A DNA stretch of 64,000 nucleotides from Pseudanabaena sp. PCC 7367 (GTDB taxonomy: Bacteria; Cyanobacteriota; Cyanobacteriia; Pseudanabaenales; Pseudanabaenaceae). Shown here one piece after another: positions 1-64,000 of the stretch. The notes under the pieces are model-generated. The model had not been told where the DNA came from. It was given only the letters and a program-made list of their open reading frames with translations, and did no database searches. Position 1 is the first letter of the stretch; each line of letters begins with the position of its first letter. The stretch spans positions 62,001 through 126,000 of the forward strand of contig NC_019690.1 of assembly GCF_000317065.1 (NCBI RefSeq). The letters run 5' to 3'. Made by a program: the position numbers and the translations under genes.

Positions 1-290
1 CTATCCTTGCCAAACTTGACCGCTTTGATTTACTCATTATTGATGATCTTGGCTATGTCAAAAAATCTGAGGCTGAAACTTCCGTCCTGTTTGAGCTGAT
101 TGCTCATCGTTATGAACGCAAAAGCCTCATCATTACTGCTAATCAGCCTTTCTCGCAATGGGATCACATCTTTGCCGATGACATGATGACTGTTGCTGCC
201 GTTGACCGCCTCATTCATCATGCTCTCATTGTTGAAATTCATGCTGATAGTTTCCGTAAACGCAACGCTGTTGAGCGCTCGCAAAAATAA
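1..290 (+). CDS. istB: IS21 helper ATPase IstB, 3' fragment
   Basis: This is the C-terminal part of the AAA+ ATPase that assists the IS21 transposase IstA. The frame equals that of the complete istB at 19989-20759 and the sequence is the same over the shared part. The Walker B stretch (LLIIDDLGY) is present. The Walker A part lies beyond the left edge. Truncation is by the window, not by mutation. Confidence 0.9.
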   Translation, partial: ILAKLDRFDLLIIDDLGYVKKSEAETSVLFELIAHRYERKSLIITANQPFSQWDHIFADDMMTVAAVDRLIHHALIVEIHADSFRKRNAVERSQK

Positions 291-442
291 TAATCGCTAT
301 CAATCCGAATCTTACTGCTCCTTGAGGTTCAACATATGCAGTTCCTTTCAGCTTAGTTTTAGTTGTCATTTGCACACGTCATTTACATCCGCTATTTGCC
401 AAGTAATTGACGCCGTCGAAATTGGTAATTGACATTTAACAA
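1..442 (+). mobile_element. IS21-family element, copy 1 (right end only; cut by window edge)
   Basis: Positions 1-442 match 20470-20911 base for base as read by eye (constant offset 20469), so this is the 3' end of a second copy of the IS21 element at 18331-20910. It holds the end of istB plus the right terminal repeat, ending in TTAACA at about 441. The sequences diverge after 442. The rest of the element lies left of the window. Both copies have the same orientation. Confidence 0.9.
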
Positions 443-468
443 TCTCCATAACGGAGCTGAAATCACAA

Positions 469-1485
469 CTAACGAGCCCCAATCCGCACTACATCACCAT
501 CAAATGTTGGCAGACTAAGCACAAAAGGATCGGTTGGATAGCATAGAGCCTGCTCTTCCAAAATACCAATGGCGATTTGCTCACCCATACGCAGACTGTC
601 GTAGTAATCAGAATAGTAATGAACACCTGCCATATTGCGACCAATCGAAATGTTCGCCGCAAGCTTGTTTAACTCACCTTCTAGCGTAAGAAAGTCACCA
701 CCAGTAGATGGAACGAGATTCGCACCTGTGGCATCGGGAGTGTATTGAACCGCAACATCACCAGTTTGATAGAGGTCAAATACATCATTACCATTACGGC
801 GAACAAACACAGCATCAGTATCAAAGAATGCCTTGAGAATAGTTACACACGCTCCAGCCACAGTTGCGTGACCAGCTCCATAAGAAGGGTGCATAGGCGA
901 GCCTTCTTGAAACGCCATGGGAAGTAGAGCAGTGCCTGATGAATTGACAGCCCGAATTGCATTAATAGTAGGCGAAATGCCAGCGACAAGAGCGGAGAAT
1001 ACTGCCCCAATCTGTGGATAAGCAGTCTCGATCGCTGTTGCCTTCTCTAATCTCCCGGCCAGGGCTTCAGGACGTAGTCTAATATGATTATTAAACTTTT
1101 GATAACGCACTGCTTTCAGGGCACGAGTGGCAACTTCAGTCACAAGGGTTAAGATATGAGGCCCACCATATAGGGCAAAACCACCTGCCTGCCGAGGATG
1201 GGATTCAAGACCAGCAAAAAAGTTCCCCTGTATATCTAGACTGTTCAAAAAGAAGTTACCCTGACCAGAAAGGTTGGCAAAACCTTGATCGAATGGTGTC
1301 CGCATCGACAGCAAGATTAGGCAAGCATTTAGATATGCTTCGTACAGTGCATCATCATGCACATAGGTTGCCAGATCACGGGGAAATGTGATGAAACGAC
1401 GGGGAGCACCATTAAATAGAACCGCATTATCACGCAGATTTTCGCCATTTTGAACCCGCAACCATTCATTCCACTCCGTCATATA
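469..1485 (-). pseudogene. Vanadium-dependent haloperoxidase, C-terminal half (split by IS630)
   Basis: This is the downstream half of a vanadium haloperoxidase, an enzyme that uses vanadate and hydrogen peroxide to oxidise halides. Seen: YQKF and RLRPEAL (vanadate-pocket Lys/Arg region), HPSYGAGHAT (core loop with the acid-base His; the Ser common before Gly-His is Ala here), and a final RNMAGVHYY segment carrying the expected Arg and His. The upstream half is at 2567-3295. An IS630 at 1486-2564 sits in a Tyr codon between them. Removing the IS and one TA joins DQDY to MTEWNEWL in frame, giving a protein near 580 residues, usual for algal and cyanobacterial bromoperoxidases. The internal ATG at 1491 is created by the junction. 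Neither half should be active alone. Confidence 0.85.
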
Positions 1486-2564
1486 TAGCAATTCCAGATG
1501 ATTATAGAGAATAATAGAGGGTAGTATATGTTGAGAAGATATGCCCCTAGAAGAATTTATCGCCAGTAACCCAGACCCGCGCGAGATGAAACGCGCATTA
1601 GCAGTACAAATGCGTCTTAAGGAGATGAAACACCATGAAATTCAACCAATCCTAGGCGTGAGTTCAAACTATATCAGCCGCTGGGAGAGAAAGTATAGAG
1701 AGCAAGGCATAGCAGGTTTGAGGCTAGGCCATAAAGGCAGTGCGGGCTTTTTGAGTAAGGTAGAGCGTCAGGCGGTAGTTGAATGGATCGCTCAAGAAAG
1801 GCAACGTACAGTATCTGAAGTAGTTGAACATATAGCCCAGAACTATGGAGTGATATACCGTTCGGTGCAAAGCTATTACGATTTGCTCAAAAGTGCTGGC
1901 ATGAGTTGGCATAAGGGGAGAAAAAAAGCCCCAGGTATGATGCATCTGTGGTGCACGAGCATAACCAAATGATTAACAATTGGCTTAAGTCTCATCAACC
2001 AGAGATTCAAAACGGACAGATAAGGGTATTTGCACTAGATGAGTGCCATACTCGAGCAGGTGATATTTGTGGGTATGGCTGGGGAGACCGTCAACAGCGG
2101 CTGGAGGTCAAAGTTGATAACTACCGAGATAGCCAGACTTATTTTGGCGCCTTAGATTGTCTGAATGGAGATTTAATCTTACAGTCCTATCAAAGTGCTA
2201 ATAGCTCCTCGACAATTGAATTTGTAAAGCATTTGCACGATATCAGTGCTGGTGCCAAGATATTGCTAGTGTGGGATGGCGCTAGTTATCACCGCTCCCA
2301 AGCGTTTCGTGATTTCCTGACCCAAATCAATCAAGGACAGGACTGGCAAATACATTGTCTGCGCTTTGCTCCTTATGCACCGGCAGAGAACCCGATTGAA
2401 AATATCTGGGGACAAGCCAAACAGGTGTTACGCCAGATGCATCAATTTTGTCGTTCCTTCAAGCTAACCAAGAAACTATTTGAGCTATTTTTGAGGTACA
2501 GATTATTTACATTGCCTGATTTAAGTACCTATAGCGCTTTCTCTAATATCATTTAAGATTGCTA
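1486..2564 (+). mobile_element. IS630-family insertion sequence in the haloperoxidase gene
   Basis: A 1079-bp element flanked by TA duplications (1484-1485 and 2565-2566). Its ends are short inverted repeats: TAGCAATT at the left and AGATTGCTA at the right. It encodes one transposase split across two frames. TA target duplication and a DDE transposase are typical of IS630/Tc1-mariner elements. The insertion splits a gene transcribed on the opposite strand. Confidence 0.88.
1541..2556 (+). CDS. IS630-family DDE transposase, read through a -1 frameshift
   Basis: The first frame (1541-1972) encodes a two-part helix-turn-helix DNA-binding region. The second (ORF from 1948, frame open further upstream) encodes the catalytic domain, with Asp in FALDECH, Asp in VWDGASYH and Glu in NPIENIWG. 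The second frame is -1 relative to the first. A heptamer A AAA AAA lies at the start of line 1921, in the correct phase for -1 slippage, and the shifted reading continues as SPRYDASVVHEHNQ. This suggests programmed frameshifting to the full transposase, as in many IS630 elements, rather than decay. A sequencing error in the A run cannot be excluded. Confidence 0.82.
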
Positions 2565-2566
2565 TA

Positions 2567-3295
2567 GTCCTGGTCAGTGGCAACGGGTACGCGCTGATTA
2601 ATTTGTAAAACACCATACTGAATATAGCCATGGGCAACACCCGAATTACCCGGCTGATCATTACCAATCAACATAAACTGTGATAGGTAGGGGCCAACCT
2701 CTACCTTCGGCGAAGAACCTCTGAACAGAGTTTGCGGACTCAAGACCCCGTTTGGCGTGGTACGAGGTCGGCCAGGAAGACCAGCGACGGTATATGGCAG
2801 AGCATTTAAGCGATCGATCGACTCGTTAATAGTAGTATTAGATTTATTAGCTGCAAAATCCGTGAGAGGTTGGTCGCGCAACAAAGCTAATTCATATACT
2901 TCAGCCATCTCATAGGCTAACTCATCAGAACCAAGCGGTGGTGCTGGAGCCATAGTGACGGCTTGTGGGTCTGGGCCTTCTAACTCAAACACAATCCCTG
3001 CAGTGGGTGCCTCCCATGCCCTATCTTTAGCCGATGCAACCCTTACCTGAGCCGTGAAAGCATTAATAAACCCTTCATCGATTGCTCGGCGAAAGCTCTC
3101 AAAGTCTTCTTTATCGACAATAAGACCAGTATTGGAATCATGCCGTAAGCCTTTAGTAAAGCTCATCGCATAGTTAGCGCTCGCATAGCGTTGCTCGTCA
3201 CCATTACTCTTATGCTCAGGATGTAAACGTTCTCTAGCCTTGATCGCGGCTGTCATCCGCACCTTATAGGCTTCTTCTCGACGATAATCACTCAT
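2567..3295 (-). pseudogene. Vanadium-dependent haloperoxidase, N-terminal half (split by IS630)
   Basis: This is the upstream half of the haloperoxidase whose catalytic half is at 469-1485. It begins MSDYRREEAYKVR, with an ATG at 3295, and carries the N-terminal region of algal-type vanadium bromoperoxidases, including a YTVAGLPGRPRTTPNG stretch and GPYLSQFMLIGN. The true coding sequence stops at the IS630 junction; the apparent stop at 2549 lies inside the IS. No disrupting change other than the IS was seen, so the gene looks recently broken. The enzyme's role is unknown; oxidative halogenation chemistry is the family function. Confidence 0.83.
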
Positions 3296-3710
3296 CGGAC
3301 CAAATATCTCCTATATAAAGACTCAAACAATAATTCAATGCGTTAGTTATCGCTGATAAATAATCAATTAGAGATCATTTCCAAATAGTAAGTAAATACG
3401 GACTGATCAAAAAAACGATGTATCAAAAACAAAATTTATGACAAACTATTATAAGTTTATTAAATAGGGAAAAGATGTTTTCTTACTAAAAATACATAGA
3501 TAAGTCTTATCCTTTGGTTAATACTAAACTAAGTGAACTGTAATGACGTTTGCACTGCCCATACCCCCTACTTTGTCAAACAAGGTGCATTCCTTTGATC
3601 GATGGTGCGGCAAATCTATTGCGGCCGATCTTGCTAAATCTACTAAGCATCAATGGTTGTTGCGATCTGCTCGATCCCAATATGACAGGCTAGGAATATG
3701 AATGCTTTCC
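3296..3710. other. Intergenic region with a possible 52-codon ORF
   Basis: 415 bp without a recognised gene. It should contain the haloperoxidase promoter on the minus strand. On the plus strand an ATG at 3543 opens a 52-residue frame ending at 3701 (MTFALPIPPTLSNKVHSFDR at its start) with fairly ordinary composition but no clear ribosome binding site. It may be a remnant of a larger gene. I do not recognise it. Confidence 0.3.
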
Positions 3711-4079
3711 TTATCCTCTGGAAATATGATTAGAATCTTCACACCATCTGACATGGCCTTTTCTTATCCAAAAATGACATTTACACTCGTTGAGCTGCCG
3801 AACCGATGGATATAGAGATGGGCGTTGCAGCCAATCGCTACGAACTCTCCAGAATGGGTGCTTTGGAGCTCTAAGAGATAGAAGAATTATTTCTTCACAT
3901 CCACCAGGACAGCGAAAGCAAGCCCATTTTTGGTAATCATCCGATCCCACAACTATAATTTCCCCCAGAACTATTTCTTCAGGACTTGGATGGGAATGTA
4001 CAGTCCTGCATACAAACTCAGGCCTTGGTATCAGGCGAAATGAAATTAATATATTTCTAACTAACACTCGTAGAGACAT
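3711..4079 (-). CDS. DUF6527-like zinc-binding protein of a ubiquitin-like operon
   Basis: A 122-residue protein encoded 5 bp after the JAB-E1 fusion, as third gene of the operon. It carries two cysteine clusters that look like a zinc ribbon, CFRCPGGC (about residues 54-61) and CKCHFWIRKGHVRWC (about 99-113). Small proteins of this kind (DUF6527) are often encoded beside ThiF-type E1 and multi-ubiquitin genes in bacteria. Their biochemical role is not established; substrate adaptor or E3-like factor are guesses. The family call rests on the cysteine pattern and the neighbours. Confidence 0.65.
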   Translation of the reverse strand: MSLRVLVRNILISFRLIPRPEFVCRTVHSHPSPEEIVLGEIIVVGSDDYQKWACFRCPGGCEEIILLSLRAPKHPFWRVRSDWLQRPSLYPSVRQLNECKCHFWIRKGHVRWCEDSNHISRG

Positions 4080-4084
4080 TACAC

Positions 4085-5500
4085 TTATACCTGATCAAGA
4101 AATGGTTCAATATCGCCTCTACCCCAATACTGCTCAGAGTTACATATAAGGCAGTTTTCTTTGGACTTAGCTCCCTGTTTGCGATCCTCGGCAAGGTAAA
4201 ACTTCCTAACCCTATTTGCAATTGCCCCCACTTCACCACGAAATCCTTGTAGGCGGTGGATTAGTTCTTCAACAGCCATATTCGCAACACCAGTTGTAAA
4301 AGTCACTACTGCTGGACTAGGGTTGCCTTCCCCGATAACATAAGCTTCGGCTTTTCTACCCTCATACTCAGCGGGTTGCTCACGTTTAAGTGCCTCATCA
4401 CGAGCCACGACTAGGTCAATCACTTCGCGGCATAAAAGACAGGTGCCCCCAGGGATAAGGGTTGTTACTCGACCGTCTAATGATTGTGTCCAAGGTGGAA
4501 TAGAATTTGAGATCTCAATGGCAAGACCAAGATCAAAAACTGGTGTGAGATAAAAATAAGCAAATCGGTTTAAAAATAAGCGGCCAGCATGATCGTCAGT
4601 ACAACTAAAAATAACATCGCAGGACTTTAACGCATCTCTACATGACGTATTACTAATCCACGATTGATAGGTTTTTACCTGTACCCCAATTCCTAGCGAT
4701 TCGATTTCTCGCCTGATCACTTCTACTTTAGGACGCTGATTCTGGGCATCCATCAAAGTTGCACCATGTAGTCTGTTCAAATTTGTTGCTTCAACCACAT
4801 CCCGATCAAAAAGCACAATTTGCTTAACTCCCAATCTCGGAAGAAGCATAGCCACAGCGCTTCCTGTGCCACCACAGCCAACTATACCGACTCGAAGCAT
4901 CGACATATCATGATTAAAGGCCTCACCAAAAGCCAGAGACTGACGTTGAAAAACTTGGGATGGAATAGCTTTTCCTCGATCTGGATAATGCAGTTGGATT
5001 CGATCACCAACAGTACATATCAAGGATATGGGCTCGTAAGTTTCAGGATCAGTCCAGCAACGGCCTATCAAGCCCCCATCAGGAGTCAAAATCAAACTAA
5101 TCAGCCTCGCATGAGCTCCATTTCGATTCTGGGCTAATTGCACTAAATCTGGCTCATTGATATCGTCTTGCTGTGAGAACGCAGCAAAGCCGCCAGGATG
5201 ACTATGAACAATGGCAACTATCATGTCCTTGTCCTGAGCAAGTTTTAACGCTTTAACAAAGGAGTCTGTTGCCCAAGCAACGTGCTGGGGTGAATGTGAG
5301 ATAATCTCTGAATCAGGAATTGACACAATCTCACGGGACAAGTATTTGACAGAAGGATTCTCATCCCATGGATCAGATTGAATAGCTGCCTGCCCGCATA
5401 GAAGGTATGCAGCCATTTCTTTACCATCCTGCCGGAGTAACATACACTGCAGCTCAACCAAGTGTTGCTCACGCAATGTGAGTTTTATTAATTTGGTCAT
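4085..5500 (-). CDS. JAB/JAMM isopeptidase fused to ThiF-type E1 activating enzyme
   Basis: A 471-residue two-domain protein. Residues about 1-165 form a JAB/JAMM metalloprotease with the zinc motif HSHPGGFAAFSQQD (His-x-His then ten residues and Asp). Residues about 205-440 form an E1/ThiF/MoeB adenylation domain with the nucleotide loop GCGGTGSA and DRDVVEATNLNR. Cysteine pairs (CLLC, CLIC) could bind zinc. In the family, E1 adenylates the C-terminus of a ubiquitin-like protein and JAB removes or matures the modifier. Its start overlaps the stop of the multi-ubiquitin gene in an ATGA arrangement, implying translational coupling. All key residues look intact. This is one of the bacterial ubiquitin-like operons described from comparative genomics; a role in anti-phage defence is inference. 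Confidence 0.88.
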   Translation of the reverse strand: MTKLIKLTLREQHLVELQCMLLRQDGKEMAAYLLCGQAAIQSDPWDENPSVKYLSREIVSIPDSEIISHSPQHVAWATDSFVKALKLAQDKDMIVAIVHSHPGGFAAFSQQDDINEPDLVQLAQNRNGAHARLISLILTPDGGLIGRCWTDPETYEPISLICTVGDRIQLHYPDRGKAIPSQVFQRQSLAFGEAFNHDMSMLRVGIVGCGGTGSAVAMLLPRLGVKQIVLFDRDVVEATNLNRLHGATLMDAQNQRPKVEVIRREIESLGIGVQVKTYQSWISNTSCRDALKSCDVIFSCTDDHAGRLFLNRFAYFYLTPVFDLGLAIEISNSIPPWTQSLDGRVTTLIPGGTCLLCREVIDLVVARDEALKREQPAEYEGRKAEAYVIGEGNPSPAVVTFTTGVANMAVEELIHRLQGFRGEVGAIANRVRKFYLAEDRKQGAKSKENCLICNSEQYWGRGDIEPFLDQV

Positions 5501-6339
5501 GCGGCAACCTCCAAGGCATGTTCAACCCTCTTTAGCATTGTCCAGATGCCGTCAACACCAGGTCGCCACTCTCTGTTATGACGTGACCAGCGTTGCCACG
5601 ATCGTCCATCAAAAGCATATGGTTGATTTGCCGCTTTTGGGAAACAATTGCCCTGTCTTAGTTTGATCCACGGATCTAGAAAAAACATATCTGGTGGGGC
5701 ATCAGGGTAACCGGATGGCAGAATAAGAAGCAAATCTGTCTGATTGGCATCAAATTGAGTGGGAAGTGGAAATCCAGGGAAAACAACCCCACACTTAGAT
5801 CCGTCCACAATTTCCTCGAAATCCAGACTCCTGCTTTTCAGATATTCACGATCTTGTGATGGCAATAGAATCGCATTCTGGCCTTCTGTAGTAGTCTTTT
5901 TACCGGTGAAGAAACGCTCTACCCCTTCGGCATCAAGATTAACCTCTTCTGCATTTTCGATCGGCCGATCTTCACCGCCACGAACTTCCAACCAAATGCC
6001 GTAAGCCTTAGGATCAACCCCAGCAAGCTTTTTGAGCTGAATACCAGTGATGATAGGGATGCCCCATTCAAATCGACGACCATCGATTACAAGTCGAAAA
6101 GAGCGATCGCTACGCCAGGTAATAAAACGTTCGATCCCCATCTGTCTTAGATCAACTGTTTCATCAAGTCTAATTTCTTCCAACTGACCGCCTGGCAAAA
6201 GATAAAAGATAAGATATTCATCTGATGGCCGCTTTTCTGCTTTTTCAAGCAGTTGAAGGCCCGTGATCACGGGATCTTCAACAAAATAGGTTTTCTCATC
6301 AATCTGAACTTGAATTTTTTTAGTAGAAATCATTGACAA
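5497..6339 (-). CDS. Multi-ubiquitin (two beta-grasp repeats) fused to E2-like domain
   Basis: A 280-residue first gene of the operon. Two related beta-grasp repeats are visible: residues about 7-75 (ends GIERFITWRS) and about 79-145 (ends GVERFFTGKK). The shared patterns are V/I-I-D-G/E-K, ITGLQL/ITGIQL and the RF(I/F)T end. Residues about 160-280 look like an E2/UBC-type domain, with FPLPTQF, LLLILPSGYPDAPPD and GRSWQRWSRH. Candidate catalytic cysteines are in SKCGVVF and GNCFP; which one is used cannot be told. Multi-ubiquitin proteins fused to or beside E2 and JAB-E1 genes are known in bacteria. Transcription starts in a region of inverted repeats shared with the divergent XRE gene. Confidence 0.82.
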   Translation of the reverse strand: MSMISTKKIQVQIDEKTYFVEDPVITGLQLLEKAEKRPSDEYLIFYLLPGGQLEEIRLDETVDLRQMGIERFITWRSDRSFRLVIDGRRFEWGIPIITGIQLKKLAGVDPKAYGIWLEVRGGEDRPIENAEEVNLDAEGVERFFTGKKTTTEGQNAILLPSQDREYLKSRSLDFEEIVDGSKCGVVFPGFPLPTQFDANQTDLLLILPSGYPDAPPDMFFLDPWIKLRQGNCFPKAANQPYAFDGRSWQRWSRHNREWRPGVDGIWTMLKRVEHALEVAA

Positions 6340-6440
6340 CCCTCCTGGTTGCGATATTGACTAGCAATTGCAAGAATGCAATCACACTGGCAATAATTGC
6401 ACATATGATTTAAAATTGCAAGTAAGCAACTGGAGGTAAG
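6340..6440. promoter_or_regulatory. Divergent promoter region with three palindromes (likely XRE operators)
   Basis: The 101-bp gap between the ubiquitin-like operon and the XRE gene carries three related palindromes: ATTGCAAGAATGCAAT (6367-6382), GCAATAATTGC (6390-6400) and ATTGCAAGTAAGCAAC (6415-6430). The first and third share ATTGCAAG-A-GCAA, so they look like repeated binding sites of one dimeric regulator. The third abuts the ribosome binding site GGAGG of the XRE gene. The simplest reading is autoregulation by the XRE protein and repression of the divergent operon. Confidence 0.6.
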
Positions 6441-6803
6441 ATGGGAAATGTAGATTTCGACGTAGAAGGATTCTATGCAGCCTTAGATAGTCAACGTCAG
6501 TCTCAAAAATTGACTTGGAAGCAAGTAGCTAAACAATCTGGTGTTAGTGCATCCACTTTGACACGAATAGCACAGGGTAGAAGGCCTGATGTAGATAGCC
6601 TTGCTGCACTGCTAGCATGGTCGGGACTAAAAGCTGAATCCTTTATCCAAAATAATAAAAGCAGTACTAATAAGAAAGCTGACCCACTTGCACAAATATC
6701 AACATATTTAAGAGCAGACTCTAATTTAACTGCCGAAGGAGTTGAGGCAATTGAAGCGATTGTAAAAGCAGCATACGAAAAACTTCGTAAGGATGGGCAA
6801 TAA
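6441..6803 (+). CDS. XRE-family helix-turn-helix repressor
   Basis: A 120-residue protein with an N-terminal Cro/CI-type helix-turn-helix, residues about 18-65 (KQVAKQSGVSASTLTRIAQG). It has a strong ribosome binding site (TGGAGGTAAG) just before the ATG. Its stop overlaps the start of the ImmA gene by one base (TAATG), so the two form a unit. XRE-ImmA pairs typically consist of a repressor and the metalloprotease that relieves it. The palindromes upstream and the divergent ubiquitin-like operon suggest that this is the local regulator. Confidence 0.82.
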   Translation: MGNVDFDVEGFYAALDSQRQSQKLTWKQVAKQSGVSASTLTRIAQGRRPDVDSLAALLAWSGLKAESFIQNNKSSTNKKADPLAQISTYLRADSNLTAEGVEAIEAIVKAAYEKLRKDGQ

Positions 6804-7253
6804 TGGCTCTACGCCGTGGTTTTAAGACAGAAGCAAATGAATATGCTAGAGAATACCGTGAGGAGTTGGGTCTTCCAGCACATTCCCACCTATGCCCATG
6901 GGAGCTAGCAGAGCTATTAGATATTCCTATTATTTCAATTTCAGAATTAGATAGTGAACATAATAACTATGATTTAGAAAAGCATGTTAACTACCTGACT
7001 AATATTGATTACAAGTGCTTTTCTGCTGTAACAGTTTTCGATGGTTACCGTCGCATAATTGTTCATAACGATTCGCATAGTCCTAAAAGACAGTCATCTA
7101 ATGTTGCACATGAGTTAGCTCATGGAATTCTACAACATCCACCAACAGTGCCATTTAGTGAGTGTGGCTGTCGCAACTTAAATAAAGAGATCGAGGATGA
7201 GGCAAATTGGTTGGGTCCGGCCCTCCTAATTTCGGAAGAAGCTGCACTTCATA

Positions 7254-8273
7254 CAGCAGATTCCGCAATAGAATATGACATGATAGGAGTAAAGTAAGAA
7301 TCAAAAAGTATGAGAGCCCATTCTCTAGATTTGCGTCAGCGCATAGTCACAGCGTACGAAAATAAAGAAGGTTCAATCCGTGAGTTGGCAACCCGATTCA
7401 GCGTTAGTAAAGACAGTGTCCATCAGCTGCTCCAACTTTATCGCACTACTGGTTCAGTTGAGCCAATTCCATACAAGGCAGGAGCAAAAGCCAAGTTTAA
7501 TGAAGCTGCTCTGGCTGAGTTAGCAAAGTTAGTAGCCGCTAAAAATGATGCCACACTGTCGGAGTTATGTGAGCAAATGTATGAACGTACTGGCATCAGG
7601 GTATCAGAACCAACCATGTGCCGTACGTTGCAAAGGCAGGAGTTAACTCGAAAAAAAAACTTTTCACGCCGATGAAAGGGATACAGAACGAGTGCAACAG
7701 CTGAGAGCAGATTATCAACGCTGGCTTTGGCCACAGGCAATGGAAAACCTGGTATTCATTGATGAGACAGGCGTTAACCTGGCAATGACCAGGTTGTATG
7801 CAAGGGCTACTCTAGGTGAGAGAGCCTATGCTAGTAAACCACTTGCTCGAGGCAAAAACGTTACTATAATTGGGGCTATGGCATTACGCGGTGTGCTGAC
7901 TAATTTTACTTTTACTGGTAGCAATAATACTGATACTTTCGTGTCCTATCTCAAAGATAAATTGCTGCCTAACCTATGGTCTGGTGCAATTGTGATTATG
8001 GATAACCTCAGTGTACATAAGGTTGATCCTGTGCGAGAGTTAATTGAGTCCGTCGGTGCTCACTTGGTTTACTTACCGCCTTATTCACCAGAGCTAAATC
8101 CGATTGAGATGCTGTGGTCAAAGGTGAAACAGTTTCTACGCTCTTGGGCGGCCAGGGACTATGATGACTTGCATAAAGCTATTTCTAACGCTCTTGCCAA
8201 GGTTTCTCTAGACGATATTATGGGCTGGTTCCTTGAGGCCGATCTCTGTGCGTCTCTAATCTGAAATGCGCTG
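7254..8273 (+). mobile_element. IS630-family insertion sequence in immA
   Basis: A 1020-bp element bounded by TA duplications at 7252-7253 and 8274-8275. The ends are imperfect inverted repeats: CAGCAGATTCCGCA at the left versus CAGCGCATTTCAGA read inward from the right. The host frame is restored exactly by removal of the element with one TA. It is not closely related to the IS630 at 1486-2564: transposase sequence and ends differ. Confidence 0.85.
7310..8264 (+). CDS. IS630-family transposase in two frames
   Basis: The first frame (7310-7675) is the helix-turn-helix half (MRAHSLDLRQRIVTAYE). The second continues as KKTFHADERDTERVQQLRAD and contains the DDE domain, with Asp in FIDETG, Asp in IMDNLSVHK and Glu in NPIEMLWS, ending at 8264. 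The frames differ by +1 (or -2) and meet at a run of nine A at 7651-7659. Transcriptional or ribosomal slippage on the A run could join them; a one-base indel in the run is the alternative. The second part has no good independent start. Confidence 0.8.
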
Positions 8274-8398
8274 TATAGCCAGGAAAAAGATTGATGTCGA
8301 ACAAGCATCTGATCTCTACAGCGTTACAACAGACGTTATCAGAATGCGCTTAAATGTAACTGGAGCAAAAAAACGAATGAATCGCCGAGCAACTATTA

Positions 8399-8438
8399 GG
8401 GGATGATAATGGCGTTTTCCTTCGCATAGGCGATCGCC
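8399..8438 (+). repeat. 40-bp dispersed repeat, copy A
   Basis: Matches 21280-21319 on the opposite strand at 37 of 40 positions by eye. It lies at the end of the immA remnant and ends in a HIP1-containing GGCGATCGCC. Both copies, read in the same sense, would encode GDDNxVFLxxGDR, so it may be a fragment of a shared gene rather than a non-coding repeat. Confidence 0.6.
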
Positions 8439-8442
8439 AAAG

Positions 8443-10155
8443 TTAGTCACCAAAATCAATCCGCCAGATACCAGCTGCTACATTAGCCAGTTGCTTCTGA
8501 CGCGACTCGATTTTTTGCTCATCCCAGGTTTCATAATGCTCAGCAATTGCCCTGGTAATCCGAAAGTCACTCTGTGCATAGACATCTCGCTTAGCAGCAT
8601 ATTCTTGATTACCAACTTCACGATTGCGAGCCGTTTCCAGAGGGGTCATATTGCCCAAGCGATAGATTAAGCGGTCTTGTTTTAGCTCTTCAATATATGC
8701 CCATGCTTCAGACGGACTTTCAGGCAAGATATGCTCCAAGTTGTAGGTCGCACTTTCAAATTCAAATGCTTGCCCTGATCGCTGTTTCTCAATTTCAAAC
8801 AGGATGTAACGCGCCACTGTCTTGTTACGGCTGTAGGTAGTGCGGAGCTCCTTCTCAGCAAACGCTCCTTTAAATTGAGTATCGTCTGGATATACATCCC
8901 GTAATGCAGCCATGACCTGTTGATAGCTGCTGTAGATACCATCAGATAACTTCCAGGCAATATCGTTATAGAGGCGCTCTTGCTCATGGGTTTGCAAGCT
9001 ACAGATCACGTTATACCGAAATGAAATAACGGCCACAGCTTTCAAAATGCGGGTAAATATCTGGCGATCACGGTCGAAAAATTGTTGATGGCAGGCCAAA
9101 AGCATGGCTAGGGGCTGACGTACGCTAAACATTCGCAGTTGCTTTAAGGCTTGTTTCTCGTCTGTTTGCCAACTGGCATCCTGGGGGTCACGCAGGGCAG
9201 CATAGACAGCAGCACAATGATCCAGGTTACGCACCAGGACAAAAGCATGTTCACGGGTAGTTATACGCCGCCGAATCGTTTTGAACAGCTCAGACTTACG
9301 CACCAGCTTATTGCAGCTATTCCAAAAGATGCGCAGGAATTCAGGGAAGCTCTCACTCCCTAGTAGACCGACAATCCGCTCCCACTGCTCTTCCAGAGCC
9401 TTCATTTCGGTTTCGTGGGTGTTTGCAGTGCCAATTAGCGAGAACAGATAGTTTTTAAGCAAATCGGTGGCAGAAAGGCGTACACCTCTGGCATTGAGGG
9501 TTTCAAACACTTTGAAGGCGTTTAATTCGTCTGTTACCGTGATGACGGTAAAAAATAGTTTATCTACCAGGGAATCAATAAATGCCGCAAAATTCTGCCC
9601 ACTATTAGAATACTTACCAAGTCTTGACTTCAGACGCTCTTTAAACCAGATAAAGGCTTTGCGGAGTTGGTGTTCAGATGCGTTAAGCCCCCGGCCAGGT
9701 ATTTGCGCCAAAGGGACAAGGTAGGTTTGATAAAAGCGATTATTATGCCGGTTTAGCTCTAACTTGGAACGTGGCACCAGGCTGACTGGATCAACATAGC
9801 CAATGTAGCTATTTTGCAATTGCTCTTTACGCAGAATATTCCTGTCAGCATCCAAATCAGCAGCAACTAAATCCTGCAAGTAGGACAGACCAGCCAAGAT
9901 CATGATACTGATCGTGGTCATTCGTTGCTGACCATCGATGATATCAAAGCGTTTGTTATCGGATGATTGCAGCACAAGATATCCCATATAATGGGCGGGC
10001 TCGCCATCATCTGCAAAAAGACCAATGATATCTTGCCAGAGGTCATCCCATTCATCCTCACCCCATGAGTAGTCTCGCTGAAAGGGAGGTACATGGTAAG
10101 TTAATCCATTACCGAGCAGCTGACGAAAGGTAGAATTGTAGGTGTTAAAGTTCAT
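8443..10155 (-). CDS. DUF262/DUF1524 GmrSD-like nuclease
   Basis: A 570-residue protein. The N-terminal DUF262 (ParB-like) domain carries [14 protein letters not shown] (about 23-36) and the nucleotide-binding DGQQRMTT (about 74-81). The C-terminal DUF1524 domain is HNH-like, with LEHILPES (about 471-478) and a later [18 protein letters not shown]. This domain pair is that of GmrS and GmrD, the type IV restriction enzyme cutting modified phage DNA; many single-chain relatives sit in defence islands. Length and motifs look intact. It is a single gene with no obvious partner. Specificity for modified DNA here is inference. Confidence 0.85.
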
Positions 10156-10180
10156 GGTTGCCCTGATGCAGTGCCCTCTC

Positions 10181-10320
10181 CTAGCTTAAAGATTGCTCTA
10201 TGCGAAAGCAAATCGCTTCTAAGGGACTGGGTAAGTCGATCGGGAATTGCTTCTCTTCATAGATATCAACCAAAGTAGCAAGCGTTTCTTGGGAATTTTC
10301 ATCATAAATCTCCGCTAACT
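10181..10320 (-). pseudogene. HigA-type antitoxin remnant
   Basis: The minus strand encodes, without a start codon, a fragment containing LATLVDIYEEKQFPIDLPSP and ending FRIEQSLS at a stop at 10181-10183. This closely matches the central part of the HigA-like fragment at 20911-21198 (LATLVDIYEEKQFPIGLPRP). It is a decayed copy of an antitoxin of the same family, with no toxin beside it. Confidence 0.7.
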
Positions 10321-10326
10321 GCTAAC

Positions 10327-11019
10327 TTAGCGATCAGCTTGTGACAGTTTCTCCACAAAGGCTTGATGTTCAGGAATAGCTAGCCCCTGCTGCAATACCT
10401 CCAGCACCCTGGCAAAATCCTCATTCAACAGGGCAGTTTTATCTAGCCATAACCCTGGGAATCCCCCTGAGCATATAATTCCATCTGAGTTGGCTGGCAT
10501 CTGCTTATATTGACCATCTTGCAGTCTGAACCAATCAAAAGCTTTGTTGTATACTCGCCAGACTAAGTATTCCTGTACCCGATTACGGCGATAGGCTTCT
10601 AGCTTGTCATGCATATCGATTGAGGTACTGCTGGCTGCAACCTCTAAAATTAACTCTGGCGCTCCTTCCACATAACCATCGGTACTGATACGGGCCTGTC
10701 CCCCTGGCATAATCATCAACAATCCATCGGGTTGCACTTCATTGTCCATGTCCAATCGCACTGTGGCATTGTCACCAAACATTAACCCAGGCGTGGCAGT
10801 TTCATATACTCCTAGCCAAGTCATCATTTTTCCATGCGGATAGCCATGACTATCAATTCTTAGCGGTGATGCCATGTAGACAGTTCCTTCAATTAACTCT
10901 GCTTTTTTAACATGCGGCATTGCCATATATCGGCGTTCAAACTCTTCACGCGAGAGCTTGTCGCCACTTTCAAGGGGCAGAGTTTGAGTTGGTAGCTTGA
11001 TCAGGTTTGGAGCAGCCAT
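10327..11019 (-). CDS. Uma2-family (DUF820) endonuclease-like protein, copy 1
   Basis: A 230-residue member of the Uma2/DUF820 family, very abundant in cyanobacteria and built on a PD-(D/E)XK nuclease fold. Seen: AELIEGTVYMASP near the N-terminus, QPDGLLMI and ELILEVAASSTSIDMHDKL (core Asp, Glu and Lys positions), then EAYRRNRVQEYLVWRV. A close paralogue is at 52687-53379, and the sequence just before the start codon (ATTCACCTCA on the plus strand) is shared too. Biological function is not established for the family. Confidence 0.85.
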   Translation of the reverse strand: MAAPNLIKLPTQTLPLESGDKLSREEFERRYMAMPHVKKAELIEGTVYMASPLRIDSHGYPHGKMMTWLGVYETATPGLMFGDNATVRLDMDNEVQPDGLLMIMPGGQARISTDGYVEGAPELILEVAASSTSIDMHDKLEAYRRNRVQEYLVWRVYNKAFDWFRLQDGQYKQMPANSDGIICSGGFPGLWLDKTALLNEDFARVLEVLQQGLAIPEHQAFVEKLSQADR

Positions 11020-11403
11020 AATTCACCTCAGGGAAATTGCATCGCTTAGGTTCAGCTATATCTATCTTACAGGGGATATAGCCTTACCACGGCGTGTTAA
11101 GACATTGCTTCTGTTAAGAGCCTGAATTGTCAAAACATGGACTCAGAGTATGTCCTAAACCAAAAGCGTAGCGCTATAACTGAACTAGAGCATCACTAAC
11201 TTACACAGGAAAAGCTGACGCAATGAGCCTAAACACAAATCACCTAATTGTCGCAAATCGAAAACTGCATTTTACATTTACAACCATGAGCACTGTTGGA
11301 GATCGATGAGTCAGAATCATCGGGTGATGGCCATCATATAATTATTGCTTGATATTTTGTTACATTTTTGCCAATAAGCAGTATTTTCTTAAAGCTATAG
11401 CAA
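11020..11403. other. Intergenic region, no gene seen
   Basis: 384 bp between the divergent Uma2 and PilZ genes. No ORF with coding character, RNA gene or strong hairpin was recognised. It must contain both promoters; the part near 11340-11400 is AT-rich. Confidence 0.4.
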
Positions 11404-11971
11404 TTGGGGATTTTTGTGACTATTGAGCATCAGAACAGCATTACATCAATGGTGAGACATTACGAAGAGCTAGAAGGAGCGGCAGGTAAATCCGCCCGCT
11501 ATCGAGCCCGCCGCTTTACAGCTGATAGTCTCTTCCCTGCTGCCAAGCCATCCCTCTACATTCGCCAGACACGTTATCCCCTAATTGATCTGAGTGCCTC
11601 AGGTCTAGCCTTTAGCAAACGAGCTGACTTACCACGCTTCGATGTCAACAGCGATATTGATCTGGCGATCGCCTACAAGGACATCACCCTATTTGAGAGC
11701 AAGGCAATTGTAGTGCGTGAAGAACAATCTGCCCACAGTGCCAAGATTGCTGTGCATCTCGATGGTAGCCATCTTGATATTGATAAACTGCAACAGCTCT
11801 ATCAACAGGCCATCTTGGTAGATCGTCTGAAAGGGATTGAAAATACCCAGCAATATATTGCCTCTATTCCCAGTGACTATCGTGCCTTATGTGATGAGGT
11901 CATTTATCTGATGCATGAATACCGCGAGGCATTAGAAGATTGCCCAGCCTCTACTTCTATAGCAATGTTAC
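11404..11971 (+). pseudogene. PilZ-domain protein, 3' end cut by Tn3-family transposon
   Basis: The reading frame encodes a PilZ domain (c-di-GMP binding) with the RxxxR-type arginine cluster RYRARRF (about 32-38) and DLSASGLAF (about 61-69), the (D/N)xSxxG motif. A helical region follows. At 11972 the sequence enters the 38-bp end of the transposon, and residues after SIAMLR come from it. The apparent stop at 12060 is inside the transposon. No downstream half was found after 15746, so the gene tail is lost. A TTG at 11404 or GTG at 11416 could be the start. Confidence 0.75.
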
Positions 11972-12009
11972 GGGTCTTGAAGTCCAATGGAACGAAAACG
12001 TACGCTAAG
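11972..12009 (+). repeat. Tn3-family left inverted repeat (38 bp)
   Basis: Starts GGGTCTTGAAGTCC and ends GTACGCTAAG. It resembles the Tn3 terminal repeat, sharing the TGGAACGAAAAC core. It matches the right end at 15709-15746 in inverse orientation except for one base (GGGTC versus GGGCC). Confidence 0.93.
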
Positions 12010-15000
12010 AGAATAGAAGTAAGTCTACGGGCAGGTTCAGGGGTCTCAGCTCTCCATTAACAACTTGCTGCGCCAAAGTGAAAGAGTAATGGCCCAACAT
12101 ATTAATATGTCTATACAGCAGAGGTGATAACCTTGCTATATCTGCATCTTTCACATCTACAGCCTGTTTTCGTAGATGCTCTAAGGCCGCCTGAATATAA
12201 ATAGTGTTCCACAGGACAACAGCATTAGTAACCAAGCCCAAAGCCCCTAATTGATCTTCCTGTCCTTGTCGATAGCGCTTACGAATTTCGCCCCGTTGGC
12301 CATGGCAAATAGTGCGAGCAACACGGTGCCTGCTCTCGCCCCGATTCAGTTGCGTTAAGATGCGGCGACGATAGTCCTCATCATCAATATAATTGAGCAG
12401 GTACAGTGTTTTATTGATGCGGCCAACCTCAATGATGGCTTGGGCAAGGCTTGATGGCCTTTCACTTTTCAGTAATGAGCGGATCAATTCTGAAGCCTGA
12501 ACAGTACCCAACTTCAGAGAGCCAGCAATCCTTAACATGTCATCCCAGTGTTGCTCAATTCGATGGGTATTTACTCGACCACGGGCTAAATCATTGAGTA
12601 CACCATAATCTGCATCTTTATCGACACGCCAGAAAATTGCTTCTCCTGCATCTGCCAAGCGTGGGGAAAACTGATAACCCAGTAACCAAAATAGACCAAA
12701 CACCATATCACTGGTACCAGCGGTATCCGTCATTATTTCAGTAGGACGTAAGCCTGTTTGTTGCTCCAATAGTCCTTCCAAGACAAAGATTGAATCTCGC
12801 AGAGTACCGGGAATAACAATGCCATGAAAGCCAGAATACTGATCCGAAACAAAGTTATACCAAGTGATACCTCTGTGAAAACCAAAGTATCTTCGATTAG
12901 GGCCTGCATTTATGGTCCGAATTGGAGTTACAAAACGGATGCCATCAGCAGAAGCAACCTCACCGCCGCCCCAATGATTAGCTAAAGTAAGGGTGGCTTG
13001 ATGATCGACAAGTCTGGCATTGGCTTGCACTAACGTTTCCGCTCGCAGATAATTTTGCTTGACCCAAGTCAACCGATGACGCGTCAATGCAGGTATATGG
13101 TTCTTGATTAAGGGTTCTAATCCAATATTGCAGGCTTCGGCTAGCAGTACTGCACAAATACTAACGTCTAGATCATTAACACGAGCATTAGCTTCACTCA
13201 CATGCGTAAATTCATCGGTAAATCCAGTGTGAGTATTGATTTCCAACAATAACTCGGTGAGATCTACGGCTGGTAACAATTCTGTAATCTCTTGATTGAG
13301 TTGAGTTAGGCTGGGTGGCTCAGCCAGTTTATCCAGGTTTGTAATCGTTAGCGAAGGATGTTGACCGGAATGATCGATTCTGACTGATTGGTTATGCTCA
13401 AAGTTACAAGCGACTTCTTTGTAGGTGGCATCCATTTGGCTCACTAAGTTTGCGATCGCTTTTTGGGGATTGATCGGATGACCAAGCGAGCGAGCAATCT
13501 GGATGCGATTTGCTTGCCATTCTTTGCCCCGTAGCAACTTTGCTCTGGGGTCACCCCAGTGATCGCTATTGTCGACATAAATATCCCGACGACGGAGTGA
13601 ATCTTGTAGCTTATCGAGGAAACACAGTATGTATCCTCGTTTGGTTACGCGTCCTTCTGGATCAAAGACCAGGCGCTTCCACGGATTAGTAATAATTTCT
13701 AGTGGTGGGTCTTCCAGAATTTGCTTACGTGAGATACCCATAGACACCAGGTATTTAAAGGCTGACAGGGTAACTTCGCCCGCAGGTGCAGCCTTGAATA
13801 CAATATTGTGAAGTAGGCTTGGTAAAAAACGCCGCACACGACCATATTGTTCGACAATCTCATCATGAAAATTGTCGTCTGCTGGGCGAGCTAGCTCATT
13901 AATGAGCGCCACCGATTCAGCTAGCTTGTCTCGGGAAATTCGTGCAAAAATAGCTTCTCTCAACTGGCTGTCTTGGTTTTCCTCATTCAGGATCAAGATA
14001 CCAACTTGTGCAAGTGCCAGCGCGGCTTTATCTAAATCTTTGAGTGTTCGTAACCGCTTTTTTTGACCAATCCTTTTTGCTTCTCCAGCAATACCGGTAA
14101 TGAGTAAGTCAAGGACATCCAGAGCTTCATCAAGTGCTATCGTCTCAAACGCTTTCACAAAGGCTACTAAGATCGCAATACGTCTGTGATCGGGCATCCT
14201 GGCAATTTTATGCATGGAGGTCATACCTGCATGACGAGCCAGATTCTTCAATCGCACTGGTGGAATATAGGAAAAGTCTAGTTCCTGCATTCCAAATGCT
14301 TTAAAATATCTATAGCGCTCAATTGCTGTATTAAAGGCTGCGCTACTGATTCTGACTGGCCCTTTACGATAGCGATCAAAATTGGAAGTACGTTCTCCTT
14401 CTGGCACTTGTAGTAGAGTTTGTAACTTTGCTTTTTGTTCATTTGTGGGTAATGATGATAATCGTTGCCATAATTGATTTGTGGTTCTTTCTCGAATCTC
14501 TGCAATTAAGCGGGTCAGAGTTGTAGCACCTGGCAACAGCACTTTATGTTGGATTAGCCAGGCGGTAGCAAAGTCAAATAGCAAACTTGGTCTTTCATTA
14601 CTGATCCAGGCACGCGTGTAGAGCAATCGGCTTAACCGAAATGACCACGGTGGAGCACTAAAATCATGGTAGCCATAGTAGTCACGGATCAATGCTGTGT
14701 GCTCGCGTTTAGTAGTTTCTCTCTGGGCATAACCTGCCACAATAGAAATATGGCGAATTGATAGTTGTTGGGCCACAAATGTTTGCACGTTGCGGGGGAT
14801 CAGCGCCAGATCTGAAAGGAATGTGCCTAAAAAACGTACTGATGTTAGTTGCAAAGCAAAGCCGAGCCGATTTTGGTCACCGCGTCGATTAGATATAAAT
14901 GCCAAATCACTTTGATCGAGATGAAAGTAACGTGCTAGCTGCACTTCATTGGGTTCACCTGTAAACTGTCCATATCGTGCCTTTTGCTCTGCGGTTAAAA

Positions 15001-15064
15001 AATCAACTGGCATCCAGGCTCCTACACTCAACGCTGTATAAGAATATTGTCTATTAATTCGCAA
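12005..15064 (-). CDS. tnpA: Tn3-family transposase TnpA
   Basis: A 1019-residue protein, normal for Tn3 transposases (about 1000). It begins in a DUF4158-like N-terminal domain (LTAEQKARYGQFTGEPNEVQ). The catalytic domain includes ADGIRFVTPIRTINAGPNRRYFG, the Asp-containing IMTDTAGTSDMVFG, and the late GLVTNAVVLWNTIYIQAALE. No frameshift is seen. It performs replicative transposition using the 38-bp ends. The gene end overlaps the left inverted repeat, as usual in compact Tn3 elements, and its promoter overlaps the res site, so TnpR binding probably represses it. Confidence 0.93.
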   Translation of the reverse strand: MRINRQYSYTALSVGAWMPVDFLTAEQKARYGQFTGEPNEVQLARYFHLDQSDLAFISNRRGDQNRLGFALQLTSVRFLGTFLSDLALIPRNVQTFVAQQLSIRHISIVAGYAQRETTKREHTALIRDYYGYHDFSAPPWSFRLSRLLYTRAWISNERPSLLFDFATAWLIQHKVLLPGATTLTRLIAEIRERTTNQLWQRLSSLPTNEQKAKLQTLLQVPEGERTSNFDRYRKGPVRISSAAFNTAIERYRYFKAFGMQELDFSYIPPVRLKNLARHAGMTSMHKIARMPDHRRIAILVAFVKAFETIALDEALDVLDLLITGIAGEAKRIGQKKRLRTLKDLDKAALALAQVGILILNEENQDSQLREAIFARISRDKLAESVALINELARPADDNFHDEIVEQYGRVRRFLPSLLHNIVFKAAPAGEVTLSAFKYLVSMGISRKQILEDPPLEIITNPWKRLVFDPEGRVTKRGYILCFLDKLQDSLRRRDIYVDNSDHWGDPRAKLLRGKEWQANRIQIARSLGHPINPQKAIANLVSQMDATYKEVACNFEHNQSVRIDHSGQHPSLTITNLDKLAEPPSLTQLNQEITELLPAVDLTELLLEINTHTGFTDEFTHVSEANARVNDLDVSICAVLLAEACNIGLEPLIKNHIPALTRHRLTWVKQNYLRAETLVQANARLVDHQATLTLANHWGGGEVASADGIRFVTPIRTINAGPNRRYFGFHRGITWYNFVSDQYSGFHGIVIPGTLRDSIFVLEGLLEQQTGLRPTEIMTDTAGTSDMVFGLFWLLGYQFSPRLADAGEAIFWRVDKDADYGVLNDLARGRVNTHRIEQHWDDMLRIAGSLKLGTVQASELIRSLLKSERPSSLAQAIIEVGRINKTLYLLNYIDDEDYRRRILTQLNRGESRHRVARTICHGQRGEIRKRYRQGQEDQLGALGLVTNAVVLWNTIYIQAALEHLRKQAVDVKDADIARLSPLLYRHINMLGHYSFTLAQQVVNGELRPLNLPVDLLLFS

Positions 15065-15142
15065 GTTAGTAGACAGGCAAAATTATCTTAAATATACTGT
15101 CTAATAAGTCGTTTTTAGCTATACTAATAGACAATATGTCTA
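15048..15142. promoter_or_regulatory. Resolvase res site between tnpA and tnpR
   Basis: The divergent gap carries repeated TGTCTA/TAGACA half-sites: a pair at 15048-15075, a second at 15098-15133, and a tight palindrome TAGACAATATGTCTA at 15128-15142. Three subsites with shared half-sites and different spacings are the layout of a Tn3 res site, used for cointegrate resolution and for repression of both genes. Confidence 0.75.
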
Positions 15143-15155
15143 TGAATCGATTTAG

Positions 15156-15746
<591 letters not shown>

Positions 15747-15805
15747 ATAAAAACGCCCCTGAGAAATGACCTTGGCCTTATAATTTTACTTCTGTCTCTC
15801 AAGAT

Positions 15806-16141
15806 TTAGGTAGTAGGCTCTTCACTCATATCTAGCCTTTGCACTGTAATGCCATAGCCCATGGATTTAACGATCGTGTTGATCGTATCGAATCCCGGCT
15901 TTGCCTGCTCTGATAGAGCTTTTTGAATCCCATTGCGGGTAAGACCACTTTGGGTGGCTAGGGCTGAAACGCCTTTAACTCGTGCGATCATTCTTAAGGA
16001 TGAAAGCAGAGCGGGGGTGCAACCATCTTTTGCATATTCTTCAAAAGCCGTTGCCAAATAGCTGTCTATTTCATCAGGGTGATTACGATAATATTCTTCA
16101 TCAACCTGATCTATAGTTCTGTACTGTCTTTTTTCAGCCAT
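15806..16141 (-). CDS. Antitoxin of a HigBA/RelBE-type pair (addiction module antidote)
   Basis: About 111 residues from the ATG at 16141 (MAEKRQYRTIDQVDEEYYRN); a longer frame to 16213 lies inside the toxin gene and is less likely. It contains an acidic N-terminal region and an XRE-like helix-turn-helix (ALATQSGLTRNGIQKALS). This is the COG3636-type antidote protein, found downstream of a RelE-superfamily killer protein. Its start overlaps the toxin stop by 8 bp, implying translational coupling. It should bind the toxin and the shared promoter. Confidence 0.85.
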   Translation of the reverse strand: MAEKRQYRTIDQVDEEYYRNHPDEIDSYLATAFEEYAKDGCTPALLSSLRMIARVKGVSALATQSGLTRNGIQKALSEQAKPGFDTINTIVKSMGYGITVQRLDMSEEPTT

Positions 16142-16472
16142 TGTCTTTATACTCCTGCCAATAGGCTTTAGCGTTTTTAATGTCCTGCTTTTGGCTACTC
16201 TTATCACCACCACAAAGCAAAATTATAATATTTTCCTTATCCTCCCCGAAATACACGCGGTAGCCAGGGCCAAAAAACATCCTCAACTCTGAAACGCCTT
16301 TCCCCACTGCCTCACAATCGCCATATAGCCCACTTGCAAGCCGCCTAATCCTGACTCGAATGCGCTCTATAATCTTTTGGTCTTTTAAATCTGTAAGCCA
16401 GTCAGTGTAAGGCTCGTTACCGTTTTTGTCGGTGTAAACCAGAATTGTTTTTGGCTGTATCTCTCGAGCCAT
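16134..16472 (-). CDS. RelE/HigB-superfamily toxin (addiction module killer protein)
   Basis: A 112-residue protein of the RelE/ParE superfamily (COG3657 type). Seen: PYTDWLTDLKDQKIIERIRV, GVSELRMFFGPGYRVYFG and LLCGGDKSSQKQDIKNAKAYW, the usual pattern for ribosome-dependent RNase toxins of this group. It is the first gene of a two-gene operon with the antitoxin at 15806. A short inverted stretch (TGCATACAACTGTATGCA, 16501-16518) just upstream is a good candidate operator. Confidence 0.87.
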   Translation of the reverse strand: MAREIQPKTILVYTDKNGNEPYTDWLTDLKDQKIIERIRVRIRRLASGLYGDCEAVGKGVSELRMFFGPGYRVYFGEDKENIIILLCGGDKSSQKQDIKNAKAYWQEYKDNG

Positions 16473-16500
16473 ATTGCAACTTTCTTATGAATATATCATG

Positions 16501-16518
16501 TGCATACAACTGTATGCA
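16501..16518. promoter_or_regulatory. Palindrome upstream of the RelE-type toxin operon
   Basis: TGCATACAACTGTATGCA is a palindrome with 8-bp arms (TGCATACA/TGTATGCA) about 30 bp upstream of the toxin start. It is a plausible operator for the antitoxin or toxin-antitoxin complex. Position and symmetry are the only evidence. Confidence 0.5.
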
Positions 16519-16538
16519 ATAAAAGGATGAGTGACTTG

Positions 16539-16705
16539 CTATGTTTTTTCCCTTGCCGTTAAAACCTTTGCGATCGGTTCCAGTTTAATCCCCCAGCGCT
16601 GAGTTTCGGTTAGCAGGTCTTCCCAATCCGTCAAGGGACGCTGCGCTCTGAAGCCCTGGACAGCTCGGAGCCCATAACCTGCTGCCCTACCCTTGGCTTT
16701 GGGGT
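16539..16705 (-). pseudogene. Unidentified coding fragment
   Basis: The minus strand encodes about 55 residues with sensible composition (LTDWEDLLTETQRWGIKLEP, ending KVLTAREKT) up to a stop at 16539-16541. No start codon follows the upstream stop near 16706. It looks like the C-terminal end of a lost gene. I do not recognise the family. Confidence 0.35.
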
Positions 16706-16772
16706 TACACTAAACAGGAATCTTTGAAGGGGTTCCCTAAACAGGATGTGTTTTACCAAGAAGGCTTGTCAA

Positions 16773-17831
16773 TCAATCGTCACTTTTACGATCACTTTCT
16801 TCCAGCTCGGCGATCGCGGTTTCCATCTCCATTTCTAGCTGCTCCACAGTCGGCAAGCTTTCTTCAAGATGTTTGGGTAACTGATGGGTAGAAACAGCGA
16901 TCGGCGTATTGATGTTGCGTAATGCATATTCAGCCGTTGTGCGATCCTTTGACTTGCACAATACAATGCCGATTGTCGGCTGGTCATCAGGATGACGTAG
17001 CAAATCATCAACTACTGCCACATAGAAATTCATTTTGCCCGTATATTCCGGCCGGAACTCTGTCACCTTCAGATCAATGATGATGTAACAGCGCAGTTTG
17101 AGGTGATAGAACAGCAAATCCATGAAATATTCATTACCTGAAACCTCAAGTCGATACTGGCTGCCAACAAAGGCAAAGCCCACCCCCAATTCCAAGAGAA
17201 AGTCTCGGATGTGTTTGACCAGAGCAGATTCCAGCTCTCGCTCTTGAACTGTCCCTGTGAGTGCAAGAAAATCTAGATTATAGGGATCTTTGAGTAGCTG
17301 ATTTGCTAGATCTGATTGTGGCTGTGGCAAGGCTCGCTCAAAATTGTTAACCGCACTGCCCTGGCGTTGGTAGAGCTTGCTTTCAATCTGCAGCTCGAGG
17401 ATGTTACGACTCCAGCCATTTTCGATTGTTTCCTGGGCATACCAGATGCGCTCTTGCGGATCTTTAACATGATCCAAAATACGGACATTATGGCCCCACG
17501 GAATTTGTCCAACAAGCTGTTGGACAATTTGTTCATCGGGATATGCCTCAGCAAAAGATCGCATATACATCAGGTTTGTACGTGAAAATCCCTTCATATC
17601 AGGAAACTCTCGTTTCAAGTCTTTGGCTAAGCGCGTGATCACTTTACTGCCCCAGCCTTCTTCTTGTTGCCGTTGTAGGATATCCCGACCAATTTGCCAG
17701 TAAAGCAGCACCAGCTCCTTATTGACAGCTAATGCCGCTTTGACCTGGGCCTGGCGGATACGGGTCTTGAGATCGCTCAAAAAAGCGATGTAGCTTTCTT
17801 CTTCAGGAAATAGGGTAGGTGATTTGGGCAT
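16773..17831 (-). CDS. DUF1016 (YhcG-type) PD-(D/E)XK nuclease-like protein
   Basis: A 352-residue protein. The N-terminal DUF1016_N region is visible (YWQIGRDILQRQQEEGWGSK), followed by FSRTNLMYMRSFAEAYP. The C-terminal nuclease domain carries FMDLLFYHLKLRCYIIIDLK (Asp then Asp-Leu-Lys) and ends with GIVLCKSKDRTTAEYAL. The family is a restriction-like nuclease often linked with defence and toxin-antitoxin genes; its activity is poorly characterised. The acidic tail is usual. It stands alone between toxin-antitoxin genes. Confidence 0.87.
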   Translation of the reverse strand: MPKSPTLFPEEESYIAFLSDLKTRIRQAQVKAALAVNKELVLLYWQIGRDILQRQQEEGWGSKVITRLAKDLKREFPDMKGFSRTNLMYMRSFAEAYPDEQIVQQLVGQIPWGHNVRILDHVKDPQERIWYAQETIENGWSRNILELQIESKLYQRQGSAVNNFERALPQPQSDLANQLLKDPYNLDFLALTGTVQERELESALVKHIRDFLLELGVGFAFVGSQYRLEVSGNEYFMDLLFYHLKLRCYIIIDLKVTEFRPEYTGKMNFYVAVVDDLLRHPDDQPTIGIVLCKSKDRTTAEYALRNINTPIAVSTHQLPKHLEESLPTVEQLEMEMETAIAELEESDRKSDD

Positions 17832-18059
17832 CGTTTAGCTATAGTCCAACATAGAAGCGATCGCAACAAGCGTATCTCATGTTGTCACTTTGCAGCTGTT
17901 GGTTTGTAAAATTGTGCAACAAGCTGCTGCACAATTGGCTAACCTGAATACTTATGACTTAAGGCCATGGTTTCTAAAGTATCCAAGTGTGAGCACATTA
18001 GATAATACAGAGAGCCGCTAGATGTTGAGATTATTGATTTCCACCAGAGGGGGTTTATT

Positions 18060-18329
18060 ATGAAAATTCCCAATAAACGCCCTCCTTCACACCCTGGAGA
18101 AATATTGCTTGAGGATTTTCTTAAGCCAATGCAGGTTTCACGGCGTGTGCTTGCTGAAGCAATTCATGTCCCAGATCAACATGTTAGCGAGCTGATCAAT
18201 AGCAAGCGCAGTATTACGCCAAGCACTGCCCGACTGTTGTCAATCTTCTTTGGCAATAGCCCAGGTTTTTGGCTAAACTTGCAGCAAGTATGGGAGCTTT
18301 ATCATGCCATGGAATATGATGAACAATAG
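18060..18329 (+). CDS. higA: HigA-type XRE antitoxin, possibly cut by the IS21 insertion
   Basis: An 89-residue protein starting KIPNKRPPSHPGEILLEDFL, the usual opening of COG3093 HigA antitoxins, with helix-turn-helix ADQH-VSELIN-type residues (HVPDQHVSELINSKRSITPS) and GFWLNLQQVWELYHA. The stop is one base before the IS21 left end at 18331. Typical relatives run 5-15 residues longer, so the end may have been cut or changed by the insertion. No HigB toxin gene is found in the 228 bp upstream, where the usual partner would lie. GAGGGGG before the ATG may serve as ribosome binding site. Confidence 0.78.
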   Translation: MKIPNKRPPSHPGEILLEDFLKPMQVSRRVLAEAIHVPDQHVSELINSKRSITPSTARLLSIFFGNSPGFWLNLQQVWELYHAMEYDEQ

Positions 18330-18505
18330 TTGTTAGGCGACAATTACCTTGGCGTCTGGATGACGATTACTTGGCATAAAAAGATGATCGCCAGCAAGGA
18401 TATGAGATCGCAAGTGGAGGTAGGCGTCAACTAGAAAAAAAGAGATCAAAACGGGAAAAAAGAAAGACACTAAAGACGTTCAAACAGGAAAGTGGAACGT
18501 CAGCA

Positions 18506-20194
18506 GTGTCAGGTCAATATATAAAACAATATCAAGTGCAAGTGTACAAGAAAGCACGAGAGGTCGGCTGCAATCAAAATGAGTCAGCCGAGATTGCCGG
18601 CATATCAGTCCGTAGCGGCAGCCGTATTGAGCAAGGCAAACACCAGCCCAAGAGTAAAGGTGAGCGAGATTGGCGCACCCGCCGAGATCCGCTATCAGGA
18701 GTGTGGGAGGAAGAGCTAGAGCCAATGCTTCGACGTGAGCCTCGTCTAGAGGCGATGACATTGTATGAATATCTAGCCGAGCATTATCCAGGCCAATATG
18801 AGCAACAATTGCGTACCTTACAAAGGCGAGTGCAGGTATGGAAAAGTATCCATGGCAAACCGCAGGAGGTAATGTTTGAGATCCGCCATCAGCCCGGCGA
18901 AATGGGTCTATCAGATTTTACCGAGCTCAAACAGGTGGAAGTTACCATCAAAGGGAAACAATATGAGCACCTGCTGTACCACTACCGTCTGGCCTACAGT
19001 GGCTGGCAATATGTGCAGGTAATCGAGGGTGGCGAGAGCTTTATCGGCTTGTCTGAAGGATTACAGAATGCGCTGCATGCCTGTGGTGGTGTACCAAAGC
19101 AGCATCGCACCGATAATTTGAGTGCTGCCTATCGGAATATGGCGGGCAAACGGCATAAACCACTAACCCAATTCTATGCCGAGCTATGTGAACACTATGG
19201 CATGAGTCCAAGTCGCAATAACCCAGGCGTGGCTCATGAAAATGGCTCCATCGAATCTCCCCATGGACATTTCAAGCGCCGGTTGCGCCAAGCTCTGTAT
19301 TTGCGTGGCAGCTTTGAGTTTGAGTCAGTGAGTGCATATCAAGAATTTATCGAGCAGGTGGTTGCCAAGCTCAATTGTAAATGCAGCGCCAAGTTTGCCG
19401 AGGAAAAAGTAACCCTACAACCACTACCGAGATATCGCTGTGCCGATTACGAAGAATTGACGGTGCGGGTGACCTGCCACAGCACCATTTCGGTGCGCTG
19501 CATTCTTTACACGGTGCCATCAAGACTGATTGGCAGGCAGCTGAATATTCATATCTATCACAACCGCCTGGTCGGTTATTTGGGGCAGCAACAAGTGGTG
19601 GAACTACCCCGTTTGCGAGTACATGGGTCAGCCAAAATCCGCCGTGCTCGCTGTATTAACTACCGCCATGTAATTGATAGCCTCAGGCGTAAACCCCGTG
19701 CCTTTATTTACTGCACCTGGCAGCAAGACCTATTGCCTAATCAACAATGGCGGCAGCTGTGGCAGAGGTTACAGGCTGATTTTGAAATCGATAATGCAGC
19801 GCGCATCATGGTTGAAGCCCTCTATATTGCTGCCAAGCACGATAGAGAAACTACAGTGGCCGACTATCTTGAAACCCAACTGCAGCAGGGCACTCTCAGC
19901 CTGAAGGCTCTACAGCAACAGTTCCTACTACCCCAGCAGCAATTGAGCGTACCTCAACTAAACGTACAACAACATTCGCTTTCAGCCTATGACCAACTCC
20001 TCGAAACCAAACCCGAACAATACTCTGAGCCTGATACTCAAACAGCTACGACTCTCGCACATGCTCCAACATTGGCAGACTATCGAGCAGAAGGCCACCC
20101 AACAGCATTGGGCTTACGACCGGTTCTTGCTCGCTCTGTGCGAATTGGAACTGGATTATCGCCAACAGAATCGGATCAAACGAGCTCTCGCTGA
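18506..20194 (+). CDS. istA: IS21 transposase IstA
   Basis: A 562-residue DDE transposase starting at a GTG. It has an N-terminal helix-turn-helix (ESAEIAGISVRSGSRIEQG), then a catalytic core with Asp in MGLSDFTELK, Asp in HRTDNLSAAY and Glu in HENGSIESPHGHFKRRL. The C-terminal beta domain and helical tail follow. The gene overlaps istB by about 200 bp in another frame, more than usual, so the true IstA may end by a different mechanism or the tail may be frame-altered. IstA binds the terminal repeats and needs IstB. Confidence 0.87.
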   Translation: MSGQYIKQYQVQVYKKAREVGCNQNESAEIAGISVRSGSRIEQGKHQPKSKGERDWRTRRDPLSGVWEEELEPMLRREPRLEAMTLYEYLAEHYPGQYEQQLRTLQRRVQVWKSIHGKPQEVMFEIRHQPGEMGLSDFTELKQVEVTIKGKQYEHLLYHYRLAYSGWQYVQVIEGGESFIGLSEGLQNALHACGGVPKQHRTDNLSAAYRNMAGKRHKPLTQFYAELCEHYGMSPSRNNPGVAHENGSIESPHGHFKRRLRQALYLRGSFEFESVSAYQEFIEQVVAKLNCKCSAKFAEEKVTLQPLPRYRCADYEELTVRVTCHSTISVRCILYTVPSRLIGRQLNIHIYHNRLVGYLGQQQVVELPRLRVHGSAKIRRARCINYRHVIDSLRRKPRAFIYCTWQQDLLPNQQWRQLWQRLQADFEIDNAARIMVEALYIAAKHDRETTVADYLETQLQQGTLSLKALQQQFLLPQQQLSVPQLNVQQHSLSAYDQLLETKPEQYSEPDTQTATTLAHAPTLADYRAEGHPTALGLRPVLARSVRIGTGLSPTESDQTSSR

Positions 20195-20759
20195 GGCTAA
20201 ATTACCTACTGGTAAAAGCTTTACCTCTTTCGATTTTGAACATTGCCCTAGTTTCAAATCAGCGCCACTGATCCAACTGGCACAAGATACGGCCTGGTTG
20301 GATAGGGCCGAAAACTGCTTGCTATTTGGACCTTCCGGGGTCGGTAAAACTCATCTTGCTGCTGCGCTCGGGCGCTCGATGATTGAAATGGGCAAACGGG
20401 TTAAGTTCTTCTCGGCCTATGCTTTGCTACAACATCTACAGCAAGCCAAACTACAACTTCAGCTTGCCTCTATCCTTGCCAAACTTGACCGCTTTGATTT
20501 ACTCATTATTGATGATCTTGGCTATGTCAAAAAATCTGAGGCTGAAACTTCCGTCCTGTTTGAGCTGATTGCTCATCGTTATGAACGCAAAAGCCTCATC
20601 ATTACTGCTAATCAGCCTTTCTCGCAATGGGATCACATCTTTGCCGATGACATGATGACTGTTGCTGCCGTTGACCGCCTCATTCATCATGCTCTCATTG
20701 TTGAAATTCATGCTGATAGTTTCCGTAAACGCAACGCTGTTGAGCGCTCGCAAAAATAA
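19989..20759 (+). CDS. istB: IS21 helper ATPase IstB
   Basis: A 256-residue AAA+ ATPase. N-terminal region LRLSHMLQHWQTIEQKATQQ, Walker A GPSGVGKTHLA (about 114-124), Walker B LLIIDDLGY (about 171-179), then ETSVLFELIAHRYERKSLII. This is a typical DnaC-like IstB that assembles on DNA and recruits IstA to the target. Complete and in the same orientation as istA. The last 96 codons are duplicated at the start of the window. Confidence 0.92.
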   Translation: MTNSSKPNPNNTLSLILKQLRLSHMLQHWQTIEQKATQQHWAYDRFLLALCELELDYRQQNRIKRALAEAKLPTGKSFTSFDFEHCPSFKSAPLIQLAQDTAWLDRAENCLLFGPSGVGKTHLAAALGRSMIEMGKRVKFFSAYALLQHLQQAKLQLQLASILAKLDRFDLLIIDDLGYVKKSEAETSVLFELIAHRYERKSLIITANQPFSQWDHIFADDMMTVAAVDRLIHHALIVEIHADSFRKRNAVERSQK

Positions 20760-20910
20760 TAATCGCTATCAATCCGAATCTTACTGCTCCTTGAGGTTCA
20801 ACATATGCAGTTCCTTTCAGCTTAGTTTTAGTTGTCATTTGCACACGTCATTTACATCCGCTATTTGCCAAGTAATTGACGCCGTCGAAATTGGTAATTG
20901 ACATTTAACA

Positions 20911-21198
20911 ACTCCTGAAGCAGATGAATTAGAAGTGCTTGCTACCCTGGTTGATATTTATGAGGAGAAGCAATTTCCAATCGGCTTACCCAGGCCTGCT
21001 GAAGCTATTCAATTTCGGATGGAGCAATTGGATTTAACGACCAGCGATCTCATTCCCTTGATCGGTAGCTGTGCTGAAGTCTCAGAAATTCTGTCGGGTA
21101 AGTGTGATCTGACCTTGGAGATGATCCGTGCGCTCCATGAACACTTGGGTATTCCAGCTGAGGTTCTATTGCAGCAGACTGGTATCTTGCGAGCATAG
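20911..21198 (+). pseudogene. HigA-type antitoxin lacking its 5' end (removed at IS21 junction)
   Basis: From the IS right end the frame reads TPEADELEVLATLVDIYEEK and continues to ILSGKCDLTLEMIRALHEHL and a stop at 21198. COG5499-type HigA proteins have about 30 more N-terminal residues ending in this TPEADELEVL stretch. So the IS21 has removed the start of the gene. A GTG at 20935 could give an 87-residue product keeping the helix-turn-helix. A second, more decayed relative is at 10181-10320. No HigB partner is seen. Confidence 0.78.
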
Positions 21199-21279
21199 GA
21201 GTCGAATTTGAATTGCTGGTTAATCTCAGTCCCAGCTAGGGTAACGTATCGATGGTTATAAGAGGCTGGATTGCTTTAG

Positions 21280-21319
21280 GGCGATCGCCCATGCAAAGGA
21301 AAACGTCATTATCATCCCC
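21280..21319 (-). repeat. 40-bp dispersed repeat, copy B
   Basis: Inverse of 8399-8438 with three differences by eye. It sits just downstream of the RelE-UvrD gene. The HIP1 octamer at one end is common in the window, but the remaining 30 bp are not explained by it. Confidence 0.6.
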
Positions 21320-21338
21320 TTCGCTGTCAGTGTTGAAG

Positions 21339-23477
21339 CTAAATTGACAATAATGGGCTTGGTTGGCCATGATAAGACGCAAAAACTTGTTTCTTTGCTC
21401 TAGTAGCTGCAACATGAAGTAGACTACGCTCTCCACTTATAAAGTGCTGTCTTGCGGTTTCATCAGCGCAGTGGTTCAGACCATTCTGAAGAGGCAATAC
21501 TTCAAAATTTAGATTTGGTAGAAAAACGTAATTGAATTGTAGCCCCTTGACACGATGCATGGTACCGAGTCTAACTCCATATTCAAAGGGATTGTCAGGT
21601 TGATCACGGTGAATACGTTTAGTAGGTATCTCTTTTTCATTGAGGAATGCTTCAAATTTTTCCATTAAAGTGTTGGTTCGAAAGGCCAGGCAGACACCAG
21701 CAAGGCTATTATCTTCAGTTTTGAGTTCATGTAAAGTTTGTTGTATAAATTTTATTTCATCATCAAGTTTTTCAAATCCTCGGATTACAGGAAGTTCACC
21801 GTGCATGAGTGAGCGATAATCATTAAGTGAATCGGTTCCACCGTCAAGATCGTCAAAGGTAACGCCCGCCAAAATAGCGGTGGCCCAGCGACGCGTTTCG
21901 TCAGTTGTTCGGTAATTGAGGCGAAGTTTTTTCGAGCGTCCGCGAATATCTATCCCACATTGACTGAGAGTTACAAGCTTACCGTAGATCCTCTGGTGGG
22001 CATCACCTACTATAAACATATCGTTTGGTTTAGGTTTACCAGCAATTGCTCGAAGTAAGGTGAATGCTGCAGGCCCCATATCCTGTGCTTCATCTACTAT
22101 GACTGCTTTATAAGGTAGAGTTTCATCCCCTTTAGCTTCAATAATTTTGGCAGCATCGCGGAATGCTTCATCCGGCTCGCGTAGGTTTTGTTCTCTGAGG
22201 AGATTACGGTATTCTTCTAATACTGGCCAAATCTCCTGGCGTTTCTGTCGGCTTAGGCGAGTTCCCCTGCCAACTCTGCGAGCCTTAAGATAGTCTCTCA
22301 AAGTTTGACAATCCTGCGCTAAAACTACATCTTGCCATTCTTCTTGATAAAAATTTAAAGAGAGACCTAAATCCACTGGAGCAAGAGTATACGCATCCTC
22401 CCATATCTCATGAGTTTTTTGATCATAAGCTATTTCTATCTCAATACCTTCTTGTCGAAAGAATTCTGATACCCAAGCATCCAAATTTACTACTCTGATA
22501 CGTTGCATAAGTTTGGGGGGGCAAATAGTTTTTAGGTTTGCTTCAATATCAACAGCTAGATTACGGGTAAAAGTAGTAAATAGAATGCGATCATTTGGAT
22601 CAACAAAGCTTTTCTGAACAAGCCACTTAGCCCGATGCATTGCGACAACTGTTTTGCCAGTACCAGCTCCACCTAGAACTCTGATGGCTCCACTCCAATT
22701 ACGTTCAACTAGTTTTCGTTGAGATGGGTGGAGAAAAACCCGCCATTTTTCTAGAGGAGCTGCCAACATTTCCTCTAACTCATTATCATCAGTGATGACC
22801 ATGAATCGACTGAGACTGTCAGCATTTTCCAGAGCTTTTTCAAAGTCATCGGGATTCACTTGCTGTACATCCCTAGTTTTTTCAAGCTCGCGAAAGACAG
22901 CATCTAATTCATATCCAGCAGCTAAGAGGATTAGGGCATCGCTGGCTTCGCTAGGAAGGTGAGGGAGCAATTTATCAACGTCATCATCTGTAATTACTTG
23001 TCGTACTGCTGGAAGTAAAATTTCAGGTACCCCTAACTGCATTAAATGCTTGTCTTTAATTTTTTGAAAACGACTATTTTTCTTATTATGGTTTGCCTGG
23101 ATTAATTGCTCTGTAGTTGATTTTGCTTGTTCAACATCAATGATTTGTAGCGCACCAGATACTTCATTAACCATGCAGGTTTTACGCTGTGCCCAGTCAT
23201 ATGCTTTATCATGATGATCAACCCACAAAAGAATATATACATTTCCCTTCTCAGGCTTAAGGACAATTGCACGGTAAGTTTGATCAATACGTGCAGATTT
23301 CATTCGCTTATCTTTGCCATTCCGGATTGACTCATAGTTGATGCCAGGACTAGTAGGAGATTGGCGAAACCGATTAATGAACTCAGACACTTTACTTTGA
23401 ATAGACCTGGGCAAGCGGCTGTAAGCATCAAAGAAATCATCGGATATGGCGAGGCGGAAAGTATTTTGTAGAGACAT
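21339..23477 (-). CDS. RelE-like domain fused to UvrD/Rep superfamily 1 helicase
   Basis: A 712-residue protein. Residues about 1-100 look like a RelE/ParE-type fold (FRLAISDDFFDAYSRLPRSI, KSARIDQTYRAIVLKPEKG, ILLWVDHHDKAYDWA). Residues about 240-705 are a UvrD-type helicase: Walker A GGAGTGKTVVAMH (about 268), VDEAQDMGP (about 460), VGDAHQRIYG, LNYRTTDETRRWA, GTMHRVKGLQF (about 639) and LLHVAATRAKKQ (about 684). It begins 12 bp after the large helicase gene, so it is the last gene of the four-gene operon. It stands where class 1 DISARM would carry other genes such as drmC. Whether the RelE-like part cleaves RNA or serves as a docking domain is unknown. Confidence 0.85.
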   Translation of the reverse strand: MSLQNTFRLAISDDFFDAYSRLPRSIQSKVSEFINRFRQSPTSPGINYESIRNGKDKRMKSARIDQTYRAIVLKPEKGNVYILLWVDHHDKAYDWAQRKTCMVNEVSGALQIIDVEQAKSTTEQLIQANHNKKNSRFQKIKDKHLMQLGVPEILLPAVRQVITDDDVDKLLPHLPSEASDALILLAAGYELDAVFRELEKTRDVQQVNPDDFEKALENADSLSRFMVITDDNELEEMLAAPLEKWRVFLHPSQRKLVERNWSGAIRVLGGAGTGKTVVAMHRAKWLVQKSFVDPNDRILFTTFTRNLAVDIEANLKTICPPKLMQRIRVVNLDAWVSEFFRQEGIEIEIAYDQKTHEIWEDAYTLAPVDLGLSLNFYQEEWQDVVLAQDCQTLRDYLKARRVGRGTRLSRQKRQEIWPVLEEYRNLLREQNLREPDEAFRDAAKIIEAKGDETLPYKAVIVDEAQDMGPAAFTLLRAIAGKPKPNDMFIVGDAHQRIYGKLVTLSQCGIDIRGRSKKLRLNYRTTDETRRWATAILAGVTFDDLDGGTDSLNDYRSLMHGELPVIRGFEKLDDEIKFIQQTLHELKTEDNSLAGVCLAFRTNTLMEKFEAFLNEKEIPTKRIHRDQPDNPFEYGVRLGTMHRVKGLQFNYVFLPNLNFEVLPLQNGLNHCADETARQHFISGERSLLHVAATRAKKQVFASYHGQPSPLLSI

Positions 23478-23489
23478 GATTCCTTCTCC

Positions 23490-26400
23490 TTACAGCTTTT
23501 CCCTGATTGCATTCATTGATTGCAAAAAATCATCAACGGTTACTGTGAACCATCCTGCCTGCCTAAAGATATCTTGATCATTAGAGTTAGCAAAAATAGC
23601 AACTTTAGCACTTCGCCAAGCAATTTCTGCTTCAGCAATCACTTTCCCACACTTGTCTTCTAACTCGTAACCAGCTTCGGGTAAGGGCCAGTCTTCTTCA
23701 GCCATACGTTTTACAAGTGGTAGTAATTTATCTTCTAGAACCAGAGCTTTTACGTTAGCCCATTGCTCACTTTTTAATGTCTGATCAGTCTGAGCAAGCG
23801 GTGGTTCAGCTGGGGGTAGCTGTTCTCCTTTGCTTATTGCTGCTGTGGTTATTGCGTAGACATGGGGTAAGAATTGATAAAGATTTAATAGTCGTAAGAC
23901 CTCATTCCAGCTTTGTTTAAGTTGAGAAGATTCTGTTTGTGTAATGTCATCAAGTTCCAGTAAGACTAGGCTACCTGAGGGGTCATGTGTTTTATGACGT
24001 GTTAAATCAGCTGCGCTCAATATTTTCAGGTTATCAGAGATTTTGACCTCTCCATGCAGCATTCTTTCTGGTGGTTCCCAAGTATTGAGGGCAGTTTTAC
24101 CAAGAATCGTCTCAATCTGTGCGATCCATGTTTGCCATAGGCTTTGATCCTGAAATGAGTGATCATCTGCCTGAGCGGTCGTTCTTAGTAAACCCCAATT
24201 TTGCCATATTATCTCATCTGGTTCGGCCAGATAATGCATTAGCCATTGAAAACTACTTTTGGTTTCAAGATCAGTAAGGCTATCACACTGATATCGCTTG
24301 TAAATTTGGGGTCGATGATTTTGAAACTGTTTATTGAGATGAAAGTTAAGCCCATCTAGCTTATTGTTACTTTGATGATGAGTTTGGTCTGATTCGATTT
24401 CTTGACTAATATCTTCCCAGGTTAGAGACCAACACCAAAATTGATTGCTGCGTAGAATGGAGATACGCTGTTTAAAATCCTGCCAGATCCTATCTTTATG
24501 GTATTCCCAGCCATCAGTAAAAATAGCTATCGGACGACTTTTGGTGCTATTTTTTGCAGGTTTTATCAAGAAATCTGCTCGAGAGGGTTCATGTACATTA
24601 TCCGCTTGACCAATTGAGACCTGGGTTTCAATTGTCCATGCTTGATCTCCCAGTTTGAGATAATAGCCAGCTCTACCATTGAATATTTCTTTACGTAAGA
24701 TAGCCACATGGCCAGAAGCAGATCTGTAACGTCGAACAACTTCAATGAATTTGCGCTCTAGTTCACTTTCAAAGTTGCTGTTGAGTTTTATTGAAGAAAG
24801 ACCCTGAGAAGTTTCCTTTAATTGGGACCAGTTTTTCATGATTGAGTTCAATAGGCTTTGCGCTTTGCTGCGACTGGTTTTATCATGATCAAAGCTATTT
24901 CGATATGCATAGAGACAACGGTAGCAACCATCTTTACCCTGTTCTTTACAACTACATGCGCGTACTACCTTAAGCGCACCTTCAAAGATATCTCGCATTT
25001 GTTCAGGTTCACTGATCAGCTGACGCAGATAGCCAGTTCCTCCTGGCACAGTATCGTAAAGGTATAAAAATGATTTTCGCAATTTAGAGTTTGGTTGAGG
25101 TTCTCCACTTATAGTGGTGTGAAGGTGTCCTACCTGGCCACCAAACTTTCTCTTTAGCCCCAATTGCAGAGCAGCGATAAAGGAATGTAATCCCTCAGGC
25201 GTCATGAAGTCATCATCAGGCATTAGAAATCGAATAGACTCAGACTCAAATTCACGGTAAAGATACAGTACCTCTAGTGCTTTAGCCTGGTCAGGTTTAT
25301 CTCGCCACTGGCAATTAATTGTGTGATTGTTGTGCTTATCACTGCGATGATTTAACATCACCTTGCCACAGCTACCACAGACTTGGAATCCCTGGGATTT
25401 ATATTTATGTCCAGCGATGGCAACAGTATCTCCTGTAGACTGCGATTCGCCCAGGTTTATCTCACGAAAACTAGTACGACTAATGTACTCAAATCCAAAT
25501 GGGAAATCTCTATCCTTTATAAGAAAGGTTTTTTCTCGGTAGTCGGGTGAGAAATCAACTAGTAAATGGCGTTGAAAAAAAGCTGTGCTGCGATCCTCGC
25601 TGTCATCGCCAAATCGACTATCTTTATCTGATGTAGTAGCCATCACCTGCCTCAATCGCAGCATTCGTTTTACTTGTCCTTGGTCACTCCACATTGGATC
25701 GCCACAACGTGGGCAAGATTTATGCTGTGCAATAGTTTCAATTGTTCGAATTGAATAATTACAGCTACGACAAATGCGCCAATCTTCAGGTTCTGATAGT
25801 CTCAAGTCAATTTGGTCGATTTTAACCCGTCGCCCTTCGGCGTAGAAAATCCCACTAGGCACTAATTCTCGAATTGCCAGATTCCCGGGGCGTTCGTAGG
25901 TAATAGGATAGGTGTCGTATCTATTACCACTGGATTGTTCAGTTTCTGGCTTTTTACGCCACAGGATAGACTTTAACGTTACTCCTGCTTCAGGAAAAGC
26001 ATAATTAGGTAATAGCCCTTCATCGGTGAAAAAGTTTAAAGTACGTTTCTGGTTTAAGTCCTTCATCAACGCCTGAAAAGCTGCCTTTTCGCGGTGCAGC
26101 TCATCTATACGCTCTTTATCTTGTATTGCTTCTGGGGCGGCTTTAAGCTTCTTGAGCTTATCTCTAATATTTCTAATCTGGCTACTTAAACGGGTTCGTT
26201 CCTTTCGAATACCTTCTAACCGATCCAGAATGCGCCAACTCAAGCCGCCCTCATACTGCTCACCCTCTTCCATAAACATATGTAGTGAATTACGGGTAAG
26301 ACTCTTTGTATTTTCTGTCGTAAAAAGTGCTAAAAAAGTATCCAGGAGTTGTCCCTGATATTCTCTGATATAGGTCAACCAGTTATAGGGGAAAGACTTA

Positions 26401-29400
26401 TGATCCTTTTTTTCAATTGAGTTAAGCACATTGTTCAATAAGGGCGCAAATTCCTGACTACTAATGCCTGTAGCGATCCAACTATCCAAACAAAAAGCTG
26501 TAAGCTGTCTTTGTAAGATAGCGGATGCATCTAAATAGCAGCCTGCCGCTTCAACCCTACCTGCGAGCATCTCTGGTGGTTCAGCATAGAAAAATAAGTC
26601 ATGAGTTCTTCCATTAGCAACTATGCCTACTAGTGCATTGCCATCTCTACGGCCAGCGCGACCAATTCTTTGTTGGAAATTAGCTGGACCAGGGGGTACG
26701 GAACTGAGTATTACAGTTGATAGATCTCCTATATCTATTCCCATTTCAAGGGTCGCAGTGGCAGAAATAAGGTTAGGATCACAGCGGCGTGCTCCAGCAA
26801 TAAACTGTTTTTCTAAAGTCTCTCTGTTGCTGCGAGTTAATAACCCAGTATGTTCTGCAGCCACAATCCGCCGCACTTCACCTTTTTGATAAATTTCCCG
26901 GTAGTAGGCTAAACCTGTTCGTGTGTCTGGTTGGTAATGTCCATTGCATCCAGATGAAAGGCAGCACATCCCTATAAAAATACGTTTTTCGATCTCACTG
27001 GTGGTGATTTGATGGCTGCAGCGATCACACGCCAATACATGTCCCTTCGTCTGTACAGACAAAGTGGACATAGGAATACCCCAAGCTTTACCTCCACTAC
27101 ATTTGTTGACTTGCAACAAGCCATATTCCACCAAGGCATCTAGGGTTGCATGGATGATTTCAACCAATTGCTCTTTGAGTAACAAGCTAGTAGGAGCAAA
27201 GACACGTTTACACCATTCCTCAGTCCAGCTATCTCGTTTATCAGGACGAATCACTGTCTCAAAGCTATCTGCCTTAGCCAAAGCACTGACAAAGAAAATC
27301 GGCTTAGGAATAGATGGCCCAATACGCGGCATGAAAGCATACTTTTGCCACAGGAAGGTGTTGCCGCCTGAAGCAATATATTTATCTGTGGCTGGCTGAA
27401 GAATACCACCTCGCATCCTAAGATGGTGAAGCAAACCCAGCAAAAACTCTTGGACTTTTTCTGTGGTTAATTGACGTAGAGCTTCAATCTCATTTGTAAG
27501 TTTAAAATGCAAAGCACTCGCTGCTTGAGCTATTTGTTCTGGAGCAAAGTTTGTTGAGCATACGCCGCTTCGCTCAAGTGATGGCCCGACAGCTGCACGA
27601 TGACCAAACTGGTTAACGATTTCCCAGGTTAGTCTTTCATTAAGAAGATTTAGAAGTCTTTCTTTTTTATCTACAGGCAGTTCATTATCATCACTGTTTA
27701 AAAAATTGTCCCATTCTTGCAGCCAGGCTAAATCTGTTGGTAAAAAAGTTGCTACATAATCAGCAGCGGGGTTAAGCCGCTTCTGCCAATAACCAGGAAA
27801 TTTATCTACCAAAGATTCGAGTGATAGACCGTCAGTCTCTGAAGCGATCGTCCGAGCAATCGCAGTACGCAATGTGGTGCGGTAGGTACGGGCACTATAG
27901 AAACCTGCTCTGTGTGCAGCGTCTTGGACTGAATCAGAAAAAGCTAATAATTTCTTATTTGGGTTGTAAGGAGTGGTGTATAGCACCCCAATCATTGCAC
28001 TGGTAAGGCTAGCAGCCTGGGCACCAATAATTGTTAAACCATTTTTGCTCCCACAATAGGGACAGTCATGGTTACTGACCAGTCGCTTCTGACCATTACT
28101 AGACCTCTCATAGTTTGTATCTGGTAACTCAACCCGAATCAATGATTCGTGACCACAACTTGTACAGAAATTAGCTTTTGAGCTATTCAAAGTTAAGCAT
28201 TGGCCGCAAAGCTGCTTAGCCATGGGGTTGTGATGATCGCAAGGAAAAGCAAAAGTAACAAGAGGATTGAAACTGAAAAACGCCTGGTAGAAGCCTCTGA
28301 GGTTATCTGACTCTAGCCGATCGGCTCCCTGGCTTGTTTTTACTCCACCCCATCCAGTAGCACCGCAATCCCGACAGTGCAGTACTGGTAGATTATTTGG
28401 CATTTTTCCTAGGCTAGATTCAGGCGCAGTATTTGCCAAATCATCCGAAAACAAGAGATTTGGTTCTTGCTCTATACTGGCAACCATACGTCGCAGCTCA
28501 CGAAACCAGTAGTTCAATCGCAGATTTACCCAGGGTAAAATCAACTCATTGCCATTGGGCTTTTCAACACTACGGCGAGCAGTAGCGATCAGGCTGAGCA
28601 AACTATCTAGTAAAAGTTGGTGATACTCTGGAGAAGCCTGAGTTTGAATACCAACTAGTCTGCCAACATGTTCAACTAATTCAGAGTAGGTTTGAGGTGT
28701 ACTACTAAGCTTACGAAGTAGATTTTGTACAATCGGTAAGGTTTTAAGTTCTTGTCCTAGTTGCTTGCGCCAGTTTTCGTTTTGTAAATCAGGAGCATAC
28801 TCTTGAAGCCACAGCTTAACCTGCTTTTGTATATAGTCATCAGGGTTATCATAGCGATCGAAATTTAGCTCTTCAATTTGCTCAGGCTCGGGAATAGGTA
28901 GCAATTTGGTCATGAGATCTGGTTGATCGAACAAGAACTCATTGACGCTGAGGCGATCCTCCTCAATCAAAGCTCCGTCATGAAAAGGTTCATTGAATAT
29001 GGTGGTGGCATATGCCAGCATTTCCTGCTTATTACCCTCTCCACCCAGGGTGGCAGAAGTACCAACACAAGCTAGGTGATCTTTAGGGGTCTTCAGGCGA
29101 TGTTTGAGGCGACGCAACAAACAAGCAAGATCAGTACCCTGAGCGCCATCGAAGGTATGGAACTCATCAACAATGATGTAACGCAGGGTCTCTGGTAGGT
29201 TATAGCGCCAAAGTCTTTGACTATCAGGCTGGATGAGCAGGTAGTCCAGCATTTTATAGTTAGTGAGCAGAATATCCGGCGGAGCATCCCGTAGCATATG
29301 CTTATCGGTGATTACCTTATCCGGTTGCATCCGACTGGTGGGAGTCTCGTCTCGATCGCCCACATATAATCCAGCAGTTACTTTACCATTGAGGTTCGGG

Positions 29401-29855
29401 TTGTCATGGATTAACTCAGCGATCCGCTTGGACTGATCGGTTGCCAGGGCATTCATGGGATAGATCAGAATTGCTTTGATGCCATGGGCTCCAACTTGTT
29501 GACGGCAATGTTCTAGCAATGGAAGCAAAAAACATTCGGTTTTACCGGAACCTGTGCCAGTTGCGATCAGGGTTGATTGATAATACGGTGGGGTAAGGCG
29601 CTGAAAGGCTTTTTCTTGATGCAGGTGGGGATGGAAATTGAGAGGTATGTGTTTAAAAAAGTCTGCGCCTTTGTTCCCAGTGCGGAAGGGCAACCCGATC
29701 GACACATAGGGACCTTTGTAATAATTGTCGCTTTTTGCTAGAAACCGCTCCATCATGGTGTTGAAACCTGGAGTGGTGGGGCGAAAGGTGGTGCGTAGAT
29801 AGTCAGAAACGCAATTGCGAACTTGACTGGCGACGACGGAAGGGAGCATGGGCAA
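23490..29855 (-). CDS. Giant DEAD-box helicase with DUF1998 (DruE / DrmA-DrmB-like)
   Basis: A 2121-residue protein. N-terminal superfamily 2 helicase: Walker A ATGTGSGKTE (about 98-107), DEFH (231-234), GTSATLGG (about 271), and a helicase C domain ending QRIGRAGRRDGNALV (about 1065). Zinc-ribbon-like cysteine pairs occur between (CRDCGATGWGG, CGQCLTLN, CPYCGSKNG). A DUF1998/MZB region follows, with cysteines in CSCKEQGKDGCYRCLYAYRN (about 1636-1655). A later segment resembles a nuclease fold (ADFLIKPA, then IAIFTDGWEYHKD, about 1760-1785). DruE of Druantia has this helicase-plus-DUF1998 plan and size; in DISARM the two parts are separate DrmA and DrmB proteins. It is the third gene of the operon, 200 bp after the methyltransferase. 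Confidence 0.82.
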   Translation of the reverse strand: MPMLPSVVASQVRNCVSDYLRTTFRPTTPGFNTMMERFLAKSDNYYKGPYVSIGLPFRTGNKGADFFKHIPLNFHPHLHQEKAFQRLTPPYYQSTLIATGTGSGKTECFLLPLLEHCRQQVGAHGIKAILIYPMNALATDQSKRIAELIHDNPNLNGKVTAGLYVGDRDETPTSRMQPDKVITDKHMLRDAPPDILLTNYKMLDYLLIQPDSQRLWRYNLPETLRYIIVDEFHTFDGAQGTDLACLLRRLKHRLKTPKDHLACVGTSATLGGEGNKQEMLAYATTIFNEPFHDGALIEEDRLSVNEFLFDQPDLMTKLLPIPEPEQIEELNFDRYDNPDDYIQKQVKLWLQEYAPDLQNENWRKQLGQELKTLPIVQNLLRKLSSTPQTYSELVEHVGRLVGIQTQASPEYHQLLLDSLLSLIATARRSVEKPNGNELILPWVNLRLNYWFRELRRMVASIEQEPNLLFSDDLANTAPESSLGKMPNNLPVLHCRDCGATGWGGVKTSQGADRLESDNLRGFYQAFFSFNPLVTFAFPCDHHNPMAKQLCGQCLTLNSSKANFCTSCGHESLIRVELPDTNYERSSNGQKRLVSNHDCPYCGSKNGLTIIGAQAASLTSAMIGVLYTTPYNPNKKLLAFSDSVQDAAHRAGFYSARTYRTTLRTAIARTIASETDGLSLESLVDKFPGYWQKRLNPAADYVATFLPTDLAWLQEWDNFLNSDDNELPVDKKERLLNLLNERLTWEIVNQFGHRAAVGPSLERSGVCSTNFAPEQIAQAASALHFKLTNEIEALRQLTTEKVQEFLLGLLHHLRMRGGILQPATDKYIASGGNTFLWQKYAFMPRIGPSIPKPIFFVSALAKADSFETVIRPDKRDSWTEEWCKRVFAPTSLLLKEQLVEIIHATLDALVEYGLLQVNKCSGGKAWGIPMSTLSVQTKGHVLACDRCSHQITTSEIEKRIFIGMCCLSSGCNGHYQPDTRTGLAYYREIYQKGEVRRIVAAEHTGLLTRSNRETLEKQFIAGARRCDPNLISATATLEMGIDIGDLSTVILSSVPPGPANFQQRIGRAGRRDGNALVGIVANGRTHDLFFYAEPPEMLAGRVEAAGCYLDASAILQRQLTAFCLDSWIATGISSQEFAPLLNNVLNSIEKKDHKSFPYNWLTYIREYQGQLLDTFLALFTTENTKSLTRNSLHMFMEEGEQYEGGLSWRILDRLEGIRKERTRLSSQIRNIRDKLKKLKAAPEAIQDKERIDELHREKAAFQALMKDLNQKRTLNFFTDEGLLPNYAFPEAGVTLKSILWRKKPETEQSSGNRYDTYPITYERPGNLAIRELVPSGIFYAEGRRVKIDQIDLRLSEPEDWRICRSCNYSIRTIETIAQHKSCPRCGDPMWSDQGQVKRMLRLRQVMATTSDKDSRFGDDSEDRSTAFFQRHLLVDFSPDYREKTFLIKDRDFPFGFEYISRTSFREINLGESQSTGDTVAIAGHKYKSQGFQVCGSCGKVMLNHRSDKHNNHTINCQWRDKPDQAKALEVLYLYREFESESIRFLMPDDDFMTPEGLHSFIAALQLGLKRKFGGQVGHLHTTISGEPQPNSKLRKSFLYLYDTVPGGTGYLRQLISEPEQMRDIFEGALKVVRACSCKEQGKDGCYRCLYAYRNSFDHDKTSRSKAQSLLNSIMKNWSQLKETSQGLSSIKLNSNFESELERKFIEVVRRYRSASGHVAILRKEIFNGRAGYYLKLGDQAWTIETQVSIGQADNVHEPSRADFLIKPAKNSTKSRPIAIFTDGWEYHKDRIWQDFKQRISILRSNQFWCWSLTWEDISQEIESDQTHHQSNNKLDGLNFHLNKQFQNHRPQIYKRYQCDSLTDLETKSSFQWLMHYLAEPDEIIWQNWGLLRTTAQADDHSFQDQSLWQTWIAQIETILGKTALNTWEPPERMLHGEVKISDNLKILSAADLTRHKTHDPSGSLVLLELDDITQTESSQLKQSWNEVLRLLNLYQFLPHVYAITTAAISKGEQLPPAEPPLAQTDQTLKSEQWANVKALVLEDKLLPLVKRMAEEDWPLPEAGYELEDKCGKVIAEAEIAWRSAKVAIFANSNDQDIFRQAGWFTVTVDDFLQSMNAIREKL

Positions 29856-30055
29856 TTAGGTCAAGACGATCCAGAACAGCCATTTTAATTGCTGTGATCT
29901 AAGGTTAACCTAAATTATCGGTGTGGGAGCAGTTAGGCGAAAATTTTGGGTAGTATTTTTGGCTGGTAGCAATCGTTCCTGTCTCTGATTGCTACTTGGC
30001 AGAGCTTTGACCGATCGCCTAGCTTACCTATCCAGCTATTTCTGCTTAACAAATG

Positions 30056-33000
30056 TTAATTTGTGCCCAGGCGATCGAAGTGTGCCCAGGCGATCCGATA
30101 GTCGGTGACGCGATCGCACTTATCGAATGGAGCTTCATAAGCAATTGTGCGCAGGCGCTTGCCATCCTCACCCCAGCGTTCATTTTCTCGTAGTGGTACA
30201 TCAGGAGGCAGGGTATCGTCTTCGATCTCAATTTCCAGGTGTTCTACCTTTGCTTGCTCGGTTTCAGCATCATAAACATCTTCCCAGCCGATAATTTCCT
30301 TCTTGGAGTTGCCTTTGCGGGGTAGCCCCACCCCAGTCAGTCCTCTGCTAGTGGTAAATATAATCCTGCCGTTTTTATCGTAAAAGGTTTCGCGCTCGTA
30401 TTGCTGCATCACTGGGAACTGCACCCGATAGATCGTAATCAGTTCATCGAGAGTAAGCCCGATCGCCATAGCTGCCAACACATCGATCTCTACCAGTGCC
30501 TGACGACGAGCATAATCTGTTCTCAATGCCACATCTCGCTGCCAGGTGGGGCTTAAGTTGGCAAAGAAATTCTGATCAAGACGAGGATCATCGGGCTTGC
30601 TCCATCCATCTTTATTAAAGGTTGAATCAAAACATTCTACCCAGAGCTCGGTGTAATGGTTGGTAAGGCAGTTAAGCGCTATGGTACGAAGTATAATTTC
30701 TTTACTAGCTGCAGGCAGTGGTAATAATCTTAAAGTTGACTCATAAAGATCACCTTTCCCAGTTGTTTTGATATAGAAATCGTAAACAACTGAGCTGCAA
30801 AAGGCGCAAAAAGCTACCATAGCATTCTGTTCTTGGAAGGTTGTGGAAATAACAGGATGAATGTGAGCCGATTCTTTTGGAGCAATAGCAGGAATTAAAG
30901 TTCTTTCACCTGATTGACTTAGCTGTCTTCGACAAACCAATCGATAAAAGTCAGTGACAGGTAGTTGATCGCCCCAGGGGACTCTGGGTGTGCGGCGTTT
31001 GTATTCTGTGGGATCGCAATCGGGGATGTAGTTAGTGCGGGGCAGATAGCTGTCTGGTATTGCAGTGAGATCGATTACGTCGTAAGCTTTATTCGTATTG
31101 CAAATAGACCTTGGTGTTTTGCTGAATGGCATTCCAACATAAAAGTGTGGGCCAGAGAAAATTAAATTTGTTGTATCTTCTGGGAATTGAGTATCACGTC
31201 TTATAGTGCCATCTTTCTGGCTGTTTGTCTCATTCCACATTTGAAGGGCAAGGCACTGATCTTTCAAATTGTTAAGTTGTTTCTGTTGAAGGCTAAATTT
31301 TCGGATTACACCGACTAGATTTTGGGCGTGTAGAGCGGGCAATTGTGCTTCAGCAGCAGGTGTACCTTCGCTATCGTAGAGTTTTGCAAATAGATCTAAG
31401 GTATTTAAGTCAATGCTGATGATACGAGATGGATGACCTGTTGTTTCCCATTTGCCAAGCTCGTTCTTAATTCCCGGTACTTTAGAACTGCCTGACAACT
31501 CAACTGATTCAAAAACGGTTTTAGGGTTATAAAGGTTAGCAATATGTACAAAACGAACTAAACTAGAAGTCTGTTCTGACGGCTTTTGATAAATATTGAT
31601 ACTAAACTTTGTAGTGTTATGTACATCAGCAAATAGCTTGTGTTCATTATCAAACTGAAAATGTGCTTTTAAGTACTGATAAAGTGTTTTTCGGAATAAC
31701 CCTCCCTTTGGATCATCATAAACCCCCTCAGGATGCAAAAAACCAGACACCCCCGCTGGTCTAGTAAAAGTCCAGGCTTGAGGCAGGAAACACTTAAAGA
31801 GATTGGCTTTTTGTCCCTCTAACAAGTGATAATTCTGAAAAGCATTAAGAAAATTTTGCGTACCATCAGCCTCTTCAAACTCATTCAAATAGCCAGCCCA
31901 TAGCCCAGGATAGGTTGCAAACAGATCCTCACGGGTCTTGGCTAACTTACTTGCCGACAGCTTGCGCAACTCAACAATTGGGTTATAGTCACCTAGAATA
32001 TCGCCCTCTTTCCACTCCACCTTAATCCAGGGTGGATTCCCCACCATCAAATCAAACCCACCACACTCCTTGAAAATATCAGCAAACTCCAGTTCCCAGT
32101 GGAAAAAGCGATGGCGATCTGCCAACTGCTCCACAATCTGCAATCTTGGTGTAAGCAGCATTAATTTGTTGAGATCGACATAACCCCAATCCTGTAAGAA
32201 CTGTTTGCCCAAATCCTCATCCTGGGTTTCCGGGAACATTTGCATTTGCCCAGTTGATGGTGCCAGCATCTCTGTCTCGCCCAGGATCGCACCTATCTCC
32301 TGCAAAAAAGCCGATCGACTCGGTAAGCTGTCTGCTTCCGTAATTGGCCAGAACCACAACGCACACCAGTAATCCATCACCAGCTTCAACCGCCGATATG
32401 CTCCAGCATTTGTCACTCCTGCCGACAACTTTTCCTGCTGATAAATTTTGTCCTTCATCTCCAGTGGTGAAGCATCTGTCAGACCAATAGACTCAGTCTG
32501 TCCCCAAACCAAAAGCGGGTCAGTTGTGCGCGATCGAATTCTCGCCAACTCCTGTGCATAGTTAACCCACAATTGATGGATACGTTGACTCAGACGCACC
32601 GCATAATCTGCCTGCTCAGGAGTTAGTTCCGTTTTACAAAAATCCTTCTGCCACTCTTTAATTTTGTCGATCGCCTCCGGCTCCATCTCCTTAATCACCT
32701 TATCGGTGTAATCAGCCATCCCCGGATCACCCAGCAGGAAATGAAAGATCCCATTAGCAGGGATGTCCTGATCAAGGGGTACACGTTCTGGGTCGAAAGT
32801 ATGCCATAGCTTTGCGCCACGCTTCAATTTAGTCACATGATTGTGCCCATACACCTGCCTTCGGGCACCGATCAACGAATTGCCACAATGTAACTGCAAT
32901 CCAAACCAGGGGACAAACACATCCCCATCTCGATAAACCGTATAGGGATTGCCGCGATCGTCGAATTGCTCAACTGGGATGCGATCGCGGTAAATGCAAT

Positions 33001-34969
33001 TCAACCATAGTGAGACTTCTGCCAGCTCCATTGCGATCGGGTTTTTGTCAATGCCAAACACATTACGATCCGCCAGCAGCATTTTGACTTTCTGCTTCTC
33101 GATCGTGATTTGCTCATGGGGGATGCGATCGTTTAGTTCATTCTGCTTACGTTCCAGATAAGCCTCAGCTAATTGATCGATTACCTCATTTAAAAAAGCT
33201 GCACTGCCCATCGCAGGTTCACACACCTTCAGCGATAGGATTTCATCAGCAGTTTTATCTTTTAGTAACTCCTTGAGTGCATACTTAACCAGACACTCAG
33301 TCAATGATTGTGGCGTATAGTAGCTAGCACTTTTTTGGCGATCTCGTCCTGCCAGGCGAAACAAAAATTTGCCCTTAGGATGCATCCTGGGCTTTTTGCC
33401 TGTCTCTAGATCTTTAACAAACTCATTGGATTTAAATTCTTCTAATCGCTCCTTTGGTACAAAATAACCCACTTCAAGATCGCTACGTTCTTCAGGATCT
33501 TTTGCTGGTTTAACCTCATATAAATCTTCCTCCGCTAGAAATGCAGAAAGACTCAGTAAACCTTCATATACCTCACCAAGCTGATTAACTCCCAGTTGGG
33601 CATAGCTGATCCTGCCCCGGCGCTGCTTCTTACTCTCTCGAGATAAGGACATTAGCTCCAATACTTTTCGCATTACCACATTGCGAAACTTTACCCGCTC
33701 CAACATAGTTGTTCGTGCTGGATCAAATAAGTGACTCTTAAGAGCGGGCAATCGAAATGTATTGGCGATCAAGCTAGAGTCTATCTCTGACGAGTCAGAT
33801 AGCAAATTCCGCTGCACAGACTTTTGAGCAGGATAGCCTTCCCATAGCAACTTAAATAATCTACGAATGGAGCGATCGATAAAATAGCTGTTATTATCAG
33901 CCTCAGTTATTAGTTCTACTTGCTCTAGATCCCGCAGCGACTCCAGACTATAACCTTCCCGATACACATCTGATCCCATCGGGATATAGCCCAGTTCTGG
34001 ACGTGCTTCGATATAAAAGACAAATAATAGGCGATACACCCAGCGCAAACACTCAATCTTGAGCTGGTTGGGGTCAATCTCTGACTCACCTTCAGCTTTT
34101 TGGTACTCTGTAGAAAAAACCCGTTCCTTACGTACCGTTTTGCGATAGTAAATTACTTCATTCCCAAGTAATTCGATCGCCTCACGCAGAGCAAATTTTA
34201 GATCCTCTGAAACGCTGTAAGCATGACGATGGCTATTTTCATCCAACTCATCGAGTAAGGTGCTACCCTCAGCGGGGCAAGTATGCTCACGGTGTAGCAG
34301 GGTTGCTGCTGCCAGCAATGAACTGGTGTCGCGTTCATCCAGTAATTCTTGTAGATCGAATCGCAATAGCCTTGAAGCAGACCACTTATGGCGATCGACC
34401 AGCACAATCTGATCAATGCTAATCAAAATCACCCAACGTGGTGGATTATCTTGAGCAAAAATCGGATCAAGCAGGTCTTCAAGTGTAGAACCTAAAATTT
34501 CTGAATCAGGGCTTGGCTTATCATCACTATCAGGAAACTGAATCAAGTCCAGATTGAGAGACAATACATCTACTGGCTCCATCGAAGTATTAAACCCCTC
34601 GATCACCCATAGTTGAGGCAAACCATTGTTTCGAGTAACCTCAGCAGCGATCGGTATTAATGTTTCATCATCTAAAGCTCTGAGTTCAGGTTGCCAGTCA
34701 TAACCAAGTATGCCCAAAACTTGTTTCAATAGCTCTTGTTGTAGAACTAGTTTCTCCTCATTTGCAGTGATACGAGATAGGCGATCTTGTAACCGAAAAT
34801 ATGGTTGGCGCAGACTTGCCAGATGCTGAGCTGGGGATTTTATCTCACTATCTTGAGCTGCTTTAGCCTTCCATTTTTTTGTTACATTTTTGAGATCCTC
34901 ATGTAGGATGGCATCAAGATAATGAGCAGAGTAAAACTCATTTTCATTGGCGATTCCAACTAGCGGCAT
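30056..34969 (-). CDS. Large N6-adenine DNA methyltransferase (DrmMI/PglX/Eco57I-like)
   Basis: A 1637-residue protein. The N-terminal 500 residues have no recognised catalytic motif. The methyltransferase core has YYTPQSLTECLVKYALKELL (about 555-575), the SAM-binding CEPAMGSAAFLNE (about 584), FGIDKNPIAMELAEVSLW, and the N6-adenine motif IV NPPWIKVEW (about 975). The C-terminal part is probably target recognition. It overlaps the helicase stop by one base (TAATG), so the two are coupled. In DISARM class 1 the order is SNF2 helicase (DrmD) then adenine methyltransferase (DrmMI), as here. It presumably marks host DNA as self. The target sequence cannot be read. Confidence 0.87.
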   Translation of the reverse strand: MPLVGIANENEFYSAHYLDAILHEDLKNVTKKWKAKAAQDSEIKSPAQHLASLRQPYFRLQDRLSRITANEEKLVLQQELLKQVLGILGYDWQPELRALDDETLIPIAAEVTRNNGLPQLWVIEGFNTSMEPVDVLSLNLDLIQFPDSDDKPSPDSEILGSTLEDLLDPIFAQDNPPRWVILISIDQIVLVDRHKWSASRLLRFDLQELLDERDTSSLLAAATLLHREHTCPAEGSTLLDELDENSHRHAYSVSEDLKFALREAIELLGNEVIYYRKTVRKERVFSTEYQKAEGESEIDPNQLKIECLRWVYRLLFVFYIEARPELGYIPMGSDVYREGYSLESLRDLEQVELITEADNNSYFIDRSIRRLFKLLWEGYPAQKSVQRNLLSDSSEIDSSLIANTFRLPALKSHLFDPARTTMLERVKFRNVVMRKVLELMSLSRESKKQRRGRISYAQLGVNQLGEVYEGLLSLSAFLAEEDLYEVKPAKDPEERSDLEVGYFVPKERLEEFKSNEFVKDLETGKKPRMHPKGKFLFRLAGRDRQKSASYYTPQSLTECLVKYALKELLKDKTADEILSLKVCEPAMGSAAFLNEVIDQLAEAYLERKQNELNDRIPHEQITIEKQKVKMLLADRNVFGIDKNPIAMELAEVSLWLNCIYRDRIPVEQFDDRGNPYTVYRDGDVFVPWFGLQLHCGNSLIGARRQVYGHNHVTKLKRGAKLWHTFDPERVPLDQDIPANGIFHFLLGDPGMADYTDKVIKEMEPEAIDKIKEWQKDFCKTELTPEQADYAVRLSQRIHQLWVNYAQELARIRSRTTDPLLVWGQTESIGLTDASPLEMKDKIYQQEKLSAGVTNAGAYRRLKLVMDYWCALWFWPITEADSLPSRSAFLQEIGAILGETEMLAPSTGQMQMFPETQDEDLGKQFLQDWGYVDLNKLMLLTPRLQIVEQLADRHRFFHWELEFADIFKECGGFDLMVGNPPWIKVEWKEGDILGDYNPIVELRKLSASKLAKTREDLFATYPGLWAGYLNEFEEADGTQNFLNAFQNYHLLEGQKANLFKCFLPQAWTFTRPAGVSGFLHPEGVYDDPKGGLFRKTLYQYLKAHFQFDNEHKLFADVHNTTKFSINIYQKPSEQTSSLVRFVHIANLYNPKTVFESVELSGSSKVPGIKNELGKWETTGHPSRIISIDLNTLDLFAKLYDSEGTPAAEAQLPALHAQNLVGVIRKFSLQQKQLNNLKDQCLALQMWNETNSQKDGTIRRDTQFPEDTTNLIFSGPHFYVGMPFSKTPRSICNTNKAYDVIDLTAIPDSYLPRTNYIPDCDPTEYKRRTPRVPWGDQLPVTDFYRLVCRRQLSQSGERTLIPAIAPKESAHIHPVISTTFQEQNAMVAFCAFCSSVVYDFYIKTTGKGDLYESTLRLLPLPAASKEIILRTIALNCLTNHYTELWVECFDSTFNKDGWSKPDDPRLDQNFFANLSPTWQRDVALRTDYARRQALVEIDVLAAMAIGLTLDELITIYRVQFPVMQQYERETFYDKNGRIIFTTSRGLTGVGLPRKGNSKKEIIGWEDVYDAETEQAKVEHLEIEIEDDTLPPDVPLRENERWGEDGKRLRTIAYEAPFDKCDRVTDYRIAWAHFDRLGTN

Positions 34970-37848
34970 TAGTTATCTCCTATTAGTACAGCAACTAGCT
35001 TGATAAATGGTTCAGTTTCAGTGGTCATGGATAACTCCACCCAATCTCGATAATCCTTGAAAATTTTATCAATCCTACCTAGCTCCCCTATGCGACGTTG
35101 CTGCTGAATCCGACTCAGTTGAGAATTACGATCAAAGCTTTGCTCTATCTTGTCCATATGCGATTGCTGTAACTTATCCAATCGCTCCTTTTGCTCCTTT
35201 AATTTAGTGGATAAGTTTGCATTAAATAATTTTTGCTCATCATTCAGGTAAGCCCGTGCTTTTGCGATTGCCTCATTCCTCAACGGAAGCAAGTGATTAA
35301 TGGATATTTGTCCTGGGTTAGGTACTTGCTTCTTGCCTAGCTGAGTCCGCTCAACCGTATCATCAAAAGGCTCAATTCTCATGAACTCGCCTCCAGAGAA
35401 GACAGAAGAAATCCACCGGGAAAGTATTGATGTACCGCGTCGGTTTGGGAAATTACCAAACAATATAAATACCGATTCATTAACTGACAAATCTGGTAAC
35501 TTGAGCACCGGTGCTTGATGTCTGCCGAACCTGAAAAGACATCGATCTGTTAGCCACTCAAGAAAGGGATGAAGTTCCCATAAGTATTGTTGTGCTGGCC
35601 AACTAGACTCTTCACGCCTTGCCTTCTCCATGGCCTGCATTACAGCATGTGGATTTTCCGTTAAATGCAATAATGATTTGTTTCCCGGTAAAATTTCCTT
35701 TGGCAATCTTTGATAGCGTTGCTCAAGCTCTACAGGTAGCTGACACTCAATAAATGGCTCTGCTTCATTAATATTAAGGTTTGATGGTATCTGTTCAAGT
35801 GTCTGCAGAGCAGTGGTTGCATATTCAAAGTTGCTTGCAAAAAGAGTTGGCATCATGCCAAGCTCAGCTTTTGGATTGATTTTGCCATTACTGCTATTTG
35901 CATCTTCTACCAAATCAGGATTAGCAAAAAGAGCAAATATATCAATTTCCTCTGCAGCATGAGCAACATTGCTATCTAGTGTCCTGGAAAAATCTTCTGC
36001 TGAGTTACCAGACTCGATAATATTAGCTGTATATGTTTCTTCTGAGTCTGAATCAAACACTCCCATGAAAACTGATGGGTCACCAATATTTTTAATAGCC
36101 TGCTCATCCTTCTCAAGTAATACCTTGATAATCCGTTCTACCTCATCCATACGCTCTAATTTAGAGCGGGTAAGCATATAACGGATTTCTGGTTGTCGAG
36201 TTTGGCCGTAGCGATCAATTCTTCCATTACGTTGTTGTAATGTCATTAATGACCAGGGAATATCAAAATGAATCAATTTATGGCAGAGATAGTGTAAGTT
36301 CAAACCCTCTGAGGCTACCTCAGTCGCAATTAATATACGTACTTGCTCCTTTTCCTGGCCGAAAGATTCTACAATCTGGTTCTGATCCGTGTCAGACATT
36401 CCACCATCCAGAGAGATTACTGCTTCAGGTTTTAGCTTTAAATCTTTTGCTAGCTGAGCTTGTAAAAACTTTAATGTTTCCAGTCGCCCGGTGAAAATTA
36501 CCAACCGATCTTTAGGATCTTTGCCGTTCCAACCGAAGTCAGTTTTAATTAGTTTGAGCAGTAACTGATATTTTGTAAATGATGTGGCATCTATCTGTTC
36601 TAAAACTAGTTTCAGAGCATTTAGCAGGTGTATATCATGGAGATCCGCAGGACTAACATCTTTATCTTTGCCGAGCCGTCTTAGCCGATTACCAACTGTT
36701 TCCAGACATGCTGCTGGGCTAGATAGCATTGCCTTGAGCAGTGTGGTTTTAAATAGCTGCCCTGCTTGCCGATGACTATCAATACGTTCAAAATTCAAAT
36801 CATTAAGCTGCTCAAAGGCTCTTTCTTCGTAGGAAGAAGCCATCGCTTCGATAGAAGATACATTTCGTTCAGGTATGTGCTGTTTTAGATCCTGTAGAAC
36901 GTCCTTCTTGAAGCGTCGCACATACAAATCACGAATATCATCTTGAGTATAGTCAGATTCATTAGCGATTGCTGTCGGATCAAGCATATTCATGAGACTT
37001 GCAAAACTCTCAGGCCTGCCATCATGAGGTGTCGCAGATAGCAATATTAATGTGTCTGAGCGCGTTGAGAGACGATTTGCCAGTTTTGCACGCTGAGAAG
37101 CTGATTGCCCCCGTCCCCTTTTAGCGACATTATGAGCTTCATCAATAATTATGATATCCCAATAAGCTTTCTCCAGATAACTACGATACTCACGGTCTTG
37201 TTTGAGTGTATCGACCGAAATGATACTGCGATCATAATAGTGAAATGGATTGTGATTACCTGGGATATTAGTACGTACGCGTTGGATTGTCGTAGAGTCA
37301 AGTTTAACAAGAGGAATTGTAAACCTACTCCAAAACTCCTTCTGAAACTGTACCATCATCGATTTAGTAGTAACTACTAATATTCTTCGGCCCAGTCCTC
37401 TCCTTATTAGCTCAGATACCAGGATTCCACATTCAAGTGTTTTGCCTAGACCTACAGCATCAGCAATAAGGATACGTTGCCGTGGCATTGATAAAGCTTT
37501 ATAGGACGGCCATAGTTGATAATCTAAAATATCCATTGCCGCTCGCTGACCTTGATAAATACGACCATCATCAGGTGCAGTTTGCTTTAAGTGAGCCTCT
37601 ATAAATAGCAGGCTATGTTTATACCCCGAAGAATTATCATTAACAAGCTTAGTCTCTTCAGGAAGCAACACTTGAAGATCACTTTCTAATTCCTCAACAA
37701 AGCGAGCAGTTTTTCCCTTGATAAACTCAGAAACGCCAATAGCATCAATAATAAAACTACCATCCGAAGCTATAGTAGTAGACCTCACCAACCACTCAGC
37801 ATCACGGCATAATATTCTTGCTCCTGGTGCAATTGTGCCTGCCTGCAA
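34969..37848 (-). CDS. SNF2-family helicase, DrmD-like
   Basis: A 959-residue superfamily 2 helicase of SNF2/RapA type. Motif I is ADAVGLGKTLECGILVSELI (about 127-146), motif II IIIIDEAHNVAKRG (about 234), motif III LLSATPHDGRPESF, and motifs V-VI ATEVASEGLNLHYL and QQRNGRIDRYGQ (about 542-553). It is the first gene of the four-gene minus-strand operon. DrmD, the first gene of class 1 DISARM, has the same domain and size. A plain RapA-like helicase of another restriction system is the alternative; gene order and the following adenine methyltransferase favour the DISARM link. Confidence 0.85.
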   Translation of the reverse strand: MQAGTIAPGARILCRDAEWLVRSTTIASDGSFIIDAIGVSEFIKGKTARFVEELESDLQVLLPEETKLVNDNSSGYKHSLLFIEAHLKQTAPDDGRIYQGQRAAMDILDYQLWPSYKALSMPRQRILIADAVGLGKTLECGILVSELIRRGLGRRILVVTTKSMMVQFQKEFWSRFTIPLVKLDSTTIQRVRTNIPGNHNPFHYYDRSIISVDTLKQDREYRSYLEKAYWDIIIIDEAHNVAKRGRGQSASQRAKLANRLSTRSDTLILLSATPHDGRPESFASLMNMLDPTAIANESDYTQDDIRDLYVRRFKKDVLQDLKQHIPERNVSSIEAMASSYEERAFEQLNDLNFERIDSHRQAGQLFKTTLLKAMLSSPAACLETVGNRLRRLGKDKDVSPADLHDIHLLNALKLVLEQIDATSFTKYQLLLKLIKTDFGWNGKDPKDRLVIFTGRLETLKFLQAQLAKDLKLKPEAVISLDGGMSDTDQNQIVESFGQEKEQVRILIATEVASEGLNLHYLCHKLIHFDIPWSLMTLQQRNGRIDRYGQTRQPEIRYMLTRSKLERMDEVERIIKVLLEKDEQAIKNIGDPSVFMGVFDSDSEETYTANIIESGNSAEDFSRTLDSNVAHAAEEIDIFALFANPDLVEDANSSNGKINPKAELGMMPTLFASNFEYATTALQTLEQIPSNLNINEAEPFIECQLPVELEQRYQRLPKEILPGNKSLLHLTENPHAVMQAMEKARREESSWPAQQYLWELHPFLEWLTDRCLFRFGRHQAPVLKLPDLSVNESVFILFGNFPNRRGTSILSRWISSVFSGGEFMRIEPFDDTVERTQLGKKQVPNPGQISINHLLPLRNEAIAKARAYLNDEQKLFNANLSTKLKEQKERLDKLQQSHMDKIEQSFDRNSQLSRIQQQRRIGELGRIDKIFKDYRDWVELSMTTETEPFIKLVAVLIGDN

Positions 37849-38199
37849 TCAAATCTCCCTGATAAATATCTAAGTTGATAAATTATACAGGCATCCATTC
37901 AATTAATATGACTCTTGAGTAAAATTCATGTAAATATATTAATATGTTGGCCTTTATTGAGATTTAATTAATTTATGTGAATTCGTGTTGAGATGGATCG
38001 CAAGCATATTATTTTGCCAGGAAAACGTTCGTTTTTCTGGTATCTTGGGAACCCACCTTAAAACAACCATTTTGAGTGTCTAAATTGGCAGTAAATCCAT
38101 CTCGTTTTTCTTGGCTAGATAAACGTTCTAAGATATAGTTTTCTTGTAAGGCGATTTTGCGATCGCCACAAGTCAACCAAAAATCAAGGCACGTCAATT
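37849..38199. promoter_or_regulatory. Divergent intergenic region before the four-gene operon
   Basis: 351 bp between the helicase operon (minus) and the recombinase gene (plus). The stretch 37870-37980 is very AT-rich, as expected of a promoter. A 62-codon minus-strand frame at 38009-38197 is open but unrecognised and may be a gene remnant. No clear operator was seen. Confidence 0.4.
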
Positions 38200-38814
38200 A
38201 TGCTGATCGGTTACATGCGGGTTTCAAAAGCGGATGGTTCGCAACTGCTCGATCTGCAAAGAGATGCTTTGCTAGAAGCTGGTATTGATTCCGATCGCAT
38301 TTATGATGATAGCGCAAGTGGTAGAAATGATGATCGACCAGGTTTAACTTCTTGCCTGAAGGCTTTACGGGAAGGCGATACGCTTGTTGTTTGGAAGTTG
38401 GATCGACTGGGGCGCAATTTGAAACACCTGGTTAAACTGGTTGAGGATTTTGCAAAAGAAGGAATTGGTTTAAGGGTGCTGAATGGTTCTGGTGCATCGA
38501 TCGATACGACGCGGCCGGAAGGAAAGTTGGCATTTACTATATTTGCTGCTCTGGCTGAGTTTGAGAGGGATTTGATCATAGAGCGAACTAATGCAGGTTT
38601 GAAAGCAGCGAGAGCCAGGGGGAGGAAAGGTGGTAGACCGCGCAAGATGACTGCTTCGAAGATAAGAATGGCGATGGCAGCAATGGCTGATAAGAATACT
38701 AGGCCGAAGGATATTGCTGATGAGTTGGGAATCACCACCACGACCCTCTACGAATATGTGAATGGGGATGGATCTCCCAAATCCAGTGCTGTTATAATTT
38801 TGGACGAGAAATAG
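38200..38814 (+). CDS. Serine recombinase of the resolvase/invertase family
   Basis: A 204-residue protein starting MLIGYMRVSKADGSQLLDLQ, with the catalytic Ser in MRVSK, then VVWKLDRLGRNLKHLVKLV, GKLAFTIFAALAEFERDLI and a GRKGGRPRKMT hinge before a C-terminal helix-turn-helix (RPKDIADELGITTTTLYEYV). This is a Pin/Tn3-resolvase-type enzyme. It is not very close to the TnpR at 15165. No transposase or inverted invertible segment is seen beside it, so it may be a plasmid multimer resolvase or a remnant of a Tn3-like element. Confidence 0.88.
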   Translation: MLIGYMRVSKADGSQLLDLQRDALLEAGIDSDRIYDDSASGRNDDRPGLTSCLKALREGDTLVVWKLDRLGRNLKHLVKLVEDFAKEGIGLRVLNGSGASIDTTRPEGKLAFTIFAALAEFERDLIIERTNAGLKAARARGRKGGRPRKMTASKIRMAMAAMADKNTRPKDIADELGITTTTLYEYVNGDGSPKSSAVIILDEK

Positions 38815-38882
38815 AATCTAAAACTTTAGTCTTAAATAGTTTAACTTTCGGGAACAGTCTACTAATAATTGATGCGGAAAAG

Positions 38883-40139
38883 TCAGAATTTCCACATAAC
38901 TTCACCATCTCTGCTGATGAATCCAGAAAAATTATCATATTGGTTATCAGAGTAATACCCTTCCATATCTACTCTTGCTAGTCCCCCTTTAAACCCTTCC
39001 ACATAGCTAAATTTTGGCTCGATTACCCAGTTACCTTCTTTATCAATAAAACCAATTGAACTATTGATACCCCCTGCAGAATTATTAACTGCTATAGAGG
39101 CTAGCCCTTCTGAAAAAGAGTCTATGGATTCAATATCAAAATTATCATAGCTGGGTTCTATTACGACATCTCCAGATTTATCTATATAAACCCACTTATG
39201 CTCGAACTTATTACCAACTGCAACTGCTGCAAGTCCATCAGAGAAACTTTTAGCCCAGACAAATTGAGGCGAAATAACCATTTCTCCATCTTTATTGATA
39301 AAACCAAAAACACTACGATTGGCGTAATCATATCCCTCTCTTTTGATTCGAACAGGTGCTAAACCTTCAGAAAAATTGCCAACATCAATATACTGGGGCT
39401 CAACTACAAAATTGCCTGATTTATCAATAAATCCCCACCTATAGTGTCTTCCTCTAGCTACCTGTACCGCAGCTATGCCTTCTGAGAAATCATTAGCAAA
39501 ACCAAATTGAATATCAATAGCAACGTTTCCCTGAGTATCAATAAAACCAACTAAATCTTCTGGAGGATCATTGATATATACTATGGCAAGGCCTTCAGAG
39601 AAAGGATACATGCCATAGTAAGTTGAATCAATTACTAATTGCCCGGTTCTATCAATAAAACCAATTTCCTCAAATGTGTTGCCTCCCGGTAGCCTAACTT
39701 TTTGTGATATGAGTGCCAGCCCATTAGAGAAGTCCAGGAAAAAATCACTTTCAAATTCATCTGGGTAATCAAATTCTGTTTCGATTTCTAATTGTCCAGT
39801 TTTATTAAGATAACCAATTTTTCCGCTATTTAATTTTACTGCTGCAAGACCTTCAGAAAATGGGCGGTCGCATAAGTACCTATCATCACAGACAATTACA
39901 AGTTCTCCCAAATTATTAATAAAACCATTACCATTTCCTCCTCTAACTAGAAATAATTCGTTTTTCTCCTCATTCTGCATGACTCTACTTCCATCTATTT
40001 CGTAGTCGCTTTTTTGGCTTTTCTTGGTAATTATTTTAGGCTGCTTTTGCGACTTAGCAAGGACCATAAAAACACCATAGCCTATAGGAAATATAGCAAA
40101 AACGCATACCAGTAATAATAACTTTGTGAGTCTTTTCAT
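38883..40139 (-). CDS. WG-repeat protein with N-terminal membrane anchor (possible immunity protein)
   Basis: A 418-residue protein. Residues about 5-28 are a hydrophobic segment (LLLLVCVFAIFPIGYGVFMV), a signal anchor. The rest is a series of WG (KWG) beta repeats, each like FSEGLA-V then GFID-K-G then VI-P-(F/Y), about eight or nine copies, evenly spaced. By topology rules the repeats would face outside the cytoplasm. The start lies 30 bp after the stop of the giant RHS protein on the same strand, the place where polymorphic toxin immunity genes usually sit. An immunity role is inference; WG repeats are binding modules found in many contexts. Confidence 0.8.
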   Translation of the reverse strand: MKRLTKLLLLVCVFAIFPIGYGVFMVLAKSQKQPKIITKKSQKSDYEIDGSRVMQNEEKNELFLVRGGNGNGFINNLGELVIVCDDRYLCDRPFSEGLAAVKLNSGKIGYLNKTGQLEIETEFDYPDEFESDFFLDFSNGLALISQKVRLPGGNTFEEIGFIDRTGQLVIDSTYYGMYPFSEGLAIVYINDPPEDLVGFIDTQGNVAIDIQFGFANDFSEGIAAVQVARGRHYRWGFIDKSGNFVVEPQYIDVGNFSEGLAPVRIKREGYDYANRSVFGFINKDGEMVISPQFVWAKSFSDGLAAVAVGNKFEHKWVYIDKSGDVVIEPSYDNFDIESIDSFSEGLASIAVNNSAGGINSSIGFIDKEGNWVIEPKFSYVEGFKGGLARVDMEGYYSDNQYDNFSGFISRDGEVMWKF

Positions 40140-40168
40140 CCTTTCTTAAGTGCAGATATAACAATGCC

Positions 40169-43100
40169 TCACGAACTATATGCGCCTGACGGCAGATTCA
40201 GGAATGATTGGGTCAAATCGTTAAAGTTAATACCTCTGATCTCAGGGAACAAAACGCCTCCAACTGCGGGCAAATTTATAGGGCCAGGTAAAGTTAACTT
40301 TGCTGTGGTTTTAACGGTAAATCCTTTGGGCCTTAAAGGGCTTGTCTTTCTATCATAGAAAAATGATGCTTTGAGATTCATCACGATATGAGGATAGCAG
40401 TCGTCATCATCTGCAAAAAAGCTCATTTTTTCTGCTATTTTTTCACCATATGTTGTATATACACCTCTATTAACTTTTCTGTTTTGCCAAAAGAAATTAT
40501 TTGGTCTATTATAGTCAAAATTGCCATTACCACCTACGAGAAAGGGAAGGATATGGCCACGATCATCTGCAATTCCATTTGTTCTGGTTCGGTTCCCTAA
40601 AATTTGTTCTGGCTTAGGTTTTAGAGAACGCTCATTTACTGCTTTCTTTATTGGTTGGAAATCGACAGCAAAATTATCTTCTACTATATATAAAGGTCCA
40701 TCAAAGCGATTCCTTTTCCTAGCTATCTCTGATTGACTATCTGAGTCGGTCGTTTTTCTCCATTTGTTAACATATTTAATTTCTCTGGAGTAAATTCTTC
40801 CTGGAAGAACTTCACCTACTCTTTTCTCAGTACCATTTGGGTCGTTAAAGTGAAGAGGATCATTCGCTACATAAGCATATAGATTGGTATCCCCTCCACC
40901 AAATCCTAATGGATCTTCATTCAAGAATCTACCTGTTGTACTATCATAATATCGGTTTCGGTATTGATATAATCCTGTTTCTTTGTCATACTCTCGACCA
41001 GTGAATAGATGTCTTGAGTTCAAGTTAGAATTTGACTCATTTAAAATATTCCCAAATGAGTCATAGCTAAGATGATTCAACACTAAACCATTGTTATCTA
41101 CTACATCACGTACGGTACCTATGTGATCTCTCAAGACCCATGAAACTTCATTGCTGTCATTTTCTTGTGCCAATATCTCATCACTATCTAAACCATATAG
41201 GTATCGATTGCTAGGCTGTACAGAAGATATATTGCTATCAAATTCAAGTAATATATTGTTCCGATCGTGAACGAAGTGGATAACTTCAGATTCAGCACTG
41301 CCAGCGCCATCTAGATCAGCTTCTTTTTTGATTCTTTGGTTTTGATGGTCGTATGTATAATCAAATTTTGCAATTAAATCGCCTGTAGCCGTCTTATCCT
41401 GAATACCAACTAAACGATTGCGATGATCCCATTGATATTCTCGAGTATTATTAGTTGCGATATCAGTTCGCAAGATTAAATTGCCTTCTAAATCGTACTC
41501 ATAGTTGTACTCGCCATCTGAAAGTAACTGATTATTAACACCAGTTTGGTAACCACTATTGGTGCGATTACCATTTGCGTCGTAACTATAGGCTTCATCA
41601 ATACTCACCGTATTTGTGTTATCAGCGGTCAATAACCTGTTGTTATCATCGTATGTGTAGCCTGTAACACCATCGATACTATTGATTTGATTAATTCGAG
41701 AACCGGGATCGTATGAGAAATCATAGAATGCGACTTCAGAGCCAGATTGATTATGGCTGATGCGATCAAGCTGTCTTACTTGGTCGAAGCTATAGTTTGT
41801 GTTGATTACTGGTTGGTTAGCAGTTAGATCAGAGTAGCGTTCTAGTGAAGATATTTTGCCTTCAGAATCATATATATAGTCAACTCTTTTGTCACTAATG
41901 CCTTCACCACTTTGGATAATTTGTTCAAGCCGATTTTCCGCACCATAGGAATAGCTGATTTTCCCGGCTGTTTGGCCGTTTATTTGTTCAGTTAGCGAAA
42001 CTGGGTTTCCAAAATCATCATATTCATAACTCAAGAGCACATCGGGTGCGCCCGACACTCCAATTCTGCTTATAGTGATAATGCGACCTTTTTCATCATA
42101 TGTATAGCTGTATATTGCGTTCCCATCATCAGCACTAGTAATTCTATTGGCGATGTCATAGGTAAAATTGATTGAGCTGACCGGTTCTTCTGAAGAATTA
42201 AGCCATTCCTCTGAGATAGTTCGATTTAACCCGTCATAAGTAAAGCTTGTAATGCGTCCATTTCGGTCTATGTAATTTGTTAAATTACCAACATCATCAT
42301 AAGTAAAGGTTCGTACACCACCCAATGCATTCTCTTCTGAAACTTTCCTGTTTAAATTATCATATGTAAATTCGGTTGTATTATTGACTGGGTCAGTTAT
42401 CGACAAGATATTACCAGCTTTATCATATTCTGTGATTGTTCTTCCGTTGAGAGCATCAATTACTTCTACTTCCCTGTAACGATTATCGTAGATGTATTGT
42501 GTTGAGTTTCCTAGAGGATCAACTTCTAAAACAATATTACCCACTAGATCATATTCTGTTTGAGTTATGCCGCCAGTTGAATCAGTGGTTAACGTCCTAC
42601 GACCAAGATCGTCATAGTCACGTTTAATCTTGTTACCGTTACTTTCAGTCTCAATCAATTGCCCTGCTGCATCATATACAAATGACGTAGTTGTAATTGA
42701 ATCCGTTCTAAACGCCATTCTGCCCTGGTTATCATAAAGGTATGCAACCTCATTCCCATTGGCGTCAGTTCTGCTACTCACATTATCATCAGAGTCATAT
42801 TCAATGATTTCAAATTCTCCATTTGGATAGTTAGTCCGAATTAATCGATTTCGATTATCATATCGGTATTCAGTAATATTTCCCAACGGGTCAATCTCTT
42901 CCGTTCTATTACCAAATGAGTCGTATTCGATAATTGTTATAGGAGAAGCTTGCACACCATCGCCATCTGGATCAGGTTCAGTTATACTAATTAACCGATC
43001 CATTTCATCATATCCATTAACTGTTGTTCTTCCTAATGGATCTGTCATGGTTATCTCATTACCATGTTCATCGTAGGTATAAGTGGTAATTGGAGAGTTA

Positions 43101-46100
43101 AGTGGACCTTCTCCATCTGGATCTGATTCTGTGATTTTGATCAGACGATTTAAATCATCATAATCATACCTAGTGATATTTCCATTTTCGTCTTTTACCT
43201 CAGTCTGATTGCCGGCTGCATCATACTTAAATTCCTGGGATGCCTCATCTGAAGTACCTTTGGCGTAGGTTATTCTAGTTAAATTTCCAAAGCTATCATA
43301 ATCATTATCTGTCACCCTCCCAAGTTGATCCGTCATAGTATCAATTTGACCTGCTGGAGTATACGTGTAGGTAGTGATCACATCATCGCTACCTCCTACA
43401 GCGCCAGCTACACGTGTCTCTGAAAGCAAATTTCCATTATTAGGATCTATTTCCAGTAACGTTTGTCTACCTAACTCATCGGTAGTACTAGTGATTTGAT
43501 TAAATTCGGGGTCATATGTAATGGTTTGTTGGCCTGCAATAACATTTGGATCGCCAAATAAAGGATTAATACCATTAGTGAGGATAACAGAAACATTATT
43601 ATTATCTAAGCCATCTATATCTGGATCATCGTCAAGATTAAGAGCAGCAATATCCAGTATATTGTCACCATTTAAATTGCCCAATAGCACTTTAGATTCA
43701 CCATAAAAATCAGAGGGTAAATCAATTGCGGCATCAAAAGTGCCATTACCTTGCCCCAATAAAACTGCTACAGTGCTTTCAAAGCTTCTAGCTGCAACAA
43801 TATCTGAAATGCCATCTTGATCGATATCCCCAACTTGTAATTGGGATAATTGAGAACCAAAATTAAAGGAAGAGATATTTACAAAGCCACCTTCACCATC
43901 ACCTAGAAGAATAGCGATCGAGTTGCTACCTGATGGAGTCGCCAGGTCTAGGTTATTGTCTCCATTGAAGTCACCTACTTCAATATTCGCACCATCATCT
44001 AAATCGATGCCGCCGGTAGGTATAGATATAGGACTGTTAAAGCTACCATTACTATCATTAATTGAAACAAAGATACTTGTTCCACCAAAAGAGTTAGCAA
44101 TGCTAACGAGGTCAGAGAAGCCATCATTATTTAAATCTGCTAGCGCTGATTTGCTTACATCGCCATTAGTGCCCACGCCAGTGGGAGCAGAAAAGCTACC
44201 ATCTCCTTGATTTAGAGCAAAAGCAACATTAGTAATGAGAGTATCTGTGACTGCTGCTACTTCCGCAACAATATCAAGATCGCCATCTAAATCTAAATCA
44301 GTAACATTAACTGGGGAAGTGCCGATAGCAGTACCATTATTGAACAACACACTGCTTGACGGATTGCTGGAAAAGTTGCCATTACCGTCCCCGAAATACA
44401 GATCCAGTTCTGAAGTATCACCTACGATTAAATCAAGGTGGTTGTCACCATTGAGATCACCTATGGGTAATTCATTATTAAAGAAGACATTGCTGCTTAC
44501 AGGAATATCAACCCTATTTGTAAAGCCTCCGCTAACATCACCAAATATCAGATTTATGAACTGGTCATTAAATGTGCTAGTAGTGACTAGATCAGAAATA
44601 CCATCCTCGTTAAGATCTCCTAAACCAATCGCATTTGGGAAGTCTCCCACACCGTAACTATTAGCATTACCAAATGAAACCCTTGGCCCTGGGGTATCAA
44701 CAATGCCAGTAATATTGCCATTACTATCATATTGATATGCGGTAATGTTACCTCTGGCATCAACTCGCTCAGAGACAAGGTTAGTAGCTTCATCTCTCTG
44801 TTCAGATGGCATAAAACCTTGCTGATCGCTTGCAGACACAATTTGCCCTCTCCTATCAAGGGTAATTAAACTCTGCTGACCATTCGCATCAGTGTAAACT
44901 GCCTTAATTTCATCTGTAGGCTTCGCTGTTGGGGCATTTAAAGCGTCTGTTGTTTGAGTTGGATTCGCTAGAACACTTGATTGAAAAGGTTCTACTTCTA
45001 TTCTTTCGTTATCTTTAGTGATTGCATAATCAGCTCTGCCAGCGAAGTCATAGTAAGTCTTCTCAATATTATTCCGTTTATCGGTTTCTGAAGTTATATG
45101 ATGTCTATCATCATAGCTAAAAGTACGTGTTGTATTGTCAGGATCAGTAATTGTAGCTAAGTTACCATCGGCATCATAGCCAAGAGTTGTAATTCGATTA
45201 GACGAATCGATGATGGAAGACACCTTGTTATTCGCGTTGTAGGTAAAAGTGGTTTCCAGACCAACTGGGTCGATCATTTTCTCTAAGAAACCCAACCCGT
45301 TATACACATAAGTAGTTGCATTACCATTACGATCCACCATACTGGCAAGCATATTGTCGAAGTTGAATGTATAAACGGTTTGGTCTTTCATCGTACGCTG
45401 GAAGGTGCCATCGGTTAGTTGCACGAGCGTTGAGAAGTCGCCTGCAGGAGAGATATATGGATCACCTGGAGTTGTAGGTGCTTCAAACAATAGCTCACCA
45501 CTTGCACCATCTATCAGCAGCACAGAGCCATCGTCATTAATAACCAACTCTTGCAAACCTGCCATTCCCCACCCACTACCAAATGGGCTGTTAATAGAGT
45601 TGATGCTAATTAAATTGCCTGTTTGGGTTAATGTAGTGCCGCTATAGTTATTGGCAATAGGATCAAACCATATAAGTCCAGTATCCATTTCAAATTCATA
45701 TCGACCAGATGAAAGGGTACTTAAGTCTGCTTGCAAACCAGCGGTTAAACTACCAGACTGAAAGTCCCAAAAATGTTGACCTGCGCTCAATCCAAAATCT
45801 CCAGCAGCAGAGCCTGGCACCTGATATTCAAAATCATCCTGCTTAATAGTTAAATCCGCTACTAAGCGTTGAAATTGGCTACTACCACGAGTAGCATCTT
45901 CAAAGGTGAAATTGACAATTGGCCTTGGGTCAGCACGTCCTGAATCGTAAACCAAGGAAACCCCTCTCGTTTCTCCAAGGGATTGGTAGGTTACAAGCTC
46001 ATGCCTTTCTATTACAGCTCCAGAATACAGACGCACTTCGGATGTGTAAGGTTGACTTTCCTTGGAACAATCATCACCTCCTCCACAATCGGCTTCATCA

Positions 46101-49100
46101 TCCTGCGCGTATGCAAATAAAGGAGGATCTCCAGCTCCTCCAAGGGTAGGAGCCCAAAAATGCCAGCTACTATTGCGAATGCCCCCCTCGGTAGTGGTGA
46201 TAACGCTACCACCAGAGCCTTCATCACCAGGTGCAACAACCCCAACCCCCACATTGTCAAATTCGCCAGTGATTGGGTTGATCGACCATAGAGTCATCTC
46301 CAACCCCTCATCATAGCCAGCCCGATTAGGTAGGGTAAGAGGTGCAGGAGTAGTAAATTCCATTTCACCTGGCTGGATCGTTACCACCACGTCTGGGATT
46401 AAATTTTCAGGCAGTGCCGCAGGTGTTAATTCGCGTGGTACCTCAGTGATACTAAGATCGCCATCAAAAGGATTCCCCTCTTGATCTACAATTGAATCTG
46501 CAGCGACAAATACTGATGCTCCAGGTATATTGCTTGTAGTTACATCGGTACCAGAACCAGGAATAATAGGAACTGCATTGGCGGTATCCAGCACTGGTAG
46601 ATAGAGCGGCCGATCGATTATATTATTAAAACCAATGTAGGGATCATGTTCTAAAACAAGCTCTAGTTTCTCTGCAATGAAGGGATATTCATCACCACTG
46701 CCATCATCAAAATCCTGCCCCAATACCCGTAATGTATCACTGGGTAATGGTCCACTCACTTCGATCGTAAATTCACCATTGCTGTCAGTAATTGTTTGAA
46801 TACCACCAAGCTCAATTGGTAAACCGGCTAAAGCATCTTCATCGGTATTGAGAATCGTGCCAGAAATACGAGTAGTAGTGATCGGGTCTGCAACTACATT
46901 GAGTGTATAAACTTGAGTGAATTCCTGTCCATTCTGGTCAACACCCACCGCTGTGAATTGATAAGTCCCAATCTGATCTGGAGTGGGATTAAAGATAAGC
47001 GTGCCATCCCCTTCCAACTCACCGGTAGGCAAGCCATCCGCATCCCGCAAGCTGAAGCTAACCGCAGTAGTGAGAATATCGCTCAGCTCCACCTCTACGC
47101 TAGCCCCCGGCAACACCGTCAAGGTATCACCCTGAATCGCATCATTCGCCGCGATCGTCACCGTACTGGCATCAATACTGCCTAACTCTACCCCAGCAGG
47201 CAGAGTACCAAAGCCGAGAATGACCGTTTCATCGGGCTCAGGAATATCATCTGGGTTAATTGTGACCGTGACATTCTGAGTTAGATCTACGCCAGTGGCC
47301 CCAGCCGTGAAAGTGATTGAACTATCCGAGATCGTAAAGTCATCAGTTGCACCAGCGATCGCCGTGCCATCAACCGTAATCGGCACTGTAACATCAGCCG
47401 TTGGTGTATCACTGAGCGTAATTGGAATCACTACATCCGTAGCCGTTGCCTCTTCTGTTGCACTAAAGGAAGCAGCATCAAACGAGATTAATGGCGTATT
47501 ATCCAGACGCGTGAAAGACTCAGTGATTGTAGTTTCATTCCCCGCCACATCGATCGCTTTAATATCAAACTGATTAGCCCCCAATGCTAAAGCGACATTA
47601 GGGATTGAGAAGAGGCCACTGAAATCAGCGACTGCTGTTTGCCCCGTCTGGACAATCTCAATCTGACTATTCGGCTCACTCTGACCAGTGAGCGTCACCA
47701 AGTCTAAAGTGGTCTGCTCATCCCCGACTGGCTCCGTATCAAATGCTGGGTCTAAATCGATCGTCGGTACTGCTGGGGCAGTCGTATCAAGAGTAAAGTT
47801 AATATCAAAGCTATCCGAGACATTACCAAACTCATCAGTGGCCTGGAGATGCAACACATACACACCATCCGCTAAAGGCCCACCATTGATCTGCTCCAGC
47901 ACCGCAGAAGAAAGGTTAAAACTGCCATCAGCCTGCAACTCAGTAAGAATATCAACATAGTTAGCCACTGGCGTATCATTCAAGCCAGCTACGAACCCAG
48001 TTATATTATTGGCATCAGTGACTGTGCCAGTAATCGCTGGATCAGAAGTAATCCCATCACCATTCGTACCACCGATCGCCGTATCGTTTGCTAGTTGCCC
48101 CGTAATTACTGGCGCATCAGGATCGATGACAAGTCTAGTAATAGTGCGATTGAACGTAGTTTCATTGCCAGCAATATCGATGGCTCTAATGTCAAAAGAA
48201 TTACTACCCAGATTCAATGCCACATTGGTAAATGTAAATTCACCAATGCCATTAGCAGTAGCTGTTTGCCCAGTTTGAATTAGCTCTACACTACTGCCTG
48301 CTTCAGTTTGACCTTCTAAGGTAACCAGGTCGAAGGTAGTCTCTTGATCACCAACTGGCGCACTATCGGTAGCAGCCGAAAGATCCACAGTAACTGTGGG
48401 TAACGTGGTGTCGAGCGTAAAGTTAATCGCAAAGCTGTTAGAAACATTGCCAAACTCATCTGTAGCTTCCAGATTCAGTACATAAGTACCATCAGCTAAA
48501 GCTCCACCATTGATTTGTGCCAATCTAGCTGTTGATAAGGTAAAACTACCATCACTTTGTAGTTCGCTAAGGATATCAACATAGTTAGCAACTGGTGTAC
48601 CGTTAAATCCAGCCCTGAAACTAGTTACATCACTGTCATCGGTAATGGTGCCAGTGATCGCAGGATCTGAAGTGATGCCATCACTGTTTGTGCCACTAAT
48701 GGCTGTATCATTCACCAAATCACCGGTAATCACAGGAGCATCAACATCTGGCGCGATCGCAGTTACATTCGCACCAGCATTAAACCTAATATTTCCCTTC
48801 GCCGCAATACCACCAATCAATTCGAAGTTAGTATTGAAACTGATATCAAAGCCACTAAGGAATTCACCTCTGATATCAGCACTCCCATTAAAATTAATTA
48901 CACCCTGAGCAATTACCTTAATAAAGTCTGTTTCATTCGTCGTTGTTGTTGCACCATCGAAATGAATCCCATTTGGGCTGCCAGTTGCGATCAAACTTTG
49001 ACCACCAAACCTGGCACCAGTATCCATGAAAACTATTCCAGAAGGCAGGAATGCACTATCAGTAGCCTGCACACTTGCCAAATCAATCGAGCCATTATTA

Positions 49101-50029
49101 GTGACGATCGCCACATTGTTGAGAGTATGGCCACTGCCGATAAAATTAACTGCGCCATTATTGACCGTAATTACGGTATTCTCGATCGTCACTCCAGCCG
49201 GAATATTCAGCTCACTGGCTACTTCCACGACCGTAGGATTGCTAGCTGTGCCACCAGCAGGGAAGTTATTGTTCCAAGCACTAGCATTGGGAACTGGGTT
49301 TTGAATCGGATTGAATACAATTGGTGTGGTACCAGGAGCAATCCGAGTATCTAATTCTTGATCTCTAGTATCAGCATAGGCAGGAATATCTATGACTTGC
49401 TCAGCAAAAACAGTAGGCGGAATCAAGCCACTGTAGTTATTATTAGTAGCAGATGGGAATATTTGCGTAGGCCCAGGCCCAATAACCACCGCATTGGGCA
49501 CCAAAACTTCCTTGCCCTGGCTATCTAGAATCGGATTACCCTGTGCATCTCTCTCTACTGGCAGAATTGGTGTAGGAGTGAATCTAAAGCCTCGATCTGC
49601 ATAGATAAAAGCATCATCACTAGGGTCAAGTGGATCGCCATCCAAATCACCACCAAGACTGATAATGAGAGTTCCTTCCGCCAAGATTGAGAATTGCGTA
49701 CCAGCGATCGCTGCCGTTGGCGAAGGTACTGCACCAATGAGTGGATCACTATCTGAACTAATAGCAACCGAATCGCTACCAGAGTTAAAGACCGTCGATG
49801 ATGGATTTAAAGCTTGAGTAGAGAGAGTCCATTCCCCTTCACTAAATATGCCAATTACTGTTTCAGCGCCACTGCCATCTGATTGAAGTGATATAGATGG
49901 CGGATCGGTGATACTACGACTGGCGATCGCTGATGAATCCAGAGGATTATCAAAGATTGGATCTAAAGATTCTCCATAGCCAAGCAATGAAGACGTGCTT
50001 GCTTGCAGCCCTTCGGTATTGATATTCAT
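40169..50029 (-). CDS. Giant RHS/YD-repeat polymorphic toxin with non-specific endonuclease tip
   Basis: About 3286 residues from the ATG at 50029, chosen for AGGA five bases upstream; an in-frame TTG at 50125 would add 32 residues without a clear binding site. Numbered from 50125: unique N-terminal region with beta-helix-like stretches (about 300-460); repeated Ig-like domains (about 460-870, TGTxTD and FxxxFTLDTTxP repeats); Calx-beta (about 880-1000); a carboxypeptidase-like domain (about 1085-1150); RHS start (about 1360); FG-GAP/VCBS repeats (about 1805-2190, GDLNEDGISDLV); many YD repeats (about 2195-2950); RHS core end YYDSTTGRFLNEDPLGFGGG (about 3060-3080); toxin tip (about 3120-3318) with DDRGHILPF and NNFFWQN, the NUC/NucA endonuclease motif. 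RHS shells enclose C-terminal toxins. No signal peptide is seen and no secretion genes were found here. Confidence 0.86.
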   Translation of the reverse strand: MNINTEGLQASTSSLLGYGESLDPIFDNPLDSSAIASRSITDPPSISLQSDGSGAETVIGIFSEGEWTLSTQALNPSSTVFNSGSDSVAISSDSDPLIGAVPSPTAAIAGTQFSILAEGTLIISLGGDLDGDPLDPSDDAFIYADRGFRFTPTPILPVERDAQGNPILDSQGKEVLVPNAVVIGPGPTQIFPSATNNNYSGLIPPTVFAEQVIDIPAYADTRDQELDTRIAPGTTPIVFNPIQNPVPNASAWNNNFPAGGTASNPTVVEVASELNIPAGVTIENTVITVNNGAVNFIGSGHTLNNVAIVTNNGSIDLASVQATDSAFLPSGIVFMDTGARFGGQSLIATGSPNGIHFDGATTTTNETDFIKVIAQGVINFNGSADIRGEFLSGFDISFNTNFELIGGIAAKGNIRFNAGANVTAIAPDVDAPVITGDLVNDTAISGTNSDGITSDPAITGTITDDSDVTSFRAGFNGTPVANYVDILSELQSDGSFTLSTARLAQINGGALADGTYVLNLEATDEFGNVSNSFAINFTLDTTLPTVTVDLSAATDSAPVGDQETTFDLVTLEGQTEAGSSVELIQTGQTATANGIGEFTFTNVALNLGSNSFDIRAIDIAGNETTFNRTITRLVIDPDAPVITGQLANDTAIGGTNGDGITSDPAITGTVTDANNITGFVAGLNDTPVANYVDILTELQADGSFNLSSAVLEQINGGPLADGVYVLHLQATDEFGNVSDSFDINFTLDTTAPAVPTIDLDPAFDTEPVGDEQTTLDLVTLTGQSEPNSQIEIVQTGQTAVADFSGLFSIPNVALALGANQFDIKAIDVAGNETTITESFTRLDNTPLISFDAASFSATEEATATDVVIPITLSDTPTADVTVPITVDGTAIAGATDDFTISDSSITFTAGATGVDLTQNVTVTINPDDIPEPDETVILGFGTLPAGVELGSIDASTVTIAANDAIQGDTLTVLPGASVEVELSDILTTAVSFSLRDADGLPTGELEGDGTLIFNPTPDQIGTYQFTAVGVDQNGQEFTQVYTLNVVADPITTTRISGTILNTDEDALAGLPIELGGIQTITDSNGEFTIEVSGPLPSDTLRVLGQDFDDGSGDEYPFIAEKLELVLEHDPYIGFNNIIDRPLYLPVLDTANAVPIIPGSGTDVTTSNIPGASVFVAADSIVDQEGNPFDGDLSITEVPRELTPAALPENLIPDVVVTIQPGEMEFTTPAPLTLPNRAGYDEGLEMTLWSINPITGEFDNVGVGVVAPGDEGSGGSVITTTEGGIRNSSWHFWAPTLGGAGDPPLFAYAQDDEADCGGGDDCSKESQPYTSEVRLYSGAVIERHELVTYQSLGETRGVSLVYDSGRADPRPIVNFTFEDATRGSSQFQRLVADLTIKQDDFEYQVPGSAAGDFGLSAGQHFWDFQSGSLTAGLQADLSTLSSGRYEFEMDTGLIWFDPIANNYSGTTLTQTGNLISINSINSPFGSGWGMAGLQELVINDDGSVLLIDGASGELLFEAPTTPGDPYISPAGDFSTLVQLTDGTFQRTMKDQTVYTFNFDNMLASMVDRNGNATTYVYNGLGFLEKMIDPVGLETTFTYNANNKVSSIIDSSNRITTLGYDADGNLATITDPDNTTRTFSYDDRHHITSETDKRNNIEKTYYDFAGRADYAITKDNERIEVEPFQSSVLANPTQTTDALNAPTAKPTDEIKAVYTDANGQQSLITLDRRGQIVSASDQQGFMPSEQRDEATNLVSERVDARGNITAYQYDSNGNITGIVDTPGPRVSFGNANSYGVGDFPNAIGLGDLNEDGISDLVTTSTFNDQFINLIFGDVSGGFTNRVDIPVSSNVFFNNELPIGDLNGDNHLDLIVGDTSELDLYFGDGNGNFSSNPSSSVLFNNGTAIGTSPVNVTDLDLDGDLDIVAEVAAVTDTLITNVAFALNQGDGSFSAPTGVGTNGDVSKSALADLNNDGFSDLVSIANSFGGTSIFVSINDSNGSFNSPISIPTGGIDLDDGANIEVGDFNGDNNLDLATPSGSNSIAILLGDGEGGFVNISSFNFGSQLSQLQVGDIDQDGISDIVAARSFESTVAVLLGQGNGTFDAAIDLPSDFYGESKVLLGNLNGDNILDIAALNLDDDPDIDGLDNNNVSVILTNGINPLFGDPNVIAGQQTITYDPEFNQITSTTDELGRQTLLEIDPNNGNLLSETRVAGAVGGSDDVITTYTYTPAGQIDTMTDQLGRVTDNDYDSFGNLTRITYAKGTSDEASQEFKYDAAGNQTEVKDENGNITRYDYDDLNRLIKITESDPDGEGPLNSPITTYTYDEHGNEITMTDPLGRTTVNGYDEMDRLISITEPDPDGDGVQASPITIIEYDSFGNRTEEIDPLGNITEYRYDNRNRLIRTNYPNGEFEIIEYDSDDNVSSRTDANGNEVAYLYDNQGRMAFRTDSITTTSFVYDAAGQLIETESNGNKIKRDYDDLGRRTLTTDSTGGITQTEYDLVGNIVLEVDPLGNSTQYIYDNRYREVEVIDALNGRTITEYDKAGNILSITDPVNNTTEFTYDNLNRKVSEENALGGVRTFTYDDVGNLTNYIDRNGRITSFTYDGLNRTISEEWLNSSEEPVSSINFTYDIANRITSADDGNAIYSYTYDEKGRIITISRIGVSGAPDVLLSYEYDDFGNPVSLTEQINGQTAGKISYSYGAENRLEQIIQSGEGISDKRVDYIYDSEGKISSLERYSDLTANQPVINTNYSFDQVRQLDRISHNQSGSEVAFYDFSYDPGSRINQINSIDGVTGYTYDDNNRLLTADNTNTVSIDEAYSYDANGNRTNSGYQTGVNNQLLSDGEYNYEYDLEGNLILRTDIATNNTREYQWDHRNRLVGIQDKTATGDLIAKFDYTYDHQNQRIKKEADLDGAGSAESEVIHFVHDRNNILLEFDSNISSVQPSNRYLYGLDSDEILAQENDSNEVSWVLRDHIGTVRDVVDNNGLVLNHLSYDSFGNILNESNSNLNSRHLFTGREYDKETGLYQYRNRYYDSTTGRFLNEDPLGFGGGDTNLYAYVANDPLHFNDPNGTEKRVGEVLPGRIYSREIKYVNKWRKTTDSDSQSEIARKRNRFDGPLYIVEDNFAVDFQPIKKAVNERSLKPKPEQILGNRTRTNGIADDRGHILPFLVGGNGNFDYNRPNNFFWQNRKVNRGVYTTYGEKIAEKMSFFADDDDCYPHIVMNLKASFFYDRKTSPLRPKGFTVKTTAKLTLPGPINLPAVGGVLFPEIRGINFNDLTQSFLNLPSGAYSS

Positions 50030-50744
50030 GATATTCCTACTCATATGATTCCCAGATCGAACTAAACCGAGACCCTCTCTTAACTCCCAAACAGGAGCCA
50101 AAAGCCTCGATTCGTTCTTCATCAAGTAGGTAGGATTCAGCTTCTAAACAGAAACCAGAATCCTAACTCCTCTTTAGGAAAAATATCACCTGCAGGGCAA
50201 TCATCTGCTAAATCACTGCTATTTATAATATTTTGTAATAATTAGATGGATTTTAATCAAAGCTTAACTTGGGTATTTGTGTACTTTTGTGTTTAATATT
50301 TGCGGTTTTATTATTTAGCTACAAATTTATTCTTATCAGTTCTATTTAATTAAAGTAGTCTCTTGCTGAATCAATGAAGAGCAGAGCATGAAATGGCTTT
50401 AGCCTAATATATGCAGATTATATAAATCAATCTAACAAGTATCGTACTGGAAATATAGTCAGCTTCATTCAATATTTTGGTGTATAAACAACCCTAAGCT
50501 GATTGAAATAGCAGGCTTACCCTGTTTAATTTCTATGTATTTACATGATCTAGCTGTATTGAGCTATGACTCATTACCACTTAACTTTTGTATACTTATT
50601 TAGCGATCGCTGGGGCGAGGGGATTCTAACCCACATTTCCGTTTCCTGTCGAGTTAGATGGTTAACATGCCAGCAATCTACTTTAAAATTTGCTCCTACT
50701 AACACTGCACAAATACGGGATGGAAAGCAGAAAAATAGCACCCC
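50030..50744. other. Intergenic region upstream of the giant RHS gene
   Basis: About 715 bp. It is AT-rich (50210-50560) and probably contains the RHS promoter. Frames here are short and lack coding character. A GC-richer block with a HIP1 octamer lies at 50605-50675; its minus strand has a GGTTAGAATCCC stretch like a tRNA T-arm, but no complete tRNA folds around it. Confidence 0.4.
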
Positions 50745-51974
50745 CTACCCCAGCTTTTTAACCCAGTTAATGATGCTGTTATGACTCACGCCAGTAAGTC
50801 GTTCGATCGCTCGAAAACCCATACCCTTAGCATAAAGATGCAGACATTGCTGCTTCACTTCCTCGGTATAACCCTTGGGTGAATACGAATCGATGAATTG
50901 GCGATCGCAATCCTGACAATGATAATTTTGCTTACCACGGCGACGACCATTATGGAGTACATGCTGTGAATGGCAGTATTTGCATTCTATGCCTGCGATC
51001 ACCCTGATGATGCTTTTACCGATCGCTTCTGCTAAATCAACTGGCACCGCATTACCAATCTGCCTGTATCTAGAATACGTTGAACCAGTAAAAACAAAAC
51101 TATCAGGAAACCCCTGGATTCTGGCATACTCCCTGACCGTCAAAGGTCTGGTGTGATCAGGATGGCATCGCTCCGTTTGTTTTTGAGCAGGCGAGCAAAG
51201 CAGCGTCAGTGATGGTTCATGCCAAGCCAAGCGCCGGGCCATACCTCTCTTACCACCCTCAGTATCAAAGCTCTTACCCATATACTGCTTCTGGAGCTCA
51301 ACAGGTAAAGCTTGCCAGCAGCCACCAGGTGGCACCAAATCGAGCACCCTGGCCTTCTCGCTTGAGTATTGCACTCCATCACTGGTTGGGCAATCCTGCA
51401 AAGCATCCCTCAATACTGGTTTATATGCATATTTGGTAGGATACTTAAGCTTGATCCGCCAGCCCTTCCTGGTAGCTAAGATGATTAAGCGTTGCCGGTT
51501 TTGAGCCACACCATAATCATTAGCATTCAAGATCTGCCATTGGGTTCTATATCGGAGTGAATGGAGCCTGCCTAAAATAGCCTTCAATACCTTGCCACTG
51601 TTGATCGTGGATAGGTGCTTCACATTTTCGATTAAGACCATCTTGGGTTGCACTTGCTCAATTGTGTTGAGAGTTTCATAGACAAGTTGCCCTCGACGAT
51701 CATCGAGCCCCCTTTGATTACCAGCATAGCTAAAGGATTGGCATGGTGGGCCAGCAGAGAGAAGATCGATCTGTTCCCTGAATTGAGCAAAGTACCCTTC
51801 CCGATTCAGCTTAATGATATCGGCTTCAACGATCGTGGCTGGGTCGAAATTGGCTCTGAGGGTTTGGGCAGCTTGGCGATCGAGCTCAACCAAGCAAGCA
51901 TGGTTAAAGCCAGAGCGCTTTAAACCCAGTGCCATACCACCACAACCAGCAAACAAGTCTATACAGTTATACAA
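50745..51974 (-). CDS. C5-cytosine DNA methyltransferase fused to an IS1 InsA-like domain
   Basis: A 409-residue protein. Residues 1-325 form a C5-methyltransferase: motif I DLFAGCGGMALGL (6-18), motif IV GPPCQSFSYAG (about 76-86, catalytic Cys), motif VI LIENVKH (about 109), motif VIII NRQRLIILA and motif X QIGNAVPVDLAEAIG. The last 80 residues are a zinc finger (CKYCHSQHVLHNGRRRGKQ, then CQDCDRQF) and helix-turn-helix GMGFRAIERLTGVSHNSIIN, as in InsA of IS1-type elements. The InsA part stops right after the helix-turn-helix. It may give added DNA targeting or be an accidental fusion to an IS fragment. No cognate restriction gene is adjacent. Confidence 0.87.
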   Translation of the reverse strand: MYNCIDLFAGCGGMALGLKRSGFNHACLVELDRQAAQTLRANFDPATIVEADIIKLNREGYFAQFREQIDLLSAGPPCQSFSYAGNQRGLDDRRGQLVYETLNTIEQVQPKMVLIENVKHLSTINSGKVLKAILGRLHSLRYRTQWQILNANDYGVAQNRQRLIILATRKGWRIKLKYPTKYAYKPVLRDALQDCPTSDGVQYSSEKARVLDLVPPGGCWQALPVELQKQYMGKSFDTEGGKRGMARRLAWHEPSLTLLCSPAQKQTERCHPDHTRPLTVREYARIQGFPDSFVFTGSTYSRYRQIGNAVPVDLAEAIGKSIIRVIAGIECKYCHSQHVLHNGRRRGKQNYHCQDCDRQFIDSYSPKGYTEEVKQQCLHLYAKGMGFRAIERLTGVSHNSIINWVKKLG

Positions 51975-52003
51975 ATTCCCGACTTTCTAAAACTGGCAAC
52001 TGA

Positions 52004-52534
52004 TTAGCGTAATTGAAAAGATATGCTCGCTTCAGCTAAATTGACAAAACGCTGAAATATACCACCCCAAAGAAGCACAGCCAGAGTAAAAATGCCAACA
52101 GCGATCTTCTCTTTAATATCACCAGTCGTAAAGGCATTTAAGGTATATTTGCGCTTCCAGGGATAGAGCAAAGGTACACCAGGCGGTGTCAATAAATCTC
52201 CCAGAATATGCGATAGATAGCCAATGCATAATGGTGTGATCACCCAATACCATTGGCTGTATCTTGGATCGCTCAAAAAATAGATCAAAGCCCCAGTGAC
52301 GATCGCCACCGCCAACAAACTATGCGTAAACTCACGATGCCCAAATATGGCTGACAGCGGAACGCTGATAAATGGTAATTTGCGGCCCAAAGCACTTCGG
52401 GGATGATCTATATCTGGCAACAACCCAGCGAATAAAGCCACCAGGCTATCAAGAATAAAAACTGGCCTTCCGATCGCCAAGCTAAACAGCCAATAGCAAC
52501 TTAATGCAAACGGCATATGCGAGGTGGCCATCAT
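52004..52534 (-). CDS. YdjM-like (DUF457) predicted membrane-bound metal-dependent hydrolase
   Basis: About 176 residues from the ATG at 52534 (MMATSHMPFALSCYWLFSLA); a longer frame to 52591 has no family support. Conserved residues are the early H of ATSH, GLLPDIDHPRS, FGHREFTHSLLAV and GYLSHILGDLLTPPG, which form the metal-site pattern of YdjM proteins. Several membrane segments are present. In E. coli the family is linked to the SOS-regulated ydjM; its substrate is unknown. Confidence 0.85.
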   Translation of the reverse strand: MMATSHMPFALSCYWLFSLAIGRPVFILDSLVALFAGLLPDIDHPRSALGRKLPFISVPLSAIFGHREFTHSLLAVAIVTGALIYFLSDPRYSQWYWVITPLCIGYLSHILGDLLTPPGVPLLYPWKRKYTLNAFTTGDIKEKIAVGIFTLAVLLWGGIFQRFVNLAEASISFQLR

Positions 52535-52595
52535 AGTTTGCTGACTCTGTTTTCTTGAACGATACTGGTTACTTTTCATTAAAAAAAGCACGTTA

Positions 52596-52666
52596 TTGGT
52601 ACTGTTAGTACCGAAAGTAAGCAGAAAATAAAGAAACTGCTAGCTCAGCACAAGCCTAAAACGATA
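52596..52666 (+). pseudogene. Decayed start of a second abiEi gene with its operator
   Basis: This stretch aligns with 54893-54963, the operator and start of abiEi: shared runs include GCAGAAAATAAAGAAACT and the palindrome GGTACT-3 bp-AGTACC (52598-52612). The start ATG has become GTT and the frame is not continued past about 52666. The palindrome arms are unchanged. Confidence 0.7.
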
Positions 52667-52686
52667 ACGAACATTAGATCAACAAG

Positions 52687-53379
52687 TTAATTATTGGCTC
52701 TGGCCAGTTGCTCCACAAAGGCTTGATGTTCAGGAGTAGCTATTCCTTGCTGTAATACCTCTAACACTTTGGCCATATTCCCACTCAACAGAGCATGTTT
52801 ATCCAACCATAGACCAGGAAATACCTCAGAGCAGATAATCCCCTCTGGGTTAGCTGGCATCTGCTCATACTTGCTATCTATCAGGTAAAACCAATCAAAG
52901 GTATTGGTATAGACCTGCCAAACTAAATACTCTTGCACTTGATTACGGCGATAAGCTTCTAACTTGCCATGTAAATCGATCGAAGCACTACTAGCAGCAA
53001 CTTCGACAATTAATTCTGAAGCCCCTTCAACATAATCATTCTCACTGATCGCTGACTGACCATTCTGTTCAAACAACAGCAATCCATCTGGCTGCAGCAC
53101 ATTACAGAGATCTAAGCACACCGTAGTATTGTTTGCTCCCAATACCCCTGGCGTATAAATTTCATAGAAACCAAGCCAACCCATGATTATGGCATGTGGA
53201 TGACCATGCCCTCTGAGTCTATTCGGTGAAGCTATATAGACGGTTCCTTCAATCAATTCAGCCTTATGTATGTGAGGCATTGCCATATACCGGCGTTCAA
53301 ATACGTCACGAGAAAGCCGATCGCCACTCTCTAGCGGTGGAATCTGAATTGGTGGCTTGAGCAGGTCTTGAGCAGCCAT
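52687..53379 (-). CDS. Uma2-family (DUF820) endonuclease-like protein, copy 2
   Basis: A 230-residue paralogue of the gene at 10327-11019, similar along its whole length (LESGDRLSRDVFERRYMAMP at the N-terminus). Core motifs are AELIEGTVYIASPNR, QPDGLLLF and ELIVEVAASSASIDLHGKL, then RRNQVQEYLVWQV. The leader before the ATG is also conserved between the two copies. Function of the family is not established. Probably a duplicated accessory gene. Confidence 0.85.
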   Translation of the reverse strand: MAAQDLLKPPIQIPPLESGDRLSRDVFERRYMAMPHIHKAELIEGTVYIASPNRLRGHGHPHAIIMGWLGFYEIYTPGVLGANNTTVCLDLCNVLQPDGLLLFEQNGQSAISENDYVEGASELIVEVAASSASIDLHGKLEAYRRNQVQEYLVWQVYTNTFDWFYLIDSKYEQMPANPEGIICSEVFPGLWLDKHALLSGNMAKVLEVLQQGIATPEHQAFVEQLARANN

Positions 53380-53504
53380 AATTCACCTCAAAGCAATTGC
53401 ATCAATAGTCATAGCTATATCTTACTAGAGGAAAGCTCTCGAACGGTTAGAAATCTTACTTTAAGGAGTCTCTAATCCAGATTATGCGATTGTTTAGACG
53501 TTTA

Positions 53505-53663
53505 GAGGGGCATTGCATCCCCTCAGAATCAAGCAAAATGACGGTTTCCATTCTGCGAATAGACCCTCCGCAATTTTACTTGATTCTTTCACCCCCCGCC
53601 TAGTCGGCCTAGTCGCCAGAGGTTCAGAAGCAGCGCACCCCAAAAGGTGCTTGTTAAGAACCT
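53505..53663 (+). promoter_or_regulatory. Hairpin-rich leader upstream of ardA
   Basis: Several stem-loops lie in series before ardA: GAGGGG-8 nt-CCCCTC (53505-53524); a 15-bp stem with one mismatch, AGAATCAAGCAAAAT (53525-53539) with ATTTTACTTGATTCT (53573-53587); a direct repeat CCTAGTCG-CCTAGTCG near 53611; and GCACC-CCAAAA-GGTGC close to 53640. Plasmid early genes such as ardA are known to be expressed from folded single-stranded promoters during conjugative entry. This layout is compatible with that. Confidence 0.5.
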
Positions 53664-53688
53664 CAAAACGAACTTAGGAGAGAAGACT

Positions 53689-54204
53689 ATGTGTGAAGAA
53701 ATCAAAATCTATGTTGCAGATCTGGCCGCGTACAACAATGGCAAGCTATATGGTGTCTGGATTAATGCCTGTCTTGACTTGGACGAAATCCAAGAGCAAA
53801 TAAACATAATGCTGAGCAATAGCCCTGAAGATTGTGCAGAAGAATATGCCATACATGACTATGAAGGCTTTAACGGTTACGAACTGTCAGAATATACAGG
53901 TATAAAAACAGCACATGAAATTGCTTGTTTTATAGCAGAGTATCCCGACCTTGCCGGTGCATTACTCTGCCACTTTGGCGGTAGCATTGAAGAAGCTAGA
54001 CAAGCCATAGAAGATAATTATGTCGGTTGCTATAAATCACTTGCAGATTATGCAGAAGAGCTAACTGATAGCATAGACCAGATTCCCGATAACATAGCTT
54101 ACTATATTGACTATGAGCGCATGGGGCGCGATATGGAATTGAGTGGTGATATTTACACGATCGCCACCGCTTATGACGAAATTCATATTTTCTGGAGTCA
54201 TTAA
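53689..54204 (+). CDS. ardA: ArdA-like anti-restriction protein
   Basis: 171 residues from the ATG at 53689, which has TAGGAGAG nine bases upstream; the in-frame TTG-type start at 53647 lacks support. Seen: KIYVADLAAYNNGKLYGVWI at the N-terminus and EEYAIHDYEGFNGYELSEYT, then an acidic C-terminal half. ArdA proteins are acidic DNA mimics that inhibit type I restriction enzymes. The strong excess of Asp and Glu fits. A hairpin-rich leader precedes it and a hairpin follows its stop. On a mobilisable plasmid it would protect incoming DNA. Confidence 0.9.
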   Translation: MCEEIKIYVADLAAYNNGKLYGVWINACLDLDEIQEQINIMLSNSPEDCAEEYAIHDYEGFNGYELSEYTGIKTAHEIACFIAEYPDLAGALLCHFGGSIEEARQAIEDNYVGCYKSLADYAEELTDSIDQIPDNIAYYIDYERMGRDMELSGDIYTIATAYDEIHIFWSH

Positions 54205-54224
54205 CAGGGCGAAGCACTTCATTG

Positions 54225-54256
54225 GCAATAGATCTCAAAAAGGTCTATTGCTTTCC
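54225..54256 (+). terminator. Probable terminator after ardA
   Basis: GCAATAGATC (54225-54234) and GGTCTATTGC (54242-54251) form a 10-bp stem with one mismatch and a 7-nt loop, followed by TTTCCCC. It lies 20 bp after the ardA stop. The T run is short. Confidence 0.55.
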
Positions 54257-54344
54257 CCTATTTTCTCCACCACAGCTAATCAATCTTTGTTGTAAATAGA
54301 TCAGCACCATACTTTTCAAAAAGTATTGCTTGCATCTCAATAAA

Positions 54345-54868
54345 AAACCCCGCCGCAAGCAGCGGGGTATTCAATTTATTGTATTGGGAATATCTCTAGT
54401 TGTCTGTTCTCATGCAACTTTTGATACCCTTTACCTTGCTCTTTAACATAATTTGTAATCATATTCTCATCGCCATGTTTGCCTACCGTACTGGCAAAAT
54501 ATCCATCACTCCAAAATTCACCGCCCCATAACTGACGCTTCACTTCTGGACATCTACTAAATATTTCTCTAGCACTTATACTCTTGATCACTCTCACAAT
54601 TTTGGTAACACTGTATGTCGGCACTGATTGCACCAGCAGATGCACGTGATCGCCATCTGTTCCTATCTCTAGAAAATTGATTTGATATCGCTTTTCTATC
54701 TCCAGGCAAACCTCTTTTAAAACCTGGTCTACTTCCGGGCTAAACACTGCCCTTCTATACTTAGCTGGAAATACTAAGTGATATAACAAGACGCTTACAT
54801 TATGACTTTTATGAATGTACTGGCTCACAAAAGTATATTACGCCGCAAGCGGCGGGGAATTAGACCCT
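54345..54868. mobile_element. IS200-type element with subterminal hairpins
   Basis: A Y1 transposase gene is bracketed by related GC hairpins: CCCCGCCGCAAGCAGCGGGG (about 54348-54367) and CGCCGCAAGCGGCG (about 54842-54855, followed by GGGAA). IS200/IS605 elements have such subterminal imperfect palindromes that TnpA recognises on single-stranded DNA. There is no TnpB/IscB gene, so it is an IS200-like stand-alone unit. Exact ends cannot be fixed without an empty site. Confidence 0.75.
54376..54828 (-). CDS. tnpA: IS200/IS605-family Y1 (HUH) transposase TnpA
   Basis: A 150-residue protein, usual for the family. HUH motif in GDHVHLLVQ (about 59-67) and catalytic Tyr in ENMITNYVKEQGKGY (about 121-135). 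LLYHLVFPAKYRRAVF is the typical N-terminal signature. It cuts and joins single-stranded DNA at the element hairpins. Complete, no frameshift. Its promoter side lies next to the abiE operon. Confidence 0.92.
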   Translation of the reverse strand: MSQYIHKSHNVSVLLYHLVFPAKYRRAVFSPEVDQVLKEVCLEIEKRYQINFLEIGTDGDHVHLLVQSVPTYSVTKIVRVIKSISAREIFSRCPEVKRQLWGGEFWSDGYFASTVGKHGDENMITNYVKEQGKGYQKLHENRQLEIFPIQ

Positions 54869-54894
54869 ATAGTGATTAAAAAAGTCATAATATT

Positions 54895-54909
54895 GGTACT
54901 ATGAGTACC
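54895..54909. promoter_or_regulatory. Palindromic operator overlapping the abiEi start codon
   Basis: GGTACTATGAGTACC: perfect 6-bp arms around the ATG start codon. AbiEi antitoxins autorepress their operons, so this is a likely binding site. The same arms survive in the remnant at 52598-52612, where the ATG itself is lost. Confidence 0.6.
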
Positions 54910-55668
54910 ATAACTGAGCAGAAAATAAAGAAACTCTTGGATCAGTATAAACCTGGAACAGTATGTCTTGCCTCATGGCTGGAAGAGCTGGGCATATCCT
55001 ACGATCTACAGAAACGCTACCGGCGCAGTGGCTGGCTCTCCTCCATTGGCACTGGTGCATTTGTGCGCCCTGGTGATGAAGTGACCTGGCAAGGTGGATT
55101 ATATGCCCTACAAACGCAAGCCAACTTACCGATTCATGCCGGAGCAATTACCGCACTTGCAATGCAAGACATGTCTCACTATCTGCGTTTAGGCTCAGAA
55201 CGGATCTTTTTATTTGCACCACCCAAAACTATCCTGCCTGCCTGGTTTAGAAGCCATGACTGGCAGGTTGAACTGCAATATATCAAAACGTCTTTTCTAC
55301 CCGCAGAACTTGGCATGATCAATCATGAAGAAAAGACCTTTTCTATTGACATTTCCACCGCAGAGCGGGCGATCCTGGAATGCCTATATTTGGCACCCAG
55401 GCAGCTTGATTTACTGGAGTGCTACCAGGTAATGGAAGGACTATTCAATCTGCGTCCCAAGCTACTACAGCAATTACTGGAATCATGCTCATCGATCAGG
55501 GTGAAGCGATTGTTTTTCTACATGGCAGAGAAAGCAGGACACCAGTGGGCTAATTTTCTCGATCGAGAAAAGTTGAATCTTGGCACAGGTGATCGCAGTA
55601 TTACCAAAGGCGGTGTTTATATAGCTGAACACCGGATCAGCATTCCCAAAGAGTTGGCAGCATTATGA
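54901..55668 (+). CDS. abiEi: AbiEi-type antitoxin and transcriptional regulator
   Basis: A 255-residue antitoxin of a type IV AbiE module. The N-terminal winged helix is visible (CLASWLEELGISYDLQKRYR, SGWLSSIGTGAFVRPGDEV), followed by the C-terminal AbiEi domain (SIDISTAERAILECLYLAPR). Its stop overlaps the abiEii start by 4 bp (ATGA), so the genes are coupled. In the family AbiEi binds inverted repeats in the promoter and counteracts the nucleotidyltransferase toxin. A GGTACT/AGTACC palindrome covers the start codon. Confidence 0.9.
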   Translation: MSTITEQKIKKLLDQYKPGTVCLASWLEELGISYDLQKRYRRSGWLSSIGTGAFVRPGDEVTWQGGLYALQTQANLPIHAGAITALAMQDMSHYLRLGSERIFLFAPPKTILPAWFRSHDWQVELQYIKTSFLPAELGMINHEEKTFSIDISTAERAILECLYLAPRQLDLLECYQVMEGLFNLRPKLLQQLLESCSSIRVKRLFFYMAEKAGHQWANFLDREKLNLGTGDRSITKGGVYIAEHRISIPKELAAL

Positions 55669-56594
55669 TATCGAAACAATATCATAATCAGGTCGATCTG
55701 ATGCTGCAAATCTTACCGCATATCCATCAGGAAGATACGCTGGCTCTTAAAGGTGGCACAGCAATCAACCTGTTTGAGCGAGATATGCCTCGCTTGTCAG
55801 TAGACATTGATCTCACCTATCTGCCATTTGATGATCGCGGGAGTGCCCTGGCAAATATTACTGCTGTCTTGAACCGGATTCAGCAACGATTAACCAGCTC
55901 TATTCCAGGTATCCAGATCAGGAAATTGGCCAGTGATGGCCAAGAAGCAAAAATGGTCTGCCAATTAAGTCATGCTTCCGTAAAGGTGGAGATAAACACT
56001 GTCATCCGTGGTCATCTCTGGCCACCAAGATTACTGCAATTAAGTGATGCTGCTCAGGAGCAGTTTGGCAAATTCGCGGCGATGCAAGTCGTTTCGCAAG
56101 CAGAGCTTTATGGCGGTAAGATATGTGCCGGTCTAGACCGGCAGCATCCGCGTGATATTTTTGATATCCATCAACTCTATCAGCAAGATGGTCTATCAGA
56201 AGAAATCAGGCAGGGCTTGATTGTGTCACTACTCAGTCATCCCAGGCCGATCCATGAAATACTGGCACCCAATCTCAAAGATCAGCAAACTATATTCAAT
56301 AACCAGTTTACCGGTATGACTGATCGTCCTTTTACCTACGCCGATTTTGAAGCTACGAGGGAAAAGTTAGCTCAGGATATCCGTATAGGTATAACTGACA
56401 ATTACCAAAACTTACTACTCAGCTTCACCAATGCAGAGCCAGACTGGACATTGTTTCCACTGGCACGATTGCAGGAATTACCAGCAGTGAGGTGGAAGCT
56501 ATCCAATATCCAGAAACTTAGAGCACAAAATCCTCGCAAGCACACAGCACAGCTCAAAGCCCTGGAAAAAGCTTTGTCATTCCAGACTCCATAA
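55665..56594 (+). CDS. abiEii: AbiEii-type nucleotidyltransferase toxin
   Basis: A 309-residue nucleotidyltransferase-like toxin. Active-site pattern LALKGGTAINLF (about 25-36) and LSVDIDLTYLP (about 43-53, Asp-x-Asp), then VKVEINTVIRG and QAELYGGKICAGLDRQHPRD. The C-terminal helical region is present. In Streptococcus AbiE the toxin arrests growth by adding nucleotides to tRNA and gives abortive phage protection. The module also stabilises plasmids. All key residues are intact. Confidence 0.9.
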   Translation: MISKQYHNQVDLMLQILPHIHQEDTLALKGGTAINLFERDMPRLSVDIDLTYLPFDDRGSALANITAVLNRIQQRLTSSIPGIQIRKLASDGQEAKMVCQLSHASVKVEINTVIRGHLWPPRLLQLSDAAQEQFGKFAAMQVVSQAELYGGKICAGLDRQHPRDIFDIHQLYQQDGLSEEIRQGLIVSLLSHPRPIHEILAPNLKDQQTIFNNQFTGMTDRPFTYADFEATREKLAQDIRIGITDNYQNLLLSFTNAEPDWTLFPLARLQELPAVRWKLSNIQKLRAQNPRKHTAQLKALEKALSFQTP

Positions 56595-56814
56595 GCTCTG
56601 TAATCATACAGGCTTTGCTTTGACTCCTTTGCGATCGTCAATTACAGACTCAATGCCCACACACCAGCCTCAGCCCCTACCAAGTGCCCTGCTTACTCAA
56701 GTAGTAACCGATATTTCAAGTGATTACTGGCATGTACGCCTGCCATTCACAACGTGACTGGAGCTGCATAGGCTTTAACGCCAGCTGCTTATCAGTCTGG
56801 GTTTCTCCTTTTGC

Positions 56815-56937
56815 TTTTCATACCTACACCCATGTAGCCGACAGCAAACAGATGTCAACCCCGCTGCCCGCATAAACGTGTTGGGGGTATGACATCTGTT
56901 TTTTACCTGTCGGCTTTCTCCTTGCGTGTAATGAAAA
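56815..56937 (+). ncRNA. 123-nt imperfect long hairpin upstream of the DUF6876 gene
   Basis: Nested pairings share one axis: TTTTCAT/ATGAAAA (56815-56821 with 56931-56937), TACAC/GTGTA (56825-56829 with 56926-56930), AGCCGACAG/CTGTCGGCT (56836-56844 with 56907-56915), ACAGATGTCA/TGACATCTGT (56848-56857 with 56890-56899) and CCCC/GGGG near the loop. Five nested stems cannot be chance. It ends 21 bp before the start of the next gene. It could be a structured leader, an attenuator (TTTTTT follows the inner stem at 56899) or a small miniature element. No known RNA family was recognised. Confidence 0.6.
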
Positions 56938-56958
56938 ACAACTAAAGGAGAACCCCTC

Positions 56959-57342
56959 ATGTCTGATAATCCAAAGCGTCAAGAAATCCTATCAACTCTT
57001 GGTCATTTCTGTGGCAGCGAGACAATCTATCGCCACCCACTATTCAAAGGCCTTTACTACACTGAAGGTGTGCAGTATTTGGCCGAAGCGGCAGGTGCAT
57101 ATTGGCTTGTGGAGGCCGTTTTCAGTCACCAGATCAATCCCAAAGTCAAGAGCAATCAAGCCTTGCAAGAATTCCAGATTTGGGAGCTTAAAGTTGCTGA
57201 AGACAAATCTGCAGTGTTGACATGTCTGCAGGACACCGATCAGCCGATCCTGTCTCAAGAGATTGAATATAGTGATTTCTGCTTATCTGAGATCAAGTTC
57301 TATCTCTGCAATAACGTCCTGATGCTGCCCAGTGAGTATTAG
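56959..57342 (+). CDS. DUF6876-like protein
   Basis: A 127-residue protein with IYRHPLFKGLYYTEGVQYLA and AGAYWLVEAVFSH, a pattern I associate with DUF6876 proteins found on plasmids and other mobile DNA. Function unknown. It has a good ribosome binding site (AAAGGAGAA) and a long structured leader. A perfect hairpin lies just after its stop. It stands alone between the AbiE module and the partition genes. Confidence 0.72.
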   Translation: MSDNPKRQEILSTLGHFCGSETIYRHPLFKGLYYTEGVQYLAEAAGAYWLVEAVFSHQINPKVKSNQALQEFQIWELKVAEDKSAVLTCLQDTDQPILSQEIEYSDFCLSEIKFYLCNNVLMLPSEY

Positions 57343-57349
57343 GGCTCTT

Positions 57350-57370
57350 GGCCGGAGCATAACTCCGGCC
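57350..57370. terminator. Hairpin between converging genes
   Basis: GGCCGGAG-CATAA-CTCCGGCC: a perfect 8-bp stem, 7 bp after the DUF6876 stop and 15 bp from the stop of the converging ribbon-helix-helix gene. No long T run follows. Probably a bidirectional terminator or RNA 3' end. Confidence 0.55.
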
Positions 57371-57384
57371 ATATAAGCTTCACT

Positions 57385-57624
57385 TTATGATTTATCTCGA
57401 TCTAGCCGTTCAACGATCGCTTGCAAGATCCACTTGTTTCGACTAGGGGGAACTCTCTTACTTGCAAGATGCTCATCCAATTCATCTAACAAATCTTTTC
57501 CCAATCGTAACTTTATAGCTGTTTCAGTAGTAGATTTTTTTTCTTTGCTAGAGCTTTGAGCAGGAACATCACCTCCCTCTCTAATAAACTCATTTACATC
57601 TTTGGGCTTACGTTTAATTGTCAT
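57385..57624 (-). CDS. Ribbon-helix-helix partner of ParA (ParB/ParG-like)
   Basis: A 79-residue basic protein with a flexible N-terminal half and a C-terminal ribbon-helix-helix-like fold (TAIKLRLGKDLLDELDEHLA, then SRNKWILQAIVERLDRD). Located 88 bp downstream of parA on the same strand. Small partners of ParA of type Ib are of this size and fold, with the tail stimulating ParA. It should bind repeats near the genes; TGATATCA sites occur at 57653 and 58380. CopG-like regulation alone is the alternative. Confidence 0.75.
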   Translation of the reverse strand: MTIKRKPKDVNEFIREGGDVPAQSSSKEKKSTTETAIKLRLGKDLLDELDEHLASKRVPPSRNKWILQAIVERLDRDKS

Positions 57625-57712
57625 TTTTCAAAACATCCAAAAGATACCAAAATGATATCAAAAAGGGTTAAAAGCTATATCGTTTTAACATCTTTTTAAG
57701 TCTAAAACAATA

Positions 57713-58366
57713 TTAATTAGCTATCGAAAAAATTTTCTCATATAGATTTGTAATTTCTTTAATTGCCTTAGCATCTTTGGGTCTTAATTCAGTAACACTT
57801 AAGCCTTGAGATGCAGCATTTCGGAAAGCCTTTCGATTTCCTAGTGGGGCATCAAGATAAGTCAGCGATTTTAATTCTTTGGCAACAGCAGCAGCTTCCT
57901 GGTTATCTTTACCCTGTGGATCTGCACGGTTTAGTATGGCGATCGCTTTTAACCTGTCATTAAAAGCATGTGCCTCCTCAAGTAAGCCAGACATTATTTC
58001 CAATGCCCAAATATCAAAACTAGCTGGAAGAAATGGAATTACAACAATATCAGCGATACTAAGCGCAGCTCTTTGTCCAGTTGTATCCCGCCCACCAACA
58101 TCAATCATAATATCGTCATATTTTTGGGCAAGTCGTTGAACTTCTGTTCTAACGGCTGCACCGTGTAGTTTGATAGATGTATAACCAGCACCACTACTAT
58201 CAGATAAGGTTTCATTGCGAACAGCAGTAAAGTCCGATGCTGTTCCCTGATCATCAGCATCCACTAATAAGACATCTTTACCCTGTGCAGCCCTCAGTAT
58301 TGTCAAAGATATAGCGATCGTTGATTTCCCTACACCACCTTTAGTCCCACCACAAACTAGAATCAT
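57713..58366 (-). CDS. parA: ParA partition ATPase
   Basis: A 217-residue ParA/MinD ATPase with the deviant Walker A GGTKGGVGKSTIA (6-18), DADDQGTASDF (about 37-47) and IMIDVGGRDTTGQ (Walker B region). Its length without an N-terminal helix-turn-helix marks it as type Ib ParA. A clear ribosome binding site (AAGAGGT) precedes the ATG. It moves plasmid copies apart using the nucleoid. It is transcribed away from repA, sharing a 547-bp regulatory gap. Confidence 0.92.
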   Translation of the reverse strand: MILVCGGTKGGVGKSTIAISLTILRAAQGKDVLLVDADDQGTASDFTAVRNETLSDSSGAGYTSIKLHGAAVRTEVQRLAQKYDDIMIDVGGRDTTGQRAALSIADIVVIPFLPASFDIWALEIMSGLLEEAHAFNDRLKAIAILNRADPQGKDNQEAAAVAKELKSLTYLDAPLGNRKAFRNAASQGLSVTELRPKDAKAIKEITNLYEKIFSIAN

Positions 58367-58723
58367 TTTGACCTCTTAATGATATCAAATTGCAATTACT
58401 GAGAAATCATATATACATCAAAGTAATGTCGAAAAGCAATCAATAAGCCTTATATTTTGTTGTTGTGACCAATAATGTCAAATAGCCTCTTTGGCCAAGA
58501 CAAAAATACCATCTCAGATCAACATTAATTAATTGCCTCTAGCGACCAATTTTATTTATTAAAACTAAGACAGTAGCAAACAAGGCATGAGACAAATAAT
58601 AGAGCATCTAAACAATGTTGCAATGATATCACTTAGATATTTAAAAGGTATCAATAAAGAATCTTTACAATGTCTTTTTGGCATGTTAATGCCATCCTTT
58701 AAGTCTTAATTCGTTTTGATAGA
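58367..58723. promoter_or_regulatory. parA-repA intergenic region with TGATATCA repeats
   Basis: This part of the gap contains the 8-bp palindrome TGATATCA at 58380-58387 (11 bp before parA) and 58624-58631; another copy lies at 57653-57660, before the ribbon-helix-helix gene. All three are within AATGATATCA. They are candidate sites for the partition regulator or a centromere. The remainder is AT-rich with no gene. Confidence 0.5.
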
Positions 58724-58749
58724 GGTCAAAACAGAAATCTGTTTTGACC
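58724..58749. promoter_or_regulatory. Perfect 11-bp inverted repeat upstream of repA
   Basis: GGTCAAAACAG-AAAT-CTGTTTTGACC: both 11-base arms match exactly. There is no T run after it, so a protein-binding site (for example RepA autorepression) or structured RNA is more likely than a terminator. Confidence 0.65.
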
Positions 58750-58757
58750 ATGGGTAG

Positions 58758-58846
58758 CCAATAATCGTCAGAGAGCGCGTGTCAAGGTTGTGCGTAGCAC
58801 ACCCGTAGGGCTTGACCTTTACTCGTGCTCTGTGATGATTACCAAC
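58758..58846. promoter_or_regulatory. Long imperfect inverted repeat in the repA leader
   Basis: Left arm from CCAATAATCGTCAGAGAGC (58758) and right arm GCTCTGTGATGATTACC (to about 58844) pair with a few mismatches; inner parts CAAGGT and ACCTT extend it. It lies 70 bp before repA. Such structures in plasmid rep leaders often control rep translation through antisense RNA. That role here is inference. Confidence 0.5.
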
Positions 58847-58913
58847 AAAAAACTTGAATCAATACCAATGATATGGGAGCCATAAAGCTCACGATCAGAA
58901 TAGGAATGTACCA

Positions 58914-59822
58914 ATGGTTAGCCGCCAGCAACAAAAACTCCTCGATGCAAACAAACTAATCTGCGATGAGCCAGACACCCCAGCCAACGAAAAAGCATTT
59001 CTAGCCAGACAACTGGTGCAGGTTACACTGCCCCATGATGATCCAGGTGATGTACCAGTATGGCAACGCAGAAACGGTAACCTGAGCATGGGTATTAGAT
59101 CAGGCTGGGACTATGAGAACAATAAACCCATTGGCTACCCCTACGGCACCATCCCCAGACTACTACTGTTCTGGATCACCACCGAAGCATTGAGGAAAAA
59201 AGAACGCCGCCTAGAGATCGGTAACAGCGTCTCTGAATTCATGCGAGCTCTTGGCCTCAACCACCAAAATGGTGGCATTCGTAGCGATCGCAAACGCCTA
59301 GAAAACCAGATGGAACGGCTATTCAAAGCCAGGATCATCTTTAACCGCCATGAGCAACAAGGCAACGCCAAAGGCGAATCCTGGGCCGATATCTCGATCG
59401 CTGAAAAAGGTGAACTATGGTGGGATTTGAGTAAACCTCAGCAACCTGGATTGTTTAATAGCTGGATTGAACTGGGCGAAAGCTTCTATCAAACAATCAA
59501 AGCCTCACCCGTACCGGTAGACCTAAGAGCCCTTAGAGTACTGAAAAACTCCTCCCTGGCTCTGGATTTATATGCCTGGTCAACCTATCGCACCTTTACC
59601 ATTACCAGACGCGGCCAGGAACAATTCATCAGTTGGACTGCCCTGAGCAAGCAGCTCGGTGGTGACTATACTAGACCAAGGCGATTTAAAGAAAAAGCGC
59701 GTGAGGCATTACGCAAAGTACAGCTGGTCTATCCAGCCCTGAGAACTGAAGAGCTGATCGAGAAAAACGTTAGTAAAGGCCTTGTGATCAAGCCAAGCCA
59801 AACCGCCGTCAAATCCAGATAA
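58914..59822 (+). CDS. repA: Plasmid replication initiator RepA
   Basis: A 302-residue protein of the RepA_C (PF04796-like) group: PVWQRRNGNLSMGIRSGWDY, GIPYGTIPRLLL-type segment (YPYGTIPRLLLFWITTEA), FMRALGLNHQNGGIRSDRKR and ALRVLKNSSLALDLYAWSTY with FISWTALSKQLGGDY. This family initiates replication of iteron plasmids of broad bacterial groups. The iteron and DnaA-box region lies 570-1000 bp downstream, and inverted repeats lie upstream. No frameshift. The ATG at 58914 is close to the start of homology; no strong ribosome binding site is seen. Confidence 0.88.
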   Translation: MVSRQQQKLLDANKLICDEPDTPANEKAFLARQLVQVTLPHDDPGDVPVWQRRNGNLSMGIRSGWDYENNKPIGYPYGTIPRLLLFWITTEALRKKERRLEIGNSVSEFMRALGLNHQNGGIRSDRKRLENQMERLFKARIIFNRHEQQGNAKGESWADISIAEKGELWWDLSKPQQPGLFNSWIELGESFYQTIKASPVPVDLRALRVLKNSSLALDLYAWSTYRTFTITRRGQEQFISWTALSKQLGGDYTRPRRFKEKAREALRKVQLVYPALRTEELIEKNVSKGLVIKPSQTAVKSR

Positions 59823-60111
59823 GTAACATCCAGCCAATTTATCTATAGCCAGGTAGTAGGGGATGATCAGGCAGATTGTGGGTTACCCATCACCCAGAGG
59901 TATTTCCCCAGATTGCTACAACAACGGGAATCGCCTGCCTTTTTTTGAGAGCCATAAGGGATTATTCAATTCCAGCAACAGGTTTTTTCCCCTGCCTGCG
60001 GCATTCCTCGCGCAAATCAAAAAACCTATTGCCAAAATCTCCCAAACATCCCTTAAACATGTCCTCAGAAAGGCAGCGAATCACCGCCGCCTAGAACAAA
60101 GGAGAAACACC

Positions 60112-60312
60112 ATGAGTGAGCAAGAAACTAAAAACAAACCAGACTTCATCGTCTACCAGGTCTTAGACAGAGATGGCAAGAAAGATGATATCTGGAACGA
60201 CATTGGTGCAGCATGGCAGCACAAAGATGGTAACGGATTCAACATCATCTTGAATTCACTGCCTCTGGATGGCCGCTTGACCATGCGCAAGCCAAAATCA
60301 AAAGAACTTTAA
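60112..60312 (+). CDS. Small conserved plasmid protein
   Basis: 66 residues from the ATG at 60112, which has AAAGGAGAAAC just before it; the longer frame from 59863 is not coding-like. Sequence features: PDFIVYQVLDRDGKKDDIWN, then IGAAWQHKDGNGFNIILNSL and LDGRLTMR. Short proteins with this IGAAW-HKDGxGFNI-LPLDGR pattern are frequent on mobilisable plasmids; function unknown. It lies between repA and the origin, followed by a good terminator. Confidence 0.75.
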   Translation: MSEQETKNKPDFIVYQVLDRDGKKDDIWNDIGAAWQHKDGNGFNIILNSLPLDGRLTMRKPKSKEL

Positions 60313-60320
60313 ATCAACTC

Positions 60321-60362
60321 GGCAGGCAGCCACCGGCTGCTTGCCACCTCTTTTATTTTTTG
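60321..60362 (+). terminator. Rho-independent terminator after the small plasmid gene
   Basis: GGCAGGCAGCC (60321-60331) pairs with GGCTGCTTGCC (60335-60345) with one mismatch, followed by CTCTTTTATTTTTTG. A strong stem and T-rich tail 9 bp after the stop codon. Confidence 0.75.
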
Positions 60363-60384
60363 TTTTGATGCACTGTAATCAACG

Positions 60385-60830
60385 CACCTACGCTGAAATG
60401 GTGGCGCCTTCAAAAAAGCCTAATCAATACAAATGCTTAGCCAGGGATCGTTTTTAAACCTGATCACTACTAAATACTCCAGGTAAATAAATACCCACAG
60501 CATTTCCACAATCCGGTTAACTAAAGCTTGTGCTTAATTTAGTTAAAAAATAACCACTTAAGACAATATTCAAAACATAGCTGTGGAAAACAGCCCCAAA
60601 TCCCACCCTTATCCACGCCGAAATGGGGGCACTTATAACCCACTGAAAACAATAGAAATTGCCATTTACCGACGCTGAAATGGTGGCGGTCGGCAAGCTG
60701 AAATGGTGGCGCATCCTGGCCACAACACCAGACGTATCAACACCTCCAGCACACACCCTATATATTAATACCTGTATATAAAAATAACCTGTAGATTGCC
60801 ACACCACAGGTGTGGACAACCACAACAAGT
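60385..60830. other. Probable replication origin (oriV): iterons, DnaA-like boxes, AT-rich palindrome
   Basis: Four copies of a repeat with consensus CGCTGAAATGGTGGCG lie in one direction: 60391-60406, 60616-60631 (CGCCGAAATGGGGGCA), 60673-60688 and about 60696-60711. DnaA-box-like sequences are TTATCCACG (60609-60617), TGTGGAAAA (60582-60590) and TGTGGACAA (60811-60819). An AT-rich palindrome TTAACTAAA/TTTAGTTAA (60517-60525 with 60538-60546) lies between. No gene is present. This is the expected origin of a RepA iteron plasmid. Confidence 0.8.
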
Positions 60831-60937
60831 TTGATTAATAAAAAAATTGATTAAGAAAGAAAATGCACTTATTCATCTATAAGTGACGCTATAGTGCACC
60901 AATAGTATGATTATCCATACACACCTGAAGGATAAAA

Positions 60938-61342
60938 ATGGCAACTACCCGCAAGACAATCACCCTCACCCAGCAACAAGACGAATGGGTCAAAGCGCAG
61001 ATCGCCCAAGGTGACTACAGTAATGACAGCGAATATTTCCGTGACCTGATCCGCCGCGACCAGTCCAGCAAGAAAGCAGAATCAAAACTACGTCAGCTAC
61101 TGGATAAAGCCGAAGCCAGTGGCATTAGTGAAAGCACCCTGGCGGAAGTATGGACCGAGGCAGAACTACGACACCAGGCCAAACTAGAAAAACTACACCA
61201 AGATACCCTACTTGGAATTGAGCAACTTGAACGCGGCGAATACGATGAACTGGACGATAACTCTCTGGATGCTTACGCCCAGGAAATAAAAAATAATGGC
61301 CGTCGCGGGAAATCAACATCAAAAAAACGCGGCAAGGTATGA
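60938..61342 (+). CDS. parD: ParD-like ribbon-helix-helix antitoxin with long C-terminal extension
   Basis: A 134-residue protein. The N-terminal 80 residues are ParD-like (TRKTITLTQQQDEWVKAQIA, GDYSNDSEYFRDLIRRDQ). Typical ParD ends near residue 80-90; here an acidic stretch (ELRHQAKLEKLHQDTL, RGEYDEL) and a basic tail (GRRGKSTSKKRGK) follow. No ParE toxin gene follows; the next gene, 100 bp on, is a HigB. It may be an orphan antitoxin, or an independent regulator. Confidence 0.8.
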   Translation: MATTRKTITLTQQQDEWVKAQIAQGDYSNDSEYFRDLIRRDQSSKKAESKLRQLLDKAEASGISESTLAEVWTEAELRHQAKLEKLHQDTLLGIEQLERGEYDELDDNSLDAYAQEIKNNGRRGKSTSKKRGKV

Positions 61343-61442
61343 TCAGCGATCGCATCACTACACCAGCTCATTTTTTACTTGCCTCCACCAAAACATTCGT
61401 GCTACTGTCAATTGTTGCCTGTAGCGCGACGAGACACACTAA

Positions 61443-61724
61443 ATGATTCGCACTATAAAACATACTGGTTTAAAACGGCTATTTGAGCGGGATGAGACCA
61501 AAGGCCTACCAGCAGACAAAATCAAACGTATTAAAGCGATCTTGTTTGCTCTAGAGACTGCTACAAGCCCTGAACAACTGAATTTATTTCCTGGTGCTAG
61601 AGTGCATCCTTTGAAAGGTGACCTGAAAGGATACTGGAGTGCAAGTGTAAGTGGCAACTGGCGAATTATTTTCCGCTACGACGAAGGCGATGTCTATGAC
61701 GTTGATCTGGTTGATTATCACTGA
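61443..61724 (+). CDS. higB: HigB-type toxin (RelE superfamily)
   Basis: A 93-residue toxin with HTGLKRLFERDETKGLPADK, PGARVHPLKGDLKGYWSASV and the end SGNWRIIFRYDEGDVYDVDL, characteristic of HigB of the RelE superfamily. Toxin precedes antitoxin by 15 bp, the usual higBA order. It should act as a ribosome-dependent mRNA endonuclease. Complete. Confidence 0.92.
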   Translation: MIRTIKHTGLKRLFERDETKGLPADKIKRIKAILFALETATSPEQLNLFPGARVHPLKGDLKGYWSASVSGNWRIIFRYDEGDVYDVDLVDYH

Positions 61725-61739
61725 AGGAGTTAAATAATC

Positions 61740-62045
61740 ATGATGAAAAACCCACCCCATCCAGGCAGCGTTGTGAAAGAGCTATGTCTTGACCCAATGG
61801 AATTAAATATCACCGATGCCGCCAAAATCCTCGGTATCGGTAGGCCAGCCCTGTCAGCCTTTATCAATGGCCGTGCATCCTTATCGCTGGATATGGCGAT
61901 CCGCATTTCCAAAGCCTTTGGCCCAGACCTAGAACACCTGCTGAAAATGCAAATGTACTACGACCTAGCCCAGGCCCAAAAACGCGCCGCTGAGATCGAT
62001 GTAAAGCGATATGGTGGCATTACCCAGGCAGAAGCCTCAATCTAG
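61740..62045 (+). CDS. higA: HigA-type antitoxin (XRE)
   Basis: A 101-residue antitoxin: PPHPGSVVKELCLDPMELNI, then the helix-turn-helix DAAKILGIGRPALSAFINGR and MAIRISKAFGPDLEHLLKMQ. This is COG3093 HigA, the normal partner of the HigB directly upstream, with AAGGAG ahead of the start. Intact, unlike the other higA copies in the window. It neutralises HigB and represses the operon. Confidence 0.92.
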   Translation: MMKNPPHPGSVVKELCLDPMELNITDAAKILGIGRPALSAFINGRASLSLDMAIRISKAFGPDLEHLLKMQMYYDLAQAQKRAAEIDVKRYGGITQAEASI

Positions 62046-62078
62046 CCCAGAAAGTCAGAAAAAGCGGCAAAACGGCAA

Positions 62079-62585
62079 CTATAAATTAAACTGCCCGATC
62101 ATCGCTTCCTGGGTAGTAGATTGCGGCAAAGGTTTTGCCGCATCCGTTTCAGCCTTTGTTTTGGCCTTGGCTTTGGATGCCTTTGATTTTGGCTTAGCAG
62201 CAGTAGATTTAACCTTGATTGGCTCCGCCTGCTCCGCTACCTCGGTATTATCAGTACCTTCTGCAGCAACCTGATTAATCTCCCGCTCTAGTTGTGCCCG
62301 TAAATCCCTCGCTTCGATATACTCAGGCAAATAATCTACTACCTCACCATAATGCTTGTCTGTGAGGTGGCCATTTACAAACTTGAGTAAATCCTGGCTT
62401 GACCAGTCACCCCGATGCAGATGCTCTAACATTGCAGCCCCGAGCAGGATTTTGAAATGATTATCCTTTTTCCGCCGATCGCTTCTCACTTCAGCCTTAA
62501 GTAAAGCCTTTCGCCGTTTCAGCTGAGCTTCTCTGGCTTCCAGTTCCTGTATCCGCTTTTTCTTGGCCTCGATCCGTTTAGACAT
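62079..62585 (-). CDS. Mobilisation accessory protein (TraD/MobC-like)
   Basis: About 168 residues from the ATG at 62585 (MSKRIEAKKKRIQELEAREA); an ATG at 62603 is also possible. The N-terminal half is a charged coiled coil followed by RRKKDNHFKILLGAAMLEHL, as seen in TraD/MobC-type proteins encoded beside MobQ relaxases. The C-terminal part is low-complexity Lys/Ala (KSKASKAKAKTKAE). It is transcribed away from mobA, with the oriT between, the arrangement of IncQ-type mobilisation regions. It probably helps the relaxase open oriT. Confidence 0.75.
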   Translation of the reverse strand: MSKRIEAKKKRIQELEAREAQLKRRKALLKAEVRSDRRKKDNHFKILLGAAMLEHLHRGDWSSQDLLKFVNGHLTDKHYGEVVDYLPEYIEARDLRAQLEREINQVAAEGTDNTEVAEQAEPIKVKSTAAKPKSKASKAKAKTKAETDAAKPLPQSTTQEAMIGQFNL

Positions 62586-62714
62586 ATCGAATCCTCTTTT
62601 CAAGAGATCATAAAAATATTATGCATCAGAGCAAGCAAAAAATGATCGCCTGCAACTAAAAATGGTAAACTAGCGGCAAACAAAATAGACCAGGCACTGA
62701 GCCGTGGAAAGGCG

Positions 62715-62790
62715 AAGTGCGCACAATAGGAGTTTTGACAAACTCCTCGATTCAAGTGCGTTAGGGGCAAGCCCCTAAAACCCCGAAGAG
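62715..62790. other. Probable origin of transfer (oriT), IncQ/MobQ-like
   Basis: A perfect inverted repeat AGGAGTTT-TGAC-AAACTCCT (62728-62747) is followed six bases later by AAGTGCG (62754-62760), then a second palindrome TAGGGGC-AA-GCCCCTA (62762-62777). IncQ oriT has an inverted repeat then TAAGTGCG with the nick after the last G. So the predicted nick is after 62760. The region lies directly upstream of mobA. A further AAGTGCG is at 62715-62721. Confidence 0.75.
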
Positions 62791-62797
62791 TGCAGCC

Positions 62798-64000
62798 ATG
62801 GCAATTTACCACTTTGAATTTAAGCGCATGTCACGTGGGAAAGGCCGTAATGCCGTCGCCTGTGCTGCTTATCGTGCTGGTACGTTTATCCAGGATTCAA
62901 ACACTGGTATTAACCATGATTACTCGCGCAAAAGTGGGGTTTATGGCTCAGATATTTTGGCACCGGATTATGCTCCAGATTGGGCCCATGAGACTAAATC
63001 ACTATGGAACCAAGTAGAAAAATCTGAAACACGCTCTAATGCACTGGTAGCGACTGAAAATCTGGTTGCTCTACCAATAGAGCTGACCCCAGAACAAAAT
63101 CGACAATTAGTCAGAGATTTTGTCAGGGATGCCCATGTGCCAGCAGGTAGGATCGCGGAAGTCTTCTATCACGATTTAGAGTCCCATAATCCCCATGCCC
63201 ATATCTTGCTCTCTGTACGTCAACTGGAAAATGGCAAGTTTAAAACTAAGCCCAAGGCATGGGATCAAACAGGCCTTATCTATAAACTCCGTGAATCGTG
63301 GTGCGCTCATATTAATCAGGCGATGGAAGCAGCTGGACATGAGATCAAGGTAGATCACCGCAGTTTGAAGGAACGGGGGATGGATCGGATTCCGCAGGTT
63401 CACCTAGGCCCCAAGGTTTGCAAGCTGGAAAAGATGGGTGTCAAAACTGAGTGGGGCGATCGCTACCGGGAAATTGAGGCAGCTAATCAACAGCTTGATC
63501 AGCTCAATGGGCAGATCAAGCAAGTTGCTGAGGAAAAAAGGAAATTGGATGCTGAGCTGCGGGAGTTGACTCAGGCGAATACTTCGTCGGCTATGGAAAT
63601 TGGTAGTTTAAGTGAATCTAATGCTAAAGCGGATAAGGACTTGGAACGAACCAAGCCCCAGCTCGGGGCCCAAAAGTCAACCGATATATTAAGCGCCGTA
63701 ACGTCCGCAGAGACGCACAACCAGAGCCAATCCAAAGCAAGGCCCGCAGGAGCCAAGCCCGTAAATGCGCTCGTAAAGCGAGTTATCCCCAATACCACAA
63801 CAGCTGCAGAGCCCAGGCAGAAACTTTCCTCAAAGCCTTCCGTAGAGCCCAAGTCAACTTCACACCCCGTCCCTACCGACCAAACACCCCAGAGCCAACC
63901 AAACCAGCTAAAATCCAGCAACCAGCGCCAGAAGTCAGACCTCCAGAAGATAACTCAGCAAGTGATGCTTTCTTACTCTGGCAATCAAGCCACTCAAGAA
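62798..64000 (+). CDS. mobA: MobA/MobL-family relaxase (runs off the right edge)
   Basis: An ATG at 62798 opens a frame of at least 401 codons with no stop before the window end. MAIYHFEFKRMSRGKGRNAV and ACAAYRAG form the N-terminal relaxase part, with candidate catalytic Tyr; the metal-binding motif is ESHNPHAHILLSV (His-x-His). KERGMDRIPQVHLGPKV is typical of MobQ relaxases. Beyond about residue 220 there is a coiled coil (AANQQLDQLNGQIKQVAEEK) and a Pro/Ser/Gln-rich low-complexity linker. It should nick oriT at 62754-62760 and carry the strand through conjugation. IncQ MobA has a primase after the relaxase; whether this one does is beyond the window. Confidence 0.9.
   Translation, partial: MAIYHFEFKRMSRGKGRNAVACAAYRAGTFIQDSNTGINHDYSRKSGVYGSDILAPDYAPDWAHETKSLWNQVEKSETRSNALVATENLVALPIELTPEQNRQLVRDFVRDAHVPAGRIAEVFYHDLESHNPHAHILLSVRQLENGKFKTKPKAWDQTGLIYKLRESWCAHINQAMEAAGHEIKVDHRSLKERGMDRIPQVHLGPKVCKLEKMGVKTEWGDRYREIEAANQQLDQLNGQIKQVAEEKRKLDAELRELTQANTSSAMEIGSLSESNAKADKDLERTKPQLGAQKSTDILSAVTSAETHNQSQSKARPAGAKPVNALVKRVIPNTTTAAEPRQKLSSKPSVEPKSTSHPVPTDQTPQSQPNQLKSSNQRQKSDLQKITQQVMLSYSGNQATQE

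Follow-up and report, generated by a model that had tools for sequence, protein, structure and literature searches.

Evidence for a complete ARMADA type II defence operon on a probable plasmid of Pseudanabaena sp. PCC 7367

Organization of the locus

Four co-directional open reading frames occupy the minus strand from position 37848 to 21339 of the window, that is, of the whole 64,000-nucleotide stretch of Pseudanabaena sp. PCC 7367 DNA analysed here (Table 1). A first-pass annotation of the same DNA had placed an SNF2 helicase, a methyltransferase, a DEAD/DUF1998 protein and a RelE-UvrD fusion at these positions, and all four were found again with Pfam and with a structural model of the RelE part. 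We call the genes armA to armD in anticipation of the comparison below. The spacing given earlier also agrees with the coordinates: armA and armB overlap by 1 bp, 200 bp separate the ORFs of armB and armC, and 12 bp lie between armC and armD. The third ORF as first called (23490-29855, 2121 aa) begins with TTG. Alignment with the E. coli homologue favours an ATG six bases further inside, and we therefore take the armB-armC gap to be 206 bp. The armA start codon is found six bases downstream of a GGGAG sequence.

Within the 206-bp gap, no ORF, promoter match or terminator match was detected, and the predicted RNA fold is not unusual (z -1.0). As the gap compares with a 1-nt overlap in E. coli, co-transcription of armCD with armAB is left in doubt, and armCD may be transcribed separately.

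Table 1. Positions of the arm genes and of neighbouring features in the window
Feature	Position	Strand	Description
armA	34969-37848	-	BrxHII/RapA-like SNF2 helicase, 959 aa, TTG start
armB	30056-34969	-	PglX/YeeA-like adenine-N6 methyltransferase, 1637 aa
armB-armC junction	29850-30055	.	~206 bp, non-coding in the window
armC	23490-29849	-	YprA-family SF2 helicase, 2119 aa from ATG at 29849
armD	21339-23477	-	RelE-fold domain and GajB-like UvrD helicase, 712 aa
Ubiquitin-like conjugation set	4085-6339		Multi-ubiquitin/E2 protein beside ThiF-JAB (E1/deubiquitinase-like) protein, a bacterial set
Type IV restriction enzyme	8443-10155		GmrSD-type; full-length PADLOC HEC-06 / Orf5 match
Repeat proteins	38883-50125		3318-residue protein with RHS, FG-GAP and Ig-like repeats, then 418-residue WG-repeat protein
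AbiEi-AbiEii	54901-56594		Toxin-antitoxin pair, 4-bp overlap
RepA gene	58914-59822
MobA/MobL relaxase gene	62798-64000		From 62798 onward

Genomic setting

The contig that carries the window is 328,634 bp long. Its small size beside a companion contig of 4,557,046 bp and the presence of RepA and relaxase genes indicate that it is most likely a mobilisable cyanobacterial plasmid. A comparison of the plasmid DNA with PLSDB gave no near match. There are 21 copies of the octamer GCGATCGC where about 0.6 would be expected; over-abundance of this octamer is typical of cyanobacteria. The surroundings of the operon are a defence and mobility region. Besides the features listed in Table 1, genes for Uma2 proteins, a YhcG nuclease, a C5 methylase, and IS21 and Tn3 transposases are found near the operon. 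The two repeat proteins could possibly represent a secreted polymorphic-type protein and its partner.

Domains and motifs of the four proteins

Pfam assigned SNF2-rel_dom and Helicase_C domains to ArmA, in which both Walker A and Walker B motifs are intact (K136 and D236 conserved). ArmB belongs to the Eco57I/N6_Mtase group of Pfam domains and matches the PADLOC model PDLC03614 over its full length (886 bits); its GxG motif (G588) lies within CEPAMG, and N978 lies within NPPW.

For ArmC, Pfam detected DEAD, Helicase_C and MZB (=DUF1998) domains, and the motor residues K103 and D228 are conserved (105 and 230 if counted from the TTG). The predicted architecture comprises the SF2 helicase, zinc motifs, an OB-CON-DUF1998 canopy, a C-terminal Vsr-like nuclease and degenerate tail domains. 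All of the 78 homologues compared share the four DUF1998 cysteines; the remaining CxxC pairs, too, are widely conserved. Behind this domain, residues E1698, Q1743, D1759, D1779 and G1780 are invariant among homologues and H1784 is nearly always kept, a pattern that would be expected of a Vsr-like PD-(D/E)xK nuclease. Pfam REase_MTES_1575 gave weak matches in 7 of 52 members of the family. When the whole 465-residue tail was submitted to Foldseek as a multi-domain query, weak matches alone were returned (TnsA at E 0.1), and a match to Vsr was probably masked by the composition of the query. Given these weak structural matches, the Vsr assignment is based on sequence motifs and on the published description of the family, in which type II ArmC bears a C-terminal Vsr nuclease of the active type (PMC12458937). 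BrxA-like and MarR-like inserted domains, as in ARMADA II, are likely to be present too, because ArmC can be aligned with its E. coli counterpart over the full length.

ArmD was recognized by Pfam as a UvrD helicase, its RelE part being missed in the window protein. Modelled structurally (pLDDT 89), its first 122 residues match solved RelE/YoeB toxins, archaeal RelE included, and the RelE-fold domain (residues ~1-115) is paired by Foldseek with 1wmi, 2a6r and others with probability 1.00 (best E 2e-5). The helicase residues K275 (Walker A) and D462 (Walker B) are conserved. Moreover, 55-56 of 58 type II homologues retain R63, R69, H89, D90 and Y93, equivalents of the RelE-like active surface, which fits a RelE domain that is active or at least constrained. 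Since there is no antitoxin gene beside armD, any toxicity of ArmD might be restrained inside the protein itself or within a complex.

Relationship to ARMADA type II

ARMADA type II was described in September 2025 in a study of YprA-family helicases (Bell et al. 2025, PMC12458937). It consists of BrxHII-like ArmA, PglX-like ArmB, YprA-like ArmC and RelE-GajB-like ArmD, encoded in strict order, and protects E. coli NCTC 12900 from phages, all four genes being needed (PMC12458937). The defence is direct and non-abortive, so that infected cells survive, and the ATPase motifs of ArmA, ArmC and ArmD as well as the ArmB NPPW motif matter for it (PMC12458937). In the main text of that paper, cyanobacteria are named only in connection with type I (PMC12458937).

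We compared the window with the E. coli ARMADA II locus in NZ_CP042903, which adjoins a Druantia-like helicase gene and has tRNA-Phe and an integrase nearby, matching the published description (PMC12458937). At the DNA level, a search in E. coli covered 3% of the query only, and the comparison was therefore made on proteins. In global, essentially full-length alignments, identity reached 48% for ArmA, 50% for ArmB, 39% for ArmC and 47% for ArmD, and the alignment of ArmC runs from end to end and includes the extra tail domains. The eight residues mutated in the published work (ArmA K136 and D236, ArmB G605 and N971, ArmC K110 and D234, ArmD K266 and D454; PMC12458937) fall within the expected motifs of the E. 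coli proteins, and all eight are conserved in the window. The locus thus has genes, order, strand, protein sizes, domains and the tested motif residues in common with ARMADA II of E. coli NCTC 12900 and ATCC 8739. It differs in the 39-50% identity of its proteins, in the 206-bp gap between armB and armC, and in its setting. While the E. coli system is situated on an enterobacterial satellite-like island next to Druantia III and Zorya II, the window copy lies on what is most likely a cyanobacterial plasmid and has other defence genes as neighbours.

A FastTree phylogeny of 95 ArmC-like proteins, E. coli DruE III among them, placed window ArmC together with E. coli ArmC in a clade of 82 rows (support 100), and within it in a cyanobacterial clade of 14 rows (support 100), where Leptolyngbya-type sequences are nearest (up to 64% identity). 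Long branches outside the type II clade lead to cyanobacterial YprA proteins of 1760-1943 aa and to E. coli DruE III. Judged from this tree and from gene content, on which type II membership is founded, the locus is very probably an ARMADA type II operon on a cyanobacterial plasmid, complete with armA, armB, armC and armD in this order. The system itself is already known; what is new is this rather divergent copy. The first-pass annotation had matched the set to no named system; ARMADA type II agrees with it exactly in the genes present, their order and their domain layout, an outcome that the annotation itself had named as counting against its reading. The accompanying guess that variants near DISARM might already have been described proved right with the 2025 publication (PMC12458937).

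Conservation of the four-gene set

Eighty ArmC loci from named genomes were collected, and neighbours were counted where sufficient flanking sequence was available. ArmD is encoded next to ArmC in 58 of the 63 loci with at least 2 kb downstream; among the 46 loci with at least 9.5 kb upstream, ArmB precedes ArmC in 42 and ArmA in 39. The four families co-occur more often than by chance, a point that the first-pass annotation had suggested testing. They recur in the same order in many phyla, which indicates that the set is old and stable. Among 145 relatives of the host, three genomes possess a full type II ArmC, in each case with an adjacent ArmD of ~70% identity. At least 80% of ArmC is present in 26 plasmid records, and three cyanobacterial ones are among the best matches.

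L075 departs from the strict order of ARMADA II: its armA-armB lie on the strand opposite to armC-armD. In five cyanobacterial loci (L120, L121, L124, L125 and L126), a UvrD helicase is encoded immediately before a YprA helicase of ~1800-1900 residues and matches ArmD only in the helicase part, not in RelE; a methyltransferase homologue is encoded upstream in L121 and L124-L126. These loci are possibly ARMADA I systems with an ArmD-like partner. Type II is not the only setting of ArmD-like proteins: in L132, L134 and L127, RelE-UvrD proteins (33-35% identical to ArmD) are encoded near YprA helicases from outside the type II clade.

Alternative readings of the locus

It is very unlikely that the operon is a degraded or non-functional remnant left on the plasmid among transposons. 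It does have transposase genes of the IS21 and Tn3 types and a resolvase gene nearby, and its armB and armC lie further apart than those of E. coli, but none of the four frames is interrupted or shortened, and every motif residue checked is intact.

Still less probable is that armD has been acquired by a type I ARMADA operon with the reversed gene order of cyanobacteria. Type I has ArmA-, ArmB- and ArmC-type proteins in common with the locus and is arranged A-B-C in many cyanobacteria (PMC12458937), and UvrD helicases do occur near YprA proteins of ~1800-1900 residues in cyanobacterial loci (L120, L121, L124-L127, L132, L134). However, type I as a rule has no RelE-GajB protein, and its ArmC forms a separate subclade. 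Window ArmC matches E. coli type II ArmC from end to end, whereas its similarity to the shorter cyanobacterial YprA proteins is only partial (25-35%), and type I is largely refuted by the placement in the type II clade. As the tree holds no named type I reference, this exclusion is based on gene content, length and tree together.

A new hybrid created by recent recombination of DISARM with Druantia, in line with the mixed features described in the first-pass annotation, is scarcely credible, because the PADLOC scores in its favour (ArmA/ArmB to DrmD/DrmMI, ArmC to DruE models) come from a library of 2023 that predates ARMADA, and the four-gene set is widely conserved across phyla. The PADLOC labels, i.e. 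DrmD for ArmA, REase_MTase_IIG/DrmMI for ArmB, DruE for ArmC and GajB for ArmD, are therefore just the nearest older names.

From that earlier description we retain a single defence operon in which two genes are common to class 1 DISARM, the third is Druantia-like and the fourth encodes a RelE-UvrD fusion. Class 1 DISARM itself (drmD, drmMI, drmA, drmB, drmC) possesses the same YprA-type helicase and DUF1998 module, but in the window both are fused in one ORF instead of a split drmA/drmB, a RelE-UvrD protein is added, and no PLD domain or DrmC was found in the four proteins; ArmC is closer to the DruE models. The third gene is not a DrmA-DrmB fusion, as had been considered, since its product groups with ARMADA II ArmC, far from E. 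coli DruE III. Nor does the fourth gene replace drmC: the predicted nuclease forms the C-terminal part of ArmC itself, and ArmD comes in addition. As for Druantia, DruE, too, is a YprA helicase of very large size that combines DUF1998 with a nuclease region at its C-terminus. Its nuclease is PLD-like, whereas that of the window appears to be Vsr-like, and window ArmC is accompanied by ArmA, ArmB and ArmD. Neither DruH nor DruA-D was found among nine neighbouring proteins scanned, of which one cytosine methylase scores to DruM. Finally, BREX-related/Hma systems and the PADLOC class 'REase_MTase_IIG' have related helicase and methyltransferase families, and genes embedded in core operons; in contrast, the window has no PglZ or DUF499 ATPase, and the IIG label on ArmB predates ARMADA.

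Cargo at the armB-armC junction

Across ARMADA type II loci, the armB-armC junction exceeds 500 bp in 22 of 55 measured cases (Table 2), compared with 3 of 44 for armA-armB and none of 68 for armC-armD (Fisher p 1e-4 and 1e-9, respectively, uncorrected for relatedness). The cargo differs between loci and is mostly defence-like. As cargo-bearing loci occur in cyanobacteria, Desulfobacterota, Bacillota, Betaproteobacteria and other groups, many of the insertions seem to be independent. In the window the slot is empty, and a search of the 206-bp gap for cargo remnants gave no clear match to related loci.

Table 2. Loci with an insert between armB and armC
Loci	Cargo
L093	MkoA, 1722 bits
L037	Mokosh-like helicase-PLD protein
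L056	GajA (Gabija)
L036, L057, L100	AbiLi/AriA/PDC-M07A-type ATPases
L030	GmrSD
L052, L081	Schlafen AlbA_2 proteins
L102	SIR2 protein
L074	PDC-M49A
L025	HSP70
L024, L026	Uma2
L039, L044, L053, L055, L063, L065, L073, L092

Effectors embedded in BREX and related systems are known. A phrase search of the main text of the ARMADA paper, which stresses strict order, found no mention of inserted genes (PMC12458937). We consider it likely that ARMADA II has a dedicated slot between armB and armC which repeatedly takes up unrelated, mostly defence-like genes, the operon thus serving as a chassis for layered, co-expressed immunity.

Proposed mechanism and implications

Perhaps, with chances somewhat better than even, the four proteins divide their labour as follows. 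ArmB would methylate adenines in a specific host motif and thereby mark self, and the SNF2 translocase ArmA would survey incoming DNA together with ArmB. ArmC would load on unmodified or replicating phage DNA and unwind it with its 3'-5' SF2 motor, and its C-terminal Vsr-like nuclease would cut it. ArmD would assist as a UvrD-type helicase, its RelE-fold domain either cleaving RNA or positioning the complex. Both the methylation-based discrimination of self from non-self and the activity of the system in its host are inferred.

With this locus, the range of a newly described anti-phage system that has experimental support now includes a cyanobacterial plasmid, and the divergent second copy can be used to compare which residues matter. 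The armB-armC slot offers a testable lead, and it may reveal new defence genes by position alone.
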